A DNA stretch of 64,000 nucleotides from NCBI RefSeq assembly GCF_024436035.1, contig NZ_JANFNG010000010.1, positions 124,001 to 188,000 of the forward strand. The letters are read 5' to 3'. Made by a program: the position numbers and the translations under genes. Below, piece by piece: positions 1-64,000 of the stretch. How positions within the stretch are numbered: the first letter of the stretch is position 1; each line of letters starts with the position of its first letter. The notes beneath the pieces were generated by a model. The model saw only the letters and a list, made by a program, of their open reading frames with translations, did not search any database and was not told where the DNA came from. This DNA is from Streptomyces humicola. GTDB lineage: Bacteria; Actinomycetota; Actinomycetes; Streptomycetales; Streptomycetaceae.

Positions 1-1
1 C

Positions 2-196
2 GCGTGCACCGCCGACTCGGCCGCGTACTTCCGCCCCCTGCTCGCCGGTCAGGCCGCCGGTGCCCAGGCGGCGGGCATCGACCCGTACGACCACGGCAGG
101 CCCGTCGCCTCCGGCTGCGGTCTGCTCAATCCCGGTCCGGTCCCGTCCCGGACTCCGTCCCCGTCCCCGGCTCGTCCGTCCCGCCCCAGCCGCTGA
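2..196 (+). CDS. 3' end of an unidentified gene (partial)
   Basis: The frame starting at base 2 is open from the window edge to a TGA at 194-196 and has the strong G/C third-position bias of real genes here. The residues read like an ordinary soluble protein end, followed by a Pro/Ser/Arg-rich tail. I do not recognise the family. The last 71 bp overlap the 3' end of the convergent M48 protease gene, which makes the exact tail less certain. The gene could also have ended in a slightly different frame. Confidence 0.4.
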   Translation, partial: ACTADSAAYFRPLLAGQAAGAQAAGIDPYDHGRPVASGCGLLNPGPVPSRTPSPSPARPSRPSR

Positions 197-1214
197 ACCG
201 GCCGCGCAGCCTGCCCCCAAGGTCGCCCGCACCTGACGAGAGGTCACGGATCAGCCCCATCAGCGGATCCTTGCTGCTCTTCACCGAGTCGGCGTAGTGG
301 CCCGCGGACTCCTTGAACGACTCGTACACCGAGGCGTCCTTGTCGTCCTCGCGGCGTGGGTAATGCCCGTCCATGATGCGCTGGTAGTCACGGCTTTCCG
401 CCCATCTCTTCAGCTCGGCGGCGCGTACCGTGGTAAACGGGTGCGTGCGGGGCAGCATGTTCATCAGCTTCAGCACGGAGTCGCGCAGATCACCGCCCGC
501 CTCGTACTCCTGCGCCTGTTCGAGGAAGGCGTCGACATTCATCTGGTGCAGATGGTCACCGCCGGCGAGTTTCATCAGGCTGCGCAGCGACGCCTGCAGA
601 TCCTGGCCGACGAGCAGGCCGGCCCGGTCGCCCGACAGCTCCGACTTGCGGAACCACTCGCGCAGCGCGCTGACCACGGCCGAAACGGCCAGATTGCCCA
701 GGGGTATCCACGCCACCCGGATCGCCAGGTTGGTGAGGAACAGCAGGATCGTGCGGTACACGGCGTGGCCCGACAGCGCATGGCCCGTCTCATGGCCCAC
801 CGCGGCCCGCATCTCCTCCTCGTCGAGGAGCTCCATCAGGCCCGTGGTCACCACGATCACCGGCTCGTCGAGCCCGATGCACATCGAGTTGGGCTGCGGG
901 TCCTGGGTGACGTACAGCGGCGGGACCTTCTCCAGATCCAGGATCGAGCAGGCGTCGCACAGCATGTCGTACAGGTGAGGGAACTGCTGCTCGCTCACCC
1001 GCACCGAGTCCGAGAGGAACAGCAGCCGCAGCGAGCGCTCAGGCAGCAGCCCGCCGACGGCCTTGAGGACCGTCTGGAAACCGCTTACCTTGCGCAGCGC
1101 CACCAAGGCAGAGCGGTCCGCCGGATGTTCGTAGGCGCGCGACGACATGCCCGGGTAACGCGTGCGGGTGCGGGCGGGCACGTGCGGCTGCTCAGGTCCC
1201 TGCGGCTCGGTCAT
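126..1214 (-). CDS. M48 family zinc metallopeptidase (membrane associated)
   Basis: Encodes a 362-aa peptidase of the M48 (Ste24/HtpX) family. The zinc motif HETGH is at residues 141-145, preceded by the conserved AAVG and followed by a hydrophobic stretch (about 155-185, ILLFLTNLAIRVAW and after) that probably spans or enters the membrane. The third zinc ligand is expected in the ELSGDRAG segment after it. The C-terminus is a Gly/Thr/Glu-rich tail. An upstream in-frame ATG at 1244 exists, but the ATG at 1214 has a good ribosome binding site (GGGGAG about 9 nt upstream) and is chosen. M48 enzymes usually degrade damaged membrane proteins; the substrate here is unknown. It is transcribed away from the small membrane-protein genes at 1289 and 1530. 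Confidence 0.88.
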   Translation of the reverse strand: MTEPQGPEQPHVPARTRTRYPGMSSRAYEHPADRSALVALRKVSGFQTVLKAVGGLLPERSLRLLFLSDSVRVSEQQFPHLYDMLCDACSILDLEKVPPLYVTQDPQPNSMCIGLDEPVIVVTTGLMELLDEEEMRAAVGHETGHALSGHAVYRTILLFLTNLAIRVAWIPLGNLAVSAVVSALREWFRKSELSGDRAGLLVGQDLQASLRSLMKLAGGDHLHQMNVDAFLEQAQEYEAGGDLRDSVLKLMNMLPRTHPFTTVRAAELKRWAESRDYQRIMDGHYPRREDDKDASVYESFKESAGHYADSVKSSKDPLMGLIRDLSSGAGDLGGRLRGRFSGWGGTDEPGTGTESGTGPDRD

Positions 1215-1288
1215 CGGCTCACGCTCCCCTGCGGTCGGTCCCACACCCCACCATAGGCCGGGCCGGCGACAGGGCTACTCTGCTTCTC

Positions 1289-1447
1289 ATGTTCCCGATG
1301 CACCATCTCGCCGCGCTGCTCGCCGACGCCTCCGCCGACTCGCAGCAGGGCCCCGGCACGCTGCTGCGCGTCGTCATCGTCGTCGCGGTCCTGGGCGCGG
1401 CCTTTCTCGCCTGGTTCCTGCTGCGCGGCTACGGCGACAAAGACTGA
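1289..1447 (+). CDS. Small single-span membrane protein (52 aa)
   Basis: A 52-aa ORF starting ATG with a hydrophilic N-terminal half and one clear transmembrane helix (about residues 25-45, Val/Leu/Ala-rich with WFLLRGYG at its end). The short Asp/Lys tail would be cytoplasmic or external depending on topology. Codon use is strongly GC-biased in the third position, which supports coding. It sits between the M48 gene and nadD together with a second small membrane protein, an arrangement common in Streptomyces. Function unknown. Confidence 0.62.
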   Translation: MFPMHHLAALLADASADSQQGPGTLLRVVIVVAVLGAAFLAWFLLRGYGDKD

Positions 1448-1529
1448 TCGCCCGACACGGCTACACTCCTGATCGCACAACCGACCGCAACAGAGCACTG
1501 ACAGACGACCGCGAGGGGCACCGCCGATC

Positions 1530-1679
1530 ATGACTGCCGCACGCATCCCCGCCGCCCTGGCCTCGCTCGCCGAGGGCGGGCACCACAACAGCCTCAACCC
1601 CTATCTCACGGGCGGCGGCGCGCTGTTCGCCCTGCTCCTCCTGCTGTGGATCACCACCCGCTTCAACCGGGACCGCTGA
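1530..1679 (+). CDS. Small single-span membrane protein (49 aa)
   Basis: A 49-aa ORF with an ATG preceded by a purine-rich GCGAGGGGC. One hydrophobic helix (about residues 27-42, [10 protein letters not shown]) is followed by the basic tail TTRFNRDR, predicting an anchored protein with a cytoplasmic C-terminus. It lies 64 bp before nadD and may be co-transcribed with it. No family was recognised. Confidence 0.6.
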
Positions 1680-1743
1680 GCCGTCCGCGGCTCTTCGCCC
1701 CTCTCGGCGCCACGCGGGGCCACGCCAAGTAGGGTGTGCTCGC

Positions 1744-2391
1744 ATGGGAGAGCAGGCAGTGCCCGTGCCCCCCTCCGCGAACGCCGACGGAGGGGTCGGG
1801 CCGGCGAGGAAACGACTCGGCGTGATGGGCGGGACATTCGATCCCATCCACCACGGCCACCTGGTCGCGGCCAGCGAGGTGGCGCACCTCTTCCGCCTCG
1901 ACGAGGTGGTCTTCGTCCCGACCGGTCAGCCCTGGCAGAAGGAACACAAGCGGGTGTCCCCGGCGGAGGACCGCTATCTGATGACGGTCATCGCGACCGC
2001 GTCCAACCCGCAGTTCTCGGTCAGCCGGATCGACATCGACCGCGGCGGCCGTACATACACCATCGACACCCTGCGCGATCTGCGCGACGAGCATGGCGAG
2101 GCCGACCTGTTCTTCATCACAGGGGCCGACGCGCTCGCGCAGATCTTCTCCTGGCGCAACGCCGAGGAGCTCTTTTCACTCGCACATTTCATCGGGGTAA
2201 CCCGGCCGGGACACACTCTCACCGACCCGGGCTTCCCCGAGGGGGGCGTCTCGCTCGTCGAGGTTCCGGCGCTCGCGATCTCGTCGTCGGACTGCAGGGG
2301 GCGGGTGGCCAAGGGGGAGCCGGTCTGGTACTTGGTGCCGGACGGCGTCGTGCGCTACATCAACAAGCGCAGGCTCTACCGGGACACCTGA
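1744..2391 (+). CDS. nadD: Nicotinate-nucleotide adenylyltransferase
   Basis: Converts nicotinate mononucleotide and ATP to deamido-NAD in NAD synthesis (cytoplasm). The nucleotidyltransferase signature [12 protein letters not shown] is at residues 29-40, [10 protein letters not shown] binds substrate, and the C-terminal nucleotide-binding motif ISSSDCR (the family's ISST-x-IR) is at 179-185. At 215 aa it is slightly longer than average because of a 24-residue low-complexity N-terminal extension; a later start close to the RLGVMGG strand would give the usual length, but no better start is visible. It begins the run nadD, LCP protein, rsfS, phosphatase, all on the same strand, an order conserved in Streptomyces. 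Confidence 0.95.
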
Positions 2392-2428
2392 TGAGCCTGC
2401 GGCACTGAAACGATCTGGAGGGGCGCTG

Positions 2429-4021
2429 GTGAGCGGCGAGCAGGAGCAGTACGGGCAGGACCCCTATGCCCAGCGGTACTACCCGGCGCCCGAGGACCCG
2501 TATGCCGCCGGCGGCTACCAGCAGCAGTACCCCCATCCGCAGGTGCCGCCGCAGCAACCCTCCTACGACTCCTACGACCACGCTGCCGGCTACTACCAGG
2601 AGCAGCAGGGCCAGGGCCATGCGCACCCGCAGCAGCCCCAGCAGCAGTACGCACAGCAGCAGGTGCACGGCTACCCGGTGCCGCCTCAGTACCAGCCCCA
2701 GCCCCACCCCCAGACGGAGCCGCAGCCGCAGCCCGAGCCGCAGCCGCAGGCGGAATCGCAGGGCGGCTTCGACACCGAGATGTTCGCGTTCATCGAGGAG
2801 GAGAACGAGCAGGCCGAGGACGTCATCGACTGGCTGAAGTTCTCCGAGTCCCGCACCGAGCGGCGCGACGAACGCAAGCGGCGCGGCCGCAAGCGGGTGA
2901 CGGCGCTGGTCGTGGTGCTCGTCCTCGCCGCGGTCGGCGGTGTCGGCTATCTGTGGAAGACGGGCCGGCTGCCCGGCCTCGGTGGGGCATCGGCGGCTGC
3001 GCAGGCCGCCACGGGCGCCCAGAAGCGCAACGTGATCGTGGTGAATCTGCGTCCGGTCGACAGCAACGACAGCTCCACCGCGCTGCTGGTGGACAACCAG
3101 ACCACCGGCAAGGGCTCGACCGTCCTGCTGCCCAACTCTCTCACCGTCCCGACCGACACCGGCGGCACCACGACCCTGGGCAACTCGGTCATCGACCAGG
3201 GCGCGGGGCCCACTCGTGATGCGCTGAACACCCTGCTCGGCGCCAACATCCAGGGCATCTGGCGGCTCGACACCCCGTACCTGGAGATCCTCGTCGACTC
3301 GCTCGGCGACATCACCGTCGACACCGACGCCACCGTCAAGGCCGACGCGCAGGACGGGGGGAAGACCCTGGTCACCCCCGGTAAGCAGCAGGACCTCGAC
3401 GGGCAGGCGGCCGTCGCGTACGCCACCTACCGCGGCCCCGGGGAGTCGGAGCAGAAGCAGCTCGCCCGCTTCGGGCAGGTGATGCAGGCGGTGCTGATGA
3501 AGATGCCCAGCGACGCGGAGAGCGCGACCAAGATCGTCGACGCCATGGGGGCGATCCTCGACCCGTCGCTCACTGACCAGCAGCTCGGCGCGAGCCTCGC
3601 GCAGCTGTCCAACCAGGTCAAGAACGGCGGCTACCAGACCGCGATGCTGCCGGTGCAGCCGAACGGCACGCTCAGCGCGCCGTCGAGCGACAGCGTGGTC
3701 AAGGACATCCTCGGCGGAGCGGTGAAGAACAGCGACCCGAGCGGGACGCCGACGGTCGCCGTCAAGAACGCCAGCGGTAACGCGGGGGCGGCGAGTTCGG
3801 CCCAGGTGGCCGTTGTCAACTCCGGCTACACCTATGTCGACGGCGGCACGGCCTCGCCCGTCCAGAGCAGGTCCCAGATCGTGTATACCGCCGACGCACA
3901 GGCGCAGACGGCGCACGAGCTCGCCAAGACCCTGGGGCTGTCCGACAACGAGGTCTCCAAGGGCCAGGGCCAGCCGAACGCCACCATCACCGTGGTCCTC
4001 GGCAGCGACTACAAGGGCTGA
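2429..4021 (+). CDS. LCP-family (LytR-CpsA-Psr) cell-wall ligase with LytR_C domain
   Basis: A 530-aa membrane protein. The GTG start has a strong upstream CTGGAGGGG. Residues 1-110 are a Gln/Pro/Tyr-rich cytoplasmic region; an acidic stretch is followed by basic ERKRRGRK and one transmembrane helix (about 154-172, VTALVVVLVLAAVGG). The extracellular part carries an LCP-like fold (about 200-400) and a C-terminal LytR_C domain (about 440-528, VAVVNSGYTYVDGG region). LCP proteins transfer undecaprenyl-linked polymers such as teichoic acids or arabinogalactan to peptidoglycan. The LCP part is divergent and lacks an obvious full set of conserved Arg residues, so catalysis is not certain. It is placed between nadD and rsfS as in other Streptomyces. 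Confidence 0.83.
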   Translation: MSGEQEQYGQDPYAQRYYPAPEDPYAAGGYQQQYPHPQVPPQQPSYDSYDHAAGYYQEQQGQGHAHPQQPQQQYAQQQVHGYPVPPQYQPQPHPQTEPQPQPEPQPQAESQGGFDTEMFAFIEEENEQAEDVIDWLKFSESRTERRDERKRRGRKRVTALVVVLVLAAVGGVGYLWKTGRLPGLGGASAAAQAATGAQKRNVIVVNLRPVDSNDSSTALLVDNQTTGKGSTVLLPNSLTVPTDTGGTTTLGNSVIDQGAGPTRDALNTLLGANIQGIWRLDTPYLEILVDSLGDITVDTDATVKADAQDGGKTLVTPGKQQDLDGQAAVAYATYRGPGESEQKQLARFGQVMQAVLMKMPSDAESATKIVDAMGAILDPSLTDQQLGASLAQLSNQVKNGGYQTAMLPVQPNGTLSAPSSDSVVKDILGGAVKNSDPSGTPTVAVKNASGNAGAASSAQVAVVNSGYTYVDGGTASPVQSRSQIVYTADAQAQTAHELAKTLGLSDNEVSKGQGQPNATITVVLGSDYKG

Positions 4022-4136
4022 CCGACGACAAGCGCGGCGGGGAGGACGCCGGGGCGGTGCGAGAACTGGAGGCGGGCATGTCACTGGGACATGAGACCCT
4101 TGAGGGGTACCCGTCTCCGACCGGAAAGCTTGGCTT

Positions 4137-4571
4137 GTGACCGCCACGGACCGCTCCATCGAGCTCATCAACGTCGCCGCTCAGGCGGCGGCCGACAAGC
4201 TCGCGCACGACATCATCGCCTACGACGTCAGCGATGTGTTGTCCATCACAGACGCGTTCCTCCTCGCCTCCGCGCCCAACGACCGGCAGGTCAAGTCCAT
4301 CGTCGACGAGATCGAGGAGCGGCTCCAGAAGGAGCTCGGCGCCAAGCCGGTGCGCCGTGAGGGCGAGCGTGACGGCCGCTGGGTGCTGCTCGACTACGTC
4401 GACATCGTCGTGCACGTTCAGCACTCCGAGGAGCGCGTCTTCTACGCACTGGAGCGGCTGTGGAAGGACTGCCCGGAGATGGAGCTTCCGAAGGACGCCG
4501 TGGCCACCCGCGGCAAGGGTGCGGAGTACGCCGCAGCGCGGGCTGCCGAGGCGGACGGAGACCTGAGCTGA
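4137..4571 (+). CDS. rsfS: Ribosomal silencing factor RsfS
   Basis: A 144-aa member of the RsfS/Iojap family, which binds ribosomal protein uL14 and blocks subunit joining during nutrient shortage. Family blocks are visible: the DIIAYDVSD strand, DAFLLASAPNDRQVKSI, then WVLLDYVDIVVHVQ and the FYALERLWKD helix. GTG start at 4137. It follows the LCP gene by 115 bp, and its stop codon overlaps the probable start of the histidine phosphatase gene, so the two are translationally coupled. Confidence 0.95.
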   Translation: MTATDRSIELINVAAQAAADKLAHDIIAYDVSDVLSITDAFLLASAPNDRQVKSIVDEIEERLQKELGAKPVRREGERDGRWVLLDYVDIVVHVQHSEERVFYALERLWKDCPEMELPKDAVATRGKGAEYAAARAAEADGDLS

Positions 4572-5239
4572 GCACGCAGCAGACCTCACGCAATCACGAC
4601 GGCGGCCGAGGCCGCCGCGTCGTGCTGTGGCGGCACGGCCAGACCGCATGGAACCTGGAGCGCCGTTTCCAGGGCTCGACCGACATACCGCTCACGGAGA
4701 CCGGCCGCGCCCAGGCACGGCGTGCCGCGCGGCTGCTCGCGGCCCTGGGGCCGCACCGGCTGATCGCCTCCGACCTGCAGCGGGCCGCCCACACGGCGGC
4801 CGAGCTGACCGCCGTCACGGGTCTGGAGCCCACGTTCTACGAGGGCCTGCGCGAGACGTACGCGGGCGCCTGGCAGGGACTGACCAGTACCGAGATCAGG
4901 GCGCGCTACGGGGACGAGTACGCGGCGTGGAAGCGCGGCGAGCCGGTCAGGCGCGGCGGGGGAGAGCTGGAGACCGAGGTGGCCGACCGCGCGGCGCCCG
5001 TCGTGCTGCGCGAGGCCGACAAGCTGCCCGACGACGGCACGCTCGTGGTCGTCAGCCACGGCGGCGCGATACGCGTCACCATCGGGCGGCTGCTCGGCCT
5101 CGAACCGCACCACTGGGAGTCGCTGGGCGGGCTGTCGAACTGCTGCTGGTCGGTGCTGGGCGAGGGCGCGAGCGGCTGGCGGCTGCTCGAACACAACGCG
5201 GGCACGCTGCCCGAGCCCGTCCTCGGCGACGACGACTGA
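4568..5239 (+). CDS. Histidine phosphatase family protein (phosphoglycerate mutase-like)
   Basis: A 223-aa phosphatase of the phosphoglycerate mutase superfamily. The catalytic RHG motif is in VVLWRHGQTAWN near the N-terminus, followed by LIASDLQRAAHTA, the acidic LRETYAGAWQG, and the second catalytic His in VVVSHGGAIRV. No ATG or GTG lies before the first strand of the domain in a suitable place. The best supported start is a CTG at 4568 overlapping the rsfS stop (CTGA), with GGAG 7 nt upstream; a GTG inside the first strand would truncate the fold. Function may be a sugar or nucleotide phosphatase, and the substrate is unknown. Confidence 0.85.
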   Translation: MSTQQTSRNHDGGRGRRVVLWRHGQTAWNLERRFQGSTDIPLTETGRAQARRAARLLAALGPHRLIASDLQRAAHTAAELTAVTGLEPTFYEGLRETYAGAWQGLTSTEIRARYGDEYAAWKRGEPVRRGGGELETEVADRAAPVVLREADKLPDDGTLVVVSHGGAIRVTIGRLLGLEPHHWESLGGLSNCCWSVLGEGASGWRLLEHNAGTLPEPVLGDDD

Positions 5240-5314
5240 CAGCTGCTGATTTCGTATCCGGGCAGGTCACACGCTAAGCTCTCCTCGTTCCCGGCAGGAA
5301 GCGCCGGGAACGGC

Positions 5315-5387
<73 letters not shown>

Positions 5388-5401
5388 CACCTTCAGAAGG
5401 T

Positions 5402-5755
5402 TCAGACGCTGCTGCATGTTTTCGCGGCGAGTATCTGTGACACCGGCCGTGCGTGAGCGGGGCACCCCACCAACGGGTCCGCCACTGCGCGCAACCGCTC
5501 GACACGCTCCCGGGACTCCTCGTCGTTCGGCGTGTAGACGACGATCCGGTGCTCCGGCATTCCGTCGATCGTCAACGACGAAGCGGTCAGCCGCATTTCG
5601 CCGACCGAGGCGTGCTGCACCATCTTGATGCGCGGTCCCGGCGCCGCCACGTCACCGGTGGCCCACATCTGCGCGAACTGCGAACTGGCCCTGGTGAGCC
5701 GCTCGATGAAGGACTCCCAGGCCGGCTCGCCGACATGCCGCCCGTACGCGGCACG
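5402..5755 (-). pseudogene. Remnant of an MmyB-type HTH transcriptional regulator (C-terminal domain only)
   Basis: Reading on the minus strand, RAAYGRHV, WESFIERLTRASSQFAQMW and the following residues match the C-terminal ligand-binding (MmyB) domain of Streptomyces XRE-type regulators, ending in a hydrophobic RIVVYT strand and a short tail. The N-terminal helix-turn-helix is missing: homology stops abruptly near 5755, where the opposite strand begins to encode the end of an MFS transporter. The open frame continues upstream only as the antisense of that transporter. The fragment is interpreted as one side of a deletion scar. Confidence 0.72.
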
Positions 5756-5975
5756 GTCGGCCAGTCGGCGGGCGGCCTGCTGGTCACCGTCACCCAGCTC
5801 GGCCGGCTCATCGGCGTCGCGACACTCGGAACGCTCTTCCTCAACCGGCTGGCCACGGAGCACTCCTCAGCGCATGCGCTGTGGGCGACATCGGTGGCGC
5901 TGACCGCGACCGCCCTGGCGGGAGCGGCGGCCGGAGTGTTCCGGCAGCGCGGCCAGGCGCGGCCGGGTGCGGTCA
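5753..5975 (+). pseudogene. Remnant of an MFS (DHA2-type) transporter, last membrane helices only
   Basis: The plus frame reads GQSAGGLLVTVTQLGRLIG, VATLGTLFLNRL and then a second hydrophobic helix (WATSVALTATALAGAAAGVF), the typical last two segments of a 14-helix drug-proton antiporter. Everything before about 5753 is missing, and the frame lacks its own stop, running into the antisense of the convergent mannosyltransferase gene. Together with the MmyB remnant on the other strand this shows loss of the divergent start regions of a regulator/pump pair. Confidence 0.7.
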
Positions 5976-7328
5976 GGGGACCCTCGCGAAGCCGGCCTGC
6001 TCGGTTCGGGTCTGGCCCAGGATGGCGGGCCCCGCGTACGGGGTTCGCAGCGCCCGCAGCGCCTGTACCCCCGCCACCGCGAGGAAGGCGATGCCGGCCA
6101 GCGGGTAGGCGGCCGAGAGCGCCATCTGGCCCACGTTCTGGTGGAGTTCGGGGCGGCCGGGGGCGTGCGGCACGAGCCACAGCACGTACGAGCAGAACAG
6201 CAGACCGGACGCGACGGCTCCCGCCCGCCAGACGGCGCTGCGCCGCCGCAGCGCCTCCGAGGCCAGCAGCAGCACCATCGGCACGCACCACACCCAGTGA
6301 TGCGACCACGACACCGGGCTCACCAGCAGTGCGGTGGCCGCGCACGCGCACGCCGCCCAGGCGCGGGCCGACGGCAGCCGGTCGCCGGCCACCGCCGCCG
6401 CGACGGCCACCGCGAGGCCGAGGACCCCGACCACGGCGGCGGTCAGCAGCCAGGAGCGGCCGGGGTCTGTGGTGTGCAGCAGACGCGCCAGCACCCCGCG
6501 TACGGACTGGTTCGCGGTGTCCTCGGCGCGGCCCACCCGGTTCGCTGCGAAGACCATCCGGGTCCAGAAGGCGTGCGAGTCGCGCGGCAGCGTGAGGGCC
6601 GCGACCGCCGCCGTACCGGCGAAGGCGGCCGCCGCCACCGAGGCGCGGCGCAGCGCCGTGTTCCACAGCGCTCCCTGACCGGTGCGCAGGCTGCGCCACG
6701 CCTGCGCCGCGCCCACCAGCGCGAGGAAGACGGCGAACAGCGCCGGGGTGAGCTTGATCCCCGCGGCGACTCCGATCCCCGTCCCGGCCCAGCGGTGGCC
6801 CGAGCGGCGGGTCAGGTCCCACAGCACGAGCACCGCGAGCAGCAGGTTGATCTGCCCGTAGCGCAGCGTCGTCCACACCGGCTCGCACCAGACCGCGACG
6901 GCGGCGACGGCGAAGGTGGCGGCGGTGCGCGGCACATGCTGCGGCCGGCCGATCAGGCGGAGCGACAGATCGACGACGACCAGCAGCAGTCCCAGGTTGA
7001 CCACCGTCGCCGTGGTGCGCACGGCCGGGACGCCGATCCAGGTGAGCGGCTCGAACAGCAGGGCGGCGAACGGCGGGTACGTGGTCGGCAGATCGGCGTG
7101 GGTGGCGACCATCGCGTACAGGTCCTGCCCGGTGCGTACCGTCCACCCCTCGGCCCGGTACACCATCAGGTCGATCATGGACACGTGCGCCGCCCGCTGG
7201 GCGACCCAGAACGCCGTGAACGACGCCAGGCATGCCACGACCGCGAGCGGCGTCGCCCGGCGGGCGGCGTACCCGCGTGCGGCCGCCAGGGGCCGGCGGC
7301 GTCCGGCGGTCGGCGGCGGCGCGGTCAC
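5973..7328 (-). CDS. GT87 (DUF2029) polyprenol-phosphate-mannose-dependent mannosyltransferase
   Basis: About 451 aa with roughly ten hydrophobic helices. The loop after helix 1 contains DLMVYRAEG and TTYPPFAALL, and a later loop has RYGQINLLL, all characteristic of the GT87 family of mycobacterial PimE-like enzymes, which use polyprenol-phosphate-mannose at the outer face of the membrane. The GTG at 7328 is chosen: it has AGGGAG upstream and gives a normal length. The longer open frame would run into the antisense of the tRNA at 7524. The acceptor glycan or lipid is unknown. Confidence 0.84.
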   Translation of the reverse strand: MTAPPPTAGRRRPLAAARGYAARRATPLAVVACLASFTAFWVAQRAAHVSMIDLMVYRAEGWTVRTGQDLYAMVATHADLPTTYPPFAALLFEPLTWIGVPAVRTTATVVNLGLLLVVVDLSLRLIGRPQHVPRTAATFAVAAVAVWCEPVWTTLRYGQINLLLAVLVLWDLTRRSGHRWAGTGIGVAAGIKLTPALFAVFLALVGAAQAWRSLRTGQGALWNTALRRASVAAAAFAGTAAVAALTLPRDSHAFWTRMVFAANRVGRAEDTANQSVRGVLARLLHTTDPGRSWLLTAAVVGVLGLAVAVAAAVAGDRLPSARAWAACACAATALLVSPVSWSHHWVWCVPMVLLLASEALRRRSAVWRAGAVASGLLFCSYVLWLVPHAPGRPELHQNVGQMALSAAYPLAGIAFLAVAGVQALRALRTPYAGPAILGQTRTEQAGFARVP

Positions 7329-7451
7329 GGCCTGCGGCTCCCTGTCGTGTCCCGTGGTGCTCTGGAGTGCTCTGTGGTGTGTGAGCTCGGAACGCCGACA
7401 GTACCCGTTGGCGCCTGCGCTCAGCAGGCCCCGTCTTGCCCGGGAATGGAT

Positions 7452-7480
7452 TTGGCGAAACGCCCCCGGGTCCGTGTAAT
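7452..7480 (+). promoter_or_regulatory. Probable sigma-70-type promoter of the second tRNA-Ala
   Basis: TTGGCG (7452-7457), a 17-nt spacer, and TGTAAT (7475-7480) lie 44 nt before the mature tRNA 5' end, a good match to the vegetative promoter consensus. Confidence 0.55.
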
Positions 7481-7523
7481 GTTTACGCAGTCGCCAGGAC
7501 CGAGGACTGGCGGCGACGCACCT

Positions 7524-7596
7524 GGGGCTATAGCTCAGCTGGTAGAGCACTTGCATGGCATGCAAGGGGTCAGGGGTTCAAATCCCCTTAGCTCCA
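7524..7596 (+). tRNA. tRNA-Ala (anticodon GGC), second copy
   Basis: A 73-nt cloverleaf like the copy at 5315, with anticodon loop ATGGCAT (GGC) and identical acceptor and T arms. It differs from the first copy in the D loop (GCTGG versus GTTGG) and on both sides of the anticodon stem. CCA is not encoded. A strong terminator follows 10 nt downstream. Confidence 0.96.
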
Positions 7597-7605
7597 CATT
7601 TCGGG

Positions 7606-7647
7606 AAGGCCTCCTGGACCGGCGGAAACGCAGGTCCAGGAGGCCTT
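7606..7647 (+). terminator. Intrinsic terminator after tRNA-Ala
   Basis: Perfect 15-bp inverted repeat: AAGGCCTCCTGGACC at 7606-7620 and its complement at 7633-7647, with a 12-nt loop and a short T-rich tail. It is placed to end the tRNA transcript and may also serve the convergent GPP34 gene. Confidence 0.8.
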
Positions 7648-7692
7648 CTGCTTCGTCGTTGTCGGCCGTCGGGCCAGGTCGGCGTACCGGCG

Positions 7693-8307
7693 TCACCAGC
7701 CCCGCATTCGGTTGTTCGCGGCCGCCTCCTCGCGCCTGCGGACCCGTCGTTGCCGCTCGGCCGCCAGCTCTCCCACCGCCTCATCGACGGCGTCGAGCAC
7801 GGTCTGCACGGCGTCGTCGGCCACGCCCGGCGAGTCTCCCGGCTGCTCGTCGCGGAGCCCGACGGACGCCGCAAGCGAGGCCAGGACGGGCTCCTCCGCT
7901 GCCCAGCGGTCCTCCGCCCGGCCGCGAGCGGACGAATCGACGACCGTAACCCGAGTGGTACGGAAGAGCAGCCAGCGGCGGCATGGCTCCCGCGTGATCT
8001 GTCCTTCCGCCTCCAGGTCGGCCAGATAGGCCACGGACAGGCCGCGGCCTCTGCGCCACAGCCACTCGGCGACCGACTCGTACGGCGTCTGCCGCACGAG
8101 CGACGTCGCGGCCTGGTCCAGCATGCGATCAGCTGTCACCGGCGGGCCGTTGGGCACGATGCGATCGCCGTCCAGTCCGACCGCCTCGGTGCCCAGGAGG
8201 TCGATCACCTCGGCTCCCGCCAGCGCCAATGACAGATCGCCTTGCTCCACAGGGCGAACGGGCGCCTTGTCCAAAGCGGTGATCAACAGGTCCCGTGCTG
8301 TGGTCAT
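7693..8307 (-). CDS. GPP34 (GOLPH3/VPS74-like) family protein
   Basis: A 204-aa protein of the GPP34 family, many paralogues of which occur in Streptomyces. It starts with ARDLLITALDKAP, followed by the segments LSLALAGAEVIDLL and GLDGDRIVP and a basic Arg/Trp-rich middle. Eukaryotic relatives bind phosphatidylinositol-4-phosphate and Golgi enzymes; the bacterial role is not established. It is a single gene facing the tRNA terminator and diverging from the MFS gene at 8580. Confidence 0.82.
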   Translation of the reverse strand: MTTARDLLITALDKAPVRPVEQGDLSLALAGAEVIDLLGTEAVGLDGDRIVPNGPPVTADRMLDQAATSLVRQTPYESVAEWLWRRGRGLSVAYLADLEAEGQITREPCRRWLLFRTTRVTVVDSSARGRAEDRWAAEEPVLASLAASVGLRDEQPGDSPGVADDAVQTVLDAVDEAVGELAAERQRRVRRREEAAANNRMRGW

Positions 8308-8579
8308 GAACGTCTCCGAGCCGCGTGTTCGGGTTCGGCGTCAGGTGCTGTGCAGCGCGTCCCGCAGCGCGGTGGTGGCCACGCGAGCGTGGCGGGCATG
8401 GGATCTCCTCGTTGAATCGAGGCGGGCCGGGGGCGGGGGGCAAGGGCGGTGCGGCGACGTCCGGTGCACTGCGACGCGAGCGGCATATGACCCGTATGTG
8501 GAAATCGTACGGGCTTTTGGGTCGCGTCGCCCCCGCGAAGGGTGTGGCGGGGCGGCCTGCGGGGGCGGATGATCGTCGC

Positions 8580-10100
8580 ATGGGCGTGGTGTGCCGGGAG
8601 GCACCGACTACCTATCGCATGGGGACCAGCCGAGGCCGGTGGGTCATCGTCGGCGCTGTGCTCGGGTCGGGCATGGTGATGCTGGACGGGACCGTCGTGA
8701 ACGTGGCGTTGCCCCGCATTGGAGCGGACCTGGGCGCGTCCATGGCGGCCCTGCAGTGGATTCTCACCGCCTACCTGGTGACGCTGTCGGGGCTGATCCT
8801 GCTCGGCGGGTCGCTCGGGGACAGATATGGCCGCCGCAGGGTGTTCCTGACCGGGGTGATCTGGTTCGCGGCGGCCTCCGCGCTGTGCGGCCTCGCACCC
8901 GGTACGGGAGTACTGATCGCGGCCCGGGCGCTCCAGGGGTTCGGCGGCGCGCTGCTGACGCCCGGCTCCCTGGCGATCATTCAGGCGACCTTCCATCCCG
9001 ACGACCGGGCGGCGGCGGTCGGCGCGTGGTCGGGTCTCGGCGGTGTGGCCGGTGCGGTGGGGCCGTTGCTCGGCGGCTGGCTGGCGGGGGGCCCGGGCTG
9101 GCGGTGGGTGTTCCTGATCAACGTGCCGGTGGCATTGGTCGTGCTCGCGGTCTCGCTCCGGCGCGTCCCCGAGAGCCGGGACGAGGCCGCGACAGGGGCA
9201 TTCGACCTCTGGGGCGCGGTACTTGCGGCTCTTGCGCTGGGCGGTGTCACCTACGCGCTCACCGCTGCCGGCAGCGGTCGGCTCACGGCGGCGATCTGGC
9301 TGCTGGGGATCGCCGGTCTGCTGGCGGGCGGCGTCTTCGGTGCCGTCGAGCGCCGCCGGGCCGCGCCGATGCTGCCGCCTGAGCTGTTCCGCTCGCGGCT
9401 GTTCACCGCCGTCAACGCGGTGACCGTCTGCGTCTACGGGGCCTTCGGTGGCGTCCTGCTCCTGCTGATGGTGCAGTTGCAGACCGTCGCGGGGTTCTCC
9501 CCGCTCGTGGCGGGCCTGGCCATGCTCCCTGCCACGGCGCTGCTGCTGGCGCTGTCCCCGCGAGCCGCGCGCCTCGGCGAGGCGATCGGGGCCCGCCTGC
9601 CGCTGACCGTGGGTCCGGTCGTCGCCGCCGGGGGTGTGCTGCTGATGCTGCGGATCGGCGCACACGCCTCGTACTGGCGGGACGTACTGCCCGCGACGGC
9701 CGTGCTCGGCATCGGGCTGACCATGCTCGTCGCTCCGCTGACGGCGACCGTTCTGGCATCGGTCGACGTGCGGCGGGCCGGGATCGCCAGCGGAGTCAAC
9801 AACGCGGCGGCCCGGGTGGCCGGGCTGCTCGCCGTGGCCGCATTGCCTCTGGTGGTCGGCCTGTCGGGAGACGGCTACCGGGTGCCGGCGCAGGTGGACC
9901 ACTCCTTCCGCGGGGCGATGGTCATCTGCGCGGCAGTGCTGGCCGCGGGCGGCGGTCTGGCATGGCTGACCGTGCGCGGTGGCCGGCCGGCACCCGAGCC
10001 GGAACACCCGGTCGCCGAACCGCAGTGCGTCTGGAGCTGCGGCGCGCCCGCCCCGCCGCTCGACCCGGGAGAGCCCTCCGCACGACAAGGTCCCCCCTGA
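8580..10100 (+). CDS. MFS transporter, DHA2 (14-helix) drug-proton antiporter family
   Basis: About 506 aa with 14 predicted membrane helices. Motif C-type segments and GSLGDRYGRRRVF (motif A loop between helices 2 and 3) are clear, as is DGTVVNVALP of the EmrB/QacA subfamily in helix 1. The ATG at 8580 follows a G-rich GGGGGCGG; an ATG at 8619 is an alternative, and the long open frame before 8580 is not coding-like. The 272-bp gap before it, shared with the divergent GPP34 gene, probably holds both promoters. The C-terminal tail is hydrophilic, and the stop codon lies in the terminator loop. Likely a drug or metabolite exporter; substrate unknown. Confidence 0.86.
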   Translation: MGVVCREAPTTYRMGTSRGRWVIVGAVLGSGMVMLDGTVVNVALPRIGADLGASMAALQWILTAYLVTLSGLILLGGSLGDRYGRRRVFLTGVIWFAAASALCGLAPGTGVLIAARALQGFGGALLTPGSLAIIQATFHPDDRAAAVGAWSGLGGVAGAVGPLLGGWLAGGPGWRWVFLINVPVALVVLAVSLRRVPESRDEAATGAFDLWGAVLAALALGGVTYALTAAGSGRLTAAIWLLGIAGLLAGGVFGAVERRRAAPMLPPELFRSRLFTAVNAVTVCVYGAFGGVLLLLMVQLQTVAGFSPLVAGLAMLPATALLLALSPRAARLGEAIGARLPLTVGPVVAAGGVLLMLRIGAHASYWRDVLPATAVLGIGLTMLVAPLTATVLASVDVRRAGIASGVNNAAARVAGLLAVAALPLVVGLSGDGYRVPAQVDHSFRGAMVICAAVLAAGGGLAWLTVRGGRPAPEPEHPVAEPQCVWSCGAPAPPLDPGEPSARQGPP

Positions 10101-10123
10101 CCGCGGATGCGAGGGGGGGCCTT
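10087..10123 (+). terminator. Terminator hairpin overlapping the MFS stop codon
   Basis: Arms AAGGTCCCCCC (10087-10097) and GGGGGGGCCTT (10113-10123) pair across a 15-nt loop that contains the TGA stop. There is no long T run. It separates the pump gene from the convergent phospholipase gene. Confidence 0.6.
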
Positions 10124-10138
10124 CTCGTGGAGTGCGCC

Positions 10139-12208
10139 TCAGCCGGTGGCGATCGCCGGGTCGCTGGTGCTGGGGCTGCCGGTCTCGACGTGGCCGGCGA
10201 GACGGCGGAGGAAGCCGGCGTCCTGGGCGCAGGTCACGCTCAGGTCGTACCAGCCGTGGCTGCGCCGGGTGGGCGCGGCGTGGACGACGGAGGCGCCGGG
10301 GGCGAGCCGGTACGTTGCATCGGGCGCGTTGCCGTAGGCGTCGGCGACCGTGAGCCGGGCGGGCGTGGTGGCGTGGTTGGCGAGGCGCACCTGGACCAGC
10401 GCGCCCTCCGCGTCGTGGCGGGCGCTGACCTCGGGGCCGTTGCTCGTGGCGTGGCCCTGGTACTGGCGCACGAAGCCGCCCGGCCCGTGCACCGAGAAGT
10501 CGTAGACGCCCTGGGCCTGGGACCCCGTGCTCCAGGAGTCGGAGAGCGCGCGTCCGGCGTCGGCGGTGTAGGTCCACGGTCCGCCGGCGTGGGTGGCCGA
10601 GGTGACGTGGAAGCTCGCGCCGGCCGCGCCGTGGTTGGCGAAGCCGATCGACAACTGCCCGGTGGCGGTGTCGACGCCGGCGTCGGCGGCCAGGTCGTAC
10701 GGCAGGGGGCGGGCCGGGCGCAGCCCGGGTTCCTGCTTGGGCAGTACGGGATTGGCCGGAGGCGTCGGCACGTAGCTGGAGTGCCGGTTGTGGTCCGGGG
10801 GTATGTAGCCGCTGGTGTCGGGGAGCGGCGGCATGGCCGCGTCGGTGCGGGAGAAGTCGAACGCAGTGGTCAGATCCCCGCACACGGAACGGCGCCAGGC
10901 CGAGATGTTCGGCTCATGGACCCCGAAACGGCGCTCGATGAACCGGACGATCGAGGTGTGGTCGAAGACTTCCGAGCAGACCCAACCGCCCTTGCTCCAG
11001 GGGGAGACGACGAGCATCGGCACGCGCTGGCCGAGGCCGTACGGGCCCGCCGCATAGCTGCTCGACCCCGAGGGGGTGTAGTGCTCCCCGGTGGTGTCCG
11101 CGGTCGACTGCCCCTGGTCGGGGGAGGCCGGGGCGTATGGCGGGACGACGTGGTCGAAGAAGCCGTCGTTCTCGTCGTAGGTGAGCAGCAGCGCGGTCCT
11201 GCTCCACACCTCCGGGTCGGCGGTGAGCGCGTCGAGGACCTGGGAGACGTACCAGGCGCCGTAGTTGACCGGCCAGTTGGGGTGCTCGGTGAAGGCCTCG
11301 GGGGCCACGATCCAGGAGACCTGCGGAAGCCGTCCGGCCTGCACGTCGGCCTTGAGGATCTCGAAGAAGCTGTCGCCGTTCTTGGCGTCGGTGCCGGTGC
11401 GGGCCTTGTCGTAGAGCGGGGTGCCGGGGGCGGCGTTGCGGTACTGGTCGAAGTAGAGCAACGAGTTGTCGCCGTAGTTGCCCCGATACGCGTCCTCGAT
11501 CCAGCCCCAGCCGCCGGCCGCGTCGAGGCCGTCGCCGATGTCCTGGTAGATCTTCCACGAGATCCCGGCCGCTTCGAGCCGTTCGGGGTAGGTCGTCCAG
11601 GAGTAGCCGGCCTCGGCGTTGTCGATGACCGGTCCGCCGCCCTTGCCGTCGTTGCCGACGTAACCGGTCCACATGTAGTAGCGGTTCGGGTCCGTGGGAC
11701 CGAGCAGCGAGCAGTGGTAGGCGTCGCAGATGGTGAACGCGTCGGCGAGGGCGTAGTGGAACGGGATGTCGTCCCGCGTCAGATACGCCATCGTTGTAGC
11801 GGTCTTGGCCGGCACCCACTGGTCGTAGCGGCCCTGGTTCCAGGCGGAGTGGCCGCTGTTCCAGTCGTGGGCGAGGTCTTCGAGGAAGGTGAGCCCGAGG
11901 TTGGTGGTGTCGGGCCGGAACGGCAGGACGTCCTTGGTGCCGTCGGACTGGTACCAGACCGGCTTGCCGCTGGGGAGGGTCACCGGCCGCGGGTCGCCGA
12001 ATCCGCGTACCCCGCGCAGCGTGCCGAAGTAGTGGTCGAACGAACGATTTTCCTGCATCAGGACGACGATGTGTTCCACATCGCGCAGACTTCCCGTACG
12101 CCGGTTGGCGGGAATCTCCGCGGCGCGCGCAATACTCGCCGACAGCGCGGACATGGCGGCGGTGCCGCCGGCGAGTTGCATGAATCTTCGACGGTTGATG
12201 CCGGTCAT
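10139..12208 (-). CDS. Tat-exported phospholipase C (phosphocholine-specific type)
   Basis: A 689-aa secreted enzyme. The N-terminus INRRRFMQLAGG is a twin-arginine signal followed by a hydrophobic stretch and an ARAAE cleavage region. The catalytic domain has VVLMQENRSFDHYFG, the active-site loop of the acid-phosphatase-fold phospholipases C, and YDENDGFFDHVVPP further on. After about residue 430, two repeated C-terminal beta domains (DUF756 type) follow, with GPWTYTADAG and WYDLSV segments. The start at 12208 has AGGAGG upstream. It probably hydrolyses phosphatidylcholine or sphingomyelin outside the cell for phosphate or carbon. No PHO box was checked. Monocistronic. Confidence 0.9.
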   Translation of the reverse strand: MTGINRRRFMQLAGGTAAMSALSASIARAAEIPANRRTGSLRDVEHIVVLMQENRSFDHYFGTLRGVRGFGDPRPVTLPSGKPVWYQSDGTKDVLPFRPDTTNLGLTFLEDLAHDWNSGHSAWNQGRYDQWVPAKTATTMAYLTRDDIPFHYALADAFTICDAYHCSLLGPTDPNRYYMWTGYVGNDGKGGGPVIDNAEAGYSWTTYPERLEAAGISWKIYQDIGDGLDAAGGWGWIEDAYRGNYGDNSLLYFDQYRNAAPGTPLYDKARTGTDAKNGDSFFEILKADVQAGRLPQVSWIVAPEAFTEHPNWPVNYGAWYVSQVLDALTADPEVWSRTALLLTYDENDGFFDHVVPPYAPASPDQGQSTADTTGEHYTPSGSSSYAAGPYGLGQRVPMLVVSPWSKGGWVCSEVFDHTSIVRFIERRFGVHEPNISAWRRSVCGDLTTAFDFSRTDAAMPPLPDTSGYIPPDHNRHSSYVPTPPANPVLPKQEPGLRPARPLPYDLAADAGVDTATGQLSIGFANHGAAGASFHVTSATHAGGPWTYTADAGRALSDSWSTGSQAQGVYDFSVHGPGGFVRQYQGHATSNGPEVSARHDAEGALVQVRLANHATTPARLTVADAYGNAPDATYRLAPGASVVHAAPTRRSHGWYDLSVTCAQDAGFLRRLAGHVETGSPSTSDPAIATG

Positions 12209-12412
12209 GAAGGGTTCGCCTCCTGGGTCGCCCGAGATCGCTGATCGCTCCGATGCGGCGGGACAGTCTGGGCAGGTTTGACGGAATGCCCCGCCATGGT
12301 TGAGTGACGCTGCGGTGAAGCCTGGGCCAACCGTAGTGGCGGCAAACATGGTTGGCGGCCGCGTTCGGTGTGAACGCGGCCGCCGGAGTGGACGGCAAGG
12401 GCGGTCTGCAGG

Positions 12413-12856
12413 TCACTTCACGGTGACGGTCCCGTGCATCCAGTTGTGGAAAGTGCAGACATAGCGGTATGTGCCGGCCTTGGTGAAGGTGTAGCTGTAG
12501 GAGGCGCCTTTATTGAGTGTCGGCGAGTGCAGCGGACCGGAGCCACTGCTGGTCACGTTGTGCGCGACCGGATCGGTGTTGGTCCAGGTGACCGTCGTAC
12601 CGGCGCGGACGGTGAGGTTGGCGGGCGAGAACTTCAGGCCCGCGATGGTCACCTTCTGTGAGGTGGCGGCCGGTGCCTGAGGTGAAGTTGCCACAGCGGC
12701 CGCAGTGTTCGGGTGAGCGGCGAGCGCCGCCGCTCCCATCGGGCTCCACGCACCGAGGGCCGAGATCCCCAGGGCGGCGGTGGCAGCCACCAGTATCTTC
12801 GCGACAGGGCGCCGCGGCGGATCGCCACCGGCGCGCGGACCTGAACAGAGTGTCAT
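12413..12856 (-). CDS. Secreted cupredoxin (plastocyanin-like copper protein)
   Basis: A 147-aa protein: N-terminal signal with one hydrophobic helix (VAKILVAATAALGIS), an Ala/Pro/Thr linker, and a small blue-copper domain. Copper ligands appear in the classic pattern: His in DPVAHNVTS, then Cys and His in YVCTFHNWMHG, with Met as the axial ligand just after. The start at 12856 (ATG) has GTGGAG upstream; the longer frame runs into the palindromes. Likely an extracytoplasmic electron carrier or copper-binding protein. The two palindromes at 12872-12919 lie just upstream and may regulate it. Confidence 0.86.
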   Translation of the reverse strand: MTLCSGPRAGGDPPRRPVAKILVAATAALGISALGAWSPMGAAALAAHPNTAAAVATSPQAPAATSQKVTIAGLKFSPANLTVRAGTTVTWTNTDPVAHNVTSSGSGPLHSPTLNKGASYSYTFTKAGTYRYVCTFHNWMHGTVTVK

Positions 12857-12871
12857 GATCTCCACCCATCC

Positions 12872-12919
12872 GACCCGCCAGATGCGGGTCTGATCACGGC
12901 GACCCGCCTGATGCGGGTC
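12872..12919. promoter_or_regulatory. Two tandem 19-bp palindromes upstream of the cupredoxin gene
   Basis: GACCCGC-N5-GCGGGTC occurs at 12872-12890 and again at 12901-12919, 10 nt apart (29 bp centre to centre, close to three helical turns). They lie 15-63 bp upstream of the cupredoxin ATG. Same-face tandem palindromes suggest paired operators for a dimeric regulator. Formation of two RNA hairpins in the leader is the alternative. Confidence 0.6.
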
Positions 12920-13027
12920 GCGCATTCAGGTACAAACCAGGATACTCGCAGATGATCAGTCAGCTGATCGGTCGGATGCCCGAGCAAGCGGTCGGTCAAA
13001 TGGCCGGTCCCATGGACGGTGAACGGC

Positions 13028-13450
13028 ATGGCTGCGACGTGCTCTGTGCGGCTGCTGCGGTGGGTGACCGTGGCGGGTCTCGTTGTGGACGCCTACGTGC
13101 ACGCGCACCTCGCCGGCGCCTACGACCCCGTCAGGGCGACGGTCAGCCAGGGAACGCTCTTCCGAGCCGAGGCTGCGGCCGCCGCACTCGCGGCGCTCCT
13201 GCTGGTGGTGGCCGGCAGGCGGCGGCTGGTGTGGGCGTATGCGCTGGTGGTCTCCGCCGCGGGTCTCGCCGCCGTGTTGCTCTACCGGTACGTGGACGTC
13301 GGCGCGTGGGGGCCCTTCCCCAACATGTACGAACCGGCGTGGTTCACCGAGAAGACGGTGTCGGCGGTGGGTGAGGCGGTGAGCACCGTGGGCGCGGCCC
13401 TCGGTCTTCTGGTCCTCCCCCGCTCCCGTCGTGGCTCACCGCAGCTGTGA
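13028..13450 (+). CDS. Four-helix integral membrane protein of unknown function
   Basis: About 140 aa with four hydrophobic helices (near residues 10-25, 45-62, 68-88 and 115-132) and the polar loops DAYVHAHLAGAYDPV and NMYEPAWFTEKT. Similar four-helix proteins are widespread in Actinobacteria, often annotated hypothetical. GTG 13019 and ATG 13028 are both possible; the ATG has GGACGG 8 nt upstream and is preferred. It is convergent with the monooxygenase remnant. Confidence 0.7.
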   Translation: MAATCSVRLLRWVTVAGLVVDAYVHAHLAGAYDPVRATVSQGTLFRAEAAAAALAALLLVVAGRRRLVWAYALVVSAAGLAAVLLYRYVDVGAWGPFPNMYEPAWFTEKTVSAVGEAVSTVGAALGLLVLPRSRRGSPQL

Positions 13451-13539
13451 CAGGAGATCCGGCCTGTGCTCGTCCTCGCCGCGTCGGCGTGCCGGATACC
13501 GGCGCCTGCCCGAGCTGAACGCGCGGCGTGCCCGGCGCA

Positions 13540-13821
13540 CGGCGGCGGTTGAGTGGCGAGGTGGAGCTCGTAGCGCCAGGGCGGCTGGCCGCCGTGGCGT
13601 ACGGACATCGCGTGAGCGAATGACACCGCATCACGGTCGATGTACTGGTCGACGTGCTCGAACCACGCCATGCTGCTGCGCGCCGCCGCCTGCAGCGGGT
13701 GCAGATCCGCACGTCGCAGGCGGTCGTACCCCTGCAGGGCCACCTCCAAGTCCTGGTGCTCGCGCAGGGCCTCGGCGAGTGCGATGGCGTCGAGCACGGC
13801 CAGCCGGGAGCCCTCACGGAC
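13540..13821 (-). pseudogene. C-terminal remnant of an FAD-dependent aromatic monooxygenase
   Basis: The minus frame reads LDAIALAEALREHQDLEVAL, then GYDRLRRADLHPLQ, AARSSMAWFEHVDQY and FAHAMSVRH, matching the end of salicylyl-CoA/anthraniloyl-CoA type hydroxylases (DAIALAEAL and the WFE segment). The N-terminal FAD-binding domain is absent: similarity stops near 13821, at the stop codon of the upstream ferredoxin-fusion gene. It is a truncated relic without start or RBS. Confidence 0.65.
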
Positions 13822-14785
13822 GCTCCAGCCGAAGCGCCATCGCCGGGCAGCGGCGCACCGCCCGGCGGGCGCGGTCACCCAGGTGGCGGGGGAGCGGCGC
13901 GGCGGAGGACACGGGGTAGCCGTCGGCGTCGAGTCGTACGATCTCGGGCAGCAGATCGGCGCAGAGGCCGTGGCCCTCGCAGAGTGTCCGGTCCACCGTG
14001 AGCCGGTCGCCGCTCGGCCCGGGCGAGAGCAGCTTCGGAGCCTGCAGGACCGGCTGCGTCGCGGGACGCGGCCGCCGCCGTCGCCCGAGGGGCGAGGCGA
14101 GCCGTGCGACCAGCGCGCCGCCCACGGCGAGCAGGCAGACGGCGTAGGAGGCGACCACCCAACTCGCTGCCGGACGGCCTGCCTTGAGCCCGTGCGTTAT
14201 CGCCGCGAACCATGAGGGGTAGGCGCACACGTGCAGTACGCGCCACCACGGCGCGCGCCCGCGCCCGCGCCCGGCGAAGGCGCTGCGCAACGCGCCCGTG
14301 GCGAGGGCGAGGACGAGCAGGTAGCCGGCGAGCGTCCCGAGCCCGATGAGCAGTGCATGCCCTCGCGCGCCGTACGGAACGTACGGAACGAGGGATTCTA
14401 TGAGCCTCACATGACGCTCGGCGACCTTGACCGCGATGTGCAGGAGGAGGAATCCGAATGCCGTCACCCCGGTCGCCCGGTGCACGGCCTGGGCCGCCAG
14501 TCGCCGACGTGAGCCGAGCACAACCGTGTCCGTACTGATCAAGCCCCATGCGACGGTTGCGGTGAGCGCCACCAGAGTGAGCACACCCGCGTAGTAGTCG
14601 AGAAAGGCGCGCAGCGCCGACGCGGAGGCGCGGGCCGTGACGCCGATGACGGCGGCGGTCGCGACGACGACGCCTGCCGTCGCCAATGGCCTGCCGCCGC
14701 GGGGTAATCGGGGCCCCCGGGACGGCCCGCGGGATGACGGACGGCGGCGTCTACGGGAAGTCGAGCGATGAGAGCGAGCGGGCAT
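13814..14785 (-). CDS. Ferric-reductase-like membrane domain fused to a single-cluster ferredoxin
   Basis: A 323-aa protein. A basic N-terminus is followed by about six helices of the ferric reductase/YedZ heme b type with His in HRATGVTAFGFLLLHIAV and in VLHVCAYPSWFAAITHG, candidates for heme ligands. Residues about 255-323 form a ferredoxin domain: CEGHGLC, then CP near the end, spacing that fits a single 3Fe-4S or 4Fe-4S cluster with one cysteine replaced by His. The ATG at 14785 has TTGGAG 5 nt upstream. It would link cytoplasmic electrons to a membrane heme; partners are unknown. The truncated monooxygenase just downstream overlaps its last bases. Confidence 0.8.
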   Translation of the reverse strand: MPARSHRSTSRRRRRPSSRGPSRGPRLPRGGRPLATAGVVVATAAVIGVTARASASALRAFLDYYAGVLTLVALTATVAWGLISTDTVVLGSRRRLAAQAVHRATGVTAFGFLLLHIAVKVAERHVRLIESLVPYVPYGARGHALLIGLGTLAGYLLVLALATGALRSAFAGRGRGRAPWWRVLHVCAYPSWFAAITHGLKAGRPAASWVVASYAVCLLAVGGALVARLASPLGRRRRPRPATQPVLQAPKLLSPGPSGDRLTVDRTLCEGHGLCADLLPEIVRLDADGYPVSSAAPLPRHLGDRARRAVRRCPAMALRLERP

Positions 14786-15024
14786 GGCGTCTCCAAGCCG
14801 GTGAGAGGTGCAGGGGGGAGGGATTCGGCCGACCGACGCTGAGGCGCCCATGAAACCGCCCAACTCTCGGCGCATTGCAAGCACTTGACAATCTCTTTAC
14901 TTGATCATTCCCCTGACGTGAACAGTTCAGCGGAAGAGTTCCGCTTCGTGGCTCGCCTTTCGCCGTTATCCGGTGAACCGACCTCGAACCACATCGTGCG
15001 ACGATTCGTTTCGCAGGGGGTTTC

Positions 15025-16968
15025 ATGAAGCGTTCCCGTTCCAGAACCCGCGCCGGACTGGCGGCGGCGGCGACACTGCCGCTGGTAGCCGGTGCGCTCG
15101 CGCTGGGCATACCCAACGCCCAGGCCGACGCCCACCCTCGGCAGGCGCTGGCCAACACCAAGCCGCAATGGGCCACCGCCCAGGCCGATAAGGGTGCGGC
15201 GCCGGCATCGACCGCGGTCGATGCCCGTGTCTACCTCGCGGGCCGGAATGCCAAGGGCCTTGCCGCATACGCCCAGGCCGTCTCCGACCCGCATTCCGCG
15301 AGTTACGGAAAATACCTGACGCCGCAACAGGCGCAGGCCCGCTTCGGCGTGACCAAGCAGCAGACCGACGAGGTCACCTCCTGGCTGAAGTCCGCGGGCC
15401 TGACGGTGACGGGCGTGAACGAGCACTACATCTCGGTCAGCGGTGACCAGGCCGCCGTCGAGAAGGCGTTCAACACCCAACTACACAACTACACCAAGGG
15501 CGGCCACGTCTATCACGCGCCGTCGAGCACCCCGTCCGTCCCGGCATCGCTGGGCGGCGCCGTGCTCACTGTCACCGGCCTGGACAACGCCCCGCAGCAG
15601 GTCAGGCACGACGACACGCTTCCCCCGCCGTCCGCGGTCTTCAAGAACTCCGGGCCGTACTCCACGTACTACGGGTCCACCATTGCCAAGAACTTGCCGT
15701 CGGCGTTCGGCGGCAAGGCCCCCTACGTCATCAAGGGCTACACCGGCAAGGACCTGCGCGCCGCCTACGGTGCGGGGAAGTGGACCGGCAAAGGCGTCAC
15801 CGTCGCGATCACCGACGCGTACGCCTCGCCGACCATCGCCCAGGACGCCTCCGAGTACGCGGCACGCAACGGCGACGCCTCGTACAAGCCGGGACAGCTG
15901 ACCCAGGTGCTGCCCAGCGCCTACAACAGCGTCAGCCAGTGCCAGGCGGCCGGCTGGTACGGCGAGGAGACTCTCGACGTCGAGGCCGTGCACGCGGTCG
16001 CCCCCGGCGCCGGCATCACCTACGTCGGCTCGGCGTCCTGCAACGACAACGACCTGATCGACGCCCTCACCAAGGTCGTCGACAACCACCTCGCCGACAT
16101 CGTCTCCAACTCCTGGGGCGACGTGGAGTCCAACGAGACGCCGGACATCGCCGCCGCCTACGACCAGGTCTTCCAGCAGGGCGCGGTGGAGGGCATCGGC
16201 TTCTACTTCTCCTCCGGCGACGACGGCGACAACGTCGCGGCCACCGGCACCAAGCAGGCCGACACCCCGGGCAACTCGCCGTGGGCCACCTCCGTCGGCG
16301 GCACCTCGCTCGCCCTCGGCAAGAACGACACGTACGAGTGGGAGACCGGCTGGGGCACCCAGAAGTCCCTGCTGTCGAAGGACGGCACGTCCTGGACGGG
16401 CTTCCCCGGCCCCTTCACCTCGGGCGCGGGCGGCGGTACGAGCACGATGTACGCGCAGCCGTTCTACCAGCGCGGGGTCGTCCCGGACGCGCTCTCCAAG
16501 GCGAACGGCGCGACCGCGATGCGCGTGCAGCCCGATATCGCCGCGGTCGCCGACCCGAACACCGGCTTCCTCGTCGGACAGACCCAGACCGACCCGGACG
16601 GCAAGCAGCGCTACAGCGAGTACCGCATCGGCGGCACCTCGCTCGCCGCGCCCACCATCGCCGCCATCCAGGCGGACGCCCAGCAGGCGCAGCACGGTGT
16701 GCCGATCGGCTTCGCCAACCCGGCGATCTACGAGCGGTACGGCACGCCCGCGTACCACGACGTGACCGACCACCCGCTGGGCCAGGGCCAGGGCATCGCC
16801 GAGGTCCGGGTGGACTACGCCAATGGCTACGACGCCGCGGGCGGCTTGATCACCTCGCTGCGCACGCTCGGCACGGACAGCTCACTGCACGCCACCGTGG
16901 GCTATGACGACGTGACCGGCGTCGGCAGCCCGGGCGCGGGGTACGTCACCTCGTATGCACGCCGCTGA
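15025..16968 (+). CDS. Secreted S53 (sedolisin/kumamolisin) serine-carboxyl protease
   Basis: A 647-aa preproprotein. A signal peptide (basic MKRSRSRTR, hydrophobic core, Ala-x-Ala end about residue 34) precedes a Pro-kumamolisin activation domain (about 45-190, with [10 protein letters not shown]) and the subtilisin-like S53 domain. The catalytic pair E314 and D318 (GEETLDVEA), oxyanion D399 (SSGDDGD) and nucleophile S539 (GGTSLAAP) are all present, so it should be active, most likely at acid pH. ATG preceded by GGGGGTTTC. Monocistronic, with a terminator just after the stop. Confidence 0.92.
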
Positions 16969-16984
16969 CCGAAACGGTCCCGAG

Positions 16985-17017
16985 GGGGTCCGGCCGCAGA
17001 ATGGGGCCGGACCCCTT
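16985..17017 (+). terminator. Terminator after the S53 protease gene
   Basis: GGGGTCCGGCC (16985-16995) pairs with the complement within 17004-17015 across an 8-nt loop, followed by a short TT. It begins 17 nt after the stop, and the leuS leader starts immediately after it. Confidence 0.75.
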
Positions 17018-17041
17018 CCCGCGTCCTGGTACCCTGACCCC

Positions 17042-17080
17042 ATGCGTGCCGTACGCCTTCTCCTTGCGCGGCCGCGCTGA
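17042..17080 (+). CDS. leuS leader peptide (12 aa with three Leu codons)
   Basis: ATG at 17042 opens a 12-codon [15 protein letters not shown], ending TGA at 17078-17080. The three consecutive leucines use CTT-CTC-CTT, two of them rare in this GC-rich genome. A TACCCT -10-like box (17029-17034) lies 7 nt before the ATG, so the peptide may be translated from a leaderless transcript. Ribosome stalling at these codons when leucyl-tRNA is scarce would control the hairpins downstream. The peptide should act only in cis. Confidence 0.68.
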
Positions 17081-17126
17081 TCGCACCCAGTCGGCGCGGC
17101 GTCCCCTCCTGTGCGAGGGGATTTTT
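17071..17126 (+). promoter_or_regulatory. Attenuator of leuS (alternative hairpins and terminator)
   Basis: GCCGCGC (17071-17077) can pair with GCGCGGC (17094-17100). TCGCAC (17081-17086) can pair with GTGCGA (17111-17116), which overlaps the 3' arm of the terminator. The terminator is TCCCCT (17102-17107) with AGGGGA (17116-17121), followed by TTTTT. These mutually competing pairings next to a Leu-rich leader peptide are what classical attenuation needs. Confidence 0.66.
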
Positions 17127-17168
17127 CATTTGGACATGCATGTGGACATCGATGGAGCTTCGAGGGAC

Positions 17169-20054
17169 ATGAGCGAGACCACCCCCGCCGCAGAGGCGGC
17201 CGCGCCTCATAGGTACACGGCCCAGCTGGCCGCCGGCATCGAGGCGCGCTGGCAGGAGCTCTGGGAGCGCGAGGGCACCTTCGACGCGCCCAACCCGGGT
17301 GGCGGCGAGCTCGGCGGCCCGGCCGAGGTCACGAACCGGCCCAAGAAGTACATCATGGACATGTTCCCGTACCCTTCCGGTGCGGGGCTCCACGTCGGCC
17401 ACCCGCTGGGCTACATCGCCACCGACGTCTATGCCCGCTACCAGCGCATGACCGGCCACAACGTGCTGCACACCCTGGGCTTCGACGCCTTCGGCCTGCC
17501 CGCCGAGCAGTACGCCGTCCAGACCGGCACCCACCCGCGCGTCACCACCGAGGCGAACATCGTCACCATGCAGCGCCAGCTGCGCCGCCTGGGCCTGGGC
17601 CACGACCGGCGTCGCTCCTTCGCGACGATCGACCCGGACTACTACAAGTGGACCCAGTGGATCTTCCTGCAGATCTTCAACTCCTGGTACGACCCGGAGG
17701 CGAAGAAGGCGCGCCCCATCGACGAGCTCGTCGAGCAGTTCGCGTCCGGCGCGCGCCCGACCCCCGACGGCAGGCCCTGGCAGGAGATGACCGCTGCCGA
17801 GCGCGCCGACCTGCTGGGCGAGTACCGGCTGGCGTACGCCTGCGACTCGCCCGTCAACTGGTGCCCGGGGCTGGGCACCGTGCTGGCCAACGAGGAGGTC
17901 ACCGCCGACGGCCGCTCCGAGCGCGGCAACTTCCCCGTCTTCAAGGCGAACCTGCGCCAGTGGATGATGCGCATCACCGCCTACGCCGACCGCCTGCTGG
18001 ACGACCTGGACGCGCTGGACTGGCCCGAGGCGATCAAGCTGCAGCAGCGCAACTGGATCGGGCGGAGCGAGGGCGCGCGCGTCGACTTCCCGATCCACTA
18101 CGGCGGCGAGGCCGACGGCGATGCGAAGATCACCATCTTCACCACCCGCCAGGACACCCTGTTCGGCGCCACCTACATGGTGCTGGCTCCGGAGCACGAC
18201 CTGGTCGAGAAGATCGTTCCGGCGGCCTGGCCCGAGGGCACCCACGAGGTGTGGACCGGAGGGCACGCCACGCCGGCCGAGGCGGTCGCCGAGTACCGCA
18301 AACAGGCCGCGGCCAAGTCCGACGTCGAGCGGCAGGCCGAGGCGAAGGAGAAGACGGGCGTCTTCACCGGCGCGTACGCGGTCAACCCGGTGAGCGGCGA
18401 GCCCGTCCCGGTCTTCATCGCCGACTACGTCCTGATGGGGTACGGCACCGGCGCGATCATGGCCGTCCCGGCGCACGACAGCCGTGACTTCGCCTTCGCG
18501 CGCGCCTTCGAGCTGCCGATGCGCTGCGTCGTCGAGCCCAACGACGGGCGCGGCACGGACCCGGCGCAGTGGGACGACGCCTTCGTCTCGTACGACGCGG
18601 CGATCGTCAACTCCACCGGCAACGGCGTGTCGCTCGACGGGCTGAGCGTCGTCGACGCCAAGGCCAGGATCACCGAGTGGCTGAGCGAGCGCGGTATCGG
18701 CGAGGGCACCGTCAACTTCCGGCTGCGCGACTGGCTGTTCAGCCGCCAGCGCTACTGGGGCGAGCCCTTCCCGATCGTCTACGACGAGGACGGCGTCGCC
18801 CATGCACTGCCCGCATCGATGCTGCCCGTCGAACTCCCCGAGGTCGACGACTACTCGCCGCGCACCTTCGACCCCAACGACGCGGACACCTCTCCGGAGA
18901 CCCCGCTCTCCCGCAACGAGAAGTGGGTCAACGTCCGGCTCGACCTGGGTGACGGTCCGAAGACGTACCGCCGCGAGACCAACACCATGCCCAACTGGGC
19001 CGGTTCGTGCTGGTACGAGCTGCGCTACCTGGACCCGCACAACAGCGAGCGCCTCGTCGACCCGGAGGTCGAGCGCTACTGGATGGGCCCGCGCGAGGGA
19101 CAGCCCGCCGGTGGTGTCGACCTGTACGTGGGCGGCGCCGAGCACGCCGTTCTGCACCTGCTGTACGCGCGTTTCTGGCACAAGGTGCTGTACGACCTGG
19201 GCCACATCTCGTCGTTCGAGCCGTTCCACAAGCTCTTCAACCAGGGCATGATCACCGCGTACGTCTACCGCGACGCGCGCGGCTTCCCGGTGCCGGCCGC
19301 CGAGGTCGAGGAGATCGACGGGCAGCTGGTCTTCAACGGCGAGCCGGTCACCCGCGAGGCGGGCAAGATGGGCAAGTCGCTGAAGAACACGGTGACCCCG
19401 GACGAGATCTGCGCCGACTACGGCGCCGACACGCTGCGCCTGTACGAGATGGCGATGGGTCCGCTGGATGTGTCGCGGCCCTGGGAGACGCGTGCCGTCA
19501 TCGGCTCGTACCGCTTCCTGCAGCGGCTGTGGCGCAACGTGGTGGACGAGGCGACCGGCGAGGTCACCGTCGTCGACGAGGAGCCGGACGAGCAGACGTT
19601 GCGGGCGCTGCACAAGGCGATCGACGGGATCCGCGGCGACATGGAGGCGCTGCGCTTCAACACCGCCATCGCCAAGGCGACCGAGCTGAACAACCACGTC
19701 ACCAAGTTGGAGCGGGTGCCGCGGTCGGTTGCCGAGCAGATGGTGCTGCTGATCGCGCCGCTGGCCCCGCACATCGCCGAGGAGCTGTGGCACAGGCTGG
19801 GACACGAGCAGCCGCTGGCGTACGAGCCGTACCCGGTGGCCGACCCGGAGCTGGTGCAGGACGAGACGGTCACCTGCGTCGTGCAGGTCAAGGGCAAGGT
19901 GCGGGCGCGGATCGAGGTGCCGCCGGCGATCTCCGAGGGCGAGCTGGAGAAGCTGGCCGTGGAGAACGAGGCGGTCGTGGCGGCACTGGGGGGCGCCGGC
20001 ATCCGCAAGGTGATCGTCCGGGCGCCGAAGCTGGTCAATATCGTGCCCGCATGA
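17169..20054 (+). CDS. leuS: Leucyl-tRNA synthetase
   Basis: A 961-aa class I synthetase charging tRNA-Leu. The HIGH-type motif HVGHPLGY is at residues 75-82 and the KMSKS motif appears as KMGKS at 733-737, the normal actinobacterial form. Between them is the CP1 editing domain (about 260-450, with [10 protein letters not shown] and the AHDSRDF segment). The C-terminal anticodon-binding and tail regions are complete. The ATG at 17169 with GAGGGA just upstream is used; the open frame from 17001 would run through the leader and is not a real extension. Regulation by attenuation is likely. Monocistronic, ended by a hairpin at 20089. Confidence 0.97.
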
Positions 20055-20088
20055 TCGAGGGCTGCTCGCGAACCGGTTGCAAGCTGAT

Positions 20089-20119
20089 CGAGCCCTGATC
20101 GCGCGCCGATCAGGGCTCG
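20089..20119 (+). terminator. Terminator after leuS
   Basis: A perfect 13-bp stem: CGAGCCCTGATCG (20089-20101) with its complement (20107-20119) and a 5-nt loop, 35 nt after the leuS stop. There is no T run. Confidence 0.68.
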
Positions 20120-20147
20120 AGCGAACCCATCCCGTAGGGGCTGCGTC

Positions 20148-20188
20148 GGGGCCGGCCCAGGGTTCCACTGGAACCCTGGGCCGGCCCC
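20148..20188. repeat. Perfect 20-bp inverted repeat with a one-base centre
   Basis: The 20 bases at 20148-20167 are exactly complementary to 20169-20188, with a single C between. It follows the leuS terminator and precedes the gene at 20247 by 58 bp. Possibly a second, bidirectional terminator or a cruciform-type protein site. Confidence 0.75.
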
Positions 20189-20246
20189 GAGCGTCTACCG
20201 TGGAGTCACCGGAAGTGGCCGGGGACGGCGGGGAAGGGGAGCGCCC

Positions 20247-20864
20247 ATGGAGGCCGTGCTGAGCGTGATCGCGCTGATGTTCGTGCTGTTTGTGGCGGCG
20301 GGGCTGGTGGTGGCCGTCAAGACGGTACGGGCCGTGCGGCGCGGCGTGGAGCGCACCGGGACGCAGGCGCGCCGGGTGGTCGAGGAGACCGCGCTCAAGG
20401 CGAAGGTCTACACACAGGCCGGTCCCGCGGGGGAGTTGGCCTCGCTGCGCCTGGGCCTGCGCACCTGCATGGTCGGCACCCGCCAGGCGCTGGAGGCCGG
20501 GGTGGCGAGCGACCCGTCGCTGAAGGAAGCGCTGGGCCTGCTCGACCGGCTGCGGGCCCACGCCCACGCGCTCGACGACGAGCTGAAGCTGCTCGAGCGC
20601 GAACCGGACCGGGGACGCGTCGAGGTGCGGCTGCCGGAACTGCGGGAACGCACCCAGAGGGTCACCCACTCGGCGGACTCGCTGCGGTGGGCGGCGCAGG
20701 ACCGTGCACGGCAGTTCGCCGACGACGAGCTGGCGGCGCTCGGCCGGGAGATCGAGATCGAGGCGGGCGCACTGCGGCACTGGGTACCACAGGGCGTCAC
20801 CGAGCCGCAGGACGCGGCCGCACAGGCCGAGCTCGGCAGCCGCGATCGCCGCAACGCCCGCTGA
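20247..20864 (+). CDS. Membrane-anchored coiled-coil protein of unknown function
   Basis: 205 aa: one N-terminal transmembrane helix (about residues 4-26, LSVIALMFVLFVAAGLVVAV), a basic segment, then a long alpha-helical, Leu/Glu/Arg-rich region (about 60-180) that is probably coiled coil. ATG with GGGGAGCGCCC upstream. It is a conserved gene between leuS and degV in Streptomyces. It might be a scaffold at the membrane, but nothing in the sequence fixes a role. Confidence 0.75.
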   Translation: MEAVLSVIALMFVLFVAAGLVVAVKTVRAVRRGVERTGTQARRVVEETALKAKVYTQAGPAGELASLRLGLRTCMVGTRQALEAGVASDPSLKEALGLLDRLRAHAHALDDELKLLEREPDRGRVEVRLPELRERTQRVTHSADSLRWAAQDRARQFADDELAALGREIEIEAGALRHWVPQGVTEPQDAAAQAELGSRDRRNAR

Positions 20865-20949
20865 CCGCCGCTGAACTCGAAGGATTCACACACAGTCATG
20901 TCGCGGCCGTACTGTCGCAAGGCACGCACCGGCCGGTAATCTCCGGATC

Positions 20950-21795
20950 ATGTCCGCCCATGTCGCGATCGTCACCGATTCCACGGCCTACCTGCCCCAC
21001 AACGAGCTGGACCGTCATTCCATCACGGTCGTACCGCTCACGGTGATCCTCGGGGACGAGGCGCTCGAAGAGGGCACCGAGGCGTCCGCGCGCTCGCTGA
21101 CCGCCGCGTTGCAGCGCCGCAGCACGGTGACGACGTCCCGGCCGGCCCCCGAGCTCTTCGCCGAGGCCTACCGGAAGGCGGCGGACGCCGGGGCCACGGG
21201 GATCGTCTCGCTGCACCTGTCGGCCGAGCTGTCCGGCACGTACGAGGCGGCCTGCCTGGCGGCGGAGGCGGCGCCGGTGCCGGTACGGGTGGTCGACACC
21301 AGGATGGTCGCGATGGCGCTCGGCTTCCCGGTGCTCGCGGCGGCGGAGGCGGCAGAGTCGGGCGGGAGCGTCGATGAGGTGGTGGCGGCGGCGCAGAAGC
21401 AGGCCGCGGACACCAGCGCGTACTTCTATGTCGACACCCTGGACTACCTGCGACGGGGCGGGCGCATCGGCGCGGCCGCGGCGTTGCTCGGCTCCGCACT
21501 TGCGGTCAAGCCGCTGCTGCGGCTCGACGGCGGGGGGATCGAGCTCATGGAGAAGGTGCGCACGACGTCCCGCGCGATCGCCCGGCTGGAGGAGGTCGTG
21601 GCGGAACGGGCGGGGGAGAGCCGGGTGGACATCGCAGTGCACCATCTGGCGGCTTCGCCCCGGGCGGAGGCTCTCGCGGAGCGGCTGCGGGCCCGGGTGC
21701 CGGGACTTGTGGAGCTGTATGTGAGCGAGGTGGGCGCGGTGATCGGCGCGCACACCGGACCCGGGCTGCTCGGCGTCATCGTCTCGGCCCGCTGA
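20950..21795 (+). CDS. DegV family fatty-acid-binding protein
   Basis: A 281-aa DegV/FakB protein. It begins VAIVTDSTAYLP, the family's first lipid-binding strand, and shows TSRPAPELF, SLHLSAELSGTYEAA and the RGGRIG segment, all typical. Family members hold a fatty acid and present its carboxylate to a fatty acid kinase (FakA). No fakA-like gene lies next to it. It stands alone before comEA. Confidence 0.9.
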   Translation: MSAHVAIVTDSTAYLPHNELDRHSITVVPLTVILGDEALEEGTEASARSLTAALQRRSTVTTSRPAPELFAEAYRKAADAGATGIVSLHLSAELSGTYEAACLAAEAAPVPVRVVDTRMVAMALGFPVLAAAEAAESGGSVDEVVAAAQKQAADTSAYFYVDTLDYLRRGGRIGAAAALLGSALAVKPLLRLDGGGIELMEKVRTTSRAIARLEEVVAERAGESRVDIAVHHLAASPRAEALAERLRARVPGLVELYVSEVGAVIGAHTGPGLLGVIVSAR

Positions 21796-21895
21796 CCACC
21801 CTGCCGGGTGACCGGGTTATCCACAACTGGCCGGTTGTCCACGGAATTCGGGCGGCTTGGGACGGGAACGCCGATGACGCCTACGGTCAGGCCGC

Positions 21896-22735
21896 ATGGG
21901 AACGCAAACGTCAACGCCCTCCGCGGTCGCCGAATCCGCACGGCAGCGCGCGGGCGCGCTCTTCGGCCGCCCGCCTGCCCGCAATGATCCTGAGTCGCCG
22001 GGCCCGGCGGGCACGAGCCCGGCGGGCACGAGCCCGGCGGGCAGCCCACGGCGGCCGTCGTGGCGGGAGGCGGTCTTCGAACGGCTGCCGCTGTGGGTGC
22101 AGTTGCGGTGCGGCCTGGAGCTGAAGACGGTCGCCGCAATCGCGGGGGTCCTCGCGCTGGCGGCGGCCTTCGCCGTGCACCACTTCTGGACGGGACGGCC
22201 GCGCGCGATCCAGGTGCCCACCGCATCGCACAGCGCCGTCGCCGAACTCCCGGCGCCCGCACAGGCGTCGGAGTCCGCTGCGCCGTCCGGAAGCGCCTCC
22301 CCGGGCGGCGGGGTGGTCGTGGACGTGGCGGGCAAGGTACGGCAGCCAGGAGTACGTCATCTGCCCGCGGGCTCACGCGTCATCGACGCTCTGACGGCGG
22401 CGGGCGGAGCCCTCCCAGGTGTCGACACCAGCTCCCTCAACCTCGCGCGCATTCTCGCCGACGGCGAACAGGTCGTCGTCGGCCGGCCCGCGGCGCCGGA
22501 CGCGGTGGCTCCCGCGAGCGGCGCCGTCGGCGCCGTCGGCACCGGGCCCCTCAGCCTCAACTCCGCGACCGTGGACCAGCTCGATGCCCTCCCGGGTGTC
22601 GGCCCCGTCCTCGCACGCCACATCATCGACTACCGCAATCAGCACGGCGGATTCACCTCGGTCAACCAGCTGCGGCAGATCGGCGGCGTCGGCCAGCGCA
22701 AGTTCGACGAACTCAAATCCCTGGTACGGCCATGA
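21896..22735 (+). CDS. comEA: ComEA-like DNA-binding protein (SLBB and helix-hairpin-helix)
   Basis: 279 aa. A variable cytoplasmic N-terminus with an imperfect repeat (GTSPA units), one transmembrane helix (about 80-98, TVAAIAGVLALAAAF), an SLBB domain (about 145-200, VDVAGKVRQPGVRHLPAGS) and two helix-hairpin-helix motifs at the end (LDALPGVGPVLARHI and QIGGVGQRKFDEL). ComEA captures double-stranded DNA at the cell surface in competent bacteria; Streptomyces is not known to be naturally competent and the role here is open. Its stop overlaps the comEC start (ATGA), so the two genes were coupled. Confidence 0.92.
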   Translation: MGTQTSTPSAVAESARQRAGALFGRPPARNDPESPGPAGTSPAGTSPAGSPRRPSWREAVFERLPLWVQLRCGLELKTVAAIAGVLALAAAFAVHHFWTGRPRAIQVPTASHSAVAELPAPAQASESAAPSGSASPGGGVVVDVAGKVRQPGVRHLPAGSRVIDALTAAGGALPGVDTSSLNLARILADGEQVVVGRPAAPDAVAPASGAVGAVGTGPLSLNSATVDQLDALPGVGPVLARHIIDYRNQHGGFTSVNQLRQIGGVGQRKFDELKSLVRP

Positions 22736-24654
22736 CGGCCGCCGCGCAGTCCTCGCAGACGCCGCACCGGGCCGCCCGCGCCGAGGTGCACCAGGCGTCG
22801 GGATCCAGGCTCGGCGACTCCCACCCCCATCAGGAAGGTGCCCCCGATCTGCGGCTCGTACTGCCTGCACTGGCCACCTGGGGCGCCGCCGTGCTGGTGC
22901 TGGGCGCCCCCGGCTCACGGGCAGCCCTCGCAACGGCGGCGTGCCTCGCCGCAGCCGTGGCTGTCCTGGCCGCCCGCAGACTGCGGCCGCGCGCCGCAGC
23001 GGGCGTCGCGGCAGCGGCGCTGCTGTGCGCGGGCGCGTCGGCGGGCGCCGCCGGGCTGAGCACCGCCGAGCTGCACCGCGGGCCGGTTCCCGCGCTCGCC
23101 GCCCGGCAGCGCCACGCCGCCGTCGAGGTGACGCTCACCGGCGACCCGCACGAGACCCGGGCCCGCGTCCGGGGATCGGCGCTCGCCGCACCCTCGGTCG
23201 TCGCCGAGGCCGACGCCGTCCGCGTCACCGCCGACGGCGCAACGACGGCGGTCCGCACCCCGGTGCTGGTCATCGCCTCGTCCCGGGCGGGCGCACCCGG
23301 CGGCGACGGCGGACAGGATGCATGGCTGCGGCTGTTGCCGTCCACCGGCCTGACGCTGGACGCCCGCCTCGCCCCGCCGGTCCGCCCCGACGACCGCATC
23401 GCCGCCGTCGTGTACACCGACGGGCCGCCGCAGATCACCGCCCGGCCCTCACTGGTCCAGCGCATCGCGGGCTCGCTGAGGGCAGGACTGCGCCGCTCCG
23501 CCGACGAACTCGGGCCGGACGCCCGGTCGTTGATCCCCGGGTTCGTCGTCGGCGACACCTCGGGCATCCCACCCGAGCTCAACGAGGCCTTCGAGGCGAC
23601 CGATCTCACCCACCTGCTCGCCGTCTCCGGTTCCAATCTGACGCTCGTCCTCACGCTGCTCATCGGACCGCCTGCGCTCGCCGTACGCGCCGAGCGGCGC
23701 GGGCTCGCCGCCCGCCTGGGCCTGCCGCTCCGCCTCACTGCACTGCTCGGCGGGGCGCTGACCATCGGCTTCGTGGTGCTGTGCCGCCCGGACCCGAGCG
23801 TGCTGCGGGCCGCCGTCTGCGGGCTGATCACATTGCTGGCGATCGGCACCGGCCGGCGTCGCTCGCTGCTGCCCGCGCTCGCCGCCGCTGTGATCATCCT
23901 GATTCTCTACGACCCGTGGCTAGCCCGCTCCTACGGCTTCGTGCTCTCTGTGCTGGCCACGACGGGCCTGCTCACCGTCGGCCCGCGCTGGAGCGAGGCG
24001 CTGCAGCGCCGCCGCGTGCCGGCCCACGTGGCCGAGGCGCTGGCCGCCGCGGCCTCCGCGCAGGTGTTCTGCGCGCCCGTCATCGCCGTACTTGCCGCGC
24101 ACATCAGCCTCGTCGCCGTCCCCTGCAACCTGCTCGCCGAACTCGCGGTGACCCCGGCCACGTTGCTCGGCTTCGGCGCCCTGGTGACCGCTCCGCTGTC
24201 GATGACGGTGGCCAGGGGATTCGCCTGGGCCGCGGGCTGGCCCGCCGACTGGGTGGCCGCCGTCGCCCGTACCGGCGGATCCCTGCCGGGTGCTGCGCTC
24301 GCCTGGCCGGGCGGCTGGACCGGAGGTGTGCTGCTGGCGGCGGCCACCGCGGCAGCGCTCTTCCTCGCGCGCCGGATCCTGCGCCGCCCTTGGGCGTGCG
24401 CGGCGGTCGCGCTGCTGCTCGTGGTCGTCGTGCTGCAGCCGGCTCCGCTCACCCGCATCGTCACCGGCTGGCCACCGCCCGGCTGGCGGCTCGCCGTCTG
24501 CGACGTCGGCCAGGGCGATGCGCTGGTGCTGAACTCGGGTGACGGCGACGGCACGGCGGTCGTCATCGACACCGGTCCCGAACCCACCCTTGCCGACCAC
24601 TGCCTGCGCTCGCTCGGGGTCACCGACATCCCGCTGCTCGTCCTGACCCACTTT
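22732..24654 (+). pseudogene. comEC: comEC 5' part, interrupted by the mobile element
   Basis: Encodes the first 641 residues of ComEC: the N-terminal DUF4131 region, the competence domain with about ten helices (PGFVVGDTSG, the HLLAVSGSNLTLV block) and the first half of the metallo-beta-lactamase domain (CDVGQGDALVL, VIDTGPEP). The last native residues are LVLTHF. The metal-binding motif should continue HADH, but instead the element begins and gives the extra residues FSP and a stop at 24664-24666. The matching remainder lies at 43052-43651; joined, they make one 840-aa protein without frameshift. The interrupted protein lacks its nuclease metal site. Confidence 0.95.
24649..24654 (+). other. 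Target-site core (left), CACTTT
   Basis: CACTTT at 24649-24654 encodes His-Phe of the comEC HxHxDH motif. Placed directly before 43052 it gives ACC CAC TTT CAC GCC GAC CAC, a perfect THFHADH. The corresponding six bases at the right junction are CGCCTG (43046-43051). Different hexamers at the two ends are expected of Tn554-like elements, which carry the core of their previous site at one end. Confidence 0.65.
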
Positions 24655-24690
24655 TTCTCTCCGTAGTTCATAACTGTCTCAGTCGAGAAG
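24655..24690 (+). repeat. Left end of the element
   Basis: Starts TTCTCTCCGTAGTTC and contains TGTCTCA at 24675-24681, followed by GTCGAGA, a loose inverted partner. The right end read on the opposite strand has the same ordered blocks. The rest of the 100 bp up to the first recombinase gene contains its RBS (GGGAGGG) but no obvious promoter. Confidence 0.55.
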
Positions 24691-24760
24691 AGAAGGCGGT
24701 GGCGAACAGACGAGAGCTGGTGTTATCTCTCATGGTTCACGAAGGGCTCAGGGAGGGATT

Positions 24761-26218
24761 GTGGATCTGTACTTCGTACGTCCCAGGCTGGCTGAGCGAC
24801 TGCCGGCAGGGGTGGGTCCGGGCCCAGTGGTTGTCCGACAGCTGTTGGAGCATCGGGCGATCCCGGAGGGAACCCCGGTGTTCTTGGACGAGCAGATGCG
24901 ACCGGTCGAGCCGGTCAGTTCGTGGTTCCGACGCTTGGCGGTTGAGCGACGCGATCCCGAGACGCTGCGTTGCTACGCGTACATCGTGCGCCGGCTGTGT
25001 GCGTTCCTGGCTGAGCGAGGCAGCGATCTGCTGTCGGTGACCGAGGCGGACCTGCTGGCCTACCGGGCCGCACGGACCGAACTGCAGGATGTGCCGGTCG
25101 ACAACGAGACCTGGCGGCGCGAGGCGAGTGTGCTGAACGCGCTGTTCACGTGGCTGGTCGAGGAAGGCCATCTCCGCCGTCGCCCGTTCCGCATGCACAA
25201 CCAGTCGAATCCCCTGAACTTGGGGATCAAGCACGAGATGCAGATCCGTCATCTTTCGCTTGAGCAGTATCTGTACTTCCGCGATGTCGGTATGGGCGGG
25301 CAGTTGCCCGACGGCGGGGTCGACCATACCTTCCGCGGCTGGGCGCCGCACCGCCACCGGGCCGCCGTCGAGCTCGCCTTGATGACGGGAATGCGCAAGC
25401 AGGAGTGGTCGACTCTGCTGCTGCCGGAGCTCACGGAGGGAACACGCCGACCCGGCGATCCGGTCGAGGTGGTCCTGCAGGCCTGCGCGAAGTACAAGAA
25501 GCGACGCATCGTCTACGTGCCTCCCGCCGCACTGGAAATGGTCGAGACCTATCTCCTGCTGGAGAGACCAGAGGTCGCGGCCAAGGCTGCGAAGACGCTG
25601 GCCCGGCGACACAAGGACCTGTTCGTGGTCACCGAGGTGGACCATGCGCACGGCAGGATCAGTGGCATCCTCGAAGGCAAGCGCCGAACCTTCGCCATCG
25701 CCGCGATGCCTCCCCGTCTGCGCCGTCTGGCGGTCCGGGACACCGATGGCGGCCTGGAGCCGCTGGCCGTGTTCATCGGGCACGGTGGGCGGATGCTGGG
25801 GCCGTCGTCCTGGGACCGGATCCGGGAGGACGCATGGAGGCGAATGGACGAGCACTCCCACACGAGTGCGGCGCCGATGCTGCCGAAACGCCCATGGCGC
25901 TTCCACGACCTGCGGCACACCTTCTGCCTGCAGCTTCTTAAGTACTTGATGCGGCTGGTGGCCGACCGGGAAGCAGCCACACCGTCACTCGGGCTTCCGA
26001 CCCTGAGCGAGCACATCGCCTTCAACCCTCTCCTGGTCGTTCAACGCAGGATGGGTCACTCCAGCCCCGCCACCACCTATCTCTACCTGCGCTATCTGGA
26101 AGACCCCATGAACTACGTCGACGCGGCCTTCGCCCAGTGGGCCGAGCACGACGGCGCCACCTACGCCGAGATCGCGCGCCAGGCCTTTGTCCGGGAAGGA
26201 GATGACAATGCCTCGTAG
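24761..26218 (+). CDS. Tyrosine recombinase A (TnpA-like) of the element
   Basis: A 485-aa tyrosine recombinase with a full catalytic set: R212 (TGMRKQEW), H382 and R385 (HDLRHTF), H433 (MGHSSPATT) and nucleophile Y442. The N-terminal SAM-like core-binding domain covers about 55-150 (ETLRCYAYIVRRL and SVLNALFTWLVEEGH). GTG start with GGGAGGG upstream. It is the first of four overlapping genes and corresponds to Tn554 TnpA by position and motifs. It should cut and join at the TGTCTCA-type ends together with the next two proteins. Confidence 0.9.
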   Translation: MDLYFVRPRLAERLPAGVGPGPVVVRQLLEHRAIPEGTPVFLDEQMRPVEPVSSWFRRLAVERRDPETLRCYAYIVRRLCAFLAERGSDLLSVTEADLLAYRAARTELQDVPVDNETWRREASVLNALFTWLVEEGHLRRRPFRMHNQSNPLNLGIKHEMQIRHLSLEQYLYFRDVGMGGQLPDGGVDHTFRGWAPHRHRAAVELALMTGMRKQEWSTLLLPELTEGTRRPGDPVEVVLQACAKYKKRRIVYVPPAALEMVETYLLLERPEVAAKAAKTLARRHKDLFVVTEVDHAHGRISGILEGKRRTFAIAAMPPRLRRLAVRDTDGGLEPLAVFIGHGGRMLGPSSWDRIREDAWRRMDEHSHTSAAPMLPKRPWRFHDLRHTFCLQLLKYLMRLVADREAATPSLGLPTLSEHIAFNPLLVVQRRMGHSSPATTYLYLRYLEDPMNYVDAAFAQWAEHDGATYAEIARQAFVREGDDNAS

Positions 26219-28112
26219 AGGCGAGATGCGTCGCACATGGGTCCAGCCGGATCCTGCCGAACCGGCACCTTCCCGCATCGGACCGCGAATCGTTACAGCG
26301 CGGCCGAATACAACTCGCCCGGGAGGAAGGGTAGTTCTCGACCCGACTCAGTTCCGTTGCTTGACGCTGGCATCCGAGCTGGCGGACGAGTGGGTTGGCT
26401 ACGTGGAGTTCACCCAGGCAAAGCACTCCACTGTCCGTGACTACCGAACGGCGATCACACGTCTGGCCACGTGGGTCGACGAGCATTGCGGCACACCCGA
26501 GAAGGTGTCCTTGGGGGCGCCCGAGCCGGACGCGGCAGGTCTGATCCGGGAGTGGAGCCGAGGGCTTCCGTCCGGGTTCAAGCCGGGCTCGATGCGGCCC
26601 TCGCTCCTCGGCGAGAACATCCGGACGCTGATCCGGCTCCGGGCCCAGCGCGAGGACGCGCCGCTGACGGATTCCTTGCGGCGGCTCCTGGACGGCCCTA
26701 TGTGGGTGCCGCTGGGCCGCGCGCAGGAGCTTGACGAGTTCACCCTTCAGGAACGCAACGCGATGGTCAGGGCCGCCTGGACGGACGTCCGGGCACTGGA
26801 GGAACGGCTGGCCCGGGGTCGGGCGCTGATCGCGGCGGCCGACGGGCACCCGAAGCAGTTCGGCTACACCGCGGCGAACATGCTGCGGGCCTTGGCCGAC
26901 GGGCTGATGACGATGCCTGAGATCGGTGCCGCACTGCCGCGCTTCGCCGAGTGGCCGCAGGAACTGATCGACCTGGCCCGGATGCGCGGCACCCCGGTGA
27001 AGCCGAACACGGCGGTGTGGCAGTTGCGGTCATCGCTGGCGAGCCTGCTCTACCCGCGCAACGGGGACTATCAGGCCTTCCGGATCCTGCTGATGGCGGC
27101 GACCGGTCATACGCCGGAGGAGGTCACCGGCCTGAATGAGGACGACGTGGAGTTCGTCCCCGGCGGGGTGCACTTGACCTTGACCAAGATGAGGGCCAGA
27201 CGAGTACGCCATCGGATGTTCCGCGACCGGGAAGTGGCCCTCCACACCGCGCACGGCCGAGTCAGCGCGCCAGAGGTCGTGCGACGTCTGCTTGCAGTGA
27301 CTGAACGTGTCAGAGCTGATTGCGGGCTGGAGCCAGCGCCGCTGTTCGTGTCTGCGTCGGTGCAGGCCCGGGGAGAGGTGAGGTTCCTGCGCTTCCAGAC
27401 TGGCAACTCCGACGGCCGGTTCGGGCTATGGGTCCAGGAACACGGCCTGGAAGTCTACGGGAAGCTGGATATCCGCCGCTTGCGCAAGACGGTCAAAGTC
27501 GAGAAGGCCATCGCACTGGGCGGCCGGGTGTCGGACGTGGCTGACGATCACACGGAGCAGACCTTCTGGGGGCACTACGCGCACGGCACCACCTTGCATC
27601 TGATCTCCGGCGACACCATCACCCGAGCACAGCGCACGTGGCTGGACAAGGCACTGACCGGGCCCATGGTCGTCGACCAGCGGGCCGAAGACAAGCTGGA
27701 AGTGCCGGAGGCCCTGGACGCTCTCGGATTGACCCGGGAGGAGGCGGAAGAGCTTCGTTCCGGGGCCCTTGACATGGGCGTGACCAGCTGTCGAGACCCG
27801 TTCGCCTCGCCCTACAGCCGTCCCGGCGACCTTTGCGCGGTGGCCCCGTTGCGATGCCTGGAGTGCCGCAATGCGTTCATCCTCCCGTCCAACCTCCCGC
27901 AGCTGCTTCTGTTCTCCGATTACCTGGACGGACTGCGGCAGCGGCTGACGCCGCGGCATTTCCACGCGCTCTGGGGCCAGAGCGCGGCCAATCTCACAGC
28001 TGTTCTCGCCGAGCGGAGCGAGATCGAGATAGCCAACGCCCGCCGTCAGATCGACAGCCAGGCCATGCACCTCCAACTGCCGCTGGCCGCTTACACGGAG
28101 TTCGACCAATGA
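26208..28112 (+). CDS. Tyrosine recombinase B of the element, with degenerate active site
   Basis: 634 aa. A phage-integrase fold is visible (ILLMAATGHTPEEVTGLNEDDVEF, LDIRRLRKTVKVEK, and DHTEQTFWGHY with Tyr nine residues after His), but the box I arginine is not evident, since the motif reads TGHTPEE. The C-terminus carries a probable zinc knuckle (CRDPFASPY ... CLECRNAF). ATG 26208 has GGAAGGAG 6 nt upstream and overlaps the end of gene A; ATG 26202 is an alternative. Its stop overlaps the start of gene C (ATGA). It may mainly bind DNA or control the active subunits. Confidence 0.84.
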   Translation: MPRRGEMRRTWVQPDPAEPAPSRIGPRIVTARPNTTRPGGRVVLDPTQFRCLTLASELADEWVGYVEFTQAKHSTVRDYRTAITRLATWVDEHCGTPEKVSLGAPEPDAAGLIREWSRGLPSGFKPGSMRPSLLGENIRTLIRLRAQREDAPLTDSLRRLLDGPMWVPLGRAQELDEFTLQERNAMVRAAWTDVRALEERLARGRALIAAADGHPKQFGYTAANMLRALADGLMTMPEIGAALPRFAEWPQELIDLARMRGTPVKPNTAVWQLRSSLASLLYPRNGDYQAFRILLMAATGHTPEEVTGLNEDDVEFVPGGVHLTLTKMRARRVRHRMFRDREVALHTAHGRVSAPEVVRRLLAVTERVRADCGLEPAPLFVSASVQARGEVRFLRFQTGNSDGRFGLWVQEHGLEVYGKLDIRRLRKTVKVEKAIALGGRVSDVADDHTEQTFWGHYAHGTTLHLISGDTITRAQRTWLDKALTGPMVVDQRAEDKLEVPEALDALGLTREEAEELRSGALDMGVTSCRDPFASPYSRPGDLCAVAPLRCLECRNAFILPSNLPQLLLFSDYLDGLRQRLTPRHFHALWGQSAANLTAVLAERSEIEIANARRQIDSQAMHLQLPLAAYTEFDQ

Positions 28113-30235
28113 ATGAATCCCTCGCAACTGTCCCGCCGCTGCCGAGCTCGGTGTTCGCCGACGACGAGCTCGTACTGCAGTCGCACCCTCTGATCGACGG
28201 GGTCGAGGTCCCCCTCTTCGGACGGATGGACATGTGGCCGCTCGTGGCGACCCGCAAGCCGGCCAACGTCGCCGTCTCCGCCTGGTGTGCACCTTTCACC
28301 GGCTTGGAGGGTGTTTGGAACCTGAGGGCTCGCGAAGTCGCCATGGTGCTGCTGAATCCCCGCCATCCGGCGGTCCTGGCCGCCGGGATCAATCGGAAGG
28401 CCAGACCTGCCTCGGTCAGCACGGTCTTCAACGCGATGTTCTTGCTGAGGCATCTTGCGAGCTGGGCAGCTGGGCGCGGACTGTCAGCGGACCTGGCCGA
28501 GTGGCAGGACGACGACGTCCGGGCATGGGTTGACCATCGCCGCGGCGAGTTGAGCGCGAGCGGGTTGGTGGGCTACGTGTCTGCCGCCCGGTTGCTACAT
28601 CAACTGGGCCCAGTGCTGACCGGCGGCGGTCTCGCCCGCGACCCATGGCGAGGTCAGTCTGCGCGGCAGGTCGTCGACCTCCCCGTCGACAAAACCGTTC
28701 GGACACCGAACATCGACCCGCAGGTCTGGCATGCACTGGTGAAGGCAGCTTGGACTTACGTCCATACCTTCGCGCCGGACATCCTGAAGGCGCGTGCGCG
28801 GGCCATCGAGCTTGAGCAGGCAGCGATCGCGACCGCTGCGGGGCTCGAAGCCCGGGTCGACCAATACCTCGCTGATCCGGACAACATCATCCCGCTCCAC
28901 CCTCCGCGCTACCTCGTCTACTGCAATCGGCATCAACCCGGCGAGTTCGGAACAGAGTTGGAAGTGAACTGGTCATTCCTCGGTGTCCTCCTGGGCATCC
29001 GCCGCGAGCAACGAGCTCTGACCACGCTCACTGGCTACCGCAGCCACGTTGGCCGGGCTCGGGCCAAGATCCTCCAAGCGGTGCGGGAGGGCCGAGGGCG
29101 TCCGGGAGGCCTCGTCGACTCCTACGCGACGGTCACCCGTCCGGACGGCAGTATCGGGCCTTGGCATCCCGGCCTGTCGCCCCGGGGCGTCCGGGAGGAG
29201 TGCGTCACCCTGCGCGCAGCCTGCTACGTGATGGTTGCGGCACTGTCGATGATGCGCGACAGCGAGATCCGCGAGATCACCCGAGGCTCGGTCGTCGAGC
29301 ATTACGGGGCGTCGGCGGTGGCGTCCATGAAGCGCAAGCACGATCCGAACCAGCCGCGCGAGCACTGGTGGATCATCGAACCGGTCGCCGAGGCCATCGC
29401 GGTCGCGGAGGCCATCTCCCGACATGTCGACCTGGTCTTCTCCAGCGACGTGGGCGGCGGTGTCAACGGCGAGAGCGTCGACACCGAAGCCGGCTTCAAG
29501 AGCGGCCAGATGGTGAGCCGATTCATCGAACGGATCAACGACCGCAGCGAGTTCACCGGCCTGACCATTCCCGAAGGGCACGTGGCGCCGCACATGTTCC
29601 GAAAGACGATGGCCATGCTGACCGCCACCGAGCCCAGCGCGGAGATCGCACTCGGCCTCCAGCTCAAGCACGCGGCGACTCGCGCACTGGCCAACCGATC
29701 CACCCAGGGATACATGGCCACGGACACAACCTGGGCGAAGCTGCTGGACTCGGCTGTCGACGACATCCGCTTCACCAGGCTGCGGGAGTTCTACGACGAC
29801 TATCACTCGGGCAAGGCCATCGGCTTCGGCCCAGGCGCTGAACGGATGATGGCCGCCTTTGACACCATCCGCCGAACGGCTCAGGCCCGGCAGGGCGACG
29901 CCCGGGTCGAATACGACATCCTTCGCAAGACGCGGATCTCGATCCGGCTGGGCAAGCTCAACCACTGCATGTTCGACGAGAACAGTCCGGCCGGCGCGAA
30001 GTGCCTCGAAGAGGCCATCGTCCCCGAGGGGCACCGGGGACCCCTGGTCGACCGATGCCAGCCAGGCCGATGCGCGAATAGCGTCATCGGACGAGAACAC
30101 CTCCCCATCTGGAAGGCCGAGCAGCACAGTCTCCTGACTCTGCTGGATCAGCCGAAGATCGCCCCATGTCGCAGGGCGGCCCTGCAGAACCAGCTGGAAG
30201 ACGTGAAAGCCGTGATCCGGAAGGCAGAGTCATGA
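28109..30235 (+). CDS. Tyrosine recombinase C (TnpB-like) of the element
   Basis: 708 aa, coupled to gene B by ATGA. The catalytic domain has Arg in LSMMRDSEIREI, His and Arg in PHMFRKTMA, a further His in LQLKHAATRAL, and a candidate Tyr in TQGYMA. A C-terminal Cys/His cluster (NHCMFDENS, KCLEE, RCQPGRCA) resembles the zinc-binding tail of Tn554 TnpB-type proteins. The large N-terminal half should hold a core-binding domain. Its own stop overlaps the start of the small gene that follows. Confidence 0.86.
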   Translation: MNESLATVPPLPSSVFADDELVLQSHPLIDGVEVPLFGRMDMWPLVATRKPANVAVSAWCAPFTGLEGVWNLRAREVAMVLLNPRHPAVLAAGINRKARPASVSTVFNAMFLLRHLASWAAGRGLSADLAEWQDDDVRAWVDHRRGELSASGLVGYVSAARLLHQLGPVLTGGGLARDPWRGQSARQVVDLPVDKTVRTPNIDPQVWHALVKAAWTYVHTFAPDILKARARAIELEQAAIATAAGLEARVDQYLADPDNIIPLHPPRYLVYCNRHQPGEFGTELEVNWSFLGVLLGIRREQRALTTLTGYRSHVGRARAKILQAVREGRGRPGGLVDSYATVTRPDGSIGPWHPGLSPRGVREECVTLRAACYVMVAALSMMRDSEIREITRGSVVEHYGASAVASMKRKHDPNQPREHWWIIEPVAEAIAVAEAISRHVDLVFSSDVGGGVNGESVDTEAGFKSGQMVSRFIERINDRSEFTGLTIPEGHVAPHMFRKTMAMLTATEPSAEIALGLQLKHAATRALANRSTQGYMATDTTWAKLLDSAVDDIRFTRLREFYDDYHSGKAIGFGPGAERMMAAFDTIRRTAQARQGDARVEYDILRKTRISIRLGKLNHCMFDENSPAGAKCLEEAIVPEGHRGPLVDRCQPGRCANSVIGREHLPIWKAEQHSLLTLLDQPKIAPCRRAALQNQLEDVKAVIRKAES

Positions 30236-30660
30236 GTGTTTCAGCGGCCACCGAGAAGGCCCTGCGCGAGGCCATGACACGGCTGGTCGAGGGCCACCCG
30301 CGCTTCACCGATGGCGCCCTCACCAAGGAGAACCTCTACCGAGAAGCCCGAGTCAGCCGGGCGACCATGAACCGAGCGACGGCAGTATTGGCGGACTGGG
30401 ACACCTACGTCTCCGAGCACGGCCGTCGCACCCGAGGCGAATCCCAGCGCGACGCCGAGATCGCCGAGCTGACCAGGAAGCTCAAAGCGAAGACCATGGA
30501 GTGCACACAACTTCAGCAGAAGCTCGATGCTGCCGCGACTGTGATCGCCGCCCTTCACCACGACAATGAGGCCCTCCGCGAGCACATTCACAGCCGATCC
30601 GACGGGCGGGTTGTCGCCTTCCCCGGCCGGTGGCGAGGCGAGGACCATGAAGTGCGGTGA
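30232..30660 (+). CDS. TnpC-like accessory transposition protein (DUF6262)
   Basis: 142 aa, coupled to recombinase C through ATGA. The first half contains LTKENLYREARVSRATMNRA, which looks like a helix-turn-helix; the second half is a long charged helix, probably coiled coil (AEIAELTRKLKAKTMECTQL), ending with a basic tail. In this position such proteins match the DUF6262/TnpC family. Tn554 TnpC influences the orientation and frequency of insertion without being a recombinase. Confidence 0.78.
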   Translation: MSVSAATEKALREAMTRLVEGHPRFTDGALTKENLYREARVSRATMNRATAVLADWDTYVSEHGRRTRGESQRDAEIAELTRKLKAKTMECTQLQQKLDAAATVIAALHHDNEALREHIHSRSDGRVVAFPGRWRGEDHEVR

Positions 30661-30694
30661 CGCTCGTCCCGGCTCTCCTGGAGACACAGGCAGT

Positions 30695-30727
30695 GGCATT
30701 TTGGTCGGCCGGGCCGACCAAAATGCC
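30695..30727. terminator. 15-bp hairpin after the recombinase operon
   Basis: GGCATTTTGGTCGGC (30695-30709) and its perfect complement (30713-30727) with loop CGG. It lies 34 nt after the tnpC-like stop, in the 241-bp gap before the convergent WbqC gene. Its AT content and symmetry also fit a protein-binding site. A weaker G/C hairpin (about 30868-30890) may end the WbqC transcript. Confidence 0.6.
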
Positions 30728-30901
30728 AATATTCCCGACACTTGAGCCGTTTGTGTCCCTGCTGGGGCAACAGAACGCCCCTCGGAACTCGCCCCGTCGG
30801 CCGCGGGGTCCCCTGCAGGATGGGTACGTTCGGGATTCGTACACGGCTGGGCACGTTCGCCGGTACTTCCCCCTCTCCGAGGAGGGGGGAGGTGGTGTCG
30901 C

Positions 30902-31696
30902 TCAGGCGACGGACCGCAGGTCGCCCAGAAGGGCTGCGGCTCGCATCTGGTCGGCCAGGGGCTTGGGTCCGATGCGCATCAGGAAGTGGACCGCGCTGAT
31001 CTGGCGCCCGGCCTGCCACGCCCCGGAGGTGGGCGGCCGGAACGGGATCACCTCGATGCCGCGGGTGGTGAACACATCGGTCTCCAGGTATTTTAGGCCG
31101 CCGGTCCCACATAGATAGCCACGGGCGCCAGTGGCCTCGGCGAGGTCGGCAAGCCGCCTGGTCCGGCCGGGCCGGGCAGGCAGGCGGCTGCTGCGGAGGA
31201 TCTTGCCGCTCCACCCGAGGAGGCCGAGCAGCACTCGGGTGGATGCCTCGGCGACCTCCGCGGTCTTGTCCGTCATGGTGAACAGGTCAAGCACGGAGGC
31301 GAGTTCGCGGCCGAAAACTGGCCAGTGCCGGCTGGCCTGGTAATAGTGCGGCAGCATCTGGCCCAAGCGCCGCCGCGACCGGGCCAGGTCGGCGATCTGA
31401 GCCTCGCGGATGGCCGTCTGGCGGCCATCGGGCAGGTGGGTGGGGATGGTGAGCCACTGGCGCCGCTGCGGGTCGTCCAGGGACGCCAGGCGGGTGCGGT
31501 GCTGGTAGTCGCGGCGGGCGAATTGGACGTCGTCCAGGACGATCCAGTAGTCCGCCGCGAACAGCTTGGCCAGCGTCGTCAGCCGTGGAAAGAGGTTGGG
31601 CTGGTGGATCGCGCACAGCCCGCCCGCAGGCGGGAGGTCAGGAGTTGATGAGGCGGCTGGTGAAGCCGTCGTGGATGAGAGATTCGTACGCGGCAT
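30902..31696 (-). CDS. WbqC family protein
   Basis: About 264 aa. The family's start block AIHQPNLFPRLTTLAKLF and VLDDVQFARRDYQHRTR is clear, as are the LMRIGPKPL end and the internal TGARGYLCGTGG. WbqC-like proteins are found in polysaccharide and other small-molecule gene clusters; the reaction is not established. The first 59 bp overlap the end of the YdcF gene. ATG 31696 has GGGGGA 5 nt upstream; ATG 31702 is in the same frame. It is the last gene of a minus-strand operon HTH-TPR, YdcF, WbqC in cargo module 1. Confidence 0.84.
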   Translation of the reverse strand: MPRTNLSSTTASPAASSTPDLPPAGGLCAIHQPNLFPRLTTLAKLFAADYWIVLDDVQFARRDYQHRTRLASLDDPQRRQWLTIPTHLPDGRQTAIREAQIADLARSRRRLGQMLPHYYQASRHWPVFGRELASVLDLFTMTDKTAEVAEASTRVLLGLLGWSGKILRSSRLPARPGRTRRLADLAEATGARGYLCGTGGLKYLETDVFTTRGIEVIPFRPPTSGAWQAGRQISAVHFLMRIGPKPLADQMRAAALLGDLRSVA

Positions 31697-32306
31697 GAAC
31701 ATCCCCCGGAACGTCTTGCTCGACGGCGAACCCGAGCTTCGGATACTCGATCACTCGCTGCAGGTCGCCGACGAGCATGTCGATGACGAGCTTCTCGTCG
31801 CCGATGCTCTTGAGGTAGTCGTCGAACTCCAGCGGCTCCGAGGCGCAGACGACCTCGACCTCGGGCCACAGTTTGCGGGCGGTGGCGAAGGAACGTCGCT
31901 CCATATATGGCTTGGAGACCAGCAGCACCGAGGACGGAGCGATCCCGGCGGCGGTCAGCACCTGACGGGAGAAGGTGATGTTCTGCCCAGTGTTTGCGGC
32001 CTTGGGCTCCAAGAGGATCGCGGAGTCCGGCACTCCCAGCTCCAGCGCGTGCTCGCGGAAGTGCACGGCCTCCCCGCGGGGGAAGCGGGCAGCGGTGGTG
32101 GGGCTGTTGCCGCCGGTGAAGACCAGGGTCGGGAAGAGCCCGGCGCGATACAGCTCGGCGGCGAAGCCGGCCACCCCCAGGTCGTGGCTGCCCAGGCCGA
32201 TCGCCACATCGCACGGCCGCACATCGTGGTGCATCTGGTGGTAGTCCCAGATCAGCATCGCCCGCTGCTGCTCGTCATCGGTGATGGCCCGCTGGTTGTC
32301 CGTCAC
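31638..32306 (-). CDS. YdcF family (DUF218) protein
   Basis: About 222 aa. It shows the YdcF core: DVAIGLGSHDLGVAGFAAEL, LVFTGGNSPTTA, the AVHFREHALELGVP helix, TGQNITFS and LLVSKPYMERRSFAT. DUF218 proteins have a Rossmann-like fold and bind nucleotide-like ligands such as S-adenosylmethionine; no enzymatic role is agreed. GTG 32306 has AGGGAG upstream; a longer start at GTG 32324 would overlap the stop of the upstream regulator gene. It overlaps WbqC, suggesting the two act together. Confidence 0.82.
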   Translation of the reverse strand: MTDNQRAITDDEQQRAMLIWDYHQMHHDVRPCDVAIGLGSHDLGVAGFAAELYRAGLFPTLVFTGGNSPTTAARFPRGEAVHFREHALELGVPDSAILLEPKAANTGQNITFSRQVLTAAGIAPSSVLLVSKPYMERRSFATARKLWPEVEVVCASEPLEFDDYLKSIGDEKLVIDMLVGDLQRVIEYPKLGFAVEQDVPGDVHAAYESLIHDGFTSRLINS

Positions 32307-32320
32307 TCGCTTCTCCCTGG

Positions 32321-33424
32321 TCACCGTCGCCGGGGGCCGGTCGCCCCCTCGCTCGTGTTCCGGATGCCCTCGATGCTGCGGAGTTGGTGGCTGAGCCCGT
32401 ACTGGGCGGCCCTCTTCGCGGCCTGGTCGAGTACCTGCAGTCCATCATCCCGGGTGGCCGGGTCGGACAGCAGGATGTGACCGTGGGCGGTGTCCAGACG
32501 CACGCGCTGCATCGGTGAGTCGGTCGTCGCGGTGCTGCGGGCGATGTCGATGAAGTGCAGGGCTTTGGTCAGGTCGCCGACGCCCCGGTGGGCGAGGGCG
32601 AGCTTCTGGTGGGCGACCGACCAGTCGTCGGGCTCGGACAGGTCTTCGAATTCGCGAGTCGCCGCCAGCATGACGCGGGCTGCATAGTCGTGGTTGCCGT
32701 CCTTGCTCAGCGCGGTGCCCACCCACAGCCGGGCCCTCGCGCGGTCGCGGCGGGAGAGCCGGTCGTCCACGGCGAGGGTTTCGTAGTGGCGGGCCGCAGT
32801 CTCCAGCTTGCCGGACATCTCGGCGACCACCGCCAGCGACAGGTCGAGCTGGGCGACGCGGCGGGGGATGTCGAGCTGGGTGAAGACCGAGCGGGCGCCG
32901 ACATACGAGTGCTGGGCCGAGATCGGCCCGATCACGGAGCCCTGGTCACGCTGCAGGTCACCGAGGAGGGCAGTGGATCGGGCGAATAGATACAGGCCCT
33001 GCTCGTCCAGCTCCGGTGGCTTGAAGCGGGTCAGCCACCGGTTCAGCAGGTTGTCGGCGAAGGCGAAGTTCTGGCGGGAGAGGGCGACCACCGCGCGGTC
33101 GAGGTCGTCGGTCCACGACTCGTACTCCCATGCCCGCGGCCCGGTTGCGGTGACGCGCTGCCCCGGCCGGACAGCGGGTCGCCCGGCCTCCGACAGCAGG
33201 GTCTCGAACCGCAGATGCACCGCGGCGTCCGCGCGGGCGAGCGCGGTGTCCAAGATGGCCTGGGTGTCGGGGCGGGGCTCGGTGGCGGCGAGGAGTTTTT
33301 CCCACTTGGAGACGGTGCCGACGGCGACGCCGAGCTCGTCAAGGGCGAACGTGCGGACGCTCAACCGCAGGGCGAGTCGCAGTGCCCGGGCCTCCAGGCC
33401 GGTCCAGTGGTGCACGGTCGCCAC
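32321..33424 (-). CDS. HTH (XRE) and TPR regulatory protein
   Basis: About 367 aa. The N-terminal 70 residues form a helix-turn-helix (LRLALRLSVRTFALDELGV, then VGTVSKWEKL). The remainder is alpha-helical and resembles TPR repeats (GLYLFARSTALLGDLQRDQG, then LDLSLAVVAEMSGKLETA, LWVGTALSKDGNHDYAA and LALAHRGVGDLTKALHFID). Streptomyces uses such proteins as sensors in small regulatory modules. GTG 33424 has a good GGGAG; ATG 33448 is an alternative. It heads the minus operon and is divergent from the resolvase-like gene, so it is a candidate regulator of both strings. Confidence 0.8.
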   Translation of the reverse strand: MATVHHWTGLEARALRLALRLSVRTFALDELGVAVGTVSKWEKLLAATEPRPDTQAILDTALARADAAVHLRFETLLSEAGRPAVRPGQRVTATGPRAWEYESWTDDLDRAVVALSRQNFAFADNLLNRWLTRFKPPELDEQGLYLFARSTALLGDLQRDQGSVIGPISAQHSYVGARSVFTQLDIPRRVAQLDLSLAVVAEMSGKLETAARHYETLAVDDRLSRRDRARARLWVGTALSKDGNHDYAARVMLAATREFEDLSEPDDWSVAHQKLALAHRGVGDLTKALHFIDIARSTATTDSPMQRVRLDTAHGHILLSDPATRDDGLQVLDQAAKRAAQYGLSHQLRSIEGIRNTSEGATGPRRR

Positions 33425-33576
33425 GCGTCGCTCCCTTCCATCCGTCATGGAAGCACGGCGCCTGCGGGCGGGGGGATGGAAGTGCAACGCAAGTGCAACA
33501 GCCGGTGATTCTCTGTCGGTAGGTACACCGCCAGGCTCGAAGCATCACTACCCCGAGTCCTGGACGGTTGAACAGC

Positions 33577-34020
33577 ATGGAACCCCTCACGGAGCACCGC
33601 CCGGTCAACGGCCCCGTCGTTTATGGCTATCTGCGGCTGGTGAAGGTCTCGCCAGCCCGGGAGATCGCCCTGGCCGCCTCGCTGGCCGAGTACTGCCGCA
33701 AGCACGAACTGGTGCTGTCCGGCATCTTCACCGAACGCCACGCGGGGGCCGGGCCGATGTCGCCGGCGTTCACCGGGCTGCTGGACGTGCTCGCGCTGCC
33801 CGACGCCTACGGCGTCGTGCTGCCCGCCACCTCCCACCTGGGCCCGAAGCCGATAGCGGCCGAGCGGCGAAGGCGGATCGAGGCGGCCGGGGCCCGGTTG
33901 CTGCTCGTCCGCGGCGGACGCAAGCCCCGACCGGCCGCCCATGGGACTTCCAGCCCGCCCAGCGGACGGTCCCGCCGCCGCAGCCAGGCGCCCGCCCCTG
34001 CCCTGGACGCCGAGACGTGA
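33577..34020 (+). CDS. Resolvase-like protein lacking the catalytic serine
   Basis: 147 aa. VYGYLRLVKVSPAREIA, ALAASLAEYCRKHELVLSG and FTERHAG resemble the N-terminal domain of serine recombinases, but the position of the active Ser after the YxR strand is Val, and no DNA-binding C-terminal domain follows, only a Pro/Ser/Arg-rich tail. It is therefore probably not a recombinase; short proteins of this type occur in Streptomyces accessory clusters with ATPase domains like the next gene. ATG 33577, weak RBS; TTG 33568 is possible. Confidence 0.6.
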   Translation: MEPLTEHRPVNGPVVYGYLRLVKVSPAREIALAASLAEYCRKHELVLSGIFTERHAGAGPMSPAFTGLLDVLALPDAYGVVLPATSHLGPKPIAAERRRRIEAAGARLLLVRGGRKPRPAAHGTSSPPSGRSRRRSQAPAPALDAET

Positions 34021-34028
34021 GGCTCGCC

Positions 34029-34439
34029 ATGCGCGATTCGACGCAGCGATTCTTCGACGCCACCCCCGAATCGGTCGCCCTCGCCCGCGACTTCACCACT
34101 AACGCCCTGGCCGCCTGGGGACTGACCCGAGCCGCCGACGATGTCCGGCTGTGTGTCTCGGAGCTGGCCTCCAACGCTCTCGTCCACGGCACCGTCCCCG
34201 GCTACGGCTTCCTGGTCCGTCTGGTAGTCGACGACGACTTCGTCCGCCTGGAAGTACACGACAGCCGCGACCACCGGCCCCAGCTGCGGCACCCGGCCGA
34301 CACCGACACCTGCGGCCGGGGGCTGATGATCGTCGAGGAGCTCTCGGACGGCTGGGGCGTCGAGGGCCGCGAGCCGTCGGGGAAGGTCGTCTGGTCGCGG
34401 TTCAAGGCCGCCTCCGCAGACCGGGGGGCTTCATGCTGA
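34029..34439 (+). CDS. ATP-binding protein (HATPase_c, RsbW/anti-sigma type)
   Basis: 136 aa, a small GHKL ATPase. The N box is CVSELASNALVHG, the G1-type motif is VHDSRDHRP, and the G2 region is GRGLMIVEELSDGWG. Such proteins act as anti-sigma serine kinases or regulators in Streptomyces. There is no adjacent sigma factor or anti-anti-sigma gene. It overlaps the next gene by 7 bp (start 34433). Confidence 0.85.
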   Translation: MRDSTQRFFDATPESVALARDFTTNALAAWGLTRAADDVRLCVSELASNALVHGTVPGYGFLVRLVVDDDFVRLEVHDSRDHRPQLRHPADTDTCGRGLMIVEELSDGWGVEGREPSGKVVWSRFKAASADRGASC

Positions 34440-34921
34440 CCCACCGCCCCGCACAGGCCACTGCCTCCGCCACCGGTCCGGGACTGGGACTGCTGGCCGC
34501 CCTGGGCGCCTGGACCTGGGCGGGCACCGACCCGGCCGGGCAGGGCATCGCGCACATCTTGCTTGCCCATCCGCCCGGTCGCACCGGTCACGACACCCCG
34601 CAGGCCATCGAGGCCCGCATGCGGCACATCGCCGGCTGCCTCGGCGGCCTGGCCGACCCGCTAGACGCCGTCCCTGACCTCGGCGAGCGTCTGCAGGTCG
34701 CGGGCTGCTGGGTGCTGCTGCGGTTCCCCGGCGCTCGCTACGGGATGCGACTGCCGAGCCACCCCCGCTGGACCGACCTGGTCACCAGTCGCCGCCAGGC
34801 CGTCCTCCTCGTCGGCCTGAACCCGCTGACACGCTCCGCCGACGCCACACGCGTCGACGCCTACCTGGACTCCGTACTTGCCGCCGACCGGCTGCTGTTC
34901 GGCCTGGTCCGCACCGCCTGA
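34433..34921 (+). CDS. Hypothetical protein, cargo module 1
   Basis: 162 aa of unknown family, start ATG overlapping the ATPase gene. Sequence is Leu/Ala/Gly-rich; segments such as GIAHILLAHPPGRTGHDT, WVLLRFPGARYG and AVLLVGLNPLTRSAD suggest a compact alpha/beta fold, no signal and no helices long enough for membranes. It sits between the ATPase gene and the AdoHcy-hydrolase-like gene and probably functions with them. Confidence 0.55.
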   Translation: MLTHRPAQATASATGPGLGLLAALGAWTWAGTDPAGQGIAHILLAHPPGRTGHDTPQAIEARMRHIAGCLGGLADPLDAVPDLGERLQVAGCWVLLRFPGARYGMRLPSHPRWTDLVTSRRQAVLLVGLNPLTRSADATRVDAYLDSVLAADRLLFGLVRTA

Positions 34922-34972
34922 AACCCAGCCTTCCCCTGCACGGTCCGCGCTGACGGATGAGAGGGAACTGCC

Positions 34973-36094
34973 ATGGAATCCTTCGAACGCGCCCGGCTGG
35001 ACGCCTACTTCGCCAAGATCACCGCCCAGTTCACCCCCGATGAGCAGGTGACATCCTTCCTGGTCACGCACCTGCTGCCGGAGCGGCCTGCTTTCGTCCG
35101 CGCGGTCGGCACTCTCACCCGGCTGCGAGCGGTGTTGCCCAAACCGAAATCGATCAACACCGCTGCCCGGCGAGAGGTTGAGAAGACCATCCCGGTCGAC
35201 GAGCTCTCCCGCGAGTTGTTCAGCGACCCTGATACCTCGCTGGACTACATCGAGTCCCGGGCTGCCGCCGAGCCGATCGTGCTGCTGGACGTCGGTGGCT
35301 ACTTCGCACCCGTCCTGGCCGATCTGCACGGACGCTTCTCCGGCCGCCTCCTTGGCGTGGTCGAGGACACCGAGAACGGCCACCGCCGCTATGCCGACCT
35401 CGACAAGCTGCCCTGCCCGGTGACCTCGGTCGCCCGCTCGCCGCTGAAGGACCCCGAGGACTTCCTCGTCGGCCAGTCCGTGGTCTTCTCCACCGAGGCC
35501 GTCATGCGCGGCCGCGGTGACATCCTCCACGGCCGCCCCGCCCTGGTGATCGGCTTCGGCAAGCTCGGCTCCTCCATCGCCCGGCTGCTGCACGCCAAGG
35601 GCGTCCAGGTCACCGTCTTCGACATCGACCCCGTCCGCCGCACCCAGGCCCTCTCCCAAGGCTTCACCGTCGCGCGTGACCGCGAGAGCGCGCTCACCGG
35701 GGCCGGGCTGGTGCTCTGCGCGACCGGCGCGATCGCCCTGCGGGGCGAGGACTTCCCCCACCTGCGCAACGGCGCCTACGTCGCCACCGTCACCTCCAGC
35801 GAGGACGAACTGGAACTGAACGGACTCCCGGAGGTCTACACCCGCACGATGGTCGGCGAGCACGTCACCCGCTACCAGACCACCGGCCACTACTTCTACC
35901 TGGCCAACGGCGGAAACGCCGTCAACTTCCTGCACGGCGCCAGCGTCGGGCCATTCATCTTCCTGATCCAAGCCGAAATACTCGCCTCGATCAGGATGCT
36001 CACCCGCGGCGACCTCGCCCCCGGCATGCACAAGGTCCCCGCGGCCGACCGAGCCGCCATCGCGGCAACCTGGCTCAACTACTTCAACAGGTGA
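34973..36094 (+). CDS. NAD-binding protein related to S-adenosylhomocysteine hydrolase
   Basis: 373 aa. The C-terminal half is a Rossmann domain (about 190-300) with VIGFGKLGSSIARLLH and TVFDIDPVRR, and a further CATGAIALRGEDFP segment, as in AdoHcy hydrolase and similar NAD enzymes. The N-terminal substrate half is not closely like true AdoHcy hydrolase, so it may act on a different, nucleoside-like substrate. ATG with GAGGGA upstream. Its stop overlaps the GTG of the NUDIX gene (GTGA). Probably part of a small-molecule pathway with WbqC and YdcF. Confidence 0.75.
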   Translation: MESFERARLDAYFAKITAQFTPDEQVTSFLVTHLLPERPAFVRAVGTLTRLRAVLPKPKSINTAARREVEKTIPVDELSRELFSDPDTSLDYIESRAAAEPIVLLDVGGYFAPVLADLHGRFSGRLLGVVEDTENGHRRYADLDKLPCPVTSVARSPLKDPEDFLVGQSVVFSTEAVMRGRGDILHGRPALVIGFGKLGSSIARLLHAKGVQVTVFDIDPVRRTQALSQGFTVARDRESALTGAGLVLCATGAIALRGEDFPHLRNGAYVATVTSSEDELELNGLPEVYTRTMVGEHVTRYQTTGHYFYLANGGNAVNFLHGASVGPFIFLIQAEILASIRMLTRGDLAPGMHKVPAADRAAIAATWLNYFNR

Positions 36095-36642
36095 TCGACT
36101 TGGCCATCACGGCAGACCACATCCGCACAACCCTCGGCGACTACCTCGACGAGCACCCGGAGGAGAAGGACAGCCTCGCCCCGGTCGTCGAGCTGCTGGA
36201 CGCCGGAGCCGACCTCACCAGCCGCAAGGAGTTCCGCGGCCACGCGACCGCCGGCGCGATCCTCGCCGGTCCGGACGGACGCATCCTGCACATCCACCAC
36301 CTCGCCCTGGACAAGTGGCTCCTGCCCGGCGGGCACCTCGAACCCCAGGACGAGACCCTGCTGGACGCCGCCCGGCGCGAGCTGACCGAGGAGACCGGCA
36401 TCCCCACCGAGACCGTCACCCCTATCAGTGATCGTCCCGTCCACATCGACGTTCACCCCATCCCCGCCAACGACGCCAAGGGCGAACCGGACCACCAGCA
36501 CGTCGACTTCCGGTTCCTCTTCCGCACCACTGCCGACGTCCGCCAGCTGCAGACCGAAGAGGTCACCGACGCCGCATGGCGGGATGTCGACACCCTCGGC
36601 GACGACCGCCTCCGGCACCGCGTTGCCCAGGCACTTCGCTGA
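36091..36642 (+). CDS. NUDIX hydrolase
   Basis: 183 aa. The Nudix box is visible as GGHLEPQDE, TLLDAARREL and TEETGI (G-x5-E-x7-REL-x-EE-x-G). It hydrolyses nucleoside diphosphates linked to another group; the substrate is unknown. Translation from GTG is coupled to the AdoHcy-hydrolase-like gene. It is the last gene of the plus-strand string of cargo 1, and a terminator follows. Confidence 0.9.
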   Translation: MIDLAITADHIRTTLGDYLDEHPEEKDSLAPVVELLDAGADLTSRKEFRGHATAGAILAGPDGRILHIHHLALDKWLLPGGHLEPQDETLLDAARRELTEETGIPTETVTPISDRPVHIDVHPIPANDAKGEPDHQHVDFRFLFRTTADVRQLQTEEVTDAAWRDVDTLGDDRLRHRVAQALR

Positions 36643-36652
36643 CGTTCGAGCC

Positions 36653-36690
36653 GGCCGCCCCTGCGCTGCCCCGAGCGCGCAGGGGCGGCC
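36653..36690 (+). terminator. Terminator after the NUDIX gene
   Basis: GGCCGCCCCTGCGC (36653-36666) and its complement (36677-36690), a 14-bp stem with a 10-nt loop, begin 10 nt after the stop. Confidence 0.72.
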
Positions 36691-36723
36691 TCCCATGTCA
36701 GAGTCCCGCGCGAACATGGGCCC

Positions 36724-37314
36724 ATGACTGACAGCCTCGCGTTGCATCCCCTGCAGATCCCGGACTGTCTCCACTCGGTCGGCCCCGGATGGCAGCCCCT
36801 GTTGATGCGGCTGCACAAGCAGCTGAAGGCCCTGGCCAGCGACTACCGCGTCGAAGACGTCAAGGAGAAGTTCGGCGGCCTGCGCGTCCGCGTTGCCGAC
36901 CGCTTCGACGCCGACGGCGAGTTCGACGGCGACTGGGCCGATGCGTCCAGTCCGCTGATCCGCGCGGCAGAGGCCATGTCCCAGACGATCTGCGAATTCT
37001 GCGGAGCCCAAGGCCAGCCCCGATCACGCGGAGACCGAGACGGCGGGTGGATCAAAACCGTCTGCGAACGGTGTCACCCGATCCGCCGGCCTGGAGCCAT
37101 CCCAGCGACCTTTTCCCCGGAGGAGCAGTGCGCCATCGCTGACCACGCCGACGAGCTCGGCCTATCCGTCATCCAGTACATTCGCCAGACAGCAGCGAGC
37201 AAGGCGACGCAGTGGCAACGCGAACGCGACGGCCTCCACGAGATCGCAGAACGGCGCGGGACGACCGTCGAGGAGATGCTGCAGCGCGGCTTCCTCATCG
37301 ACGACACACCCTGA
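36724..37314 (+). CDS. Hypothetical zinc-ribbon protein
   Basis: 196 aa of unknown function. The first part contains VEDVKEKFGGLRVRV, a block common in uncharacterised phage and actinobacterial proteins, followed by paired cysteines (CEFCG and CERC), probably one zinc site. The C-terminal half is helical (EEQCAIADHADELGLSV). Single gene between the cargo modules, with a weak RBS. The 256 bp after it show no gene. Confidence 0.6.
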   Translation: MTDSLALHPLQIPDCLHSVGPGWQPLLMRLHKQLKALASDYRVEDVKEKFGGLRVRVADRFDADGEFDGDWADASSPLIRAAEAMSQTICEFCGAQGQPRSRGDRDGGWIKTVCERCHPIRRPGAIPATFSPEEQCAIADHADELGLSVIQYIRQTAASKATQWQRERDGLHEIAERRGTTVEEMLQRGFLIDDTP

Positions 37315-37570
37315 CCACGGCGACCCCGCCATCGCCGCAGGGACCGAAGGGACTCACTACCCGAATCACGGCGACGCACCGCGCTCGCCGCCTGCCCGCC
37401 GGGCCTACACTGAACGGCGAAAGCCCCGGTGGACCGCTGACCTCCGTCGTCATGTCGCCGGGGCCAAGCCATGTCCGGCCCGTGCCTGGCCATCGCACAC
37501 GGCCTCGCGAACGCACCGGCACTGACAACACGCCCCGGAAGAAGCGGATGCCGCAGTTAGCAGGGGTAGA

Positions 37571-37873
37571 TCAGCTGGCGGCGTCGGCGTTAGGGTCACG
37601 AGCCACAAGAAGGTCACCAGGGGCGGAGTGGCGCGCGTGGGAGTACAGCTCGTCGAGCGACAGACCCAGCTCGGTGGCCAGGGCGGCGACGGTAAAGAAC
37701 TCCGGTGTCGTCGTGCGGCCCTTCTCGATACTCCGCACGGTCTCGACGGAGATCCCCGCGCTGCGGGCGACGGCCTCGGCCGAGCGTCCGGAAGCGCGAC
37801 GGGCCTGCGTCAGGCGGGAGGCAAGCCGTTGCCCGCGGTGCTGGGCGGCGGGATCGAGGCTCCTACGCGACAT
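37571..37873 (-). CDS. XRE-family controller-type regulator
   Basis: A 100-aa single-domain HTH protein (LTQARRASGRSAEAVARSAG, then SVETVRSIEKGRTTTPEF, then ALATELGLSLDELY), much like the controller (C) proteins of restriction-modification systems. Its ATG is at 37873-37871 without an RBS; TATACT (minus strand, 37886-37881) lies 7 nt upstream, predicting a leaderless mRNA. It diverges from the methyltransferase gene over a shared 26-bp palindrome to which it probably binds, repressing or timing both promoters. Confidence 0.82.
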   Translation of the reverse strand: MSRRSLDPAAQHRGQRLASRLTQARRASGRSAEAVARSAGISVETVRSIEKGRTTTPEFFTVAALATELGLSLDELYSHARHSAPGDLLVARDPNADAAS

Positions 37874-37875
37874 GG

Positions 37876-37901
37876 GTGTAAGTATACCTGTATAGTTACA
37901 C
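37876..37901. promoter_or_regulatory. 26-bp palindromic operator with two overlapping divergent promoters
   Basis: GTGTAA at 37876-37881 mirrors TTACAC at 37896-37901, and the TATA cores between are symmetric apart from two mismatched pairs. TATAGT (37891-37896) is a -10 box 6 nt before the methyltransferase ATG at 37903; TATACT on the minus strand is the -10 box of the regulator gene. Both start codons lie at about +1. It fills almost the whole 29-bp intergenic gap. Confidence 0.78.
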
Positions 37902-37902
37902 C

Positions 37903-39033
37903 ATGACGGTGATCGCGGCGGCTCCTTCCCCTAGCTGGCCTGAAGATGCACTGCGGCTCAACGCCGTCTGCCCGTACTACACGATGTTCCCGCTGGACTT
38001 CCCGCTCCAGCAGCTCGCCGCCCATCCCGAGGCCACCCGGGTGCTGGACCCGTTCTGCGGCCGGGGAACCACTCTGTACGCGGCCCGCCTGGCCGGGCTG
38101 CCGTCGGTGGGCATCGACATCAACCCGGTTGCCGCTGCTATCGCGCAGGCCAAGCTCATCCAGGCCACGCCGGGTGCTGTGGTCCGTCTCGCCCGGCAGA
38201 TCCTTGACGGCGGCCCGCGCGGTGAGGCCCCCGAGGGCGAGTTCTGGCAGTGGTGCTTCGAGCGCGAGACGCTACGCGAGCTGGTGACACTGCGCGAGGC
38301 CCTGCTGGAGATGACCACGCCGACAGCGGCGATGCTGCGGGCGGTCCTGCTGGGCATCCTGCACGGCCCGCGCAACAAGAACCTTCCGTCGTACCTCTCC
38401 AACCAGATGCCGCGTACCTACGCTTCCAAGCCCGCGTACGCGGTGAAGTTCTGGGCCAAGCGCGACATGAAGCCGGTGCGCATCCCGGCCCTGGAGGTCA
38501 TCGAGCGGCGGGCCAACCGTCTGCTGGATGCGTCCCCGCTAGCCCACGGCGGGAAGGTCTACCTGGGCGACTCCGTTGAGACCCTCGACGCCCTGCGGCA
38601 GCGCTTCGACCTGGTGGTCACCTCCCCGCCGTACTACGGGATGCGCACCTACGTGGCCGACCAGTGGCTGCGCTCATGGTTCCTCGGCGGGCCGGCGGAG
38701 GTCCCCTATGGCACGCACGGGCAGATCGCCCGCCAGCCGAACCAGGAGGCGTTCATCCAGGCCCTTGCCGAGGTATGGGCCGCCGCAGCCCGCCGTTGCA
38801 ACCAGGGCGCCCGGCTCGCGATCCGCTTCGGCGCCCTTCCCTCGGCCCGCACCGCCCCGGAGAAGATGCTGCTGGCCTCCGTCAAGGAGGCGAAGGCCGG
38901 GTGGGTCGTCAAGGAAGTCCGGCAGGCCGGCATTCCACCCAAGCGCACGCGGCAGGCCGAGCAGTTCGGCAAGGCGGGCTCTGCCATCGACGAGATTGAC
39001 CTCATCGCCGAACTGATCGGACTGCCCCGCTGA
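37903..39033 (+). CDS. Site-specific DNA methyltransferase (N4-cytosine or N6-adenine type)
   Basis: 376 aa. Motif I for S-adenosylmethionine is DPFCGRGTT (from residue 49), and catalytic motif IV is TSPPYYG (240-246). The SPPY form favours N4-cytosine, but N6-adenine is possible. The middle region (about 90-230) is probably for DNA recognition. No RBS; the -10 box is 6 nt before ATG, so the message is likely leaderless. It should protect host DNA from the NurA-like nuclease encoded next, if the module works like restriction-modification. A 123-bp gap with a small hairpin (GTAACC-CG-GTTAC region) precedes the next gene. Confidence 0.86.
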   Translation: MTVIAAAPSPSWPEDALRLNAVCPYYTMFPLDFPLQQLAAHPEATRVLDPFCGRGTTLYAARLAGLPSVGIDINPVAAAIAQAKLIQATPGAVVRLARQILDGGPRGEAPEGEFWQWCFERETLRELVTLREALLEMTTPTAAMLRAVLLGILHGPRNKNLPSYLSNQMPRTYASKPAYAVKFWAKRDMKPVRIPALEVIERRANRLLDASPLAHGGKVYLGDSVETLDALRQRFDLVVTSPPYYGMRTYVADQWLRSWFLGGPAEVPYGTHGQIARQPNQEAFIQALAEVWAAAARRCNQGARLAIRFGALPSARTAPEKMLLASVKEAKAGWVVKEVRQAGIPPKRTRQAEQFGKAGSAIDEIDLIAELIGLPR

Positions 39034-39156
39034 GCGGGTAACCCGGTTACTTCCCACAACTCCGTAACGGATCGTCAGTGCCTCGTGCCATGCTGTGGGG
39101 GCCATACGAGTGAACCACTCGCCTGTGACAGTCAGAGCGTGGTGTTGGGGAGAAGC

Positions 39157-40281
39157 ATGTTCGACGCGGACCAGATCAAGCAGCTCAAGCAACTGATCGG
39201 CGACCAGGTCGAAGCCGGCCGCGCGGAGCTGGACAAGCTGATCGAGCAGGCCCGCGTTATCGGCACCGGAGTGAAGGTCATCAAGCCGCGTGCGGCCACG
39301 TCGGTCGCGCTGATGGCCTCCGACGGCGGCAACAACAAGGTCGCCTTCAACCCCTTCTATCTCCAGGTCGTCCGCGTCGTGGACTCCAGTGGCAAGGAGC
39401 TGTGCCTGGAGGTCGTCTCCCCGATCTCCGACATCGAGGACCTGGGGCGGCGCCAGTTCGACGAAGACGGCAATCCGCGTACCGCCCTGGGCAAGTTGAT
39501 GAAGGGCCTGGGGGTGGAGAGGCTCAAGGATCTGTCGCCGATGTTGTCCGGCGACTCGCCCAGCTGGGTGCTCGTCTTCCGCGACCTGTGTGAGTGGGCC
39601 ACGCTCTACGACCTGATCTGCCACCGCGACTACGCGGTCGACACCCTCATCGTCCGTGACGGCTTGCTTCGCAGCAAGATCTTCTCCGGTGATCTGTTCG
39701 TGAAGATGGGGGAGCAGATCTACGAGGCCATCGAGCGGACCTGGCGCCGTGACCGACGCAAGGTGTGGCTGGTGGGACTCGCGAAGCGCACCCAGGTGCT
39801 GGAGTACTACCGGCTGGCGATCTCCCTGTCCGGTGTCTTCGATAACGGCGCCGCCTGCTTCGCCAAGGTGCCCTACGCCATGCTCGACCACGTCTACAAG
39901 TGGGAGGAGTACATCCGCGGCGTCGATGACACCACCTCCGGCGAGGACCCGAAGTTCAACTTCGGCTCGATGTACTTCGTCCGCTTCGGCCCCTACTCCG
40001 GCGACCCCATCTGGAGCGTGGACCTGATGTCCCGCCAGGACAAGGAGGCCCAGGCCATCTTCGGTTACCTGCAGGCCGACGCCGTCGCGGGCTTCCCTAT
40101 CCCGCTCTACCCCAACTGCATCCAGCAGGCCGACAGCTTCTCCCGCGTCGCCGACCTGGACCTGGACATCATCGAAGACCATCTCGTCGACGCCGTCCGC
40201 GACCAGGTCGGCGAGGACAAGGCCCCGGTCATCGATGCCCTGCGGCTGGCCTCTGATGTCGCTGCCCGCCGCTACGAGTAA
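39157..40281 (+). CDS. NurA-like nuclease
   Basis: 374 aa. It matches NurA nucleases in motif order: Asp56 in MASDGGNNK (metal), Asp168 in LIVRDGLLR (metal), Lys210 in LVGLAKRTQVL, and the C-terminal YPNCIQQADSF. NurA forms a ring with the hexameric ATPase HerA and degrades DNA ends; homologues with HerA have been implicated in phage defence. ATG 39157 has GGGGAG upstream. The HerA gene follows 42 bp later, which strongly supports the assignment. Overall similarity to archaeal NurA is remote and is judged from motifs only. Confidence 0.72.
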   Translation: MFDADQIKQLKQLIGDQVEAGRAELDKLIEQARVIGTGVKVIKPRAATSVALMASDGGNNKVAFNPFYLQVVRVVDSSGKELCLEVVSPISDIEDLGRRQFDEDGNPRTALGKLMKGLGVERLKDLSPMLSGDSPSWVLVFRDLCEWATLYDLICHRDYAVDTLIVRDGLLRSKIFSGDLFVKMGEQIYEAIERTWRRDRRKVWLVGLAKRTQVLEYYRLAISLSGVFDNGAACFAKVPYAMLDHVYKWEEYIRGVDDTTSGEDPKFNFGSMYFVRFGPYSGDPIWSVDLMSRQDKEAQAIFGYLQADAVAGFPIPLYPNCIQQADSFSRVADLDLDIIEDHLVDAVRDQVGEDKAPVIDALRLASDVAARRYE

Positions 40282-40323
40282 CGCACCCTGCCCGTCCCGA
40301 ATCCCGCGGAGTCACGAACCACC

Positions 40324-42546
40324 ATGAGCCTGTTCGAGCGCGACAAAATTGTCGGAACCTTCCGCGGCTTCGCAGAAAGCGGCATGGAGTTCCACGCTGA
40401 CCTCGTCCTGCCGCACCACGACGACTTCCAGAGCATGGCCATGCACGGCCAGTTCGTCCTTGTGCAGCTCGAACACGAGCGGGAGGCCATCCTCGGACGG
40501 ATCACCACCATTTCCTCCCAGGGGCGCCTCGTCTCTCCCATCGGAGAGGACTACGCCACCCGCGCGGTGCGCGACCAGCGCCCCATCCCCGACGAACTGC
40601 GCGAGCGCTACCTGAAGTACAAGGTCGACATCCGCATACTCGGCGTGCTCCGCCAGGAAGGCGACAAGCACATCTTCGTCCCCAGCCACCGCCGTCTTCC
40701 GCACGTCGGGGCTCAGGTCGCATTGCTGGGCGACGACTTGCTCGCCGAGGTTGTCAACGCCAACGACACCGACGACGGCGCGGTCCCCATCGGCTACCTC
40801 GCCTTCGGTGAGTTCGTCTATGCCGGCAACGACAAGCGCGTAGGCGACACCTCGTGGATGCAGATCCAGCAGCCCGCGATCATGCCGACCTTCCAGATCG
40901 GCAAGCTCGTGGCACGCCGCAGCTTCGTCTTCGCCCGCGCCGGCTTCGGCAAGTCCAACCTCGTCAAGCTGCTCTTCTCCGCCCTGTACGAAGACCAGCC
41001 GACGGTTCCGCGGCGCAACGGCGAAGCCCCGGTCGGCACGATCATCTTCGACCCCGACGGCGAATACTTCTGGCCCGACTTCAAAGGCCGCCCCGCCCTG
41101 TGCGACGTGCCGCACCTGCGCGACAAACTGGTCGTCTTCACCAACCGCAAGGGCCCCAGCGACTTCTACCAGTCCTTCGTCGTCAACGGCGTCAAGATGA
41201 ACATCAAGGAACTGCAGGCGTCCCGCGTGCTGGGCATCGCCCTGCCGCCGGAGAAGCAGGACCAGCAGAACGTCGTCAAGCTCAAGTCCCTCGACGGCCC
41301 CAAGTGGAGCCGGCTCGTCGACCTCATCCACCGTGAGAAGTACGGCGCAGACCGTGCCCAGGTCCAGGAGATCCTCAACCTCGATTCCGGCCAGGAGGCG
41401 GAGACCAACGCGGCGATCGGCAACATGACCCGCGTCGTCAACGCCCTGCACGACCCCGACAGCCAGCTGTTGAGCGCACTGAAAGACTGTCTGGCCCAGG
41501 GCAAACTGTGCGTCGTCGACATCTCTCAGATGCGCGGCTCACAGGGACTCCAGCTCGCCGGCGTCATCCTCGGCGACATCTTCGAGCACAACCAGAACCA
41601 GTTCACCGAGGCCGAACCGAAGTCGATCCCCACCATCGCCGTCATCGAAGAAGCCCAGTCCGTCCTCGGCGGCTCCTCCCAGAGCGAAGACGGCCCGTTC
41701 GTCTCCTGGGTCAAGGAAGGCCGCAAGTACGACCTCGGTGCCCTGCTGATCACCCAGCAGCCCGGCAGCCTCCCCCAGGAACTCCTCAGCCAGGGCGACA
41801 ACTTCTTCGTCTTCCACCTTCTCTCGCAGGGCGACCTCATCTCCCTGAAGAAGGCCAACGCACACTTCTCCGAAGACCTGCTCGCGACCCTGCTCAACGA
41901 GCCGCTCGTCGGCAACGGCATCTACTGGTCGAGTGCCCCCGGCACCGACCGCCACTCGCGCCCCTACCCCGTCTCCGTCCGTGTCCTCAGTTTCGAGGAC
42001 TCCTACGCGATGGCAGATCCCGGCTACAACACCCCGGCGCCCAAGAGCTTTGCCTCCCAGTCCCGTGCCTCCGTCGAGAAGCGACGCACGGAAGCGCGGG
42101 CTGCTTCTGCCAGCCTCGCCGCAAACCACCCTCAAGGCAGTACCGGGAACACCGGCGGAGACGACTTCGCGGTGGACGACAGCGCGATCGCGATCGTCCA
42201 CCTGCGAGACAGCAAGCCCGAGTTCCACAAACTGATCAACAGCGCCCGCGGCATCAAGTGGGGACACATCGCCCACATGCTGGCCGAGAAGGCACCCGAA
42301 TACGCCAAGCGGTCCGGATCCGACTTCGACTGGGGCAGGAGCCTGGTCAAGCAGGCACTGGATGAGTTGTACCCAGGACAGTGGATCACGGAAGCCCGTG
42401 AGGATGAGAAGAAGCCGGGCAATTTCCCCAAATACATCATGCTCAAGGAGCACGCTCCGACGAAGGAACCGACACCGGACATGGACGCGCCGCAGAGCGA
42501 CGCGCTGTTCGATGCCGAGCAGAGTGAGGAGGAACCCCCCTTCTAA
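40324..42546 (+). CDS. HerA-type hexameric ATPase
   Basis: 740 aa. An N-terminal HAS-barrel (about 5-150), then a DUF87-type ATPase with Walker A GFGKSN (207-212) and Walker B IAVIEEAQ (438-445). After about 550 it has an extra acidic, variable linker and C-terminal helical domain (DSAIAIVHLRD onward) not found in minimal HerA. It should translocate DNA into or through the NurA-like nuclease. It is not an FtsK/TraB conjugation protein: those features and a relaxase are absent. Confidence 0.84.
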   Translation: MSLFERDKIVGTFRGFAESGMEFHADLVLPHHDDFQSMAMHGQFVLVQLEHEREAILGRITTISSQGRLVSPIGEDYATRAVRDQRPIPDELRERYLKYKVDIRILGVLRQEGDKHIFVPSHRRLPHVGAQVALLGDDLLAEVVNANDTDDGAVPIGYLAFGEFVYAGNDKRVGDTSWMQIQQPAIMPTFQIGKLVARRSFVFARAGFGKSNLVKLLFSALYEDQPTVPRRNGEAPVGTIIFDPDGEYFWPDFKGRPALCDVPHLRDKLVVFTNRKGPSDFYQSFVVNGVKMNIKELQASRVLGIALPPEKQDQQNVVKLKSLDGPKWSRLVDLIHREKYGADRAQVQEILNLDSGQEAETNAAIGNMTRVVNALHDPDSQLLSALKDCLAQGKLCVVDISQMRGSQGLQLAGVILGDIFEHNQNQFTEAEPKSIPTIAVIEEAQSVLGGSSQSEDGPFVSWVKEGRKYDLGALLITQQPGSLPQELLSQGDNFFVFHLLSQGDLISLKKANAHFSEDLLATLLNEPLVGNGIYWSSAPGTDRHSRPYPVSVRVLSFEDSYAMADPGYNTPAPKSFASQSRASVEKRRTEARAASASLAANHPQGSTGNTGGDDFAVDDSAIAIVHLRDSKPEFHKLINSARGIKWGHIAHMLAEKAPEYAKRSGSDFDWGRSLVKQALDELYPGQWITEAREDEKKPGNFPKYIMLKEHAPTKEPTPDMDAPQSDALFDAEQSEEEPPF

Positions 42547-42575
42547 GCTCGTTCCACTGTCGAGGAAGGAGGGTC

Positions 42576-42908
42576 ATGACCGCCAGCAACCGCAGCACCC
42601 CTCTGACTCGGGCCGAGAACGACCTTCTCCAAGCCCTCTCAGTCCGGTGGGCGATGCACATCCTGCTCGCTCTCCGCGCTTTCGGTGATTCTGGGCGATT
42701 CAGCGAGATCCAGGAACGCGTCCCCGGGATCTCGAACCGTGTGCTCTCCGGGCGCCTTGCCGACCTGGAGAGCAACGGGCTGGTATCCCGCGATGTGGCG
42801 GCAACCCGGCCGGTCACCATCATCTACCGGCTCACCGGCCATGGTCAGCAAGTAGCCGGTGTCCTGACCCGTCTGCGCGAGGTAGCCGAGAGTTCACTCG
42901 ACACGTGA
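42576..42908 (+). CDS. HxlR-family winged-helix regulator
   Basis: 110 aa. RWAMHILLALRAFGDSGRFS, ERVPGISNRVLSGRLADLE and RPVTIIYRLTGHG are the typical HxlR wHTH blocks. The N-terminal cysteine used by some redox-sensing members is absent. ATG with AGGAAGGAGGG upstream, 29 bp after the HerA stop and co-directional, so it may be part of the defence operon. The 143 bp between its stop and the element boundary hold the right end of the element and no gene. Confidence 0.85.
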   Translation: MTASNRSTPLTRAENDLLQALSVRWAMHILLALRAFGDSGRFSEIQERVPGISNRVLSGRLADLESNGLVSRDVAATRPVTIIYRLTGHGQQVAGVLTRLREVAESSLDT

Positions 42909-43013
42909 TGTACGTCACTCGCTGGGAGTGCCTTGATGTCTCACCGAGGCTGCCGAGATGCATGCCTCGTGCAACCTTGCCGTCGTGCAACATCGAGGGC
43001 TGAGCTTGCACTG

Positions 43014-43051
43014 CATGTCTCATGAGACATGCGAATTGTGGAGAACGCCTG
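43014..43051 (-). repeat. Right end of the element
   Basis: Read inward on the minus strand it runs CAGGCG, then TTCTCCACAATTCGC, then TGTCTCA, matching the ordered blocks of the left end. An 18-bp perfect palindrome, CATGTCTCATGAGACATG (43014-43031), sits on the TGTCTCA block; another TGTCTCA lies near 42935. CGCCTG (43046-43051) is the probable right core. Confidence 0.58.
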
Positions 43052-43651
43052 CACGCCGACCACGTCTCGGGGCTTCCGGCGGTTCTCGCGGGGCGTACGG
43101 TGGGCGCGATCGAGACCACCACGCTCGACGCGCCGCCGGCCGAAGCCGCCACGGTGCTCCGGCGTGCCGCCGCAGCCCACATCCCCCTGCTGCGCGCCTC
43201 GGCGGGAGAGCACCGCACGCTGGGCGGCCTCGACTGGCAGGTGCTCTGGCCGCCTCCCGTTCCGTCCGCCCTGCCCGACCAGGGCCCCAATGACGCCAGC
43301 GTGGCGATGCTGGTGCACACCGCCGGCCTCAGCTTCATGCTGCTCGGCGACCTCGAACCCCCCGCCCAGCGGGAGCTGTTGACCGAAGTGCCCGATCTGC
43401 CGCGCGTCGACGTCCTCAAGGTGGCGCACCATGGGTCGTCCTACCAGGACCCGGAGCTGCTGCGCCTCCTCCACCCCCGCCTGGCCATCGTCTCGGTGGG
43501 CAAGGACAACCCGTACGGCCACCCGTCGCCCCGCACGATCGACGCGCTCCGGGCGGCCGGTGCCACCGTGCTGCGTACGGACGACGACGGTTCCATCGCC
43601 GTCACCGGAAGCGGTCCGGACGACCTGAGGGCCGTCACGCAGAAGGGATGA
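43052..43651 (+). pseudogene. comEC: comEC 3' part, displaced by the mobile element
   Basis: The remaining 199 residues of ComEC: HADHVSGL (second half of the metal motif), PNDASVAML, LLGDLEPPAQREL, VLKVAHHGSS and AIVSVGKDNPYGHPS of the metallo-beta-lactamase domain, to TGA at 43649-43651. Joined to 24654 the frame continues exactly. An ATG inside the right end (43022) opens the same frame and could give a separate 209-aa fragment, but there is no RBS. Confidence 0.94.
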
Positions 43652-43698
43652 GTCTCATGCCCGCCCGCCTCATGCCCGCCCGCCCTACGACCGCTGGG

Positions 43699-43959
43699 CT
43701 ACTCCTCCTCGAGCCAGCCGTCGTACTCGGCCGCGAACTCGTCGAGCTTTTGCGGGGAGAGTCCGTCGGACGGATCCTCGATCACGACGAGCCACTGGGC
43801 GTCCTCCGCGTCGTCCTCGCCCGCGAGCTCGTCGCGGACGATGCGTGGCTCCGCGCTGAGGGAGAAGCGCTCCATCGCGTCTTCGGCCGCCTCCTCCGCC
43901 GCATCGCGTTCGGGCAGCACAAGCACATGTCGTCCATCGCTCACCAGCACATTCTCCAC
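43699..43959 (-). CDS. Small conserved acidic protein
   Basis: 86 aa, very rich in Asp and Glu. Segments VLVSDGRHVLVLPERDAAEE and QWLVVIEDPSDGLSP suggest a small beta/alpha fold. It is a conserved Streptomyces gene between comEC and holA on the opposite strand. GTG start with no strong RBS; a GTG a few codons later is possible. Function unknown. Confidence 0.65.
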   Translation of the reverse strand: MENVLVSDGRHVLVLPERDAAEEAAEDAMERFSLSAEPRIVRDELAGEDDAEDAQWLVVIEDPSDGLSPQKLDEFAAEYDGWLEEE

Positions 43960-44000
43960 GACGCCCGAAGTGTCAGTGGCGCGTGGGATGCTTGGGCGCG

Positions 44001-44981
44001 ATGGCCAAGAAGACTTCCGACGACCCGCTCGCCCCCGTCACGATCGCCGTGGGCCAGGAGGGCCTGCTGCTCGACCGCGCCGTGGCCGACGTGGTGGCCG
44101 CCGCGCGCGCCGCCGACGCCGACACCGACGTGCGCGAGCTGACCCCCGACGCGCTGGCACCCGGCACCCTCGCCGAGCTGGTGAGCCCTTCGCTCTTCAG
44201 CGAGCGGAAGGTCGTCGTGGTACGCGACGCCCAGGACCTGTCCGCCGACACGGTCAAGGACGTCAGGGCCTACCTCGCCGCGCCCGTCGAGGAGATCACC
44301 CTGGTGCTGCTGCACGCCGGCGGGGCCAAGGGCAAGGCCCTGCTCGACGCCGCCCGCAAGTCCGGGGCCCGCGAGGTGGCGTGCCCGAAGATGACCAAGC
44401 CGGCCGACCGGCTGGCCTTCGTACGGGCCGAGTTCCGCAGCGCGGGCCGCTCCGCGACCCAGGAGGCGTGCCAGGCGCTCGTCGACGCGATCGGCAGCGA
44501 TCTGCGGGAGCTCGCCTCCGCCTGCGCTCAGCTCGCCGCCGATGTGGACGGCACGATCGACGAGGCGGTCGTCGCGCGGTACTACACCGGCCGCGCCGAG
44601 GCGACGGGCTTCGAGGTCGCCGACCTCGCCGTCACCGGCCGCGCCGCCGAGGCGCTGGAACGGCTGCGGTGGGCGCTCGCCGTCGGCCAGCCGCTCCCCG
44701 GCATCACGTTCGCCCTCGCCTCCGGCGTGCGCGCCATCGGCAGGCTCGCCACCGCACCGCGCGGCGCGCGCTCCGGCGACCTGGCGCGCGAGCTCGGCAT
44801 GCCGCCGTGGAAGATCGACCGGGTGCGCCAGCAGATGCGCGGCTGGACGGGTGACGGGGTCGCCGTGGCGTTGCGGGCGGTCGCGGAGGCGGACGCGGCA
44901 GTCAAGGGCGCGGGGGACGATCCCGCGTACGCGCTGGAGAAGGCCGTGGTCACCATCGCCCGCGCTGCCCGCTCTCGTTAG
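44001..44981 (+). CDS. holA: DNA polymerase III subunit delta
   Basis: 326 aa. Delta subunit of the clamp loader: VTIAVGQEGLLLDRAVADV at the start, SLFSERKVVVVRDAQDL (domain I), the ITLVLLHAGGAKGKAL strand, and the C-terminal collar region with PPWKIDRVRQQM. It opens the beta clamp within the clamp-loader complex. ATG 44001 (MAKKTSDD) is preferred; GTG 43983 lies in frame before it, and neither RBS is strong. A shared terminator follows. Confidence 0.93.
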   Translation: MAKKTSDDPLAPVTIAVGQEGLLLDRAVADVVAAARAADADTDVRELTPDALAPGTLAELVSPSLFSERKVVVVRDAQDLSADTVKDVRAYLAAPVEEITLVLLHAGGAKGKALLDAARKSGAREVACPKMTKPADRLAFVRAEFRSAGRSATQEACQALVDAIGSDLRELASACAQLAADVDGTIDEAVVARYYTGRAEATGFEVADLAVTGRAAEALERLRWALAVGQPLPGITFALASGVRAIGRLATAPRGARSGDLARELGMPPWKIDRVRQQMRGWTGDGVAVALRAVAEADAAVKGAGDDPAYALEKAVVTIARAARSR

Positions 44982-45032
44982 CAACACGTTCCCGTCGGCG
45001 GGCCGCTCCCGCCGGCGGAGGTGCCCGGACAT

Positions 45033-45081
45033 GCCGATGGCCCGGACACCGTCGGGGGAGAACGGTGGCCGGGCCATCGGC
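45033..45081. terminator. Bidirectional terminator between holA and rpsT
   Basis: GCCGATGGCCCGG (45033-45045) pairs with its complement at 45069-45081, extended by ACCG/CGGT pairs in the loop. It is placed between two convergent genes. Confidence 0.75.
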
Positions 45082-45204
45082 TGAAGCTGTGCGCCGCACC
45101 CGCGTGGCGAACGCAGGCCGCGTGCGGCGCCGGGTCGGAAGTGGTACCGGTTCGGGGCGGTGTGAGAGGGGCCGCCTGGTCCTCACCGGCGTGAGGCACG
45201 CGCC

Positions 45205-45471
45205 TCAGCCCTTGACGGACGCGACCTTCGCAGCCAGGGCCGACTTCTTGTTGGCGGCCTGGTTCTTGTGGATGACGCCCTTGCTCACGGCCTTGTCGAG
45301 CTTGCGGGAGGCGGCGCGCGCGGCCACGGTGGCCTTCTCGACGTCGCCGGCCTCGACGGCCTCGCGCGTACGGCGGATGGCGGTCTTCAGCTCGGACTTG
45401 ACGGCCTTGTTGCGCAGGCGCGCCTTCTCGTTGGTCTTGTTCCGCTTGATCTGGGACTTGATGTTCGCCAC
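45205..45471 (-). CDS. rpsT: 30S ribosomal protein S20
   Basis: 88 aa, the usual S20 length, beginning [20 protein letters not shown] and rich in Lys/Arg and Ala, with conserved [12 protein letters not shown] at the end. It binds 16S rRNA early in 30S assembly. The GTG at 45471 is the start; earlier in-frame codons are not coding-like. Divergent from lepA, which starts 220 bp away. Confidence 0.97.
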
Positions 45472-45691
45472 GTAAAGAGCCTTTGCAGCTTCGTCGGATG
45501 TTTGTCGGATGTCGTTGTGTGCCCCGGGTGAGAGGGCCACGAGGCACAGCAAACCAGGTTACCAGCCGCAGGTAAGGCCGCCCAAACCGGGATCCGCGCC
45601 CACCGGACCCGGTGCCGCCCGCCTCACGTGGGACTATGGAGGGCAACGTATCGATCCGTCCAAGCCGAGTAGCCGAGAAACAGGACCCTGC

Positions 45692-47560
45692 GTGCCCGCG
45701 ACCCCTACCAACGTGCCGGAGCCGAGCCGTACCGACCCGGCTCTGATCCGCAACTTCTGCATCATCGCGCACATCGACCACGGTAAGTCGACGCTCGCCG
45801 ACCGGATGCTCCAGCTCACCGGCGTGGTCGAGCAACGCCAGATGCGCGCGCAGTACCTCGACCGCATGGACATCGAGCGTGAGCGCGGCATCACGATCAA
45901 GTCGCAGGCGGTCCGGCTGCCCTGGGCGCCCACCACGGGCGAGGGCCAGGGCACCACGCACGTGCTCAACATGATCGACACCCCGGGGCACGTCGACTTC
46001 ACCTACGAGGTCTCCCGTTCCCTTGCCGCCTGCGAGGGCACCATCCTCCTGGTCGACGCCGCCCAGGGCATCGAGGCCCAGACCCTCGCCAACCTCTACC
46101 TGGCGCTGGAGAACGACCTCCACATCATCCCGGTCCTCAACAAGATCGACCTGCCGGCCGCGCAGCCCGAGAAGTACGCCGCCGAGCTCGCCCACATCAT
46201 CGGCTGCGACCCCTCCGAGGTGCTCAAGGTCAGCGCGAAGACCGGTGAGGGCGTCACCGAACTGCTGGACAAGGTCGTCGCCGAGGTCCCGGCGCCCGTC
46301 GGCAAGGCCGACGCGCCCGCCCGGGCGATGATCTTCGACTCGGTCTACGACTCCTACCGCGGTGTCGTCACCTATGTGAAGGTCGTCGACGGCAAGCTCA
46401 GCAAGCGCGAGCGCATCCGGATGATGTCCACCGGCGCCGCACACGAGCTGCTGGAGATCGGTGTCTCCTCGCCCGAGATGGCCCCGGCCGACGGCCTCGG
46501 CGTCGGCGAGGTCGGCTACCTGATCACGGGTGTCAAGGACGTGCGTCAGTCGAAGGTCGGTGACACCATCACGCAGTTCACCCGCGGCGCGGAGGAACCG
46601 CTCGGCGGCTACAAGGAACCCAAGCCGATGGTGTTCTCCGGCCTGTACCCGCTGGACGGCTCCGACTACCCGGAGCTGCGCGACGCCCTCGACAAGCTTC
46701 AGCTCAACGACGCCGCCCTCGTATACGAACCGGAGACCTCCGCGGCGCTCGGCTTCGGCTTCCGTGTCGGCTTCCTCGGCCTGCTCCACCTGGACGTCAT
46801 CCGGGAGCGGCTGGAGCGCGAGTTCGGCCTCGACCTGATCGCCACGGCACCTAATGTGATCTACCGGGTGATCATGGAGGACGGTACGGAGCTTTCGGTC
46901 ACCAACCCCAGCGAGTTCCCGACCGGCAAGATCGCCGAGGTCTTCGAACCCGTCGTCCGCTCGACGGTCCTCGCGCCCAGCGAATTCGTCGGCGCCATCA
47001 TGGAGTTGTGCCAGAGCCGCCGCGGGACGCTGCTCGGCATGGACTACCTCTCCGAGGACCGCGTCGAGCTCCGCTACACCCTCCCGCTCGCCGAGATCGT
47101 CTTCGACTTCTTCGACCAGCTGAAGTCCAAGACCCGCGGCTACGCCTCGCTCGACTACGAGCCGACCGGCGAGCAGCGCGCCGACCTCGTCAAGGTCGAC
47201 ATCCTGCTCAACGGTGACAAGGTCGACGCCTTCTCCGCGATCCTGCACAAGGACAAGGCGTACGCGTACGGGGTGCGGATGGCCGGCAAGCTGCGCGAGC
47301 TCATTCCGCGGCAGCAGTTCGAGGTGCCGATCCAGGCCGCCGTCGGAAGCCGCGTCATCGCCCGCGAGACGGTCCGCGCGATCCGCAAGGACGTCCTCGC
47401 CAAGTGCTACGGCGGTGACATCTCCCGCAAGCGCAAGCTGCTGGAGAAGCAGAAGGAAGGCAAGAAGCGGATGAAGATGGTCGGAAGCGTGGAGGTGCCG
47501 CAGGATGCCTTCATCGCCGCGCTGTCGACCGACGAGGGCGACGGCAAGACCAAGAAGTAG
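45692..47560 (+). CDS. lepA: Translation elongation factor 4
   Basis: 622 aa GTPase. G motifs are AHIDHGKST (P loop), [10 protein letters not shown] (switch I), DTPGHVDF (switch II) and LNKIDLPAA; the C-terminal LepA-specific domain ([28 protein letters not shown]) is complete. EF4 back-translocates or remodels stalled ribosomes. The GTG at 45692 is chosen by similarity; the frame is open further upstream. Monocistronic. Confidence 0.96.
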
Positions 47561-47696
47561 CCTGCCCGTCCGTCACGCATGTCCACCGACTCTGCTCCGT
47601 CTCTGTGCTCCATCGGAGTGAGGCCCCGGTTTCCTATCGCCCGGTGACGGCGTTACCGATGCGTCGGCATCTCGCAGGGTAGAAAGGGACATCACA

Positions 47697-48089
47697 GTGG
47701 GTAACTCTTCGGTGGCCAAGCGTGCGGTCTTCGTCGCGGTCGGTTCCGCGGTGGGCTCGGCGGTGGCGCTGGGATCGGCCGCTCCGGCGGCGTTCGCCGA
47801 CAGCGACAGCCTCGGGGGCGCCACCAACGTCACGGGCGCGGCCTGCAACACCGCCGACGGCGTCAGCGACCTCGCGGACGGCGTCGTGATCAAGGGCAGG
47901 TCGCCGGAGTCCATCCGGGGCAGCGATCTCGCCTCGGGAGTGACCGGGGCGGTCAGGACGCTGTGCTCGGCGACCAATCCCTCCGCCGCCGCACAGAAGT
48001 ACGCCACCTACACCACCCCGCAGAACGGCCCCCAGCAGAGCGCCCCGATGATGCTGGGCGGCATGCCGGTCGGCGTGCCGAACAGCTGA
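47697..48089 (+). CDS. Small secreted protein of unknown function
   Basis: 130 aa. A signal peptide (AKRAVFVAVGSAVGSAV, cleavage near AFADSD) is followed by a Gly/Ser/Asn-rich mature region with two Cys (AACNT and TLCSA) that could form a disulfide, and a Pro/Met-rich end. GTG start with AAAGGGA upstream. No family recognised; terminated by a strong hairpin. Confidence 0.7.
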   Translation: MGNSSVAKRAVFVAVGSAVGSAVALGSAAPAAFADSDSLGGATNVTGAACNTADGVSDLADGVVIKGRSPESIRGSDLASGVTGAVRTLCSATNPSAAAQKYATYTTPQNGPQQSAPMMLGGMPVGVPNS

Positions 48090-48163
48090 CACCGGCGCGC
48101 CCGGCTTCGGCGGCGGAGCCCGCCGCAAACCGGCAGACGGGGCATGGGCAGACAAGTGTGACG

Positions 48164-48197
48164 GGCGGACCCCGGCGCGAGCGCGCCGGGGTCCGCC
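48164..48197. terminator. Strong hairpin terminator
   Basis: GGCGGACCCCGGCGCG (48164-48179) and its perfect complement (48182-48197) with a 2-nt loop, 75 nt after the secreted-protein stop and before the acyl-CoA synthetase promoter region. Confidence 0.78.
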
Positions 48198-48325
48198 ATG
48201 TGATGTCACTTTTTGAACGAACGCTTCGAGACCCTTACGCGCGGCGGGTCGTGCGTCTACTCTGACCTGTGCTTGAAGGTTACTCGTGAGTCACAAGCAA
48301 TGATGCGGGCCTCGGAGGAATTGTC

Positions 48326-50206
<1,881 letters not shown>

Positions 50207-50260
50207 CCGCCAGGGGGAAGCCGTGGCGGCCGATGCGGGCCGATGCCGGACAATGGCGGT

Positions 50261-51493
50261 ATGCCTTCCGCACTGCCCGACGGTGAGCCCATGCCCGTGG
50301 ACGGCGCGCTGCCCGCCCATGCACTGGCGGGCGCCGCCGACCGGCCGCTCGGCTTCTACCTGCACGTTCCGTATTGCGCAACGCGTTGCGGATACTGCGA
50401 CTTCAACACCTACACGGCGAGCGAGCTGCGCGGCTCCGGCGGCGCGCTCGCGTCGCGCGACAACTACGCCGACACCCTCATCGAGGAGATCCGGCTCGCC
50501 CGCAAGGTGCTGGGCGACGACCCCCGGCAGGTCGGGACGGTCTTCGTCGGCGGCGGCACGCCGACCCTGCTCGCCGCCGCCGACCTCGGCCGCATGCTGG
50601 GTGCGATCCGGGACGAGTTCGGGCTCGCCGCAGGCGCCGAGATCACCACTGAGGCCAATCCGGAATCGGTCGACCCGGCGTACCTGGAGCAGCTGCGCGC
50701 GAGCGGCTTCAACCGCGTCTCGTTCGGCATGCAGAGCGCCCGGCAGCACGTGCTGAACGTCCTCGACCGCACACACACGCCCGGGCGCCCCGAAGCGTGC
50801 GTAGGGGAAGCGCACGCCGCCGGGTTCGACCACGTCAACCTCGACCTGATCTACGGCACGCCGGGGGAGAGCGACGACGACTGGCGCGCCTCCCTCGACG
50901 CCGCGCTCGGCGCCGGCCCCGACCACATCTCGGCCTACGCGCTGATCGTCGAGGAGGGCACGCAGCTGGCGCGCCGCATCAGGCGTGGCGAGGTGCCGAT
51001 GACCGACGACGACGTGCACGCCGACCGCTATCTGATCGCCGAGGAGCGCCTCGCCGCCGCCGGCTTCGGCTGGTACGAGGTCTCCAACTGGGCCACGTCG
51101 CGCGAGGCGCGCTGCCGCCACAACGAGCTGTACTGGACGGGCGCCGACTGGTGGGGCGCGGGACCGGGAGCGCACAGCCACGTCGGCGGCGTGCGCTGGT
51201 GGAACGTCAAGCACCCTGGCGCCTACGCGCAGGCGCTGTCGGAGGGGCGCTCCCCGGGCGCCGGGCGGGAGCTCCTGGGCGCCGAGGACCGCCGCGTCGA
51301 ACGCATCCTGCTGGAGCTGCGGCTGGCCGACGGCTGCCCGCGTGACTTGCTCACGCCGGTCGGCTCCCGAGCAGCCGAGCGCTTCATCGCGGACGGCTTG
51401 CTGGAACCGGAATCGTACGAGCAGGGGCGGGCGGTGCTGACGCTGCGCGGGCGGCTGCTGGCGGACGCGGTGGTGCGCGATCTGGTGGACTGA
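50261..51493 (+). CDS. hemW: HemW-like radical SAM heme chaperone
   Basis: 410 aa. The radical SAM cluster motif CATRCGYCD follows YLHVPY; GGGTPT, EANPES and GMQSARQHVLN are family blocks. HemW (formerly misnamed coproporphyrinogen oxidase HemN) inserts heme into respiratory enzymes. ATG 50261 (MPSALPDGE) fits other Streptomyces; ATG 50243 is in frame. The C-terminal HemN_C domain is present. Confidence 0.92.
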   Translation: MPSALPDGEPMPVDGALPAHALAGAADRPLGFYLHVPYCATRCGYCDFNTYTASELRGSGGALASRDNYADTLIEEIRLARKVLGDDPRQVGTVFVGGGTPTLLAAADLGRMLGAIRDEFGLAAGAEITTEANPESVDPAYLEQLRASGFNRVSFGMQSARQHVLNVLDRTHTPGRPEACVGEAHAAGFDHVNLDLIYGTPGESDDDWRASLDAALGAGPDHISAYALIVEEGTQLARRIRRGEVPMTDDDVHADRYLIAEERLAAAGFGWYEVSNWATSREARCRHNELYWTGADWWGAGPGAHSHVGGVRWWNVKHPGAYAQALSEGRSPGAGRELLGAEDRRVERILLELRLADGCPRDLLTPVGSRAAERFIADGLLEPESYEQGRAVLTLRGRLLADAVVRDLVD

Positions 51494-51653
51494 TCATCCG
51501 GTGGGGTGAACTCAGGTGCGTACCGGGTATGGCCCCCTCATCTGGACATGGGCTGCCGTGCGTACGCGCGGCGGATCGGGATGTGGAGGACCACGGAGAT
51601 GACCGCTGTGGAAGAACGACCTGTGGCCAAGGACACCGCCAAATTCCAGACCC

Positions 51654-52481
51654 TCAGCTGACCGCCGTCACGAAATCGATCAACTCCTCCACTCTGCCCA
51701 GCAGTTCCGGCTCCAGGTCCTTGTACGAGCGCACCGCGCTCAGAATCCGCTGCCAGGCGGCTCCGGTGTTCTCCGGCCAGCCCAGCGCCCGGCACACGCC
51801 CGTCTTCCAGTCCTGGCCGCGCGGCACGGACGGCCAGGCCGGGATGGCGACGGCCGACGGTTTCACCGCCTGCCAGACGTCGATGTAGGGGTGGCCGACG
51901 ATCAGAACATTCTCGTCCGTCACCTCGGCCGCGATCCGGGACTCCTTCGAGCCGGGGACGAGGTGGTCGACGAGGACGCCGAGGCGCGCATCCGGACCGG
52001 GCGCGAACTCCGCGACGATCGCCGGGAGATCGTCGATCCCCTCCAGGTACTCCACGACCACCCCCTCGATCCGCAGGTCGTCGCCCCAGACACGCTCGAC
52101 CAACTCGGCGTCGTGCCGCCCCTCGACGTAGATGCGCCCGGCGCGTGCGACCCGCGCCCGCGCGCCCGGCACCGCGATCGAGCCGGAGGCGGTCAGCCGC
52201 GGGCCGCGGGGAGCCGTCACGCCTTGCGGGCGCACCAGGGTGACGACCTTGCCGTCCAGCAGGAAGCCGCGCGGCTGGAGCGGGAAGACGCGCAGCTTGC
52301 CGAAACGGTCCTCCAGTGTCACCGTGTGGCCCTGCGCGGTCTTCTCGCAGCGTACGACCGCCCCGCAGAATCCCGTTGTGACCTCCTCGACCACCAGATC
52401 GCGCTCGGCGGCGACCTCGGGGACGGGCTTGTTCCTCTTCCAGGGCGGCGTGAGATCCGGGCCGTAACTCCTGCTGCGCAT
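51654..52481 (-). CDS. DUF3097 family protein
   Basis: 275 aa of an actinobacterial family. It begins RSRSYGPDLTPPWKR, has an LQPRGFLLDGK region and a central Toprim-like core, GRIYVEGRHDAELVERVWG, then DHLVPGSKESRIA and VLIVGHPYIDVWQAV. The Toprim resemblance suggests a nucleic-acid enzyme, but this is inference. The longer open frame upstream is antisense of the next gene; ATG 52481 is the real start. Confidence 0.86.
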   Translation of the reverse strand: MRSRSYGPDLTPPWKRNKPVPEVAAERDLVVEEVTTGFCGAVVRCEKTAQGHTVTLEDRFGKLRVFPLQPRGFLLDGKVVTLVRPQGVTAPRGPRLTASGSIAVPGARARVARAGRIYVEGRHDAELVERVWGDDLRIEGVVVEYLEGIDDLPAIVAEFAPGPDARLGVLVDHLVPGSKESRIAAEVTDENVLIVGHPYIDVWQAVKPSAVAIPAWPSVPRGQDWKTGVCRALGWPENTGAAWQRILSAVRSYKDLEPELLGRVEELIDFVTAVS

Positions 52482-52518
52482 GGGCGAGATCGTATCCGTG
52501 CGGCGCCTGCGCAGCCGT

Positions 52519-53259
52519 CTAGACCGCCCCGAACCGCTCGGCCAGCCGGTCGCGTTGCTCACGGACGAACCGGGCGTCCACCACCGCTCCGTGGCCGGGG
52601 ACGTACGCGGCCGTCTCCCCGCCGAGCTCCAGCAGCCGGTCCATCGCCAGCGGCCACTCGCGGGGCACCGCATCCGGCCCGGCCTGCGGCTCGCCCGACT
52701 CCTCCACCAGGTCGCCGCAGAAGACGACGGTGGGCGTGCCCGGCACGGCGACCGCCAGGTCGTGGCCGGTGTGGCCGGGCCCGACGGAGGCGAGCACCAC
52801 CTCGCGGCCCCCGAGGTCAAGCCGGCACGAACGGTCCACCGGATGGTCCGGGCGCACCAGCACATCGGCCGCCTCGGCGGCCGCGTGCTGGTCGACGCCG
52901 TACCGTACGGCGTCCGCCCTCAGCTCGTGGCGGTGCCGGTCGAGATAGGCGCCGAGCGCGGCGTCACCGTAGACCTCGACGCCGGCGAAGGCGGCCGTGC
53001 CGAAGACGTGGTCGAAGTGGCCGTGGGTCAGTGCGACATGGGTGACTGGGCGGCCGGTCAGCTCGCGGATCTCCCGGCGCAGCCGTGCTCCGTCGCCAAG
53101 CGTCGGACCGGTGTCCACGACCAGCAGACCGTCGGTGCCGACCACGACGCCGACTGTCACATCCAGGTCGGGCAGCCGCCGCCGCGCGCATCCGGCGGCG
53201 AGTTGTTCCCATCCGGAGCCCTTCTCCGGGTCCGCGAGCTCTTCCCATCCTGCGTCCAC
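52519..53259 (-). CDS. Metallo-beta-lactamase fold hydrolase
   Basis: 246 aa. The metal motif is THGHFDHV, with further His in GHTGHDLAV and a PGHG near the end. A typical MBL-fold hydrolase (glyoxalase II or quorum-lactonase like); substrate unknown. GTG start. It is divergent from hrcA. Its stop is 37 bp before the DUF3097 start, so the two probably share an mRNA. Confidence 0.86.
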   Translation of the reverse strand: MDAGWEELADPEKGSGWEQLAAGCARRRLPDLDVTVGVVVGTDGLLVVDTGPTLGDGARLRREIRELTGRPVTHVALTHGHFDHVFGTAAFAGVEVYGDAALGAYLDRHRHELRADAVRYGVDQHAAAEAADVLVRPDHPVDRSCRLDLGGREVVLASVGPGHTGHDLAVAVPGTPTVVFCGDLVEESGEPQAGPDAVPREWPLAMDRLLELGGETAAYVPGHGAVVDARFVREQRDRLAERFGAV

Positions 53260-53310
53260 ACCGCGACGCTATCCGCAGGCAGCGCGCGTCGCTCGCGGTA
53301 CGGTGAGCGT

Positions 53311-53400
53311 CGCACACGAGCAGGCGGAGGGGTGCCCCCGTGGAGCTGGGGGAGGCCGGCCGAGGAACGAGGCCGTCCGCGAAGCCTGCGAGTGGGCGAC
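53311..53400 (+). repeat. Dispersed intergenic repeat, copy 1
   Basis: This stretch (GAGCAGGCGGAGGGG, then GGCCGGCCGAGGAACGAGG and CCGTCCGCG) matches, in the opposite orientation, the sequence at 62640-62732. It occupies much of the 318-bp gap between the MBL and hrcA genes and is not coding on either strand. Confidence 0.55.
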
Positions 53401-53509
53401 CGCAACATCAGCCGCCGGCGGGGCGGGGCGAACTCAGAGCGGTGACTGATCGCACCCGCGGCTGCCTTGCCTGGCCCTCGCTACTGCGCCGTACACTTAT
53501 TGGGGGGAT

Positions 53510-53536
53510 CTGGCACTCACGCACAGCGAGTGCCAG
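53510..53536 (+). promoter_or_regulatory. CIRCE operator (HrcA binding site)
   Basis: CTGGCACTC, nine bases, GAGTGCCAG: the CIRCE inverted repeat with its canonical spacing. A -10 box TACACT (53492-53497) lies just upstream, with TTGCCT (53467-53472) as a weak -35, so the operator overlaps the early transcript. HrcA bound here would repress hrcA-dnaJ until heat shock. Confidence 0.92.
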
Positions 53537-53577
53537 GGGGAACGAACCGACGGACCTGACGCTTGGAGGTGCGCGCG

Positions 53578-54594
53578 ATGCTGAGCGAACGCAGACTCGA
53601 GGTGCTGCGCGCCATCGTCCAGGACTACGTCGGCACCGAAGAGCCTGTCGGGTCGAAGGCGCTCACCGAGCGCCACCGACTCGGCGTCTCGCCCGCCACC
53701 GTGCGCAACGACATGGCGGTGCTGGAGGACGAGGGCTTCATCCAGCAGCCGCACACCAGCGCCGGGCGGATCCCGACCGACAAGGGCTACCGGCTCTTCG
53801 TCGACAGGCTGGCGGGCGTCAAGCCGCTCAGCCCCGCAGAGCGCCGCGCGATCCAGAACTTCCTCGACGGTGCGGTGGACCTCGACGACGTCGTGGCCCG
53901 CACGGTACGGCTGCTCGCCCAGCTCACGCGTCAAGTCGCCGTCGTCCAGTACCCGTCGCTGACCCGGTCCACGGTGCGCCACGTCGAGCTGCTCGCGCTC
54001 GCGCCGGCCCGCGTCATGCTCGTCCTGATCACCGACACCGGGCGGGTCGAGCAGCGGCTGGTGGACTGCCCGGCGCCGGTCGGCGAGACGACGCTCGCGG
54101 ATCTGCGGGCGCGGCTGAACAGCCGGGTGGTGGGCCGCCGCTTCACCGACGTGCCGTCGCTGGTGCAGGATCTGCCCGACGCGTTCGAACACGAGGACCG
54201 CGCAACGGTCTCCACGGTGCTCTCCACGCTGCTGGAGACGCTCGTCGAGGAGACCGAGGAGCGGATCATGCTCGGCGGCACAGCGAACCTGACCCGGTTC
54301 GCCCACGACTTCCCCTTGACGATCCGCCCGGTCCTGGAGGCGCTGGAGGAGCAGGTGGTCCTGCTGAAGCTCCTCGGCGAGGCCAAGGACGCGGGCGTAA
54401 CGGTGCGAATCGGTCACGAGAACGCCCATGAGGGCCTGAACTCCACGTCCGTCGTCGCGGTCGGCTACGGTTCGGGAGACGAGGCGGTCGCCAGGCTGGG
54501 TGTGGTCGGGCCGACCCGTATGGACTACCCCGGAACGATGGGAGCGGTACGCGCAGTGGCGAGGTACGTCGGACAGATCCTGGCGGAGTCGTAA
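53578..54594 (+). CDS. hrcA: Heat-inducible transcription repressor HrcA
   Basis: 338 aa. The winged-helix DNA-binding domain is at the N-terminus ([18 protein letters not shown] and [14 protein letters not shown]), followed by the GAF-like dimerisation domain. It binds CIRCE and represses chaperone genes; GroE assists its folding. ATG 53578 with GGAGGT upstream. The stop touches the dnaJ start (TAAGTG), forming an operon under its own control. Confidence 0.97.
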
Positions 54595-55734
54595 GTGGCC
54601 ACGGACTATTACGCGGTCCTGGGCGTACGCCGCGACGCCGGTCAGGACGAGATCAAGAAGGCGTTCCGCCGACTCGCTCGCGAGCTGCACCCGGACGTCA
54701 ACCCGGACCCGAAGACCCAGGAGCGGTTCAAGGAGATCAACGCCGCTTACGAGGTGCTCTCCGATCCGCAGAAGAAGCAGATCTACGACCTCGGCGGCGA
54801 CCCCCTGTCCTCCTCGGGTGCGGGTGCCGGCGGCGCGGGCGGCTTCGGCGCGGGCTTCGGCAACTTCAGCGACATCATGGACGCCTTCTTCGGGCAGGCC
54901 TCGCAGCGCGGGCCGCGCTCGCGGACCAGGCGCGGCCAGGACGCGATGATCCGGCTCGAGATCGAGCTCGACGAGGCTGCGTTCGGCACCACCAAGGAGA
55001 TCCAGGTCGACACCGCCGTCACCTGCACCACGTGCAACGGCGAGGGCGCCGCGCCCGGGACCTCCGCGCAGACATGCGACATGTGCCGCGGCCGCGGCGA
55101 GGTCTCCCAGGTCACACGCTCCTTCCTCGGCCAGGTCATGACCTCGCGGCCGTGTCCGCAGTGCCAGGGCTTCGGCACCGTCGTCCCGACGCCGTGTCCG
55201 GAGTGCGCGGGCGACGGGCGGGTGCGCTCGCGCCGCAGCCTGACGGTGAAGATCCCGGCGGGCGTCGACAACGGCACGCGCATCCAGCTGGCGGGCGAGG
55301 GCGAGGTCGGCCCCGGCGGTGGCCCGGCCGGCGACCTGTACGTCGAGATCCGCGAGCTGCCGCACCCCGTCTTCCAGCGGCGCGGCGACGACCTGCACTG
55401 CACGGTCACCATCCCGATGACGGCGGCTGCGCTCGGCACCAAGGTGCCGCTGGAGACGCTCGACGGACTCGACGAGGTGGACATCCGCCCCGGTACCCAG
55501 TCCGGTCAGTCGATCCCGCTCCACCAGCGCGGCATCACGCACCTGCGTGGCGGCGGCCGTGGCGACCTGGTCGTCCATGTGGAGGTGCAGACGCCCACCA
55601 AGCTCGACCCCGAGCAGGAGGAGCTGCTGCGCCGCCTCGCCGTGCTGCGCGGCGAGGAACGTCCCTCGGGGCACTTCCAACCTGGGCAGCAGGGGCTGTT
55701 CTCCCGCCTGAAGGACGCGTTCAACGGCCGCTGA
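54595..55734 (+). CDS. dnaJ: DnaJ chaperone (second type, linked to hrcA)
   Basis: 379 aa. The J domain (1-70) has the HPD motif in ELHPDVNPD; then a Gly-rich linker; then a zinc domain with four CxxCxGxG-like units (CTTCNGEG, CDMCRGRG, CPQCQGFG, CPECAGDG) and the C-terminal substrate-binding domains. It stimulates DnaK ATPase. This is the HrcA-controlled dnaJ2 of Streptomyces, not the one beside dnaK. GTG start directly after hrcA. Confidence 0.96.
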   Translation: MATDYYAVLGVRRDAGQDEIKKAFRRLARELHPDVNPDPKTQERFKEINAAYEVLSDPQKKQIYDLGGDPLSSSGAGAGGAGGFGAGFGNFSDIMDAFFGQASQRGPRSRTRRGQDAMIRLEIELDEAAFGTTKEIQVDTAVTCTTCNGEGAAPGTSAQTCDMCRGRGEVSQVTRSFLGQVMTSRPCPQCQGFGTVVPTPCPECAGDGRVRSRRSLTVKIPAGVDNGTRIQLAGEGEVGPGGGPAGDLYVEIRELPHPVFQRRGDDLHCTVTIPMTAAALGTKVPLETLDGLDEVDIRPGTQSGQSIPLHQRGITHLRGGGRGDLVVHVEVQTPTKLDPEQEELLRRLAVLRGEERPSGHFQPGQQGLFSRLKDAFNGR

Positions 55735-55801
55735 CAGGGGTCGTTGCGGGTCCCGACGGGGCGGGAGAGGCGCTGTCACAGGGGCGTGACAGGATGTGTC
55801 C

Positions 55802-56872
55802 ATGCCCGCGTTGACCGAGCTCTCCCCGCTGCCGATCGTCCAGGCCCCGATGGCCGGCGGAGCGTCCTGTCCGCAGCTCGCCGCTGCGGTGAGCGAGGCC
55901 GGCGGCCTCGGGTTCCTCGCTGCCGGGTACAAGACGCCCGAGGCGATGTACCAGGAGATCAAGACGCTGCGGACGCTCACCGCCCGCGCCTTCGGCGTCA
56001 ACCTGTTCATGCCGCAGCCCTGCACCGCCGACCCCTCGGCCGTCGCCGTCTACCGCGAGCAGCTCGCCGGCGAGGCGGCCTGGTACGACACCCGGCTCGG
56101 CGACCCCGACTCCGGTCTGGACGACGGGTTCGAGGCGAAGGTGGCGATCCTCCTCCAGGACCCGGTGCCGGTGGTCAGCTTCACCTTCGGCTGCCCGGAG
56201 CGTTCTGTCTTCGACGCGTTCGCCCGCGCCGGGACGTACACCGTCGTCACCGTCACTTCGGTGGCCGAGGCGCAGGCGGCGCAGTGGGCGGGCGCGGACG
56301 CGGTGTGCGTGCAGGGAGTGGAGGCCGGCGGCCACCAGAGCACGCATCGCGACGACCCGTGGCTCGACGCGGCGGGCGTGGGGCTGCTCTCCCTTCTCCC
56401 CGCGGTACGGGAGGCCATACAGCTGCCCATCGTCGCGGCGGGCGGCATCATGCGCGGCGGGCAGGTCGCGGGGGTGCTCGCGGCGGGCGCGAGCGCCGCG
56501 CAGCTGGGCACGGCGTTCCTGGTGTGCCCAGAGTCCGGCGCGCACGAGCTGCACAAGCAGGCGATGACCGATCCGGTCTTCACCCACACCGAGTTGACGC
56601 GCGCCTTCTCCGGACGCCCGGCGCGCGGCCTGGTCAACCGTTTCGTCCGTGAGCACGGCCCGTACGCGCCGGCCGCCTATCCGCAGGTGCACCACCTGAC
56701 CTCCGGGCTGCGCAAGGCGGCCGCCGCGGCCGGCGACCCGCAGGCGATGGCGCTGTGGGCAGGGCAGGGCCACCGGCTCGTCCGCGCGATGCCGGCGGCC
56801 CAGCTGGTGGAGGTGCTCAGCGCTGAACTGGAGGCGGCGCGCCAGGCGTTGAGCACGGAAGCGACGCTGTGA
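55802..56872 (+). CDS. Nitronate monooxygenase-like FMN enzyme
   Basis: 356 aa TIM-barrel flavoprotein. PIVQAPMAGGAS at the start, ADAVCVQGVEAGGHQ and PIVAAGGIMRGGQVAGVLAAG (FMN phosphate site) are the family motifs. Enzymes of this group oxidise nitronates; some are enoyl-ACP reductases, so the substrate is open. ATG 55802 has AGGA upstream; GTG 55796 is possible. In the same direction as dnaJ. Confidence 0.88.
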   Translation: MPALTELSPLPIVQAPMAGGASCPQLAAAVSEAGGLGFLAAGYKTPEAMYQEIKTLRTLTARAFGVNLFMPQPCTADPSAVAVYREQLAGEAAWYDTRLGDPDSGLDDGFEAKVAILLQDPVPVVSFTFGCPERSVFDAFARAGTYTVVTVTSVAEAQAAQWAGADAVCVQGVEAGGHQSTHRDDPWLDAAGVGLLSLLPAVREAIQLPIVAAGGIMRGGQVAGVLAAGASAAQLGTAFLVCPESGAHELHKQAMTDPVFTHTELTRAFSGRPARGLVNRFVREHGPYAPAAYPQVHHLTSGLRKAAAAAGDPQAMALWAGQGHRLVRAMPAAQLVEVLSAELEAARQALSTEATL

Positions 56873-56939
56873 GCGACGCATGCGAGGCCACCGGGCCGCA
56901 GGCGGCGACGAAACCCGCGCCTCGCGCCTCGCGGCCGTG

Positions 56940-56987
56940 CCCGTGGCGGAGCCACTGATGTTGCCCGTGGCAAAGCCACTGATGTTG
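56940..56987 (+). repeat. Two 24-bp tandem repeats before rsmE
   Basis: Two adjacent 24-bp units, each starting CCCGTGGC and ending CACTGATGTTG, differ at two positions, and each contains GTGGC...GCCAC, able to form a small hairpin. A third, diverged start follows. They lie in the 153-bp gap between the nitronate monooxygenase gene and rsmE. Confidence 0.6.
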
Positions 56988-57025
56988 CCCGTCGCCGCTG
57001 GCGCGGCGGGGCGAAGGGAGGGACC

Positions 57026-57763
57026 GTGACCGCTCCCGTTTTCGTCGTCGCGCCCGGGGCGCTGCGCGGCGGCCGCGTGATGCTCGACGGGCCCGAGGGA
57101 CGCCATGCGGTGTCGGTGCGGCGGCTGCAGGTGGGGGAGGAGATCGTGCTCACCGACGGCGCGGGCAGCGGCGCATACGGCACGGTGGCTGCCATCGAGG
57201 GCAAGGACCGCCTCGACGTCGCCGTCACCGAGCTGCGCACCGAGCCCGAGCCGGCGCCCCGCATCACCGTCGTCCAGGCGCTTCCCAAGGGCGACCGCGG
57301 CGAGTTGGCCGTCGAGACGATGACCGAGACAGGGGTCGACGTGATCGTTCCGTGGGCGGCCTCGCGCTGCATCACCCAGTGGAAGGGCGAACGCGGCGCG
57401 AAGTCGCTCGCCAAGTGGCGGGCGACCGCCCGGGAGGCCGGCAAGCAGGCGCGGCGGCTCCGGTTCCCTGACGTGACAGACCTGATGACGACACGTCAGG
57501 TCGCGGAGTTGCTCTCCGGCGCGGCCCTCAGCGCCGTGCTCCACGAGGCGGGCGGTGAACCGCTCGCGTCCGCGCCGCTGCCCGCCGACGGCGACATCGT
57601 GCTCGTCGTCGGCCCCGAGGGTGGTGTCGCCCCGGACGAGCTCGATGCGTTCGCGGCGGCGGGCGCCAGGCCGTACCGGCTCGGACCGAGCGTGCTGCGC
57701 ACCTCGACCGCCGGGGTCGCCGCCACCGCGGTGCTGCTGGCACGCACCGGCCGCTGGGGCTGA
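57026..57763 (+). CDS. rsmE: 16S rRNA m3U1498 methyltransferase
   Basis: 245 aa, SPOUT-family. A small N-terminal PUA-like domain (HAVSVRRLQVGEEIVLTDG) is followed by the knotted methyltransferase domain with ALPKGDRGELAVE, TETGVDVIVPW, VVGPEGGVAPDEL and LGPSVLRTSTAGV (the knot and SAM site). It methylates U1498 of 16S rRNA. GTG with GGGAGGG upstream. Confidence 0.95.
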   Translation: MTAPVFVVAPGALRGGRVMLDGPEGRHAVSVRRLQVGEEIVLTDGAGSGAYGTVAAIEGKDRLDVAVTELRTEPEPAPRITVVQALPKGDRGELAVETMTETGVDVIVPWAASRCITQWKGERGAKSLAKWRATAREAGKQARRLRFPDVTDLMTTRQVAELLSGAALSAVLHEAGGEPLASAPLPADGDIVLVVGPEGGVAPDELDAFAAAGARPYRLGPSVLRTSTAGVAATAVLLARTGRWG

Positions 57764-57840
57764 CACGGGGCGCGGCTGCCGACGTTCGCCGATCACGAAA
57801 CACCTCGTGGCATCGGCGTTGTGTGGCTAATGTGGCCAGG

Positions 57841-60800
57841 GTGACGCAGCCTTCCTACCTCCGGTATCCGCACCCGCACGGCGACCTGATCACGTTCACG
57901 GCCGAGGACGACGTCTGGGCGGCGCCGTTCGACGGCGGCCGAGCCTGGCGGGTGAGTGCCGACAACGTTCCCGTCACACACCCACGCATCTCGCCGGACG
58001 GCGAGCACATCGCCTTCACCTCCACGCGTGACGGGGCGCCCGAGATCCACGTCGCGCCCGTCGACGGCGGCCGGACCAGGCGGCTGACGTACTGGGGCAG
58101 CGGCAAGACCTCCGTGCGCGGCTGGACCCCGGACGGCGAGATCCTCGCCATCAGCACCTACGGGCAGGCCACGCTGCGCCGCACCTGGGCCTGGGCCGTC
58201 CCCGTCGACGGCGGGCCCGCGCGCAGGCTCCCGTACGGGCCGGTCGGCGATGTGGCTTTCGACGGGCGCGAAGCGCCTTCCATTGAGGGGGGTGGTGGGC
58301 GACGGGCGGAAGGGCCCGGCGGCGCCGTGGTGCTGCTGTCGGCGACGATGGGGCGCGAGGCCGCCCACTGGAAGCGCTACCGCGGCGGCACCGCAGGCAA
58401 GTTGTGGATCGACCGCACCGGTGACGGCGAGTTCGAGCGGCTCCACGCCGACCTCGACGGCAACATCGAATGCCCGCTGTGGATCGGCGGCCGCGTGGCC
58501 TTCCTCTCCGACCACGAGGGAACCGGAGCCCTCTACTCCAGCCTCTCCGACGGCTCCGACCTGCGCAGGCACAGCCCCCTCGACTCCTTCTACGCCCGCC
58601 ACGCCGCCACCGACGGCACCCGCGTCGTCTACACCTCGGCCGGCCGCCTCCACGTCCTCGAAAGCCTCGAGGACGAGCACGCCGAGCCGCGCCCGCTCGA
58701 CGTGCGCCTCGGCGGCCAGCGCACCGACCAGCAGCCGCACCCCATCCGCGCCGCCCACTACCTCGCCGACGCCCACCCCGACCACACCGGCCGCGGCAGC
58801 GCCGTCGAGGTGCGCGGCGCCATCCACTGGCTCACCCACCGCGAGGGCCCTTCCCGCGCCCTCGCCGCCCAGCCGGGAGTGCGCGCCCGGCTGCCGCGCA
58901 CCTTCACGCAGGGCGGCGCCGACACCGAACCGCAGGTCGTGTGGGTCACCGATGCCGAGGGTGAGGACGCAATCGAATTCGCCCCCGCGGCGGGACGGCC
59001 CGCGGGCACCGCGCCGCGCCGGCTCGCCGCAGGACGCCTCGGCCGCGTCCTGGATCTCGCCGTCTCGCCCGACGGCCGCCGCATCGCGGTGGCCTCGCAC
59101 GACGGCCGCGTGCTGCTCGTCGAACGCGAGACCGGCGAGGTGCGCGAGGTCGCCGCCAGCGAGCACGGCGACGCCTCGGGGCTCACCTTCTCGCCCGACT
59201 CCGGCTGGCTCGCCTGGTCCCACCCCGGGCCCGAACCGCTGCGCCAGCTGAAGATCGCCAACACCGCGACCCTCTCCGTCGCCGACGCGACACCGCTGCG
59301 CTTCAACGACTTCGCGCCCGTCTTCACCGCCGACGGCAAACACTTGGCGTTCCTCTCCGAGCGGGCCTTCGATCCCGTCTACGACGCGCACGTCTTCGAC
59401 CTGTCGTTCCCCAACGCCTGCCGCCCGCACCTGATCACACTCGCCGCCGACACCCCCTCCCCGTTCGGTCCGCAACGCCACGGCCGCCCGCTCGGCGGTG
59501 CGGGCGAGGAGAAGTCCGACGGCGACTCGCGGCACGACGGTGAGCACGAGGGCGAGGAGAGCCCGCGCACGCCCGTCACCCGCGTGGAACTCGACGGCCT
59601 CGCCGACCGCATCGTGCCGTTCCCCGTCGAGGCCGCCCAGTACTCCACGCTGCGCGCCGCCAAGGGCGGAGTACTGTGGCTGCGCCACCCGCTGCAGGGC
59701 GTGCTCGGCTCCTCGCTCGCCACGCCGCAGGCACAGCCGCCCACCACCGGCCTGGAGCGCTACGACCTGGAACGGCTGAAGTTCGACCAACTCGCTGACG
59801 ACGTCGACGACTTCGCCGTCACCGGAGACGGCGAACGGCTCGTCGTGCACACCGGCGGCAAGCTGCGCGTCGTACCCGCCGACAGCAAGGGCTCCGACGA
59901 GGACGAGAGCGACAACAGCATCACCGTCGACCTGTCGCGGCTGCGCCTGACCGTCGACCCGGCCGCCGAATGGCGCCAGATGTACGACGAGGCGGGCCGC
60001 CTGATGCGCGACAACTTCTGGCGCGCCGACATGTCCGGCGTCGACTGGGACGGCGTCCTCGAACGCTACCGCCCGGTGCTCGACCGGGTCGCGACCCACG
60101 ACGACCTTGTCGACCTGCTCTGGGAGGTCCACGGCGAGCTCGGCACCTCCCACGCCTACGTCACCCCTCCGGGCGGCCACCGCGACGGGCTGTGCGGTCA
60201 GGGCCTACTCGGCGCCGACATCTCCCGCCACCAGGACGGCCACTGGCGCATCGACCGCGTGCTCCCCTCGGAGAGCTCCGACCCACAGGCCCGCTCCCCG
60301 CTCGCCGCGCCCGGCGTCGCCGTACGGCCCGGGGACGCGATCCTCGCCGTCGACGGCCACCCGCTCGACCCGGCCGCGGGCCCGGGACCGCTGCTGATCG
60401 GCACCGCCGGCAAGCCCGTCGAGCTCACCATCGCCGCGGCCGGCGGCGAACCGCGCGCGGTCGTCGTCGTCCCGCTCTCAGATGAGGAGCCGCTGCGCTA
60501 CCACGACTGGGTGCGGGATCGCCGCGCCTACGTCCACCGCCAGTCCGGTGGACGGCTCGGCTATCTGCACGTGCCCGACATGGTCGGCTCCGGCTGGGCT
60601 CAGCTCCACCGCGACCTGCGCGTCGAGGTCGCCAGAGAGGGGCTCGTCGTCGACGTACGGGAGAACCGCGGCGGCCACACCTCGCAGCTCGTCGTCGAGA
60701 AGCTGGCCCGGCGGATCGTCGGCTGGGACCTGGCGCGGGGCATGCAGCCGATGAGCTACCCGCAGGACGCCCCGCGCGGCCCGGTCGTCGCGGTCGCCAA

Positions 60801-61143
60801 CGAGTTCTCCGGCTCCGACGGCGACATCGTCAACGCGGCGATCAAGGCGCTCGGCATCGGTCCGGTCGTCGGCACCCGCACCTGGGGCGGCGTGATCGGC
60901 ATCGACCAGCGCTACGAGCTCGTCGACGGCACGAGCGTCACCCAGCCCAAGTACGCCTTCTGGTTCGACGGTTACGGGTGGGGCGTGGAGAACCACGGCG
61001 TCGACCCCGACGTCGAGGTGGTCCAGGCGCCGCAGGACTGGGCCGCCGGCCGGGACCGGCAGCTCGACGCCGCCATCGGCCTGGCCCTCGACGCCCTCGC
61101 CTCCACGCCGGCAAAGACGCCGCCGGCCAGGCCCGGGCAGTGA
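57841..61143 (+). CDS. Tricorn-type S41 protease
   Basis: About 1100 aa. Two N-terminal beta-propellers (about 10-330 and 360-680, with repeated SPDGRRIAVASHDG-like strands), a helical linker, a PDZ domain (about 800-890) and a C-terminal S41 catalytic domain. Ser in NEFSGSDGDI, His in GTSHAYVTP and Glu in GVENHGVDPD are the expected tricorn catalytic residues. It should degrade peptides released by the proteasome in the cytoplasm. GTG 57841 is preferred; GTG 57823 and 57832 are in frame. A TAATGT box 7 nt before 57841 suggests a leaderless message. Confidence 0.9.
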   Translation: MTQPSYLRYPHPHGDLITFTAEDDVWAAPFDGGRAWRVSADNVPVTHPRISPDGEHIAFTSTRDGAPEIHVAPVDGGRTRRLTYWGSGKTSVRGWTPDGEILAISTYGQATLRRTWAWAVPVDGGPARRLPYGPVGDVAFDGREAPSIEGGGGRRAEGPGGAVVLLSATMGREAAHWKRYRGGTAGKLWIDRTGDGEFERLHADLDGNIECPLWIGGRVAFLSDHEGTGALYSSLSDGSDLRRHSPLDSFYARHAATDGTRVVYTSAGRLHVLESLEDEHAEPRPLDVRLGGQRTDQQPHPIRAAHYLADAHPDHTGRGSAVEVRGAIHWLTHREGPSRALAAQPGVRARLPRTFTQGGADTEPQVVWVTDAEGEDAIEFAPAAGRPAGTAPRRLAAGRLGRVLDLAVSPDGRRIAVASHDGRVLLVERETGEVREVAASEHGDASGLTFSPDSGWLAWSHPGPEPLRQLKIANTATLSVADATPLRFNDFAPVFTADGKHLAFLSERAFDPVYDAHVFDLSFPNACRPHLITLAADTPSPFGPQRHGRPLGGAGEEKSDGDSRHDGEHEGEESPRTPVTRVELDGLADRIVPFPVEAAQYSTLRAAKGGVLWLRHPLQGVLGSSLATPQAQPPTTGLERYDLERLKFDQLADDVDDFAVTGDGERLVVHTGGKLRVVPADSKGSDEDESDNSITVDLSRLRLTVDPAAEWRQMYDEAGRLMRDNFWRADMSGVDWDGVLERYRPVLDRVATHDDLVDLLWEVHGELGTSHAYVTPPGGHRDGLCGQGLLGADISRHQDGHWRIDRVLPSESSDPQARSPLAAPGVAVRPGDAILAVDGHPLDPAAGPGPLLIGTAGKPVELTIAAAGGEPRAVVVVPLSDEEPLRYHDWVRDRRAYVHRQSGGRLGYLHVPDMVGSGWAQLHRDLRVEVAREGLVVDVRENRGGHTSQLVVEKLARRIVGWDLARGMQPMSYPQDAPRGPVVAVANEFSGSDGDIVNAAIKALGIGPVVGTRTWGGVIGIDQRYELVDGTSVTQPKYAFWFDGYGWGVENHGVDPDVEVVQAPQDWAAGRDRQLDAAIGLALDALASTPAKTPPARPGQ

Positions 61144-61259
61144 CGCTGCCGCCGGGCTTCGCCGGTGCCCTGCTGCTGCGGCGGCGCGTCGCCACCGAGG
61201 ACAACGCGGCCCGGTAACATGCGGCCCGTAGGAAACACACCCACGAGGGAGACGCCGCC

Positions 61260-61619
61260 GTGGCGGGAGAACCGCAGGCCGACTGCCTGTTCTGCAAGAT
61301 CGTGACGGGCGACATCCCCGCGACCATCGTCCGGGAGACCGAGACCACGGTCGCCTTCCGCGACATCAACCCGCAGGCGCCCACGCACGTTCTCGTCATC
61401 CCCAAGGTCCACTACCCCGACGCCCGCACGCTCGCGGAGCAGGCCCCCGAGCTGTGCGCGGACCTGCTGCGGGAAGCGGGCGCGGTCGCCGCCGAGGACA
61501 AGGTGGACGACACCGGCTACCGCATCGTCTTCAACACCGGCAGCGGCGCAGGCCAGACCGTGTGGCACGCCCACGCCCACGTACTCGGCGGCCGCGGCTT
61601 CAACTGGCCTCCCGGGTAG
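61260..61619 (+). CDS. HIT family nucleotide hydrolase
   Basis: 119 aa. [13 protein letters not shown] at the start, and the HIT triad as HAHAHVLGG near the end. Resembles HinT, which hydrolyses adenosine phosphoramidates. GTG with GGGAG upstream. It lies between tricorn and the RNase Z-like gene, on the same strand. Confidence 0.93.
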
Positions 61620-61675
61620 GCCCGCCCGTCTCCCACCACCCTCAAACGAGGCGCTGCGCGCCGCAATGGAGTCTC

Positions 61676-62581
61676 TTGTCCGTACGCGAGCTGATCGTCC
61701 TCGGCACCGCGAGCCAGGTGCCGACCCGGCACCGCAACCACAACGGCTACGTGCTGCGGTGGGACGCGGAGGGCATCCTCTTCGACCCGGGCGAGGGCAC
61801 CCAGCGGCAGATGCTGCACGCCGGCGTCACTGCCCACGACCTCACCCGCATCTGCGTCACCCACTTCCACGGCGACCACAGCCTGGGCCTCGCGGGTGTG
61901 ATCCAGCGCATCAACCTGGACCGCGTCCCGCACCCGGTCACCGCCCACTACCCGGCGAGCGGTCAGCGGTTCTTCGAACGGCTGCGGTACGCCTCCGCGT
62001 ACCGGGAGACGGTGATCCTGCATGAGGCGCCGGTCGCCGACGACGGCGTGCTGCCGTCGCCGCCCGCGTTCACCCTTTCCGCACGCAGGCTCGACCACCC
62101 CGTGGAATCCTTCGGCTACCGCCTCGTCGAACCGGACAGCCGCCGGATGCTGCCCGAACGCCTCGCGTCGCTCGGCATCGAGGGGCCGGACATCGGTCGC
62201 CTGCAGCGGGAGGGCGAACTGCGCGGCGTGCTCCTGGAGGACGTCAGCGAGCCGCGTTCCGGCCAGTGCTTCGCGTTCATCATGGACACCCGGCTGTGCA
62301 ACGCGGTCTTCGACCTCGCGGCCGGCTGCGACCTGCTCGTCATCGAATCGACCTTCCTCGACGAGGACGAACCGCTCGCGAGCGAGCACGGCCATCTGAC
62401 GGTGGGGCAGGCGGCGCGCGTCGCCGCGTTCGCCGGCGTCCGACACCTGGTGCTCACGCACTTCTCCCAGCGCTACGCCGACCCCGCCGACTTCGAACGC
62501 CAGGCGCGTGAGGCGGGGTTCGCAGGCGAGCTCACCATCGCTCGCGACCTGGACCGGATCGCCGTGCCCAAGAGGGATTAG
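61676..62581 (+). CDS. Ribonuclease Z-like metallo-beta-lactamase protein
   Basis: 301 aa. [20 protein letters not shown], the metal motif [11 protein letters not shown] and a later [11 protein letters not shown] fit RNase Z, which matures tRNA 3' ends. As usual in actinobacteria, CCA-lacking tRNA genes such as the two here need this activity. The start is TTG 61676 with GGAG 6 nt upstream; the ATG at 61666 is in another frame. Confidence 0.88.
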
Positions 62582-62639
62582 GCCCAAAAGGGTTCAAGCG
62601 GTTGCGCCGCCACCGCGCAGATAGCCTCCCCCTGCTCCG

Positions 62640-62732
62640 CGGGGACCCCTTCTCGCGGTCCGCGGACGGCCTCGTTCCCCCGGCCGGCCCCCCTGCCTGC
62701 GGCGGGAGGTGCCCCCTCCGCTTGCTCGCATG
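62640..62732 (-). repeat. Dispersed intergenic repeat, copy 2
   Basis: Reverse complement of this stretch aligns with 53311-53400, sharing GAGCAAGCGGAGGGG, GGCCGGCCGGGGGAACGAGG and CCGTCCGCG with some differences between. It fills the 191-bp gap between the RNase Z-like gene and the adenine deaminase gene. Confidence 0.55.
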
Positions 62733-62772
62733 CGCCGCTCACGGAGGCCAGCGGGACGGTGCGGCCCGTACG

Positions 62773-63813
62773 ATGATCGCCGTGTCGTTCCTCTCGCACC
62801 GCCCCCGGTACCGGCCCGTCCCCAAGGCCGAGCTCCACCTGCACATCGAAGGCACCCTCGAACCCGAGCTCGCCTTCGCCCTCGCCGAGCGCAACGGCGT
62901 GACGCTGCCGTACGCGACCACCGACGAGCTGCGCCGCGCGTATTCCTTCACGGATCTGCAGTCATTCCTCGACCTCTACTACGCGCTGATGGCCGTGTTG
63001 CGCACCGAGGACGACTTCTGCGAGCTCGCCGACGCCTACCTCACGCGCGCCGCGGAGCAGGGCGTACGGCACGCCGAGATCTTCTTCGACCCGCAGGCGC
63101 ACACCGCGCGCGGCATTCCCGTCGCCGCCGTCATCGAGGGACTGTGCCGGGCGCTCGACCGCAGCGAGCAGCAGTACGGCATCACCACACAGCTGATCAT
63201 GTGCTTTCTGCGCGACCAGTCGGCAGAGTCGGCGATGGAGGTCTTCGACGCCGCCCAACCCTTTCTCCACCGGATCGCCGGTGTCGGACTCGACTCGGCC
63301 GAAGTCGGCAACCCGCCCGCGAAGTTCCGCGCGGTGTACGAGCGTGCAGCGGCAGTGGGCCTGCGCCGCGTCGCGCACGCCGGCGAGGAGGGCCCGCCCT
63401 CGTACATCCGTGAAGCGCTCGACGTCCTCGGTGCGGAGCGGATCGACCACGGGCTGCGCTGCCTGGAGGATCCCGGACTCGTCGAGCGGCTGGTCCGCGA
63501 CCAGGTGCCGTTGACCGTCTGCCCGCTGTCCAACGTGCGGCTGCGGTGCGTCGACACCCTCGCCGGCCATCCCTTGCCGCGCATGCTGGATGCCGGGCTG
63601 CTGGTCACCGTCAACTCCGACGACCCCGCCTACTTCGGCGGATACGCCGACGACAATTTCCGTGCGGTCCGAGAGGCGCTTGCACTCGACGACGAGACGC
63701 TGCGCCGGCTCGCCGCCAACTCCTTCCGCGCCGCGTTCCTCGACGAGACCACGCGCGCCGCCTATCTGGCCGAGGTGGACGGGCACACGTTCACGGCATT
63801 CACGGACGGCTGA
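62773..63813 (+). CDS. Adenine deaminase (adenosine deaminase family)
   Basis: 346 aa. Metal motif AELHLHIEGTLEPE, GLDSAEVGNPPAKF, catalytic HAGEEGPPSYI, and VNSDDPAYFGGY. The GEEGPP and DPAYFGGY forms are those of the adenine deaminases (Aah1 type) rather than adenosine deaminase. Converts adenine to hypoxanthine in purine salvage. ATG 62773 has a poor RBS. Its end overlaps the convergent glycosidase gene by 14 bp. Confidence 0.88.
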   Translation: MIAVSFLSHRPRYRPVPKAELHLHIEGTLEPELAFALAERNGVTLPYATTDELRRAYSFTDLQSFLDLYYALMAVLRTEDDFCELADAYLTRAAEQGVRHAEIFFDPQAHTARGIPVAAVIEGLCRALDRSEQQYGITTQLIMCFLRDQSAESAMEVFDAAQPFLHRIAGVGLDSAEVGNPPAKFRAVYERAAAVGLRRVAHAGEEGPPSYIREALDVLGAERIDHGLRCLEDPGLVERLVRDQVPLTVCPLSNVRLRCVDTLAGHPLPRMLDAGLLVTVNSDDPAYFGGYADDNFRAVREALALDDETLRRLAANSFRAAFLDETTRAAYLAEVDGHTFTAFTDG

Positions 63814-64000
63814 GCCCGGGCACCTGCGCCCGTTGAAGGATCCGCGACGCGACCGCCGCCGAGTCGACGAGCGGGTGGAGGGCGAGGGCGCGCAGCGCCG
63901 CGCGGCGCGATCCGCTCTGCGCCGCCTCGATCGTGGCGCGCTCGACCGCCTTCACCGACAGCATCAGGCCCGCCTGATGGTCGTCGGGCGCGGCCACCGG
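63800..64000 (-). CDS. 3' end of a probable family 4 glycosidase (partial)
   Basis: The open minus frame enters from the window edge and ends at a TGA (63802-63800). GLMLSVKAVERATIEAAQSG, RRAALRALALHPLVDS fit the C-terminal helices of GH4 6-phospho-beta-glucosidases (NAD and Mn dependent). The catalytic part is outside the window, so the assignment rests on this tail only. Confidence 0.65.
   Translation of the reverse strand, partial: PVAAPDDHQAGLMLSVKAVERATIEAAQSGSRRAALRALALHPLVDSAAVASRILQRAQVPGLSRP

Follow-up and report, generated by a model that had tools for sequence, protein, structure and literature searches.

A candidate restriction-modification-like module joining a TdpAB-type HerA-NurA pair to a DNA methyltransferase on a mobile element of Streptomyces humicola

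In the present study, a 64,000-nucleotide stretch of Streptomyces humicola DNA (contig NZ_JANFNG010000010.1, positions 124,001 to 188,000; hereafter the window) was analysed. Between positions 37571 and 42908, a gene for an XRE regulator on the minus strand is divergent from a run of four genes encoding a DNA methyltransferase, a predicted nuclease, a HerA-type ATPase and an HxlR regulator. All five open reading frames (ORFs) listed in a first-pass annotation of this DNA are present at or near the positions it gave, and the motifs it named in the methyltransferase, nuclease and HerA were all found in the sequence. The features are as follows.

24655..43051, no strand: mobile element bearing the module, inserted in comEC (empty site in the same-genus genome G001)
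24761..30660, plus strand: recombinase module (phage-integrase ORFs plus two further ORFs)
37571..37873, minus strand: XRE/Cro-C1-type helix-turn-helix regulator, candidate C-type controller (Pfam HTH_31, E 2.5e-11)
37874..37902, no strand: 29-bp divergent promoter and putative operator (near-perfect palindrome)
37903..39033, plus strand: DNA methyltransferase (Pfam N6_N4_Mtase, E 3e-10, above cut-off; PADLOC MTase_II, E 1e-17)
39157..40281, plus strand: NurA-fold (TdpB-like) predicted nuclease, 374 aa (AlphaFold model, Foldseek and profile match to TdpB)
40324..42546, plus strand: HerA-type (TdpA-like) translocase ATPase, 740 aa (DUF87, E 3.9e-14, above cut-off; TdpA match)
42181..42543, plus strand: C-terminal extension of HerA, possibly winged-helix (AlphaFold; no counterpart in the TdpA alignment)
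42576..42908, plus strand: HxlR-type regulator, accessory (Pfam HxlR, E 1.1e-19)

An 18,397-bp insertion, of which the module forms the right-hand cargo, splits comEC within the codons for LTHFHADHV. In a genome of the same genus (G001), positions 24654 and 43052 are directly joined, and this empty site confirms the earlier proposal that the genes lie on a mobile element. At the left end, the ORF at 24761-26218 matches Phage_integrase (E 4e-9), the ORF at 27833-30235 shows a weak phage-integrase match below the cut-off (E 0.0016), the ORF at 26187-28112 has no Pfam match, and the ORF at 30166-30660 encodes a coiled-coil protein. These recombinase ORFs resemble tnpA/B/C of the Tn554 type.

The XRE gene is also divergent to the methyltransferase gene in two Streptomyces loci (L003 and L005), in Actinomadura (L004) and in genome G059 (L023). 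The 29-bp gap between the two genes is a near-perfect palindrome, GGTGTAA-N14-TTACACC with the core TATAC-CT-GTATA, which is present in these four loci and the window, and the CCTGTATA core also occurs in L006 and L007. Hexamers resembling a -10 element are found in both directions within the gap, and one promoter-like match ends at 37896. As judged from the sequence, transcription of both the XRE and methyltransferase genes probably begins at the start codon or close to it, giving messages with little or no leader, and the simplest reading is that the gap would serve as one operator for a C-type protein. The HxlR gene had been counted as part of the module; however, downstream homologues are limited to L005 and L023 besides the window. 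With three loci in all, HxlR is considered accessory and was dropped from the core.

The methyltransferase carries motif I (DPFCGRGTT) before motif IV (TSPPYYG), and its N-terminal part is matched by the C-terminal end of the Pfam N6_N4 model, indicating that the domain is permuted relative to the N6_N4 family. Both the AdoMet motif I (DPFxGxGTT) and the catalytic motif IV (TSPPY) are kept in relatives down to 44% identity (alignment A4). The methylated base is probably N4-cytosine or N6-adenine; an N4-cytosine product is plausible by analogy with the permuted N4-cytosine methylases mentioned in conflict systems related to this kind (PMC10853773). In rhizobia, this methyltransferase family is paired with a 1,414-aa AAA helicase, and in L062 it accompanies GmrSD-HEPN genes; members are also found alone, and thus the methyltransferase is a mobile part.

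The product of the gene at 39157 has no family match in Pfam, PADLOC 2023, NCBIfam 2026 or PHROGs. The first-pass annotation had called it NurA-like, and a structure comparison upheld this proposal with a closer relative placed ahead of NurA. The AlphaFold model (mean pLDDT 81, from an alignment of 13 relatives) matched TdpB in the TdpAB complex best in Foldseek (8wfd, E 1.1e-10, TM 0.66/0.70), together with a second TdpB structure (8wet, E 1.3e-10), followed by Sulfolobus NurA (SsoNurA; 2ygk, E 5.6e-5, TM 0.39/0.44); beyond TdpB and NurA, no solved structure matched below E 0.001. By sequence alone, TdpB was the sole match of the family profile among solved structures (E 5.4e-9), at an identity of ~20%. 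Thus, as modelled, this protein is a NurA-fold, RNase-H-like predicted nuclease of the TdpB-like type. The ORF begins with ATG at 39157, and alternative in-frame GTG starts lie at 39085 and 39142. The residues D61, E151, D173 and K215 (counted from 39142; counting from 39157 gives values 5 lower) are invariant among close relatives (alignment A1) and at least 90% conserved in a wider alignment (A6), and E151, D173 and K215 fall opposite a Glu, an Asp and a Lys in the TdpB sequence. Three of these, D61, D173 and K215, are the Asp56, Asp168 and Lys210 singled out previously, whereas the fourth conserved acid, E146 (E151 from 39142) in an E-W-A motif, had been missed.

The identification of the gene at 40324 as a HerA-type ATPase was likewise borne out. 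The protein has a DUF87 core with Walker A (AGFGKSN) and Walker B (IEEAQ) motifs, conserved among relatives, and the HerA TQxP region, as expected for the HerA/FtsK group. Its closest solved sequence is TdpA (8wet_A, E 3.3e-17 for the window protein; E 2.7e-21 for the homologue in L017). TdpA (586 aa) stops at the HerA core, whereas the window protein extends ~120 residues or more beyond it; the model of this extension shows helices followed by two strands (pLDDT 72), and a search with it gave nothing at E<0.001, the weak matches being to forkhead/winged-helix domains. On these matches, we do not claim a modified-base reader role for the C-terminal domain. The two genes do not encode a generic NurA-HerA pair; their nearest relative is TdpAB, which forms the restriction half of a phosphorothioation system, and the pair is therefore a variant of a known machine rather than an undescribed kind. 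As the nuclease and HerA match TdpB and TdpA, the module, on sequence and structure prediction, combines a HerA-NurA machine of the TdpAB type with DNA methylation rather than phosphorothioation.

The methyltransferase, nuclease and HerA are ~44-92% identical across other genomes with the gene neighbourhood kept, and the gene set is therefore more than a chance arrangement. A genome survey, as suggested in the first-pass annotation, placed the three genes together in other actinobacterial genera, in distant classes and in a phage genome. Complete or near-complete trios were found in Streptomyces (L003, L005), Actinomadura (L004) and Sphaerisporangium (L006), with further trios in Nocardiopsis (L007, decayed), G059 (L023) and G786 (L149). 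Distant trios of another class, at 46-53% identity, were observed in G306, G634 (where the contig stops within HerA) and G571; G324 holds a distant trio in the order nuclease-HerA-methyltransferase, and G345 retains a remnant of the nuclease and methyltransferase. In the coriobacteria-like locus of G306, the trio has GmrSD and AbiEi-like genes nearby and a DruE-like helicase gene directly after it. A viral contig (IMGVR_UViG_3300027968_000132; L064) bears the whole trio and a ParD-like antitoxin gene, flanked on one side by the large terminase gene (phrog_15, E 1e-249) and on the other by the portal gene (phrog_21, E 4e-104), and on a second viral contig (L063) a HerA remnant lies ahead of the methyltransferase gene. 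Phage and plasmid searches with the window, L017, L018 and L064 versions of the nuclease gave no match, and viral contig scans with A1, L064 and A7 queries returned nothing or just the L064 contig. Because the phage and plasmid searches were empty, the wider distribution rests on the genome sets and one viral contig. In the genome sets, the nuclease occurs in 2 of 150 relatives, in 7 of 397 members of the phylum and in 4 of 395 members of the class, counts that include the window's own genome. This rare and patchy distribution, together with carriage by an integrating element and by a phage, disfavours a DNA-end-resection or repair operon, as once proposed for archaeal HerA-NurA, standing beside an epigenetic regulator; such an operon would have the same fold and ATPase families, but the pair is nearer to Tdp than to the repair enzymes, and we consider this role very improbable.

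Of the 18 loci that could be assessed, 15 have the methyltransferase gene or a remnant of it next to the gene for the nuclease or HerA, in the orders MT-NurA-HerA and NurA-HerA-MT, and the nuclease and HerA genes are adjacent in the intact loci. Three genomes were left out of the 18: G590 and G554, whose loci are truncated where the contig stops and whose methyltransferase genes sit at the ends of other contigs, and G312, a marginal match (E 9e-4). The remaining loci, L008, L018 and L150 (divergent), have the NurA-HerA pair without an adjoining methyltransferase, and no close methyltransferase copy was found in the L008 and L018 genomes. Similar arrangements were observed on plasmids. A haloarchaeal (Halorarius) plasmid has HerA, NurA-like, methyltransferase and helix-turn-helix genes in a row, a Deferribacter plasmid has methyltransferase-HerA-NurA with HerA split by an IS605-type insertion, and cyanobacterial plasmids have HTH-HerA-NurA without a methyltransferase. 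The Halorarius NurA (P0001) has no detectable homology to the TdpB-like family in profile comparison; the cluster was therefore rejected as a family member and treated as a parallel, and the HerA-NurA-methyltransferase combination probably arose more than once. The pairs without a methyltransferase, the cyanobacterial plasmids, and the solitary or differently partnered members of the methyltransferase family would all suit a stand-alone defence or exclusion nuclease responding to DNA ends or another cue, with the methyltransferase as cargo or as protection of the element's site. However, the 15/18 linkage, order changes included, and the assembly of the trio from other NurA lineages (Halorarius, Deferribacter) point to a functional need, and a stand-alone nuclease is therefore an unlikely account.

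Herein, we propose a methylation-protected HerA-NurA defence module of the restriction-modification-like type, to which we assign a probability of about 0.7. First, host DNA would be marked by the methyltransferase. Second, the TdpA-like HerA hexamer would pump double-stranded DNA into the TdpB-like NurA-type nuclease, with which we infer it forms a complex, and DNA without the methyl mark would be degraded. Third, the XRE protein, bound to the single palindromic operator, may time expression so that methylation comes ahead of nuclease build-up. The mark might act on loading, translocation or cleavage. The matches to TdpB and TdpA, the conserved nuclease residues, Walker motifs and methyltransferase motifs, the 15/18 linkage, the correlated identities of the three proteins, the GmrSD, AbiEi-like and DruE-like neighbours in the coriobacteria-like locus, the patchy distribution, the 18.4-kb element, the phage copy and the palindromic divergent promoter were counted as support, and the three pairs without a methyltransferase, the other partners of the methyltransferase family and the lack of a nuclease family in PADLOC 2023 were counted against. 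The description in the first-pass annotation, a restriction-modification-like system with a translocating nuclease as the effector, is still the best reading, tempered by the three loci that keep the pair without a methyltransferase. None of the refuting outcomes it listed came about in full, as the 39157 product has a NurA-like fold, the trio recurs elsewhere and PADLOC 2023 names no family for the nuclease.

How the machine would choose its target can be considered in two ways, and the weights given to them overlap with that of the best explanation rather than excluding it. HerA-NurA is a processive exonuclease that degrades both strands, the HerA hexamer driving double-stranded DNA into a dimer of NurA; the HerA of T. 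kodakarensis touches the DNA backbone only, and HerA-NurA has no sequence specificity (PMC12977600), so that another factor must choose the target. This factor could be the methyltransferase, which, beyond protecting DNA, would reside in the HerA-NurA complex and direct its loading to sites that lack methylation, much as type I/III and BREX-like systems do. Consistent with a specificity subunit, the methyltransferase is more diverged in the L017/L040 pair (68% identical) than NurA and HerA (80-81%). However, the methyltransferase is not faster evolving within actinomycetes, the gene order is variable, no dedicated interaction domain was recognised, and three pairs do without the methyltransferase; we therefore regard this role as rather unlikely. 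When the methyltransferase, nuclease and HerA are compared pairwise over eight loci, their identities correlate with r 0.98-0.99 overall and 0.75-0.88 within actinomycetes. In the other case, the nuclease would have no recognition sequence, and a pump acting on any DNA would be stopped, or kept from loading, by scattered methylation, which we suggest tentatively at somewhat less than even odds.

The module had also been put forward as an undescribed system. This is partly retained, in that the nuclease lacks a family in PADLOC 2023 and a search of open-access journal papers on HerA-NurA-methyltransferase, TdpAB and TdpABC turned up no account of the trio; it is qualified by TdpAB, a close known relative. 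If the proposal is true, a translocating HerA-NurA nuclease can work as a modular part with self-marks other than phosphorothioation. If, further, the nuclease has no recognition sequence, HerA-NurA machines would be interchangeable effectors, with a sulfur mark in Tdp and a methyl mark here, the methyl-marked form having been made independently in haloarchaea and Deferribacter. The proposed module would also make self/non-self discrimination by a sequence-independent DNA pump directly testable. The trio is compact (~4.7 kb), intact in streptomycetes and present in a phage genome, and therefore could be transferred to laboratory strains for assay.

Among known systems, TdpABC, the phosphorothioation-linked restriction system of thermophiles, is the nearest. 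TdpAB is thought to be stopped by phosphorothioation, and the phosphorothioate mark reportedly protects self DNA; a mark combined with a translocating nuclease is also the proposed working of the present module. Both systems have a HerA ATPase and a NurA-fold nuclease, with TdpA and TdpB as the closest solved relatives by sequence and TdpB also the closest to the nuclease by fold (PDB 8wet/8wfd/8y1k, TdpAB), and homologues of TdpA and TdpB are encoded together here. In contrast, no phosphorothioation-type (TdpC) gene was recognised beside the pair in the window, where the DNA methyltransferase stands instead, and the module differs from TdpAB in the extra C-terminal domain of HerA and the XRE controller. 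MADS resembles the module in having a methyltransferase (mad2) and a HerA-like ATPase (mad8), with weak profile matches (E 4e-9 and 6e-10), but is an eight-gene system that is not known to include a NurA; membership was rejected, as the resemblance to mad1/mad2/mad8 is weak and other families score higher for the methyltransferase and HerA. Druantia was considered because in two coriobacteria-like trios a large helicase gene comes next, and that of L017 is DruE-like (E 1e-107); neither the proteins of the window module nor L040 gave a DruE match, further Druantia proteins were not identified, and membership was rejected with the DruE-like gene confined to remote loci. BREX, DISARM, HerA-SIR2, HerA-DUF4297 and classical restriction-modification were also considered and rejected as memberships. 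HerA-SIR2 and HerA-DUF4297 are anti-phage complexes of HerA with a nuclease or effector, but their effector folds differ and they have no methyltransferase. The archaeal and Deinococcus HerA-NurA pairs, for which end resection and possibly defence have been proposed, have the RNase-H-like NurA fold and HerA hexamer family in common with the module; they have no methyltransferase and match it less well in structure (2ygk, E 5.6e-5). In CxC-ABC/DndE systems with cytosine methylases, a precedent exists for methylation replacing phosphorothioation, although their core is an ABC ATPase with DndE rather than HerA-NurA (PMC10853773). Finally, classical restriction-modification systems with a C protein have a methyltransferase, a nuclease and a divergent XRE gene on a palindrome, as in the module, which has a HerA-driven NurA in place of a classical endonuclease or an REase-fused SF2 helicase.

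The trio of DNA methyltransferase, NurA-fold nuclease and HerA-type ATPase is carried in the window by an element that interrupts comEC, and related genes were observed on plasmids, in distant genomes and on viral contigs, as follows.

Window 24655-43051: mobile element (18.4 kb) in comEC
Window 32808-37314: further element cargo, four gene products
L017 11254-16734 and L041 1-1056: giant helicase gene, two coriobacteria-like genomes
L064 (IMGVR_UViG_3300027968_000132) 2026-7086: trio and ParD-like antitoxin gene, phage genome
L028 4304-10014 (Halorarius plasmid) and L030 1-6380 (Deferribacter pDF308): parallel clusters of HerA, NurA and methyltransferase
L024 7965-13315 and L026 7965-13324: methyltransferase and AAA_11/AAA_12 helicase, rhizobial plasmids

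The element is inserted exactly inside the metallo-beta-lactamase motif of comEC, between LTHF and HADHV, and the empty site is present in a genome of the same genus (G001). The recombinase ORFs at its left end resemble Tn554-type tnpA/B/C. The further cargo encodes a HATPase regulator, a NUDIX hydrolase, an adenosylhomocysteinase-like NAD domain protein and a NikA-like ribbon-helix-helix protein.

In the coriobacteria-like genomes, the giant helicase gene lies immediately 3' of the trio, and that of L017 is DruE-like. Separately, in genome G571 as assembled (L040 6818-12007), the nuclease and HerA genes appear to be partially duplicated in tandem, and these repeats are either real or an assembly artefact.

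In the phage genome, the trio (nuclease-HerA-methyltransferase) and the antitoxin gene are flanked by terminase and portal genes. On two other viral contigs (L062 4102-7628 and L063 5377-10257), GmrSD_N comes after the methyltransferase, in L062 together with a RiboL-PSP-HEPN protein. L063 also retains the C-terminal part of a HerA as a remnant and carries another methyltransferase.

Of the parallel plasmid clusters, that of pDF308 has its HerA gene interrupted by an IS200/IS605-TnpB insertion. On the rhizobial plasmids, a methyltransferase of the trio's family is convergent with a helicase of approximately 1,414 aa, and this pair is possibly another unnamed methylation-linked system; among the PADLOC defence profiles, the helicase part has DpdJ/MkoA-like matches.
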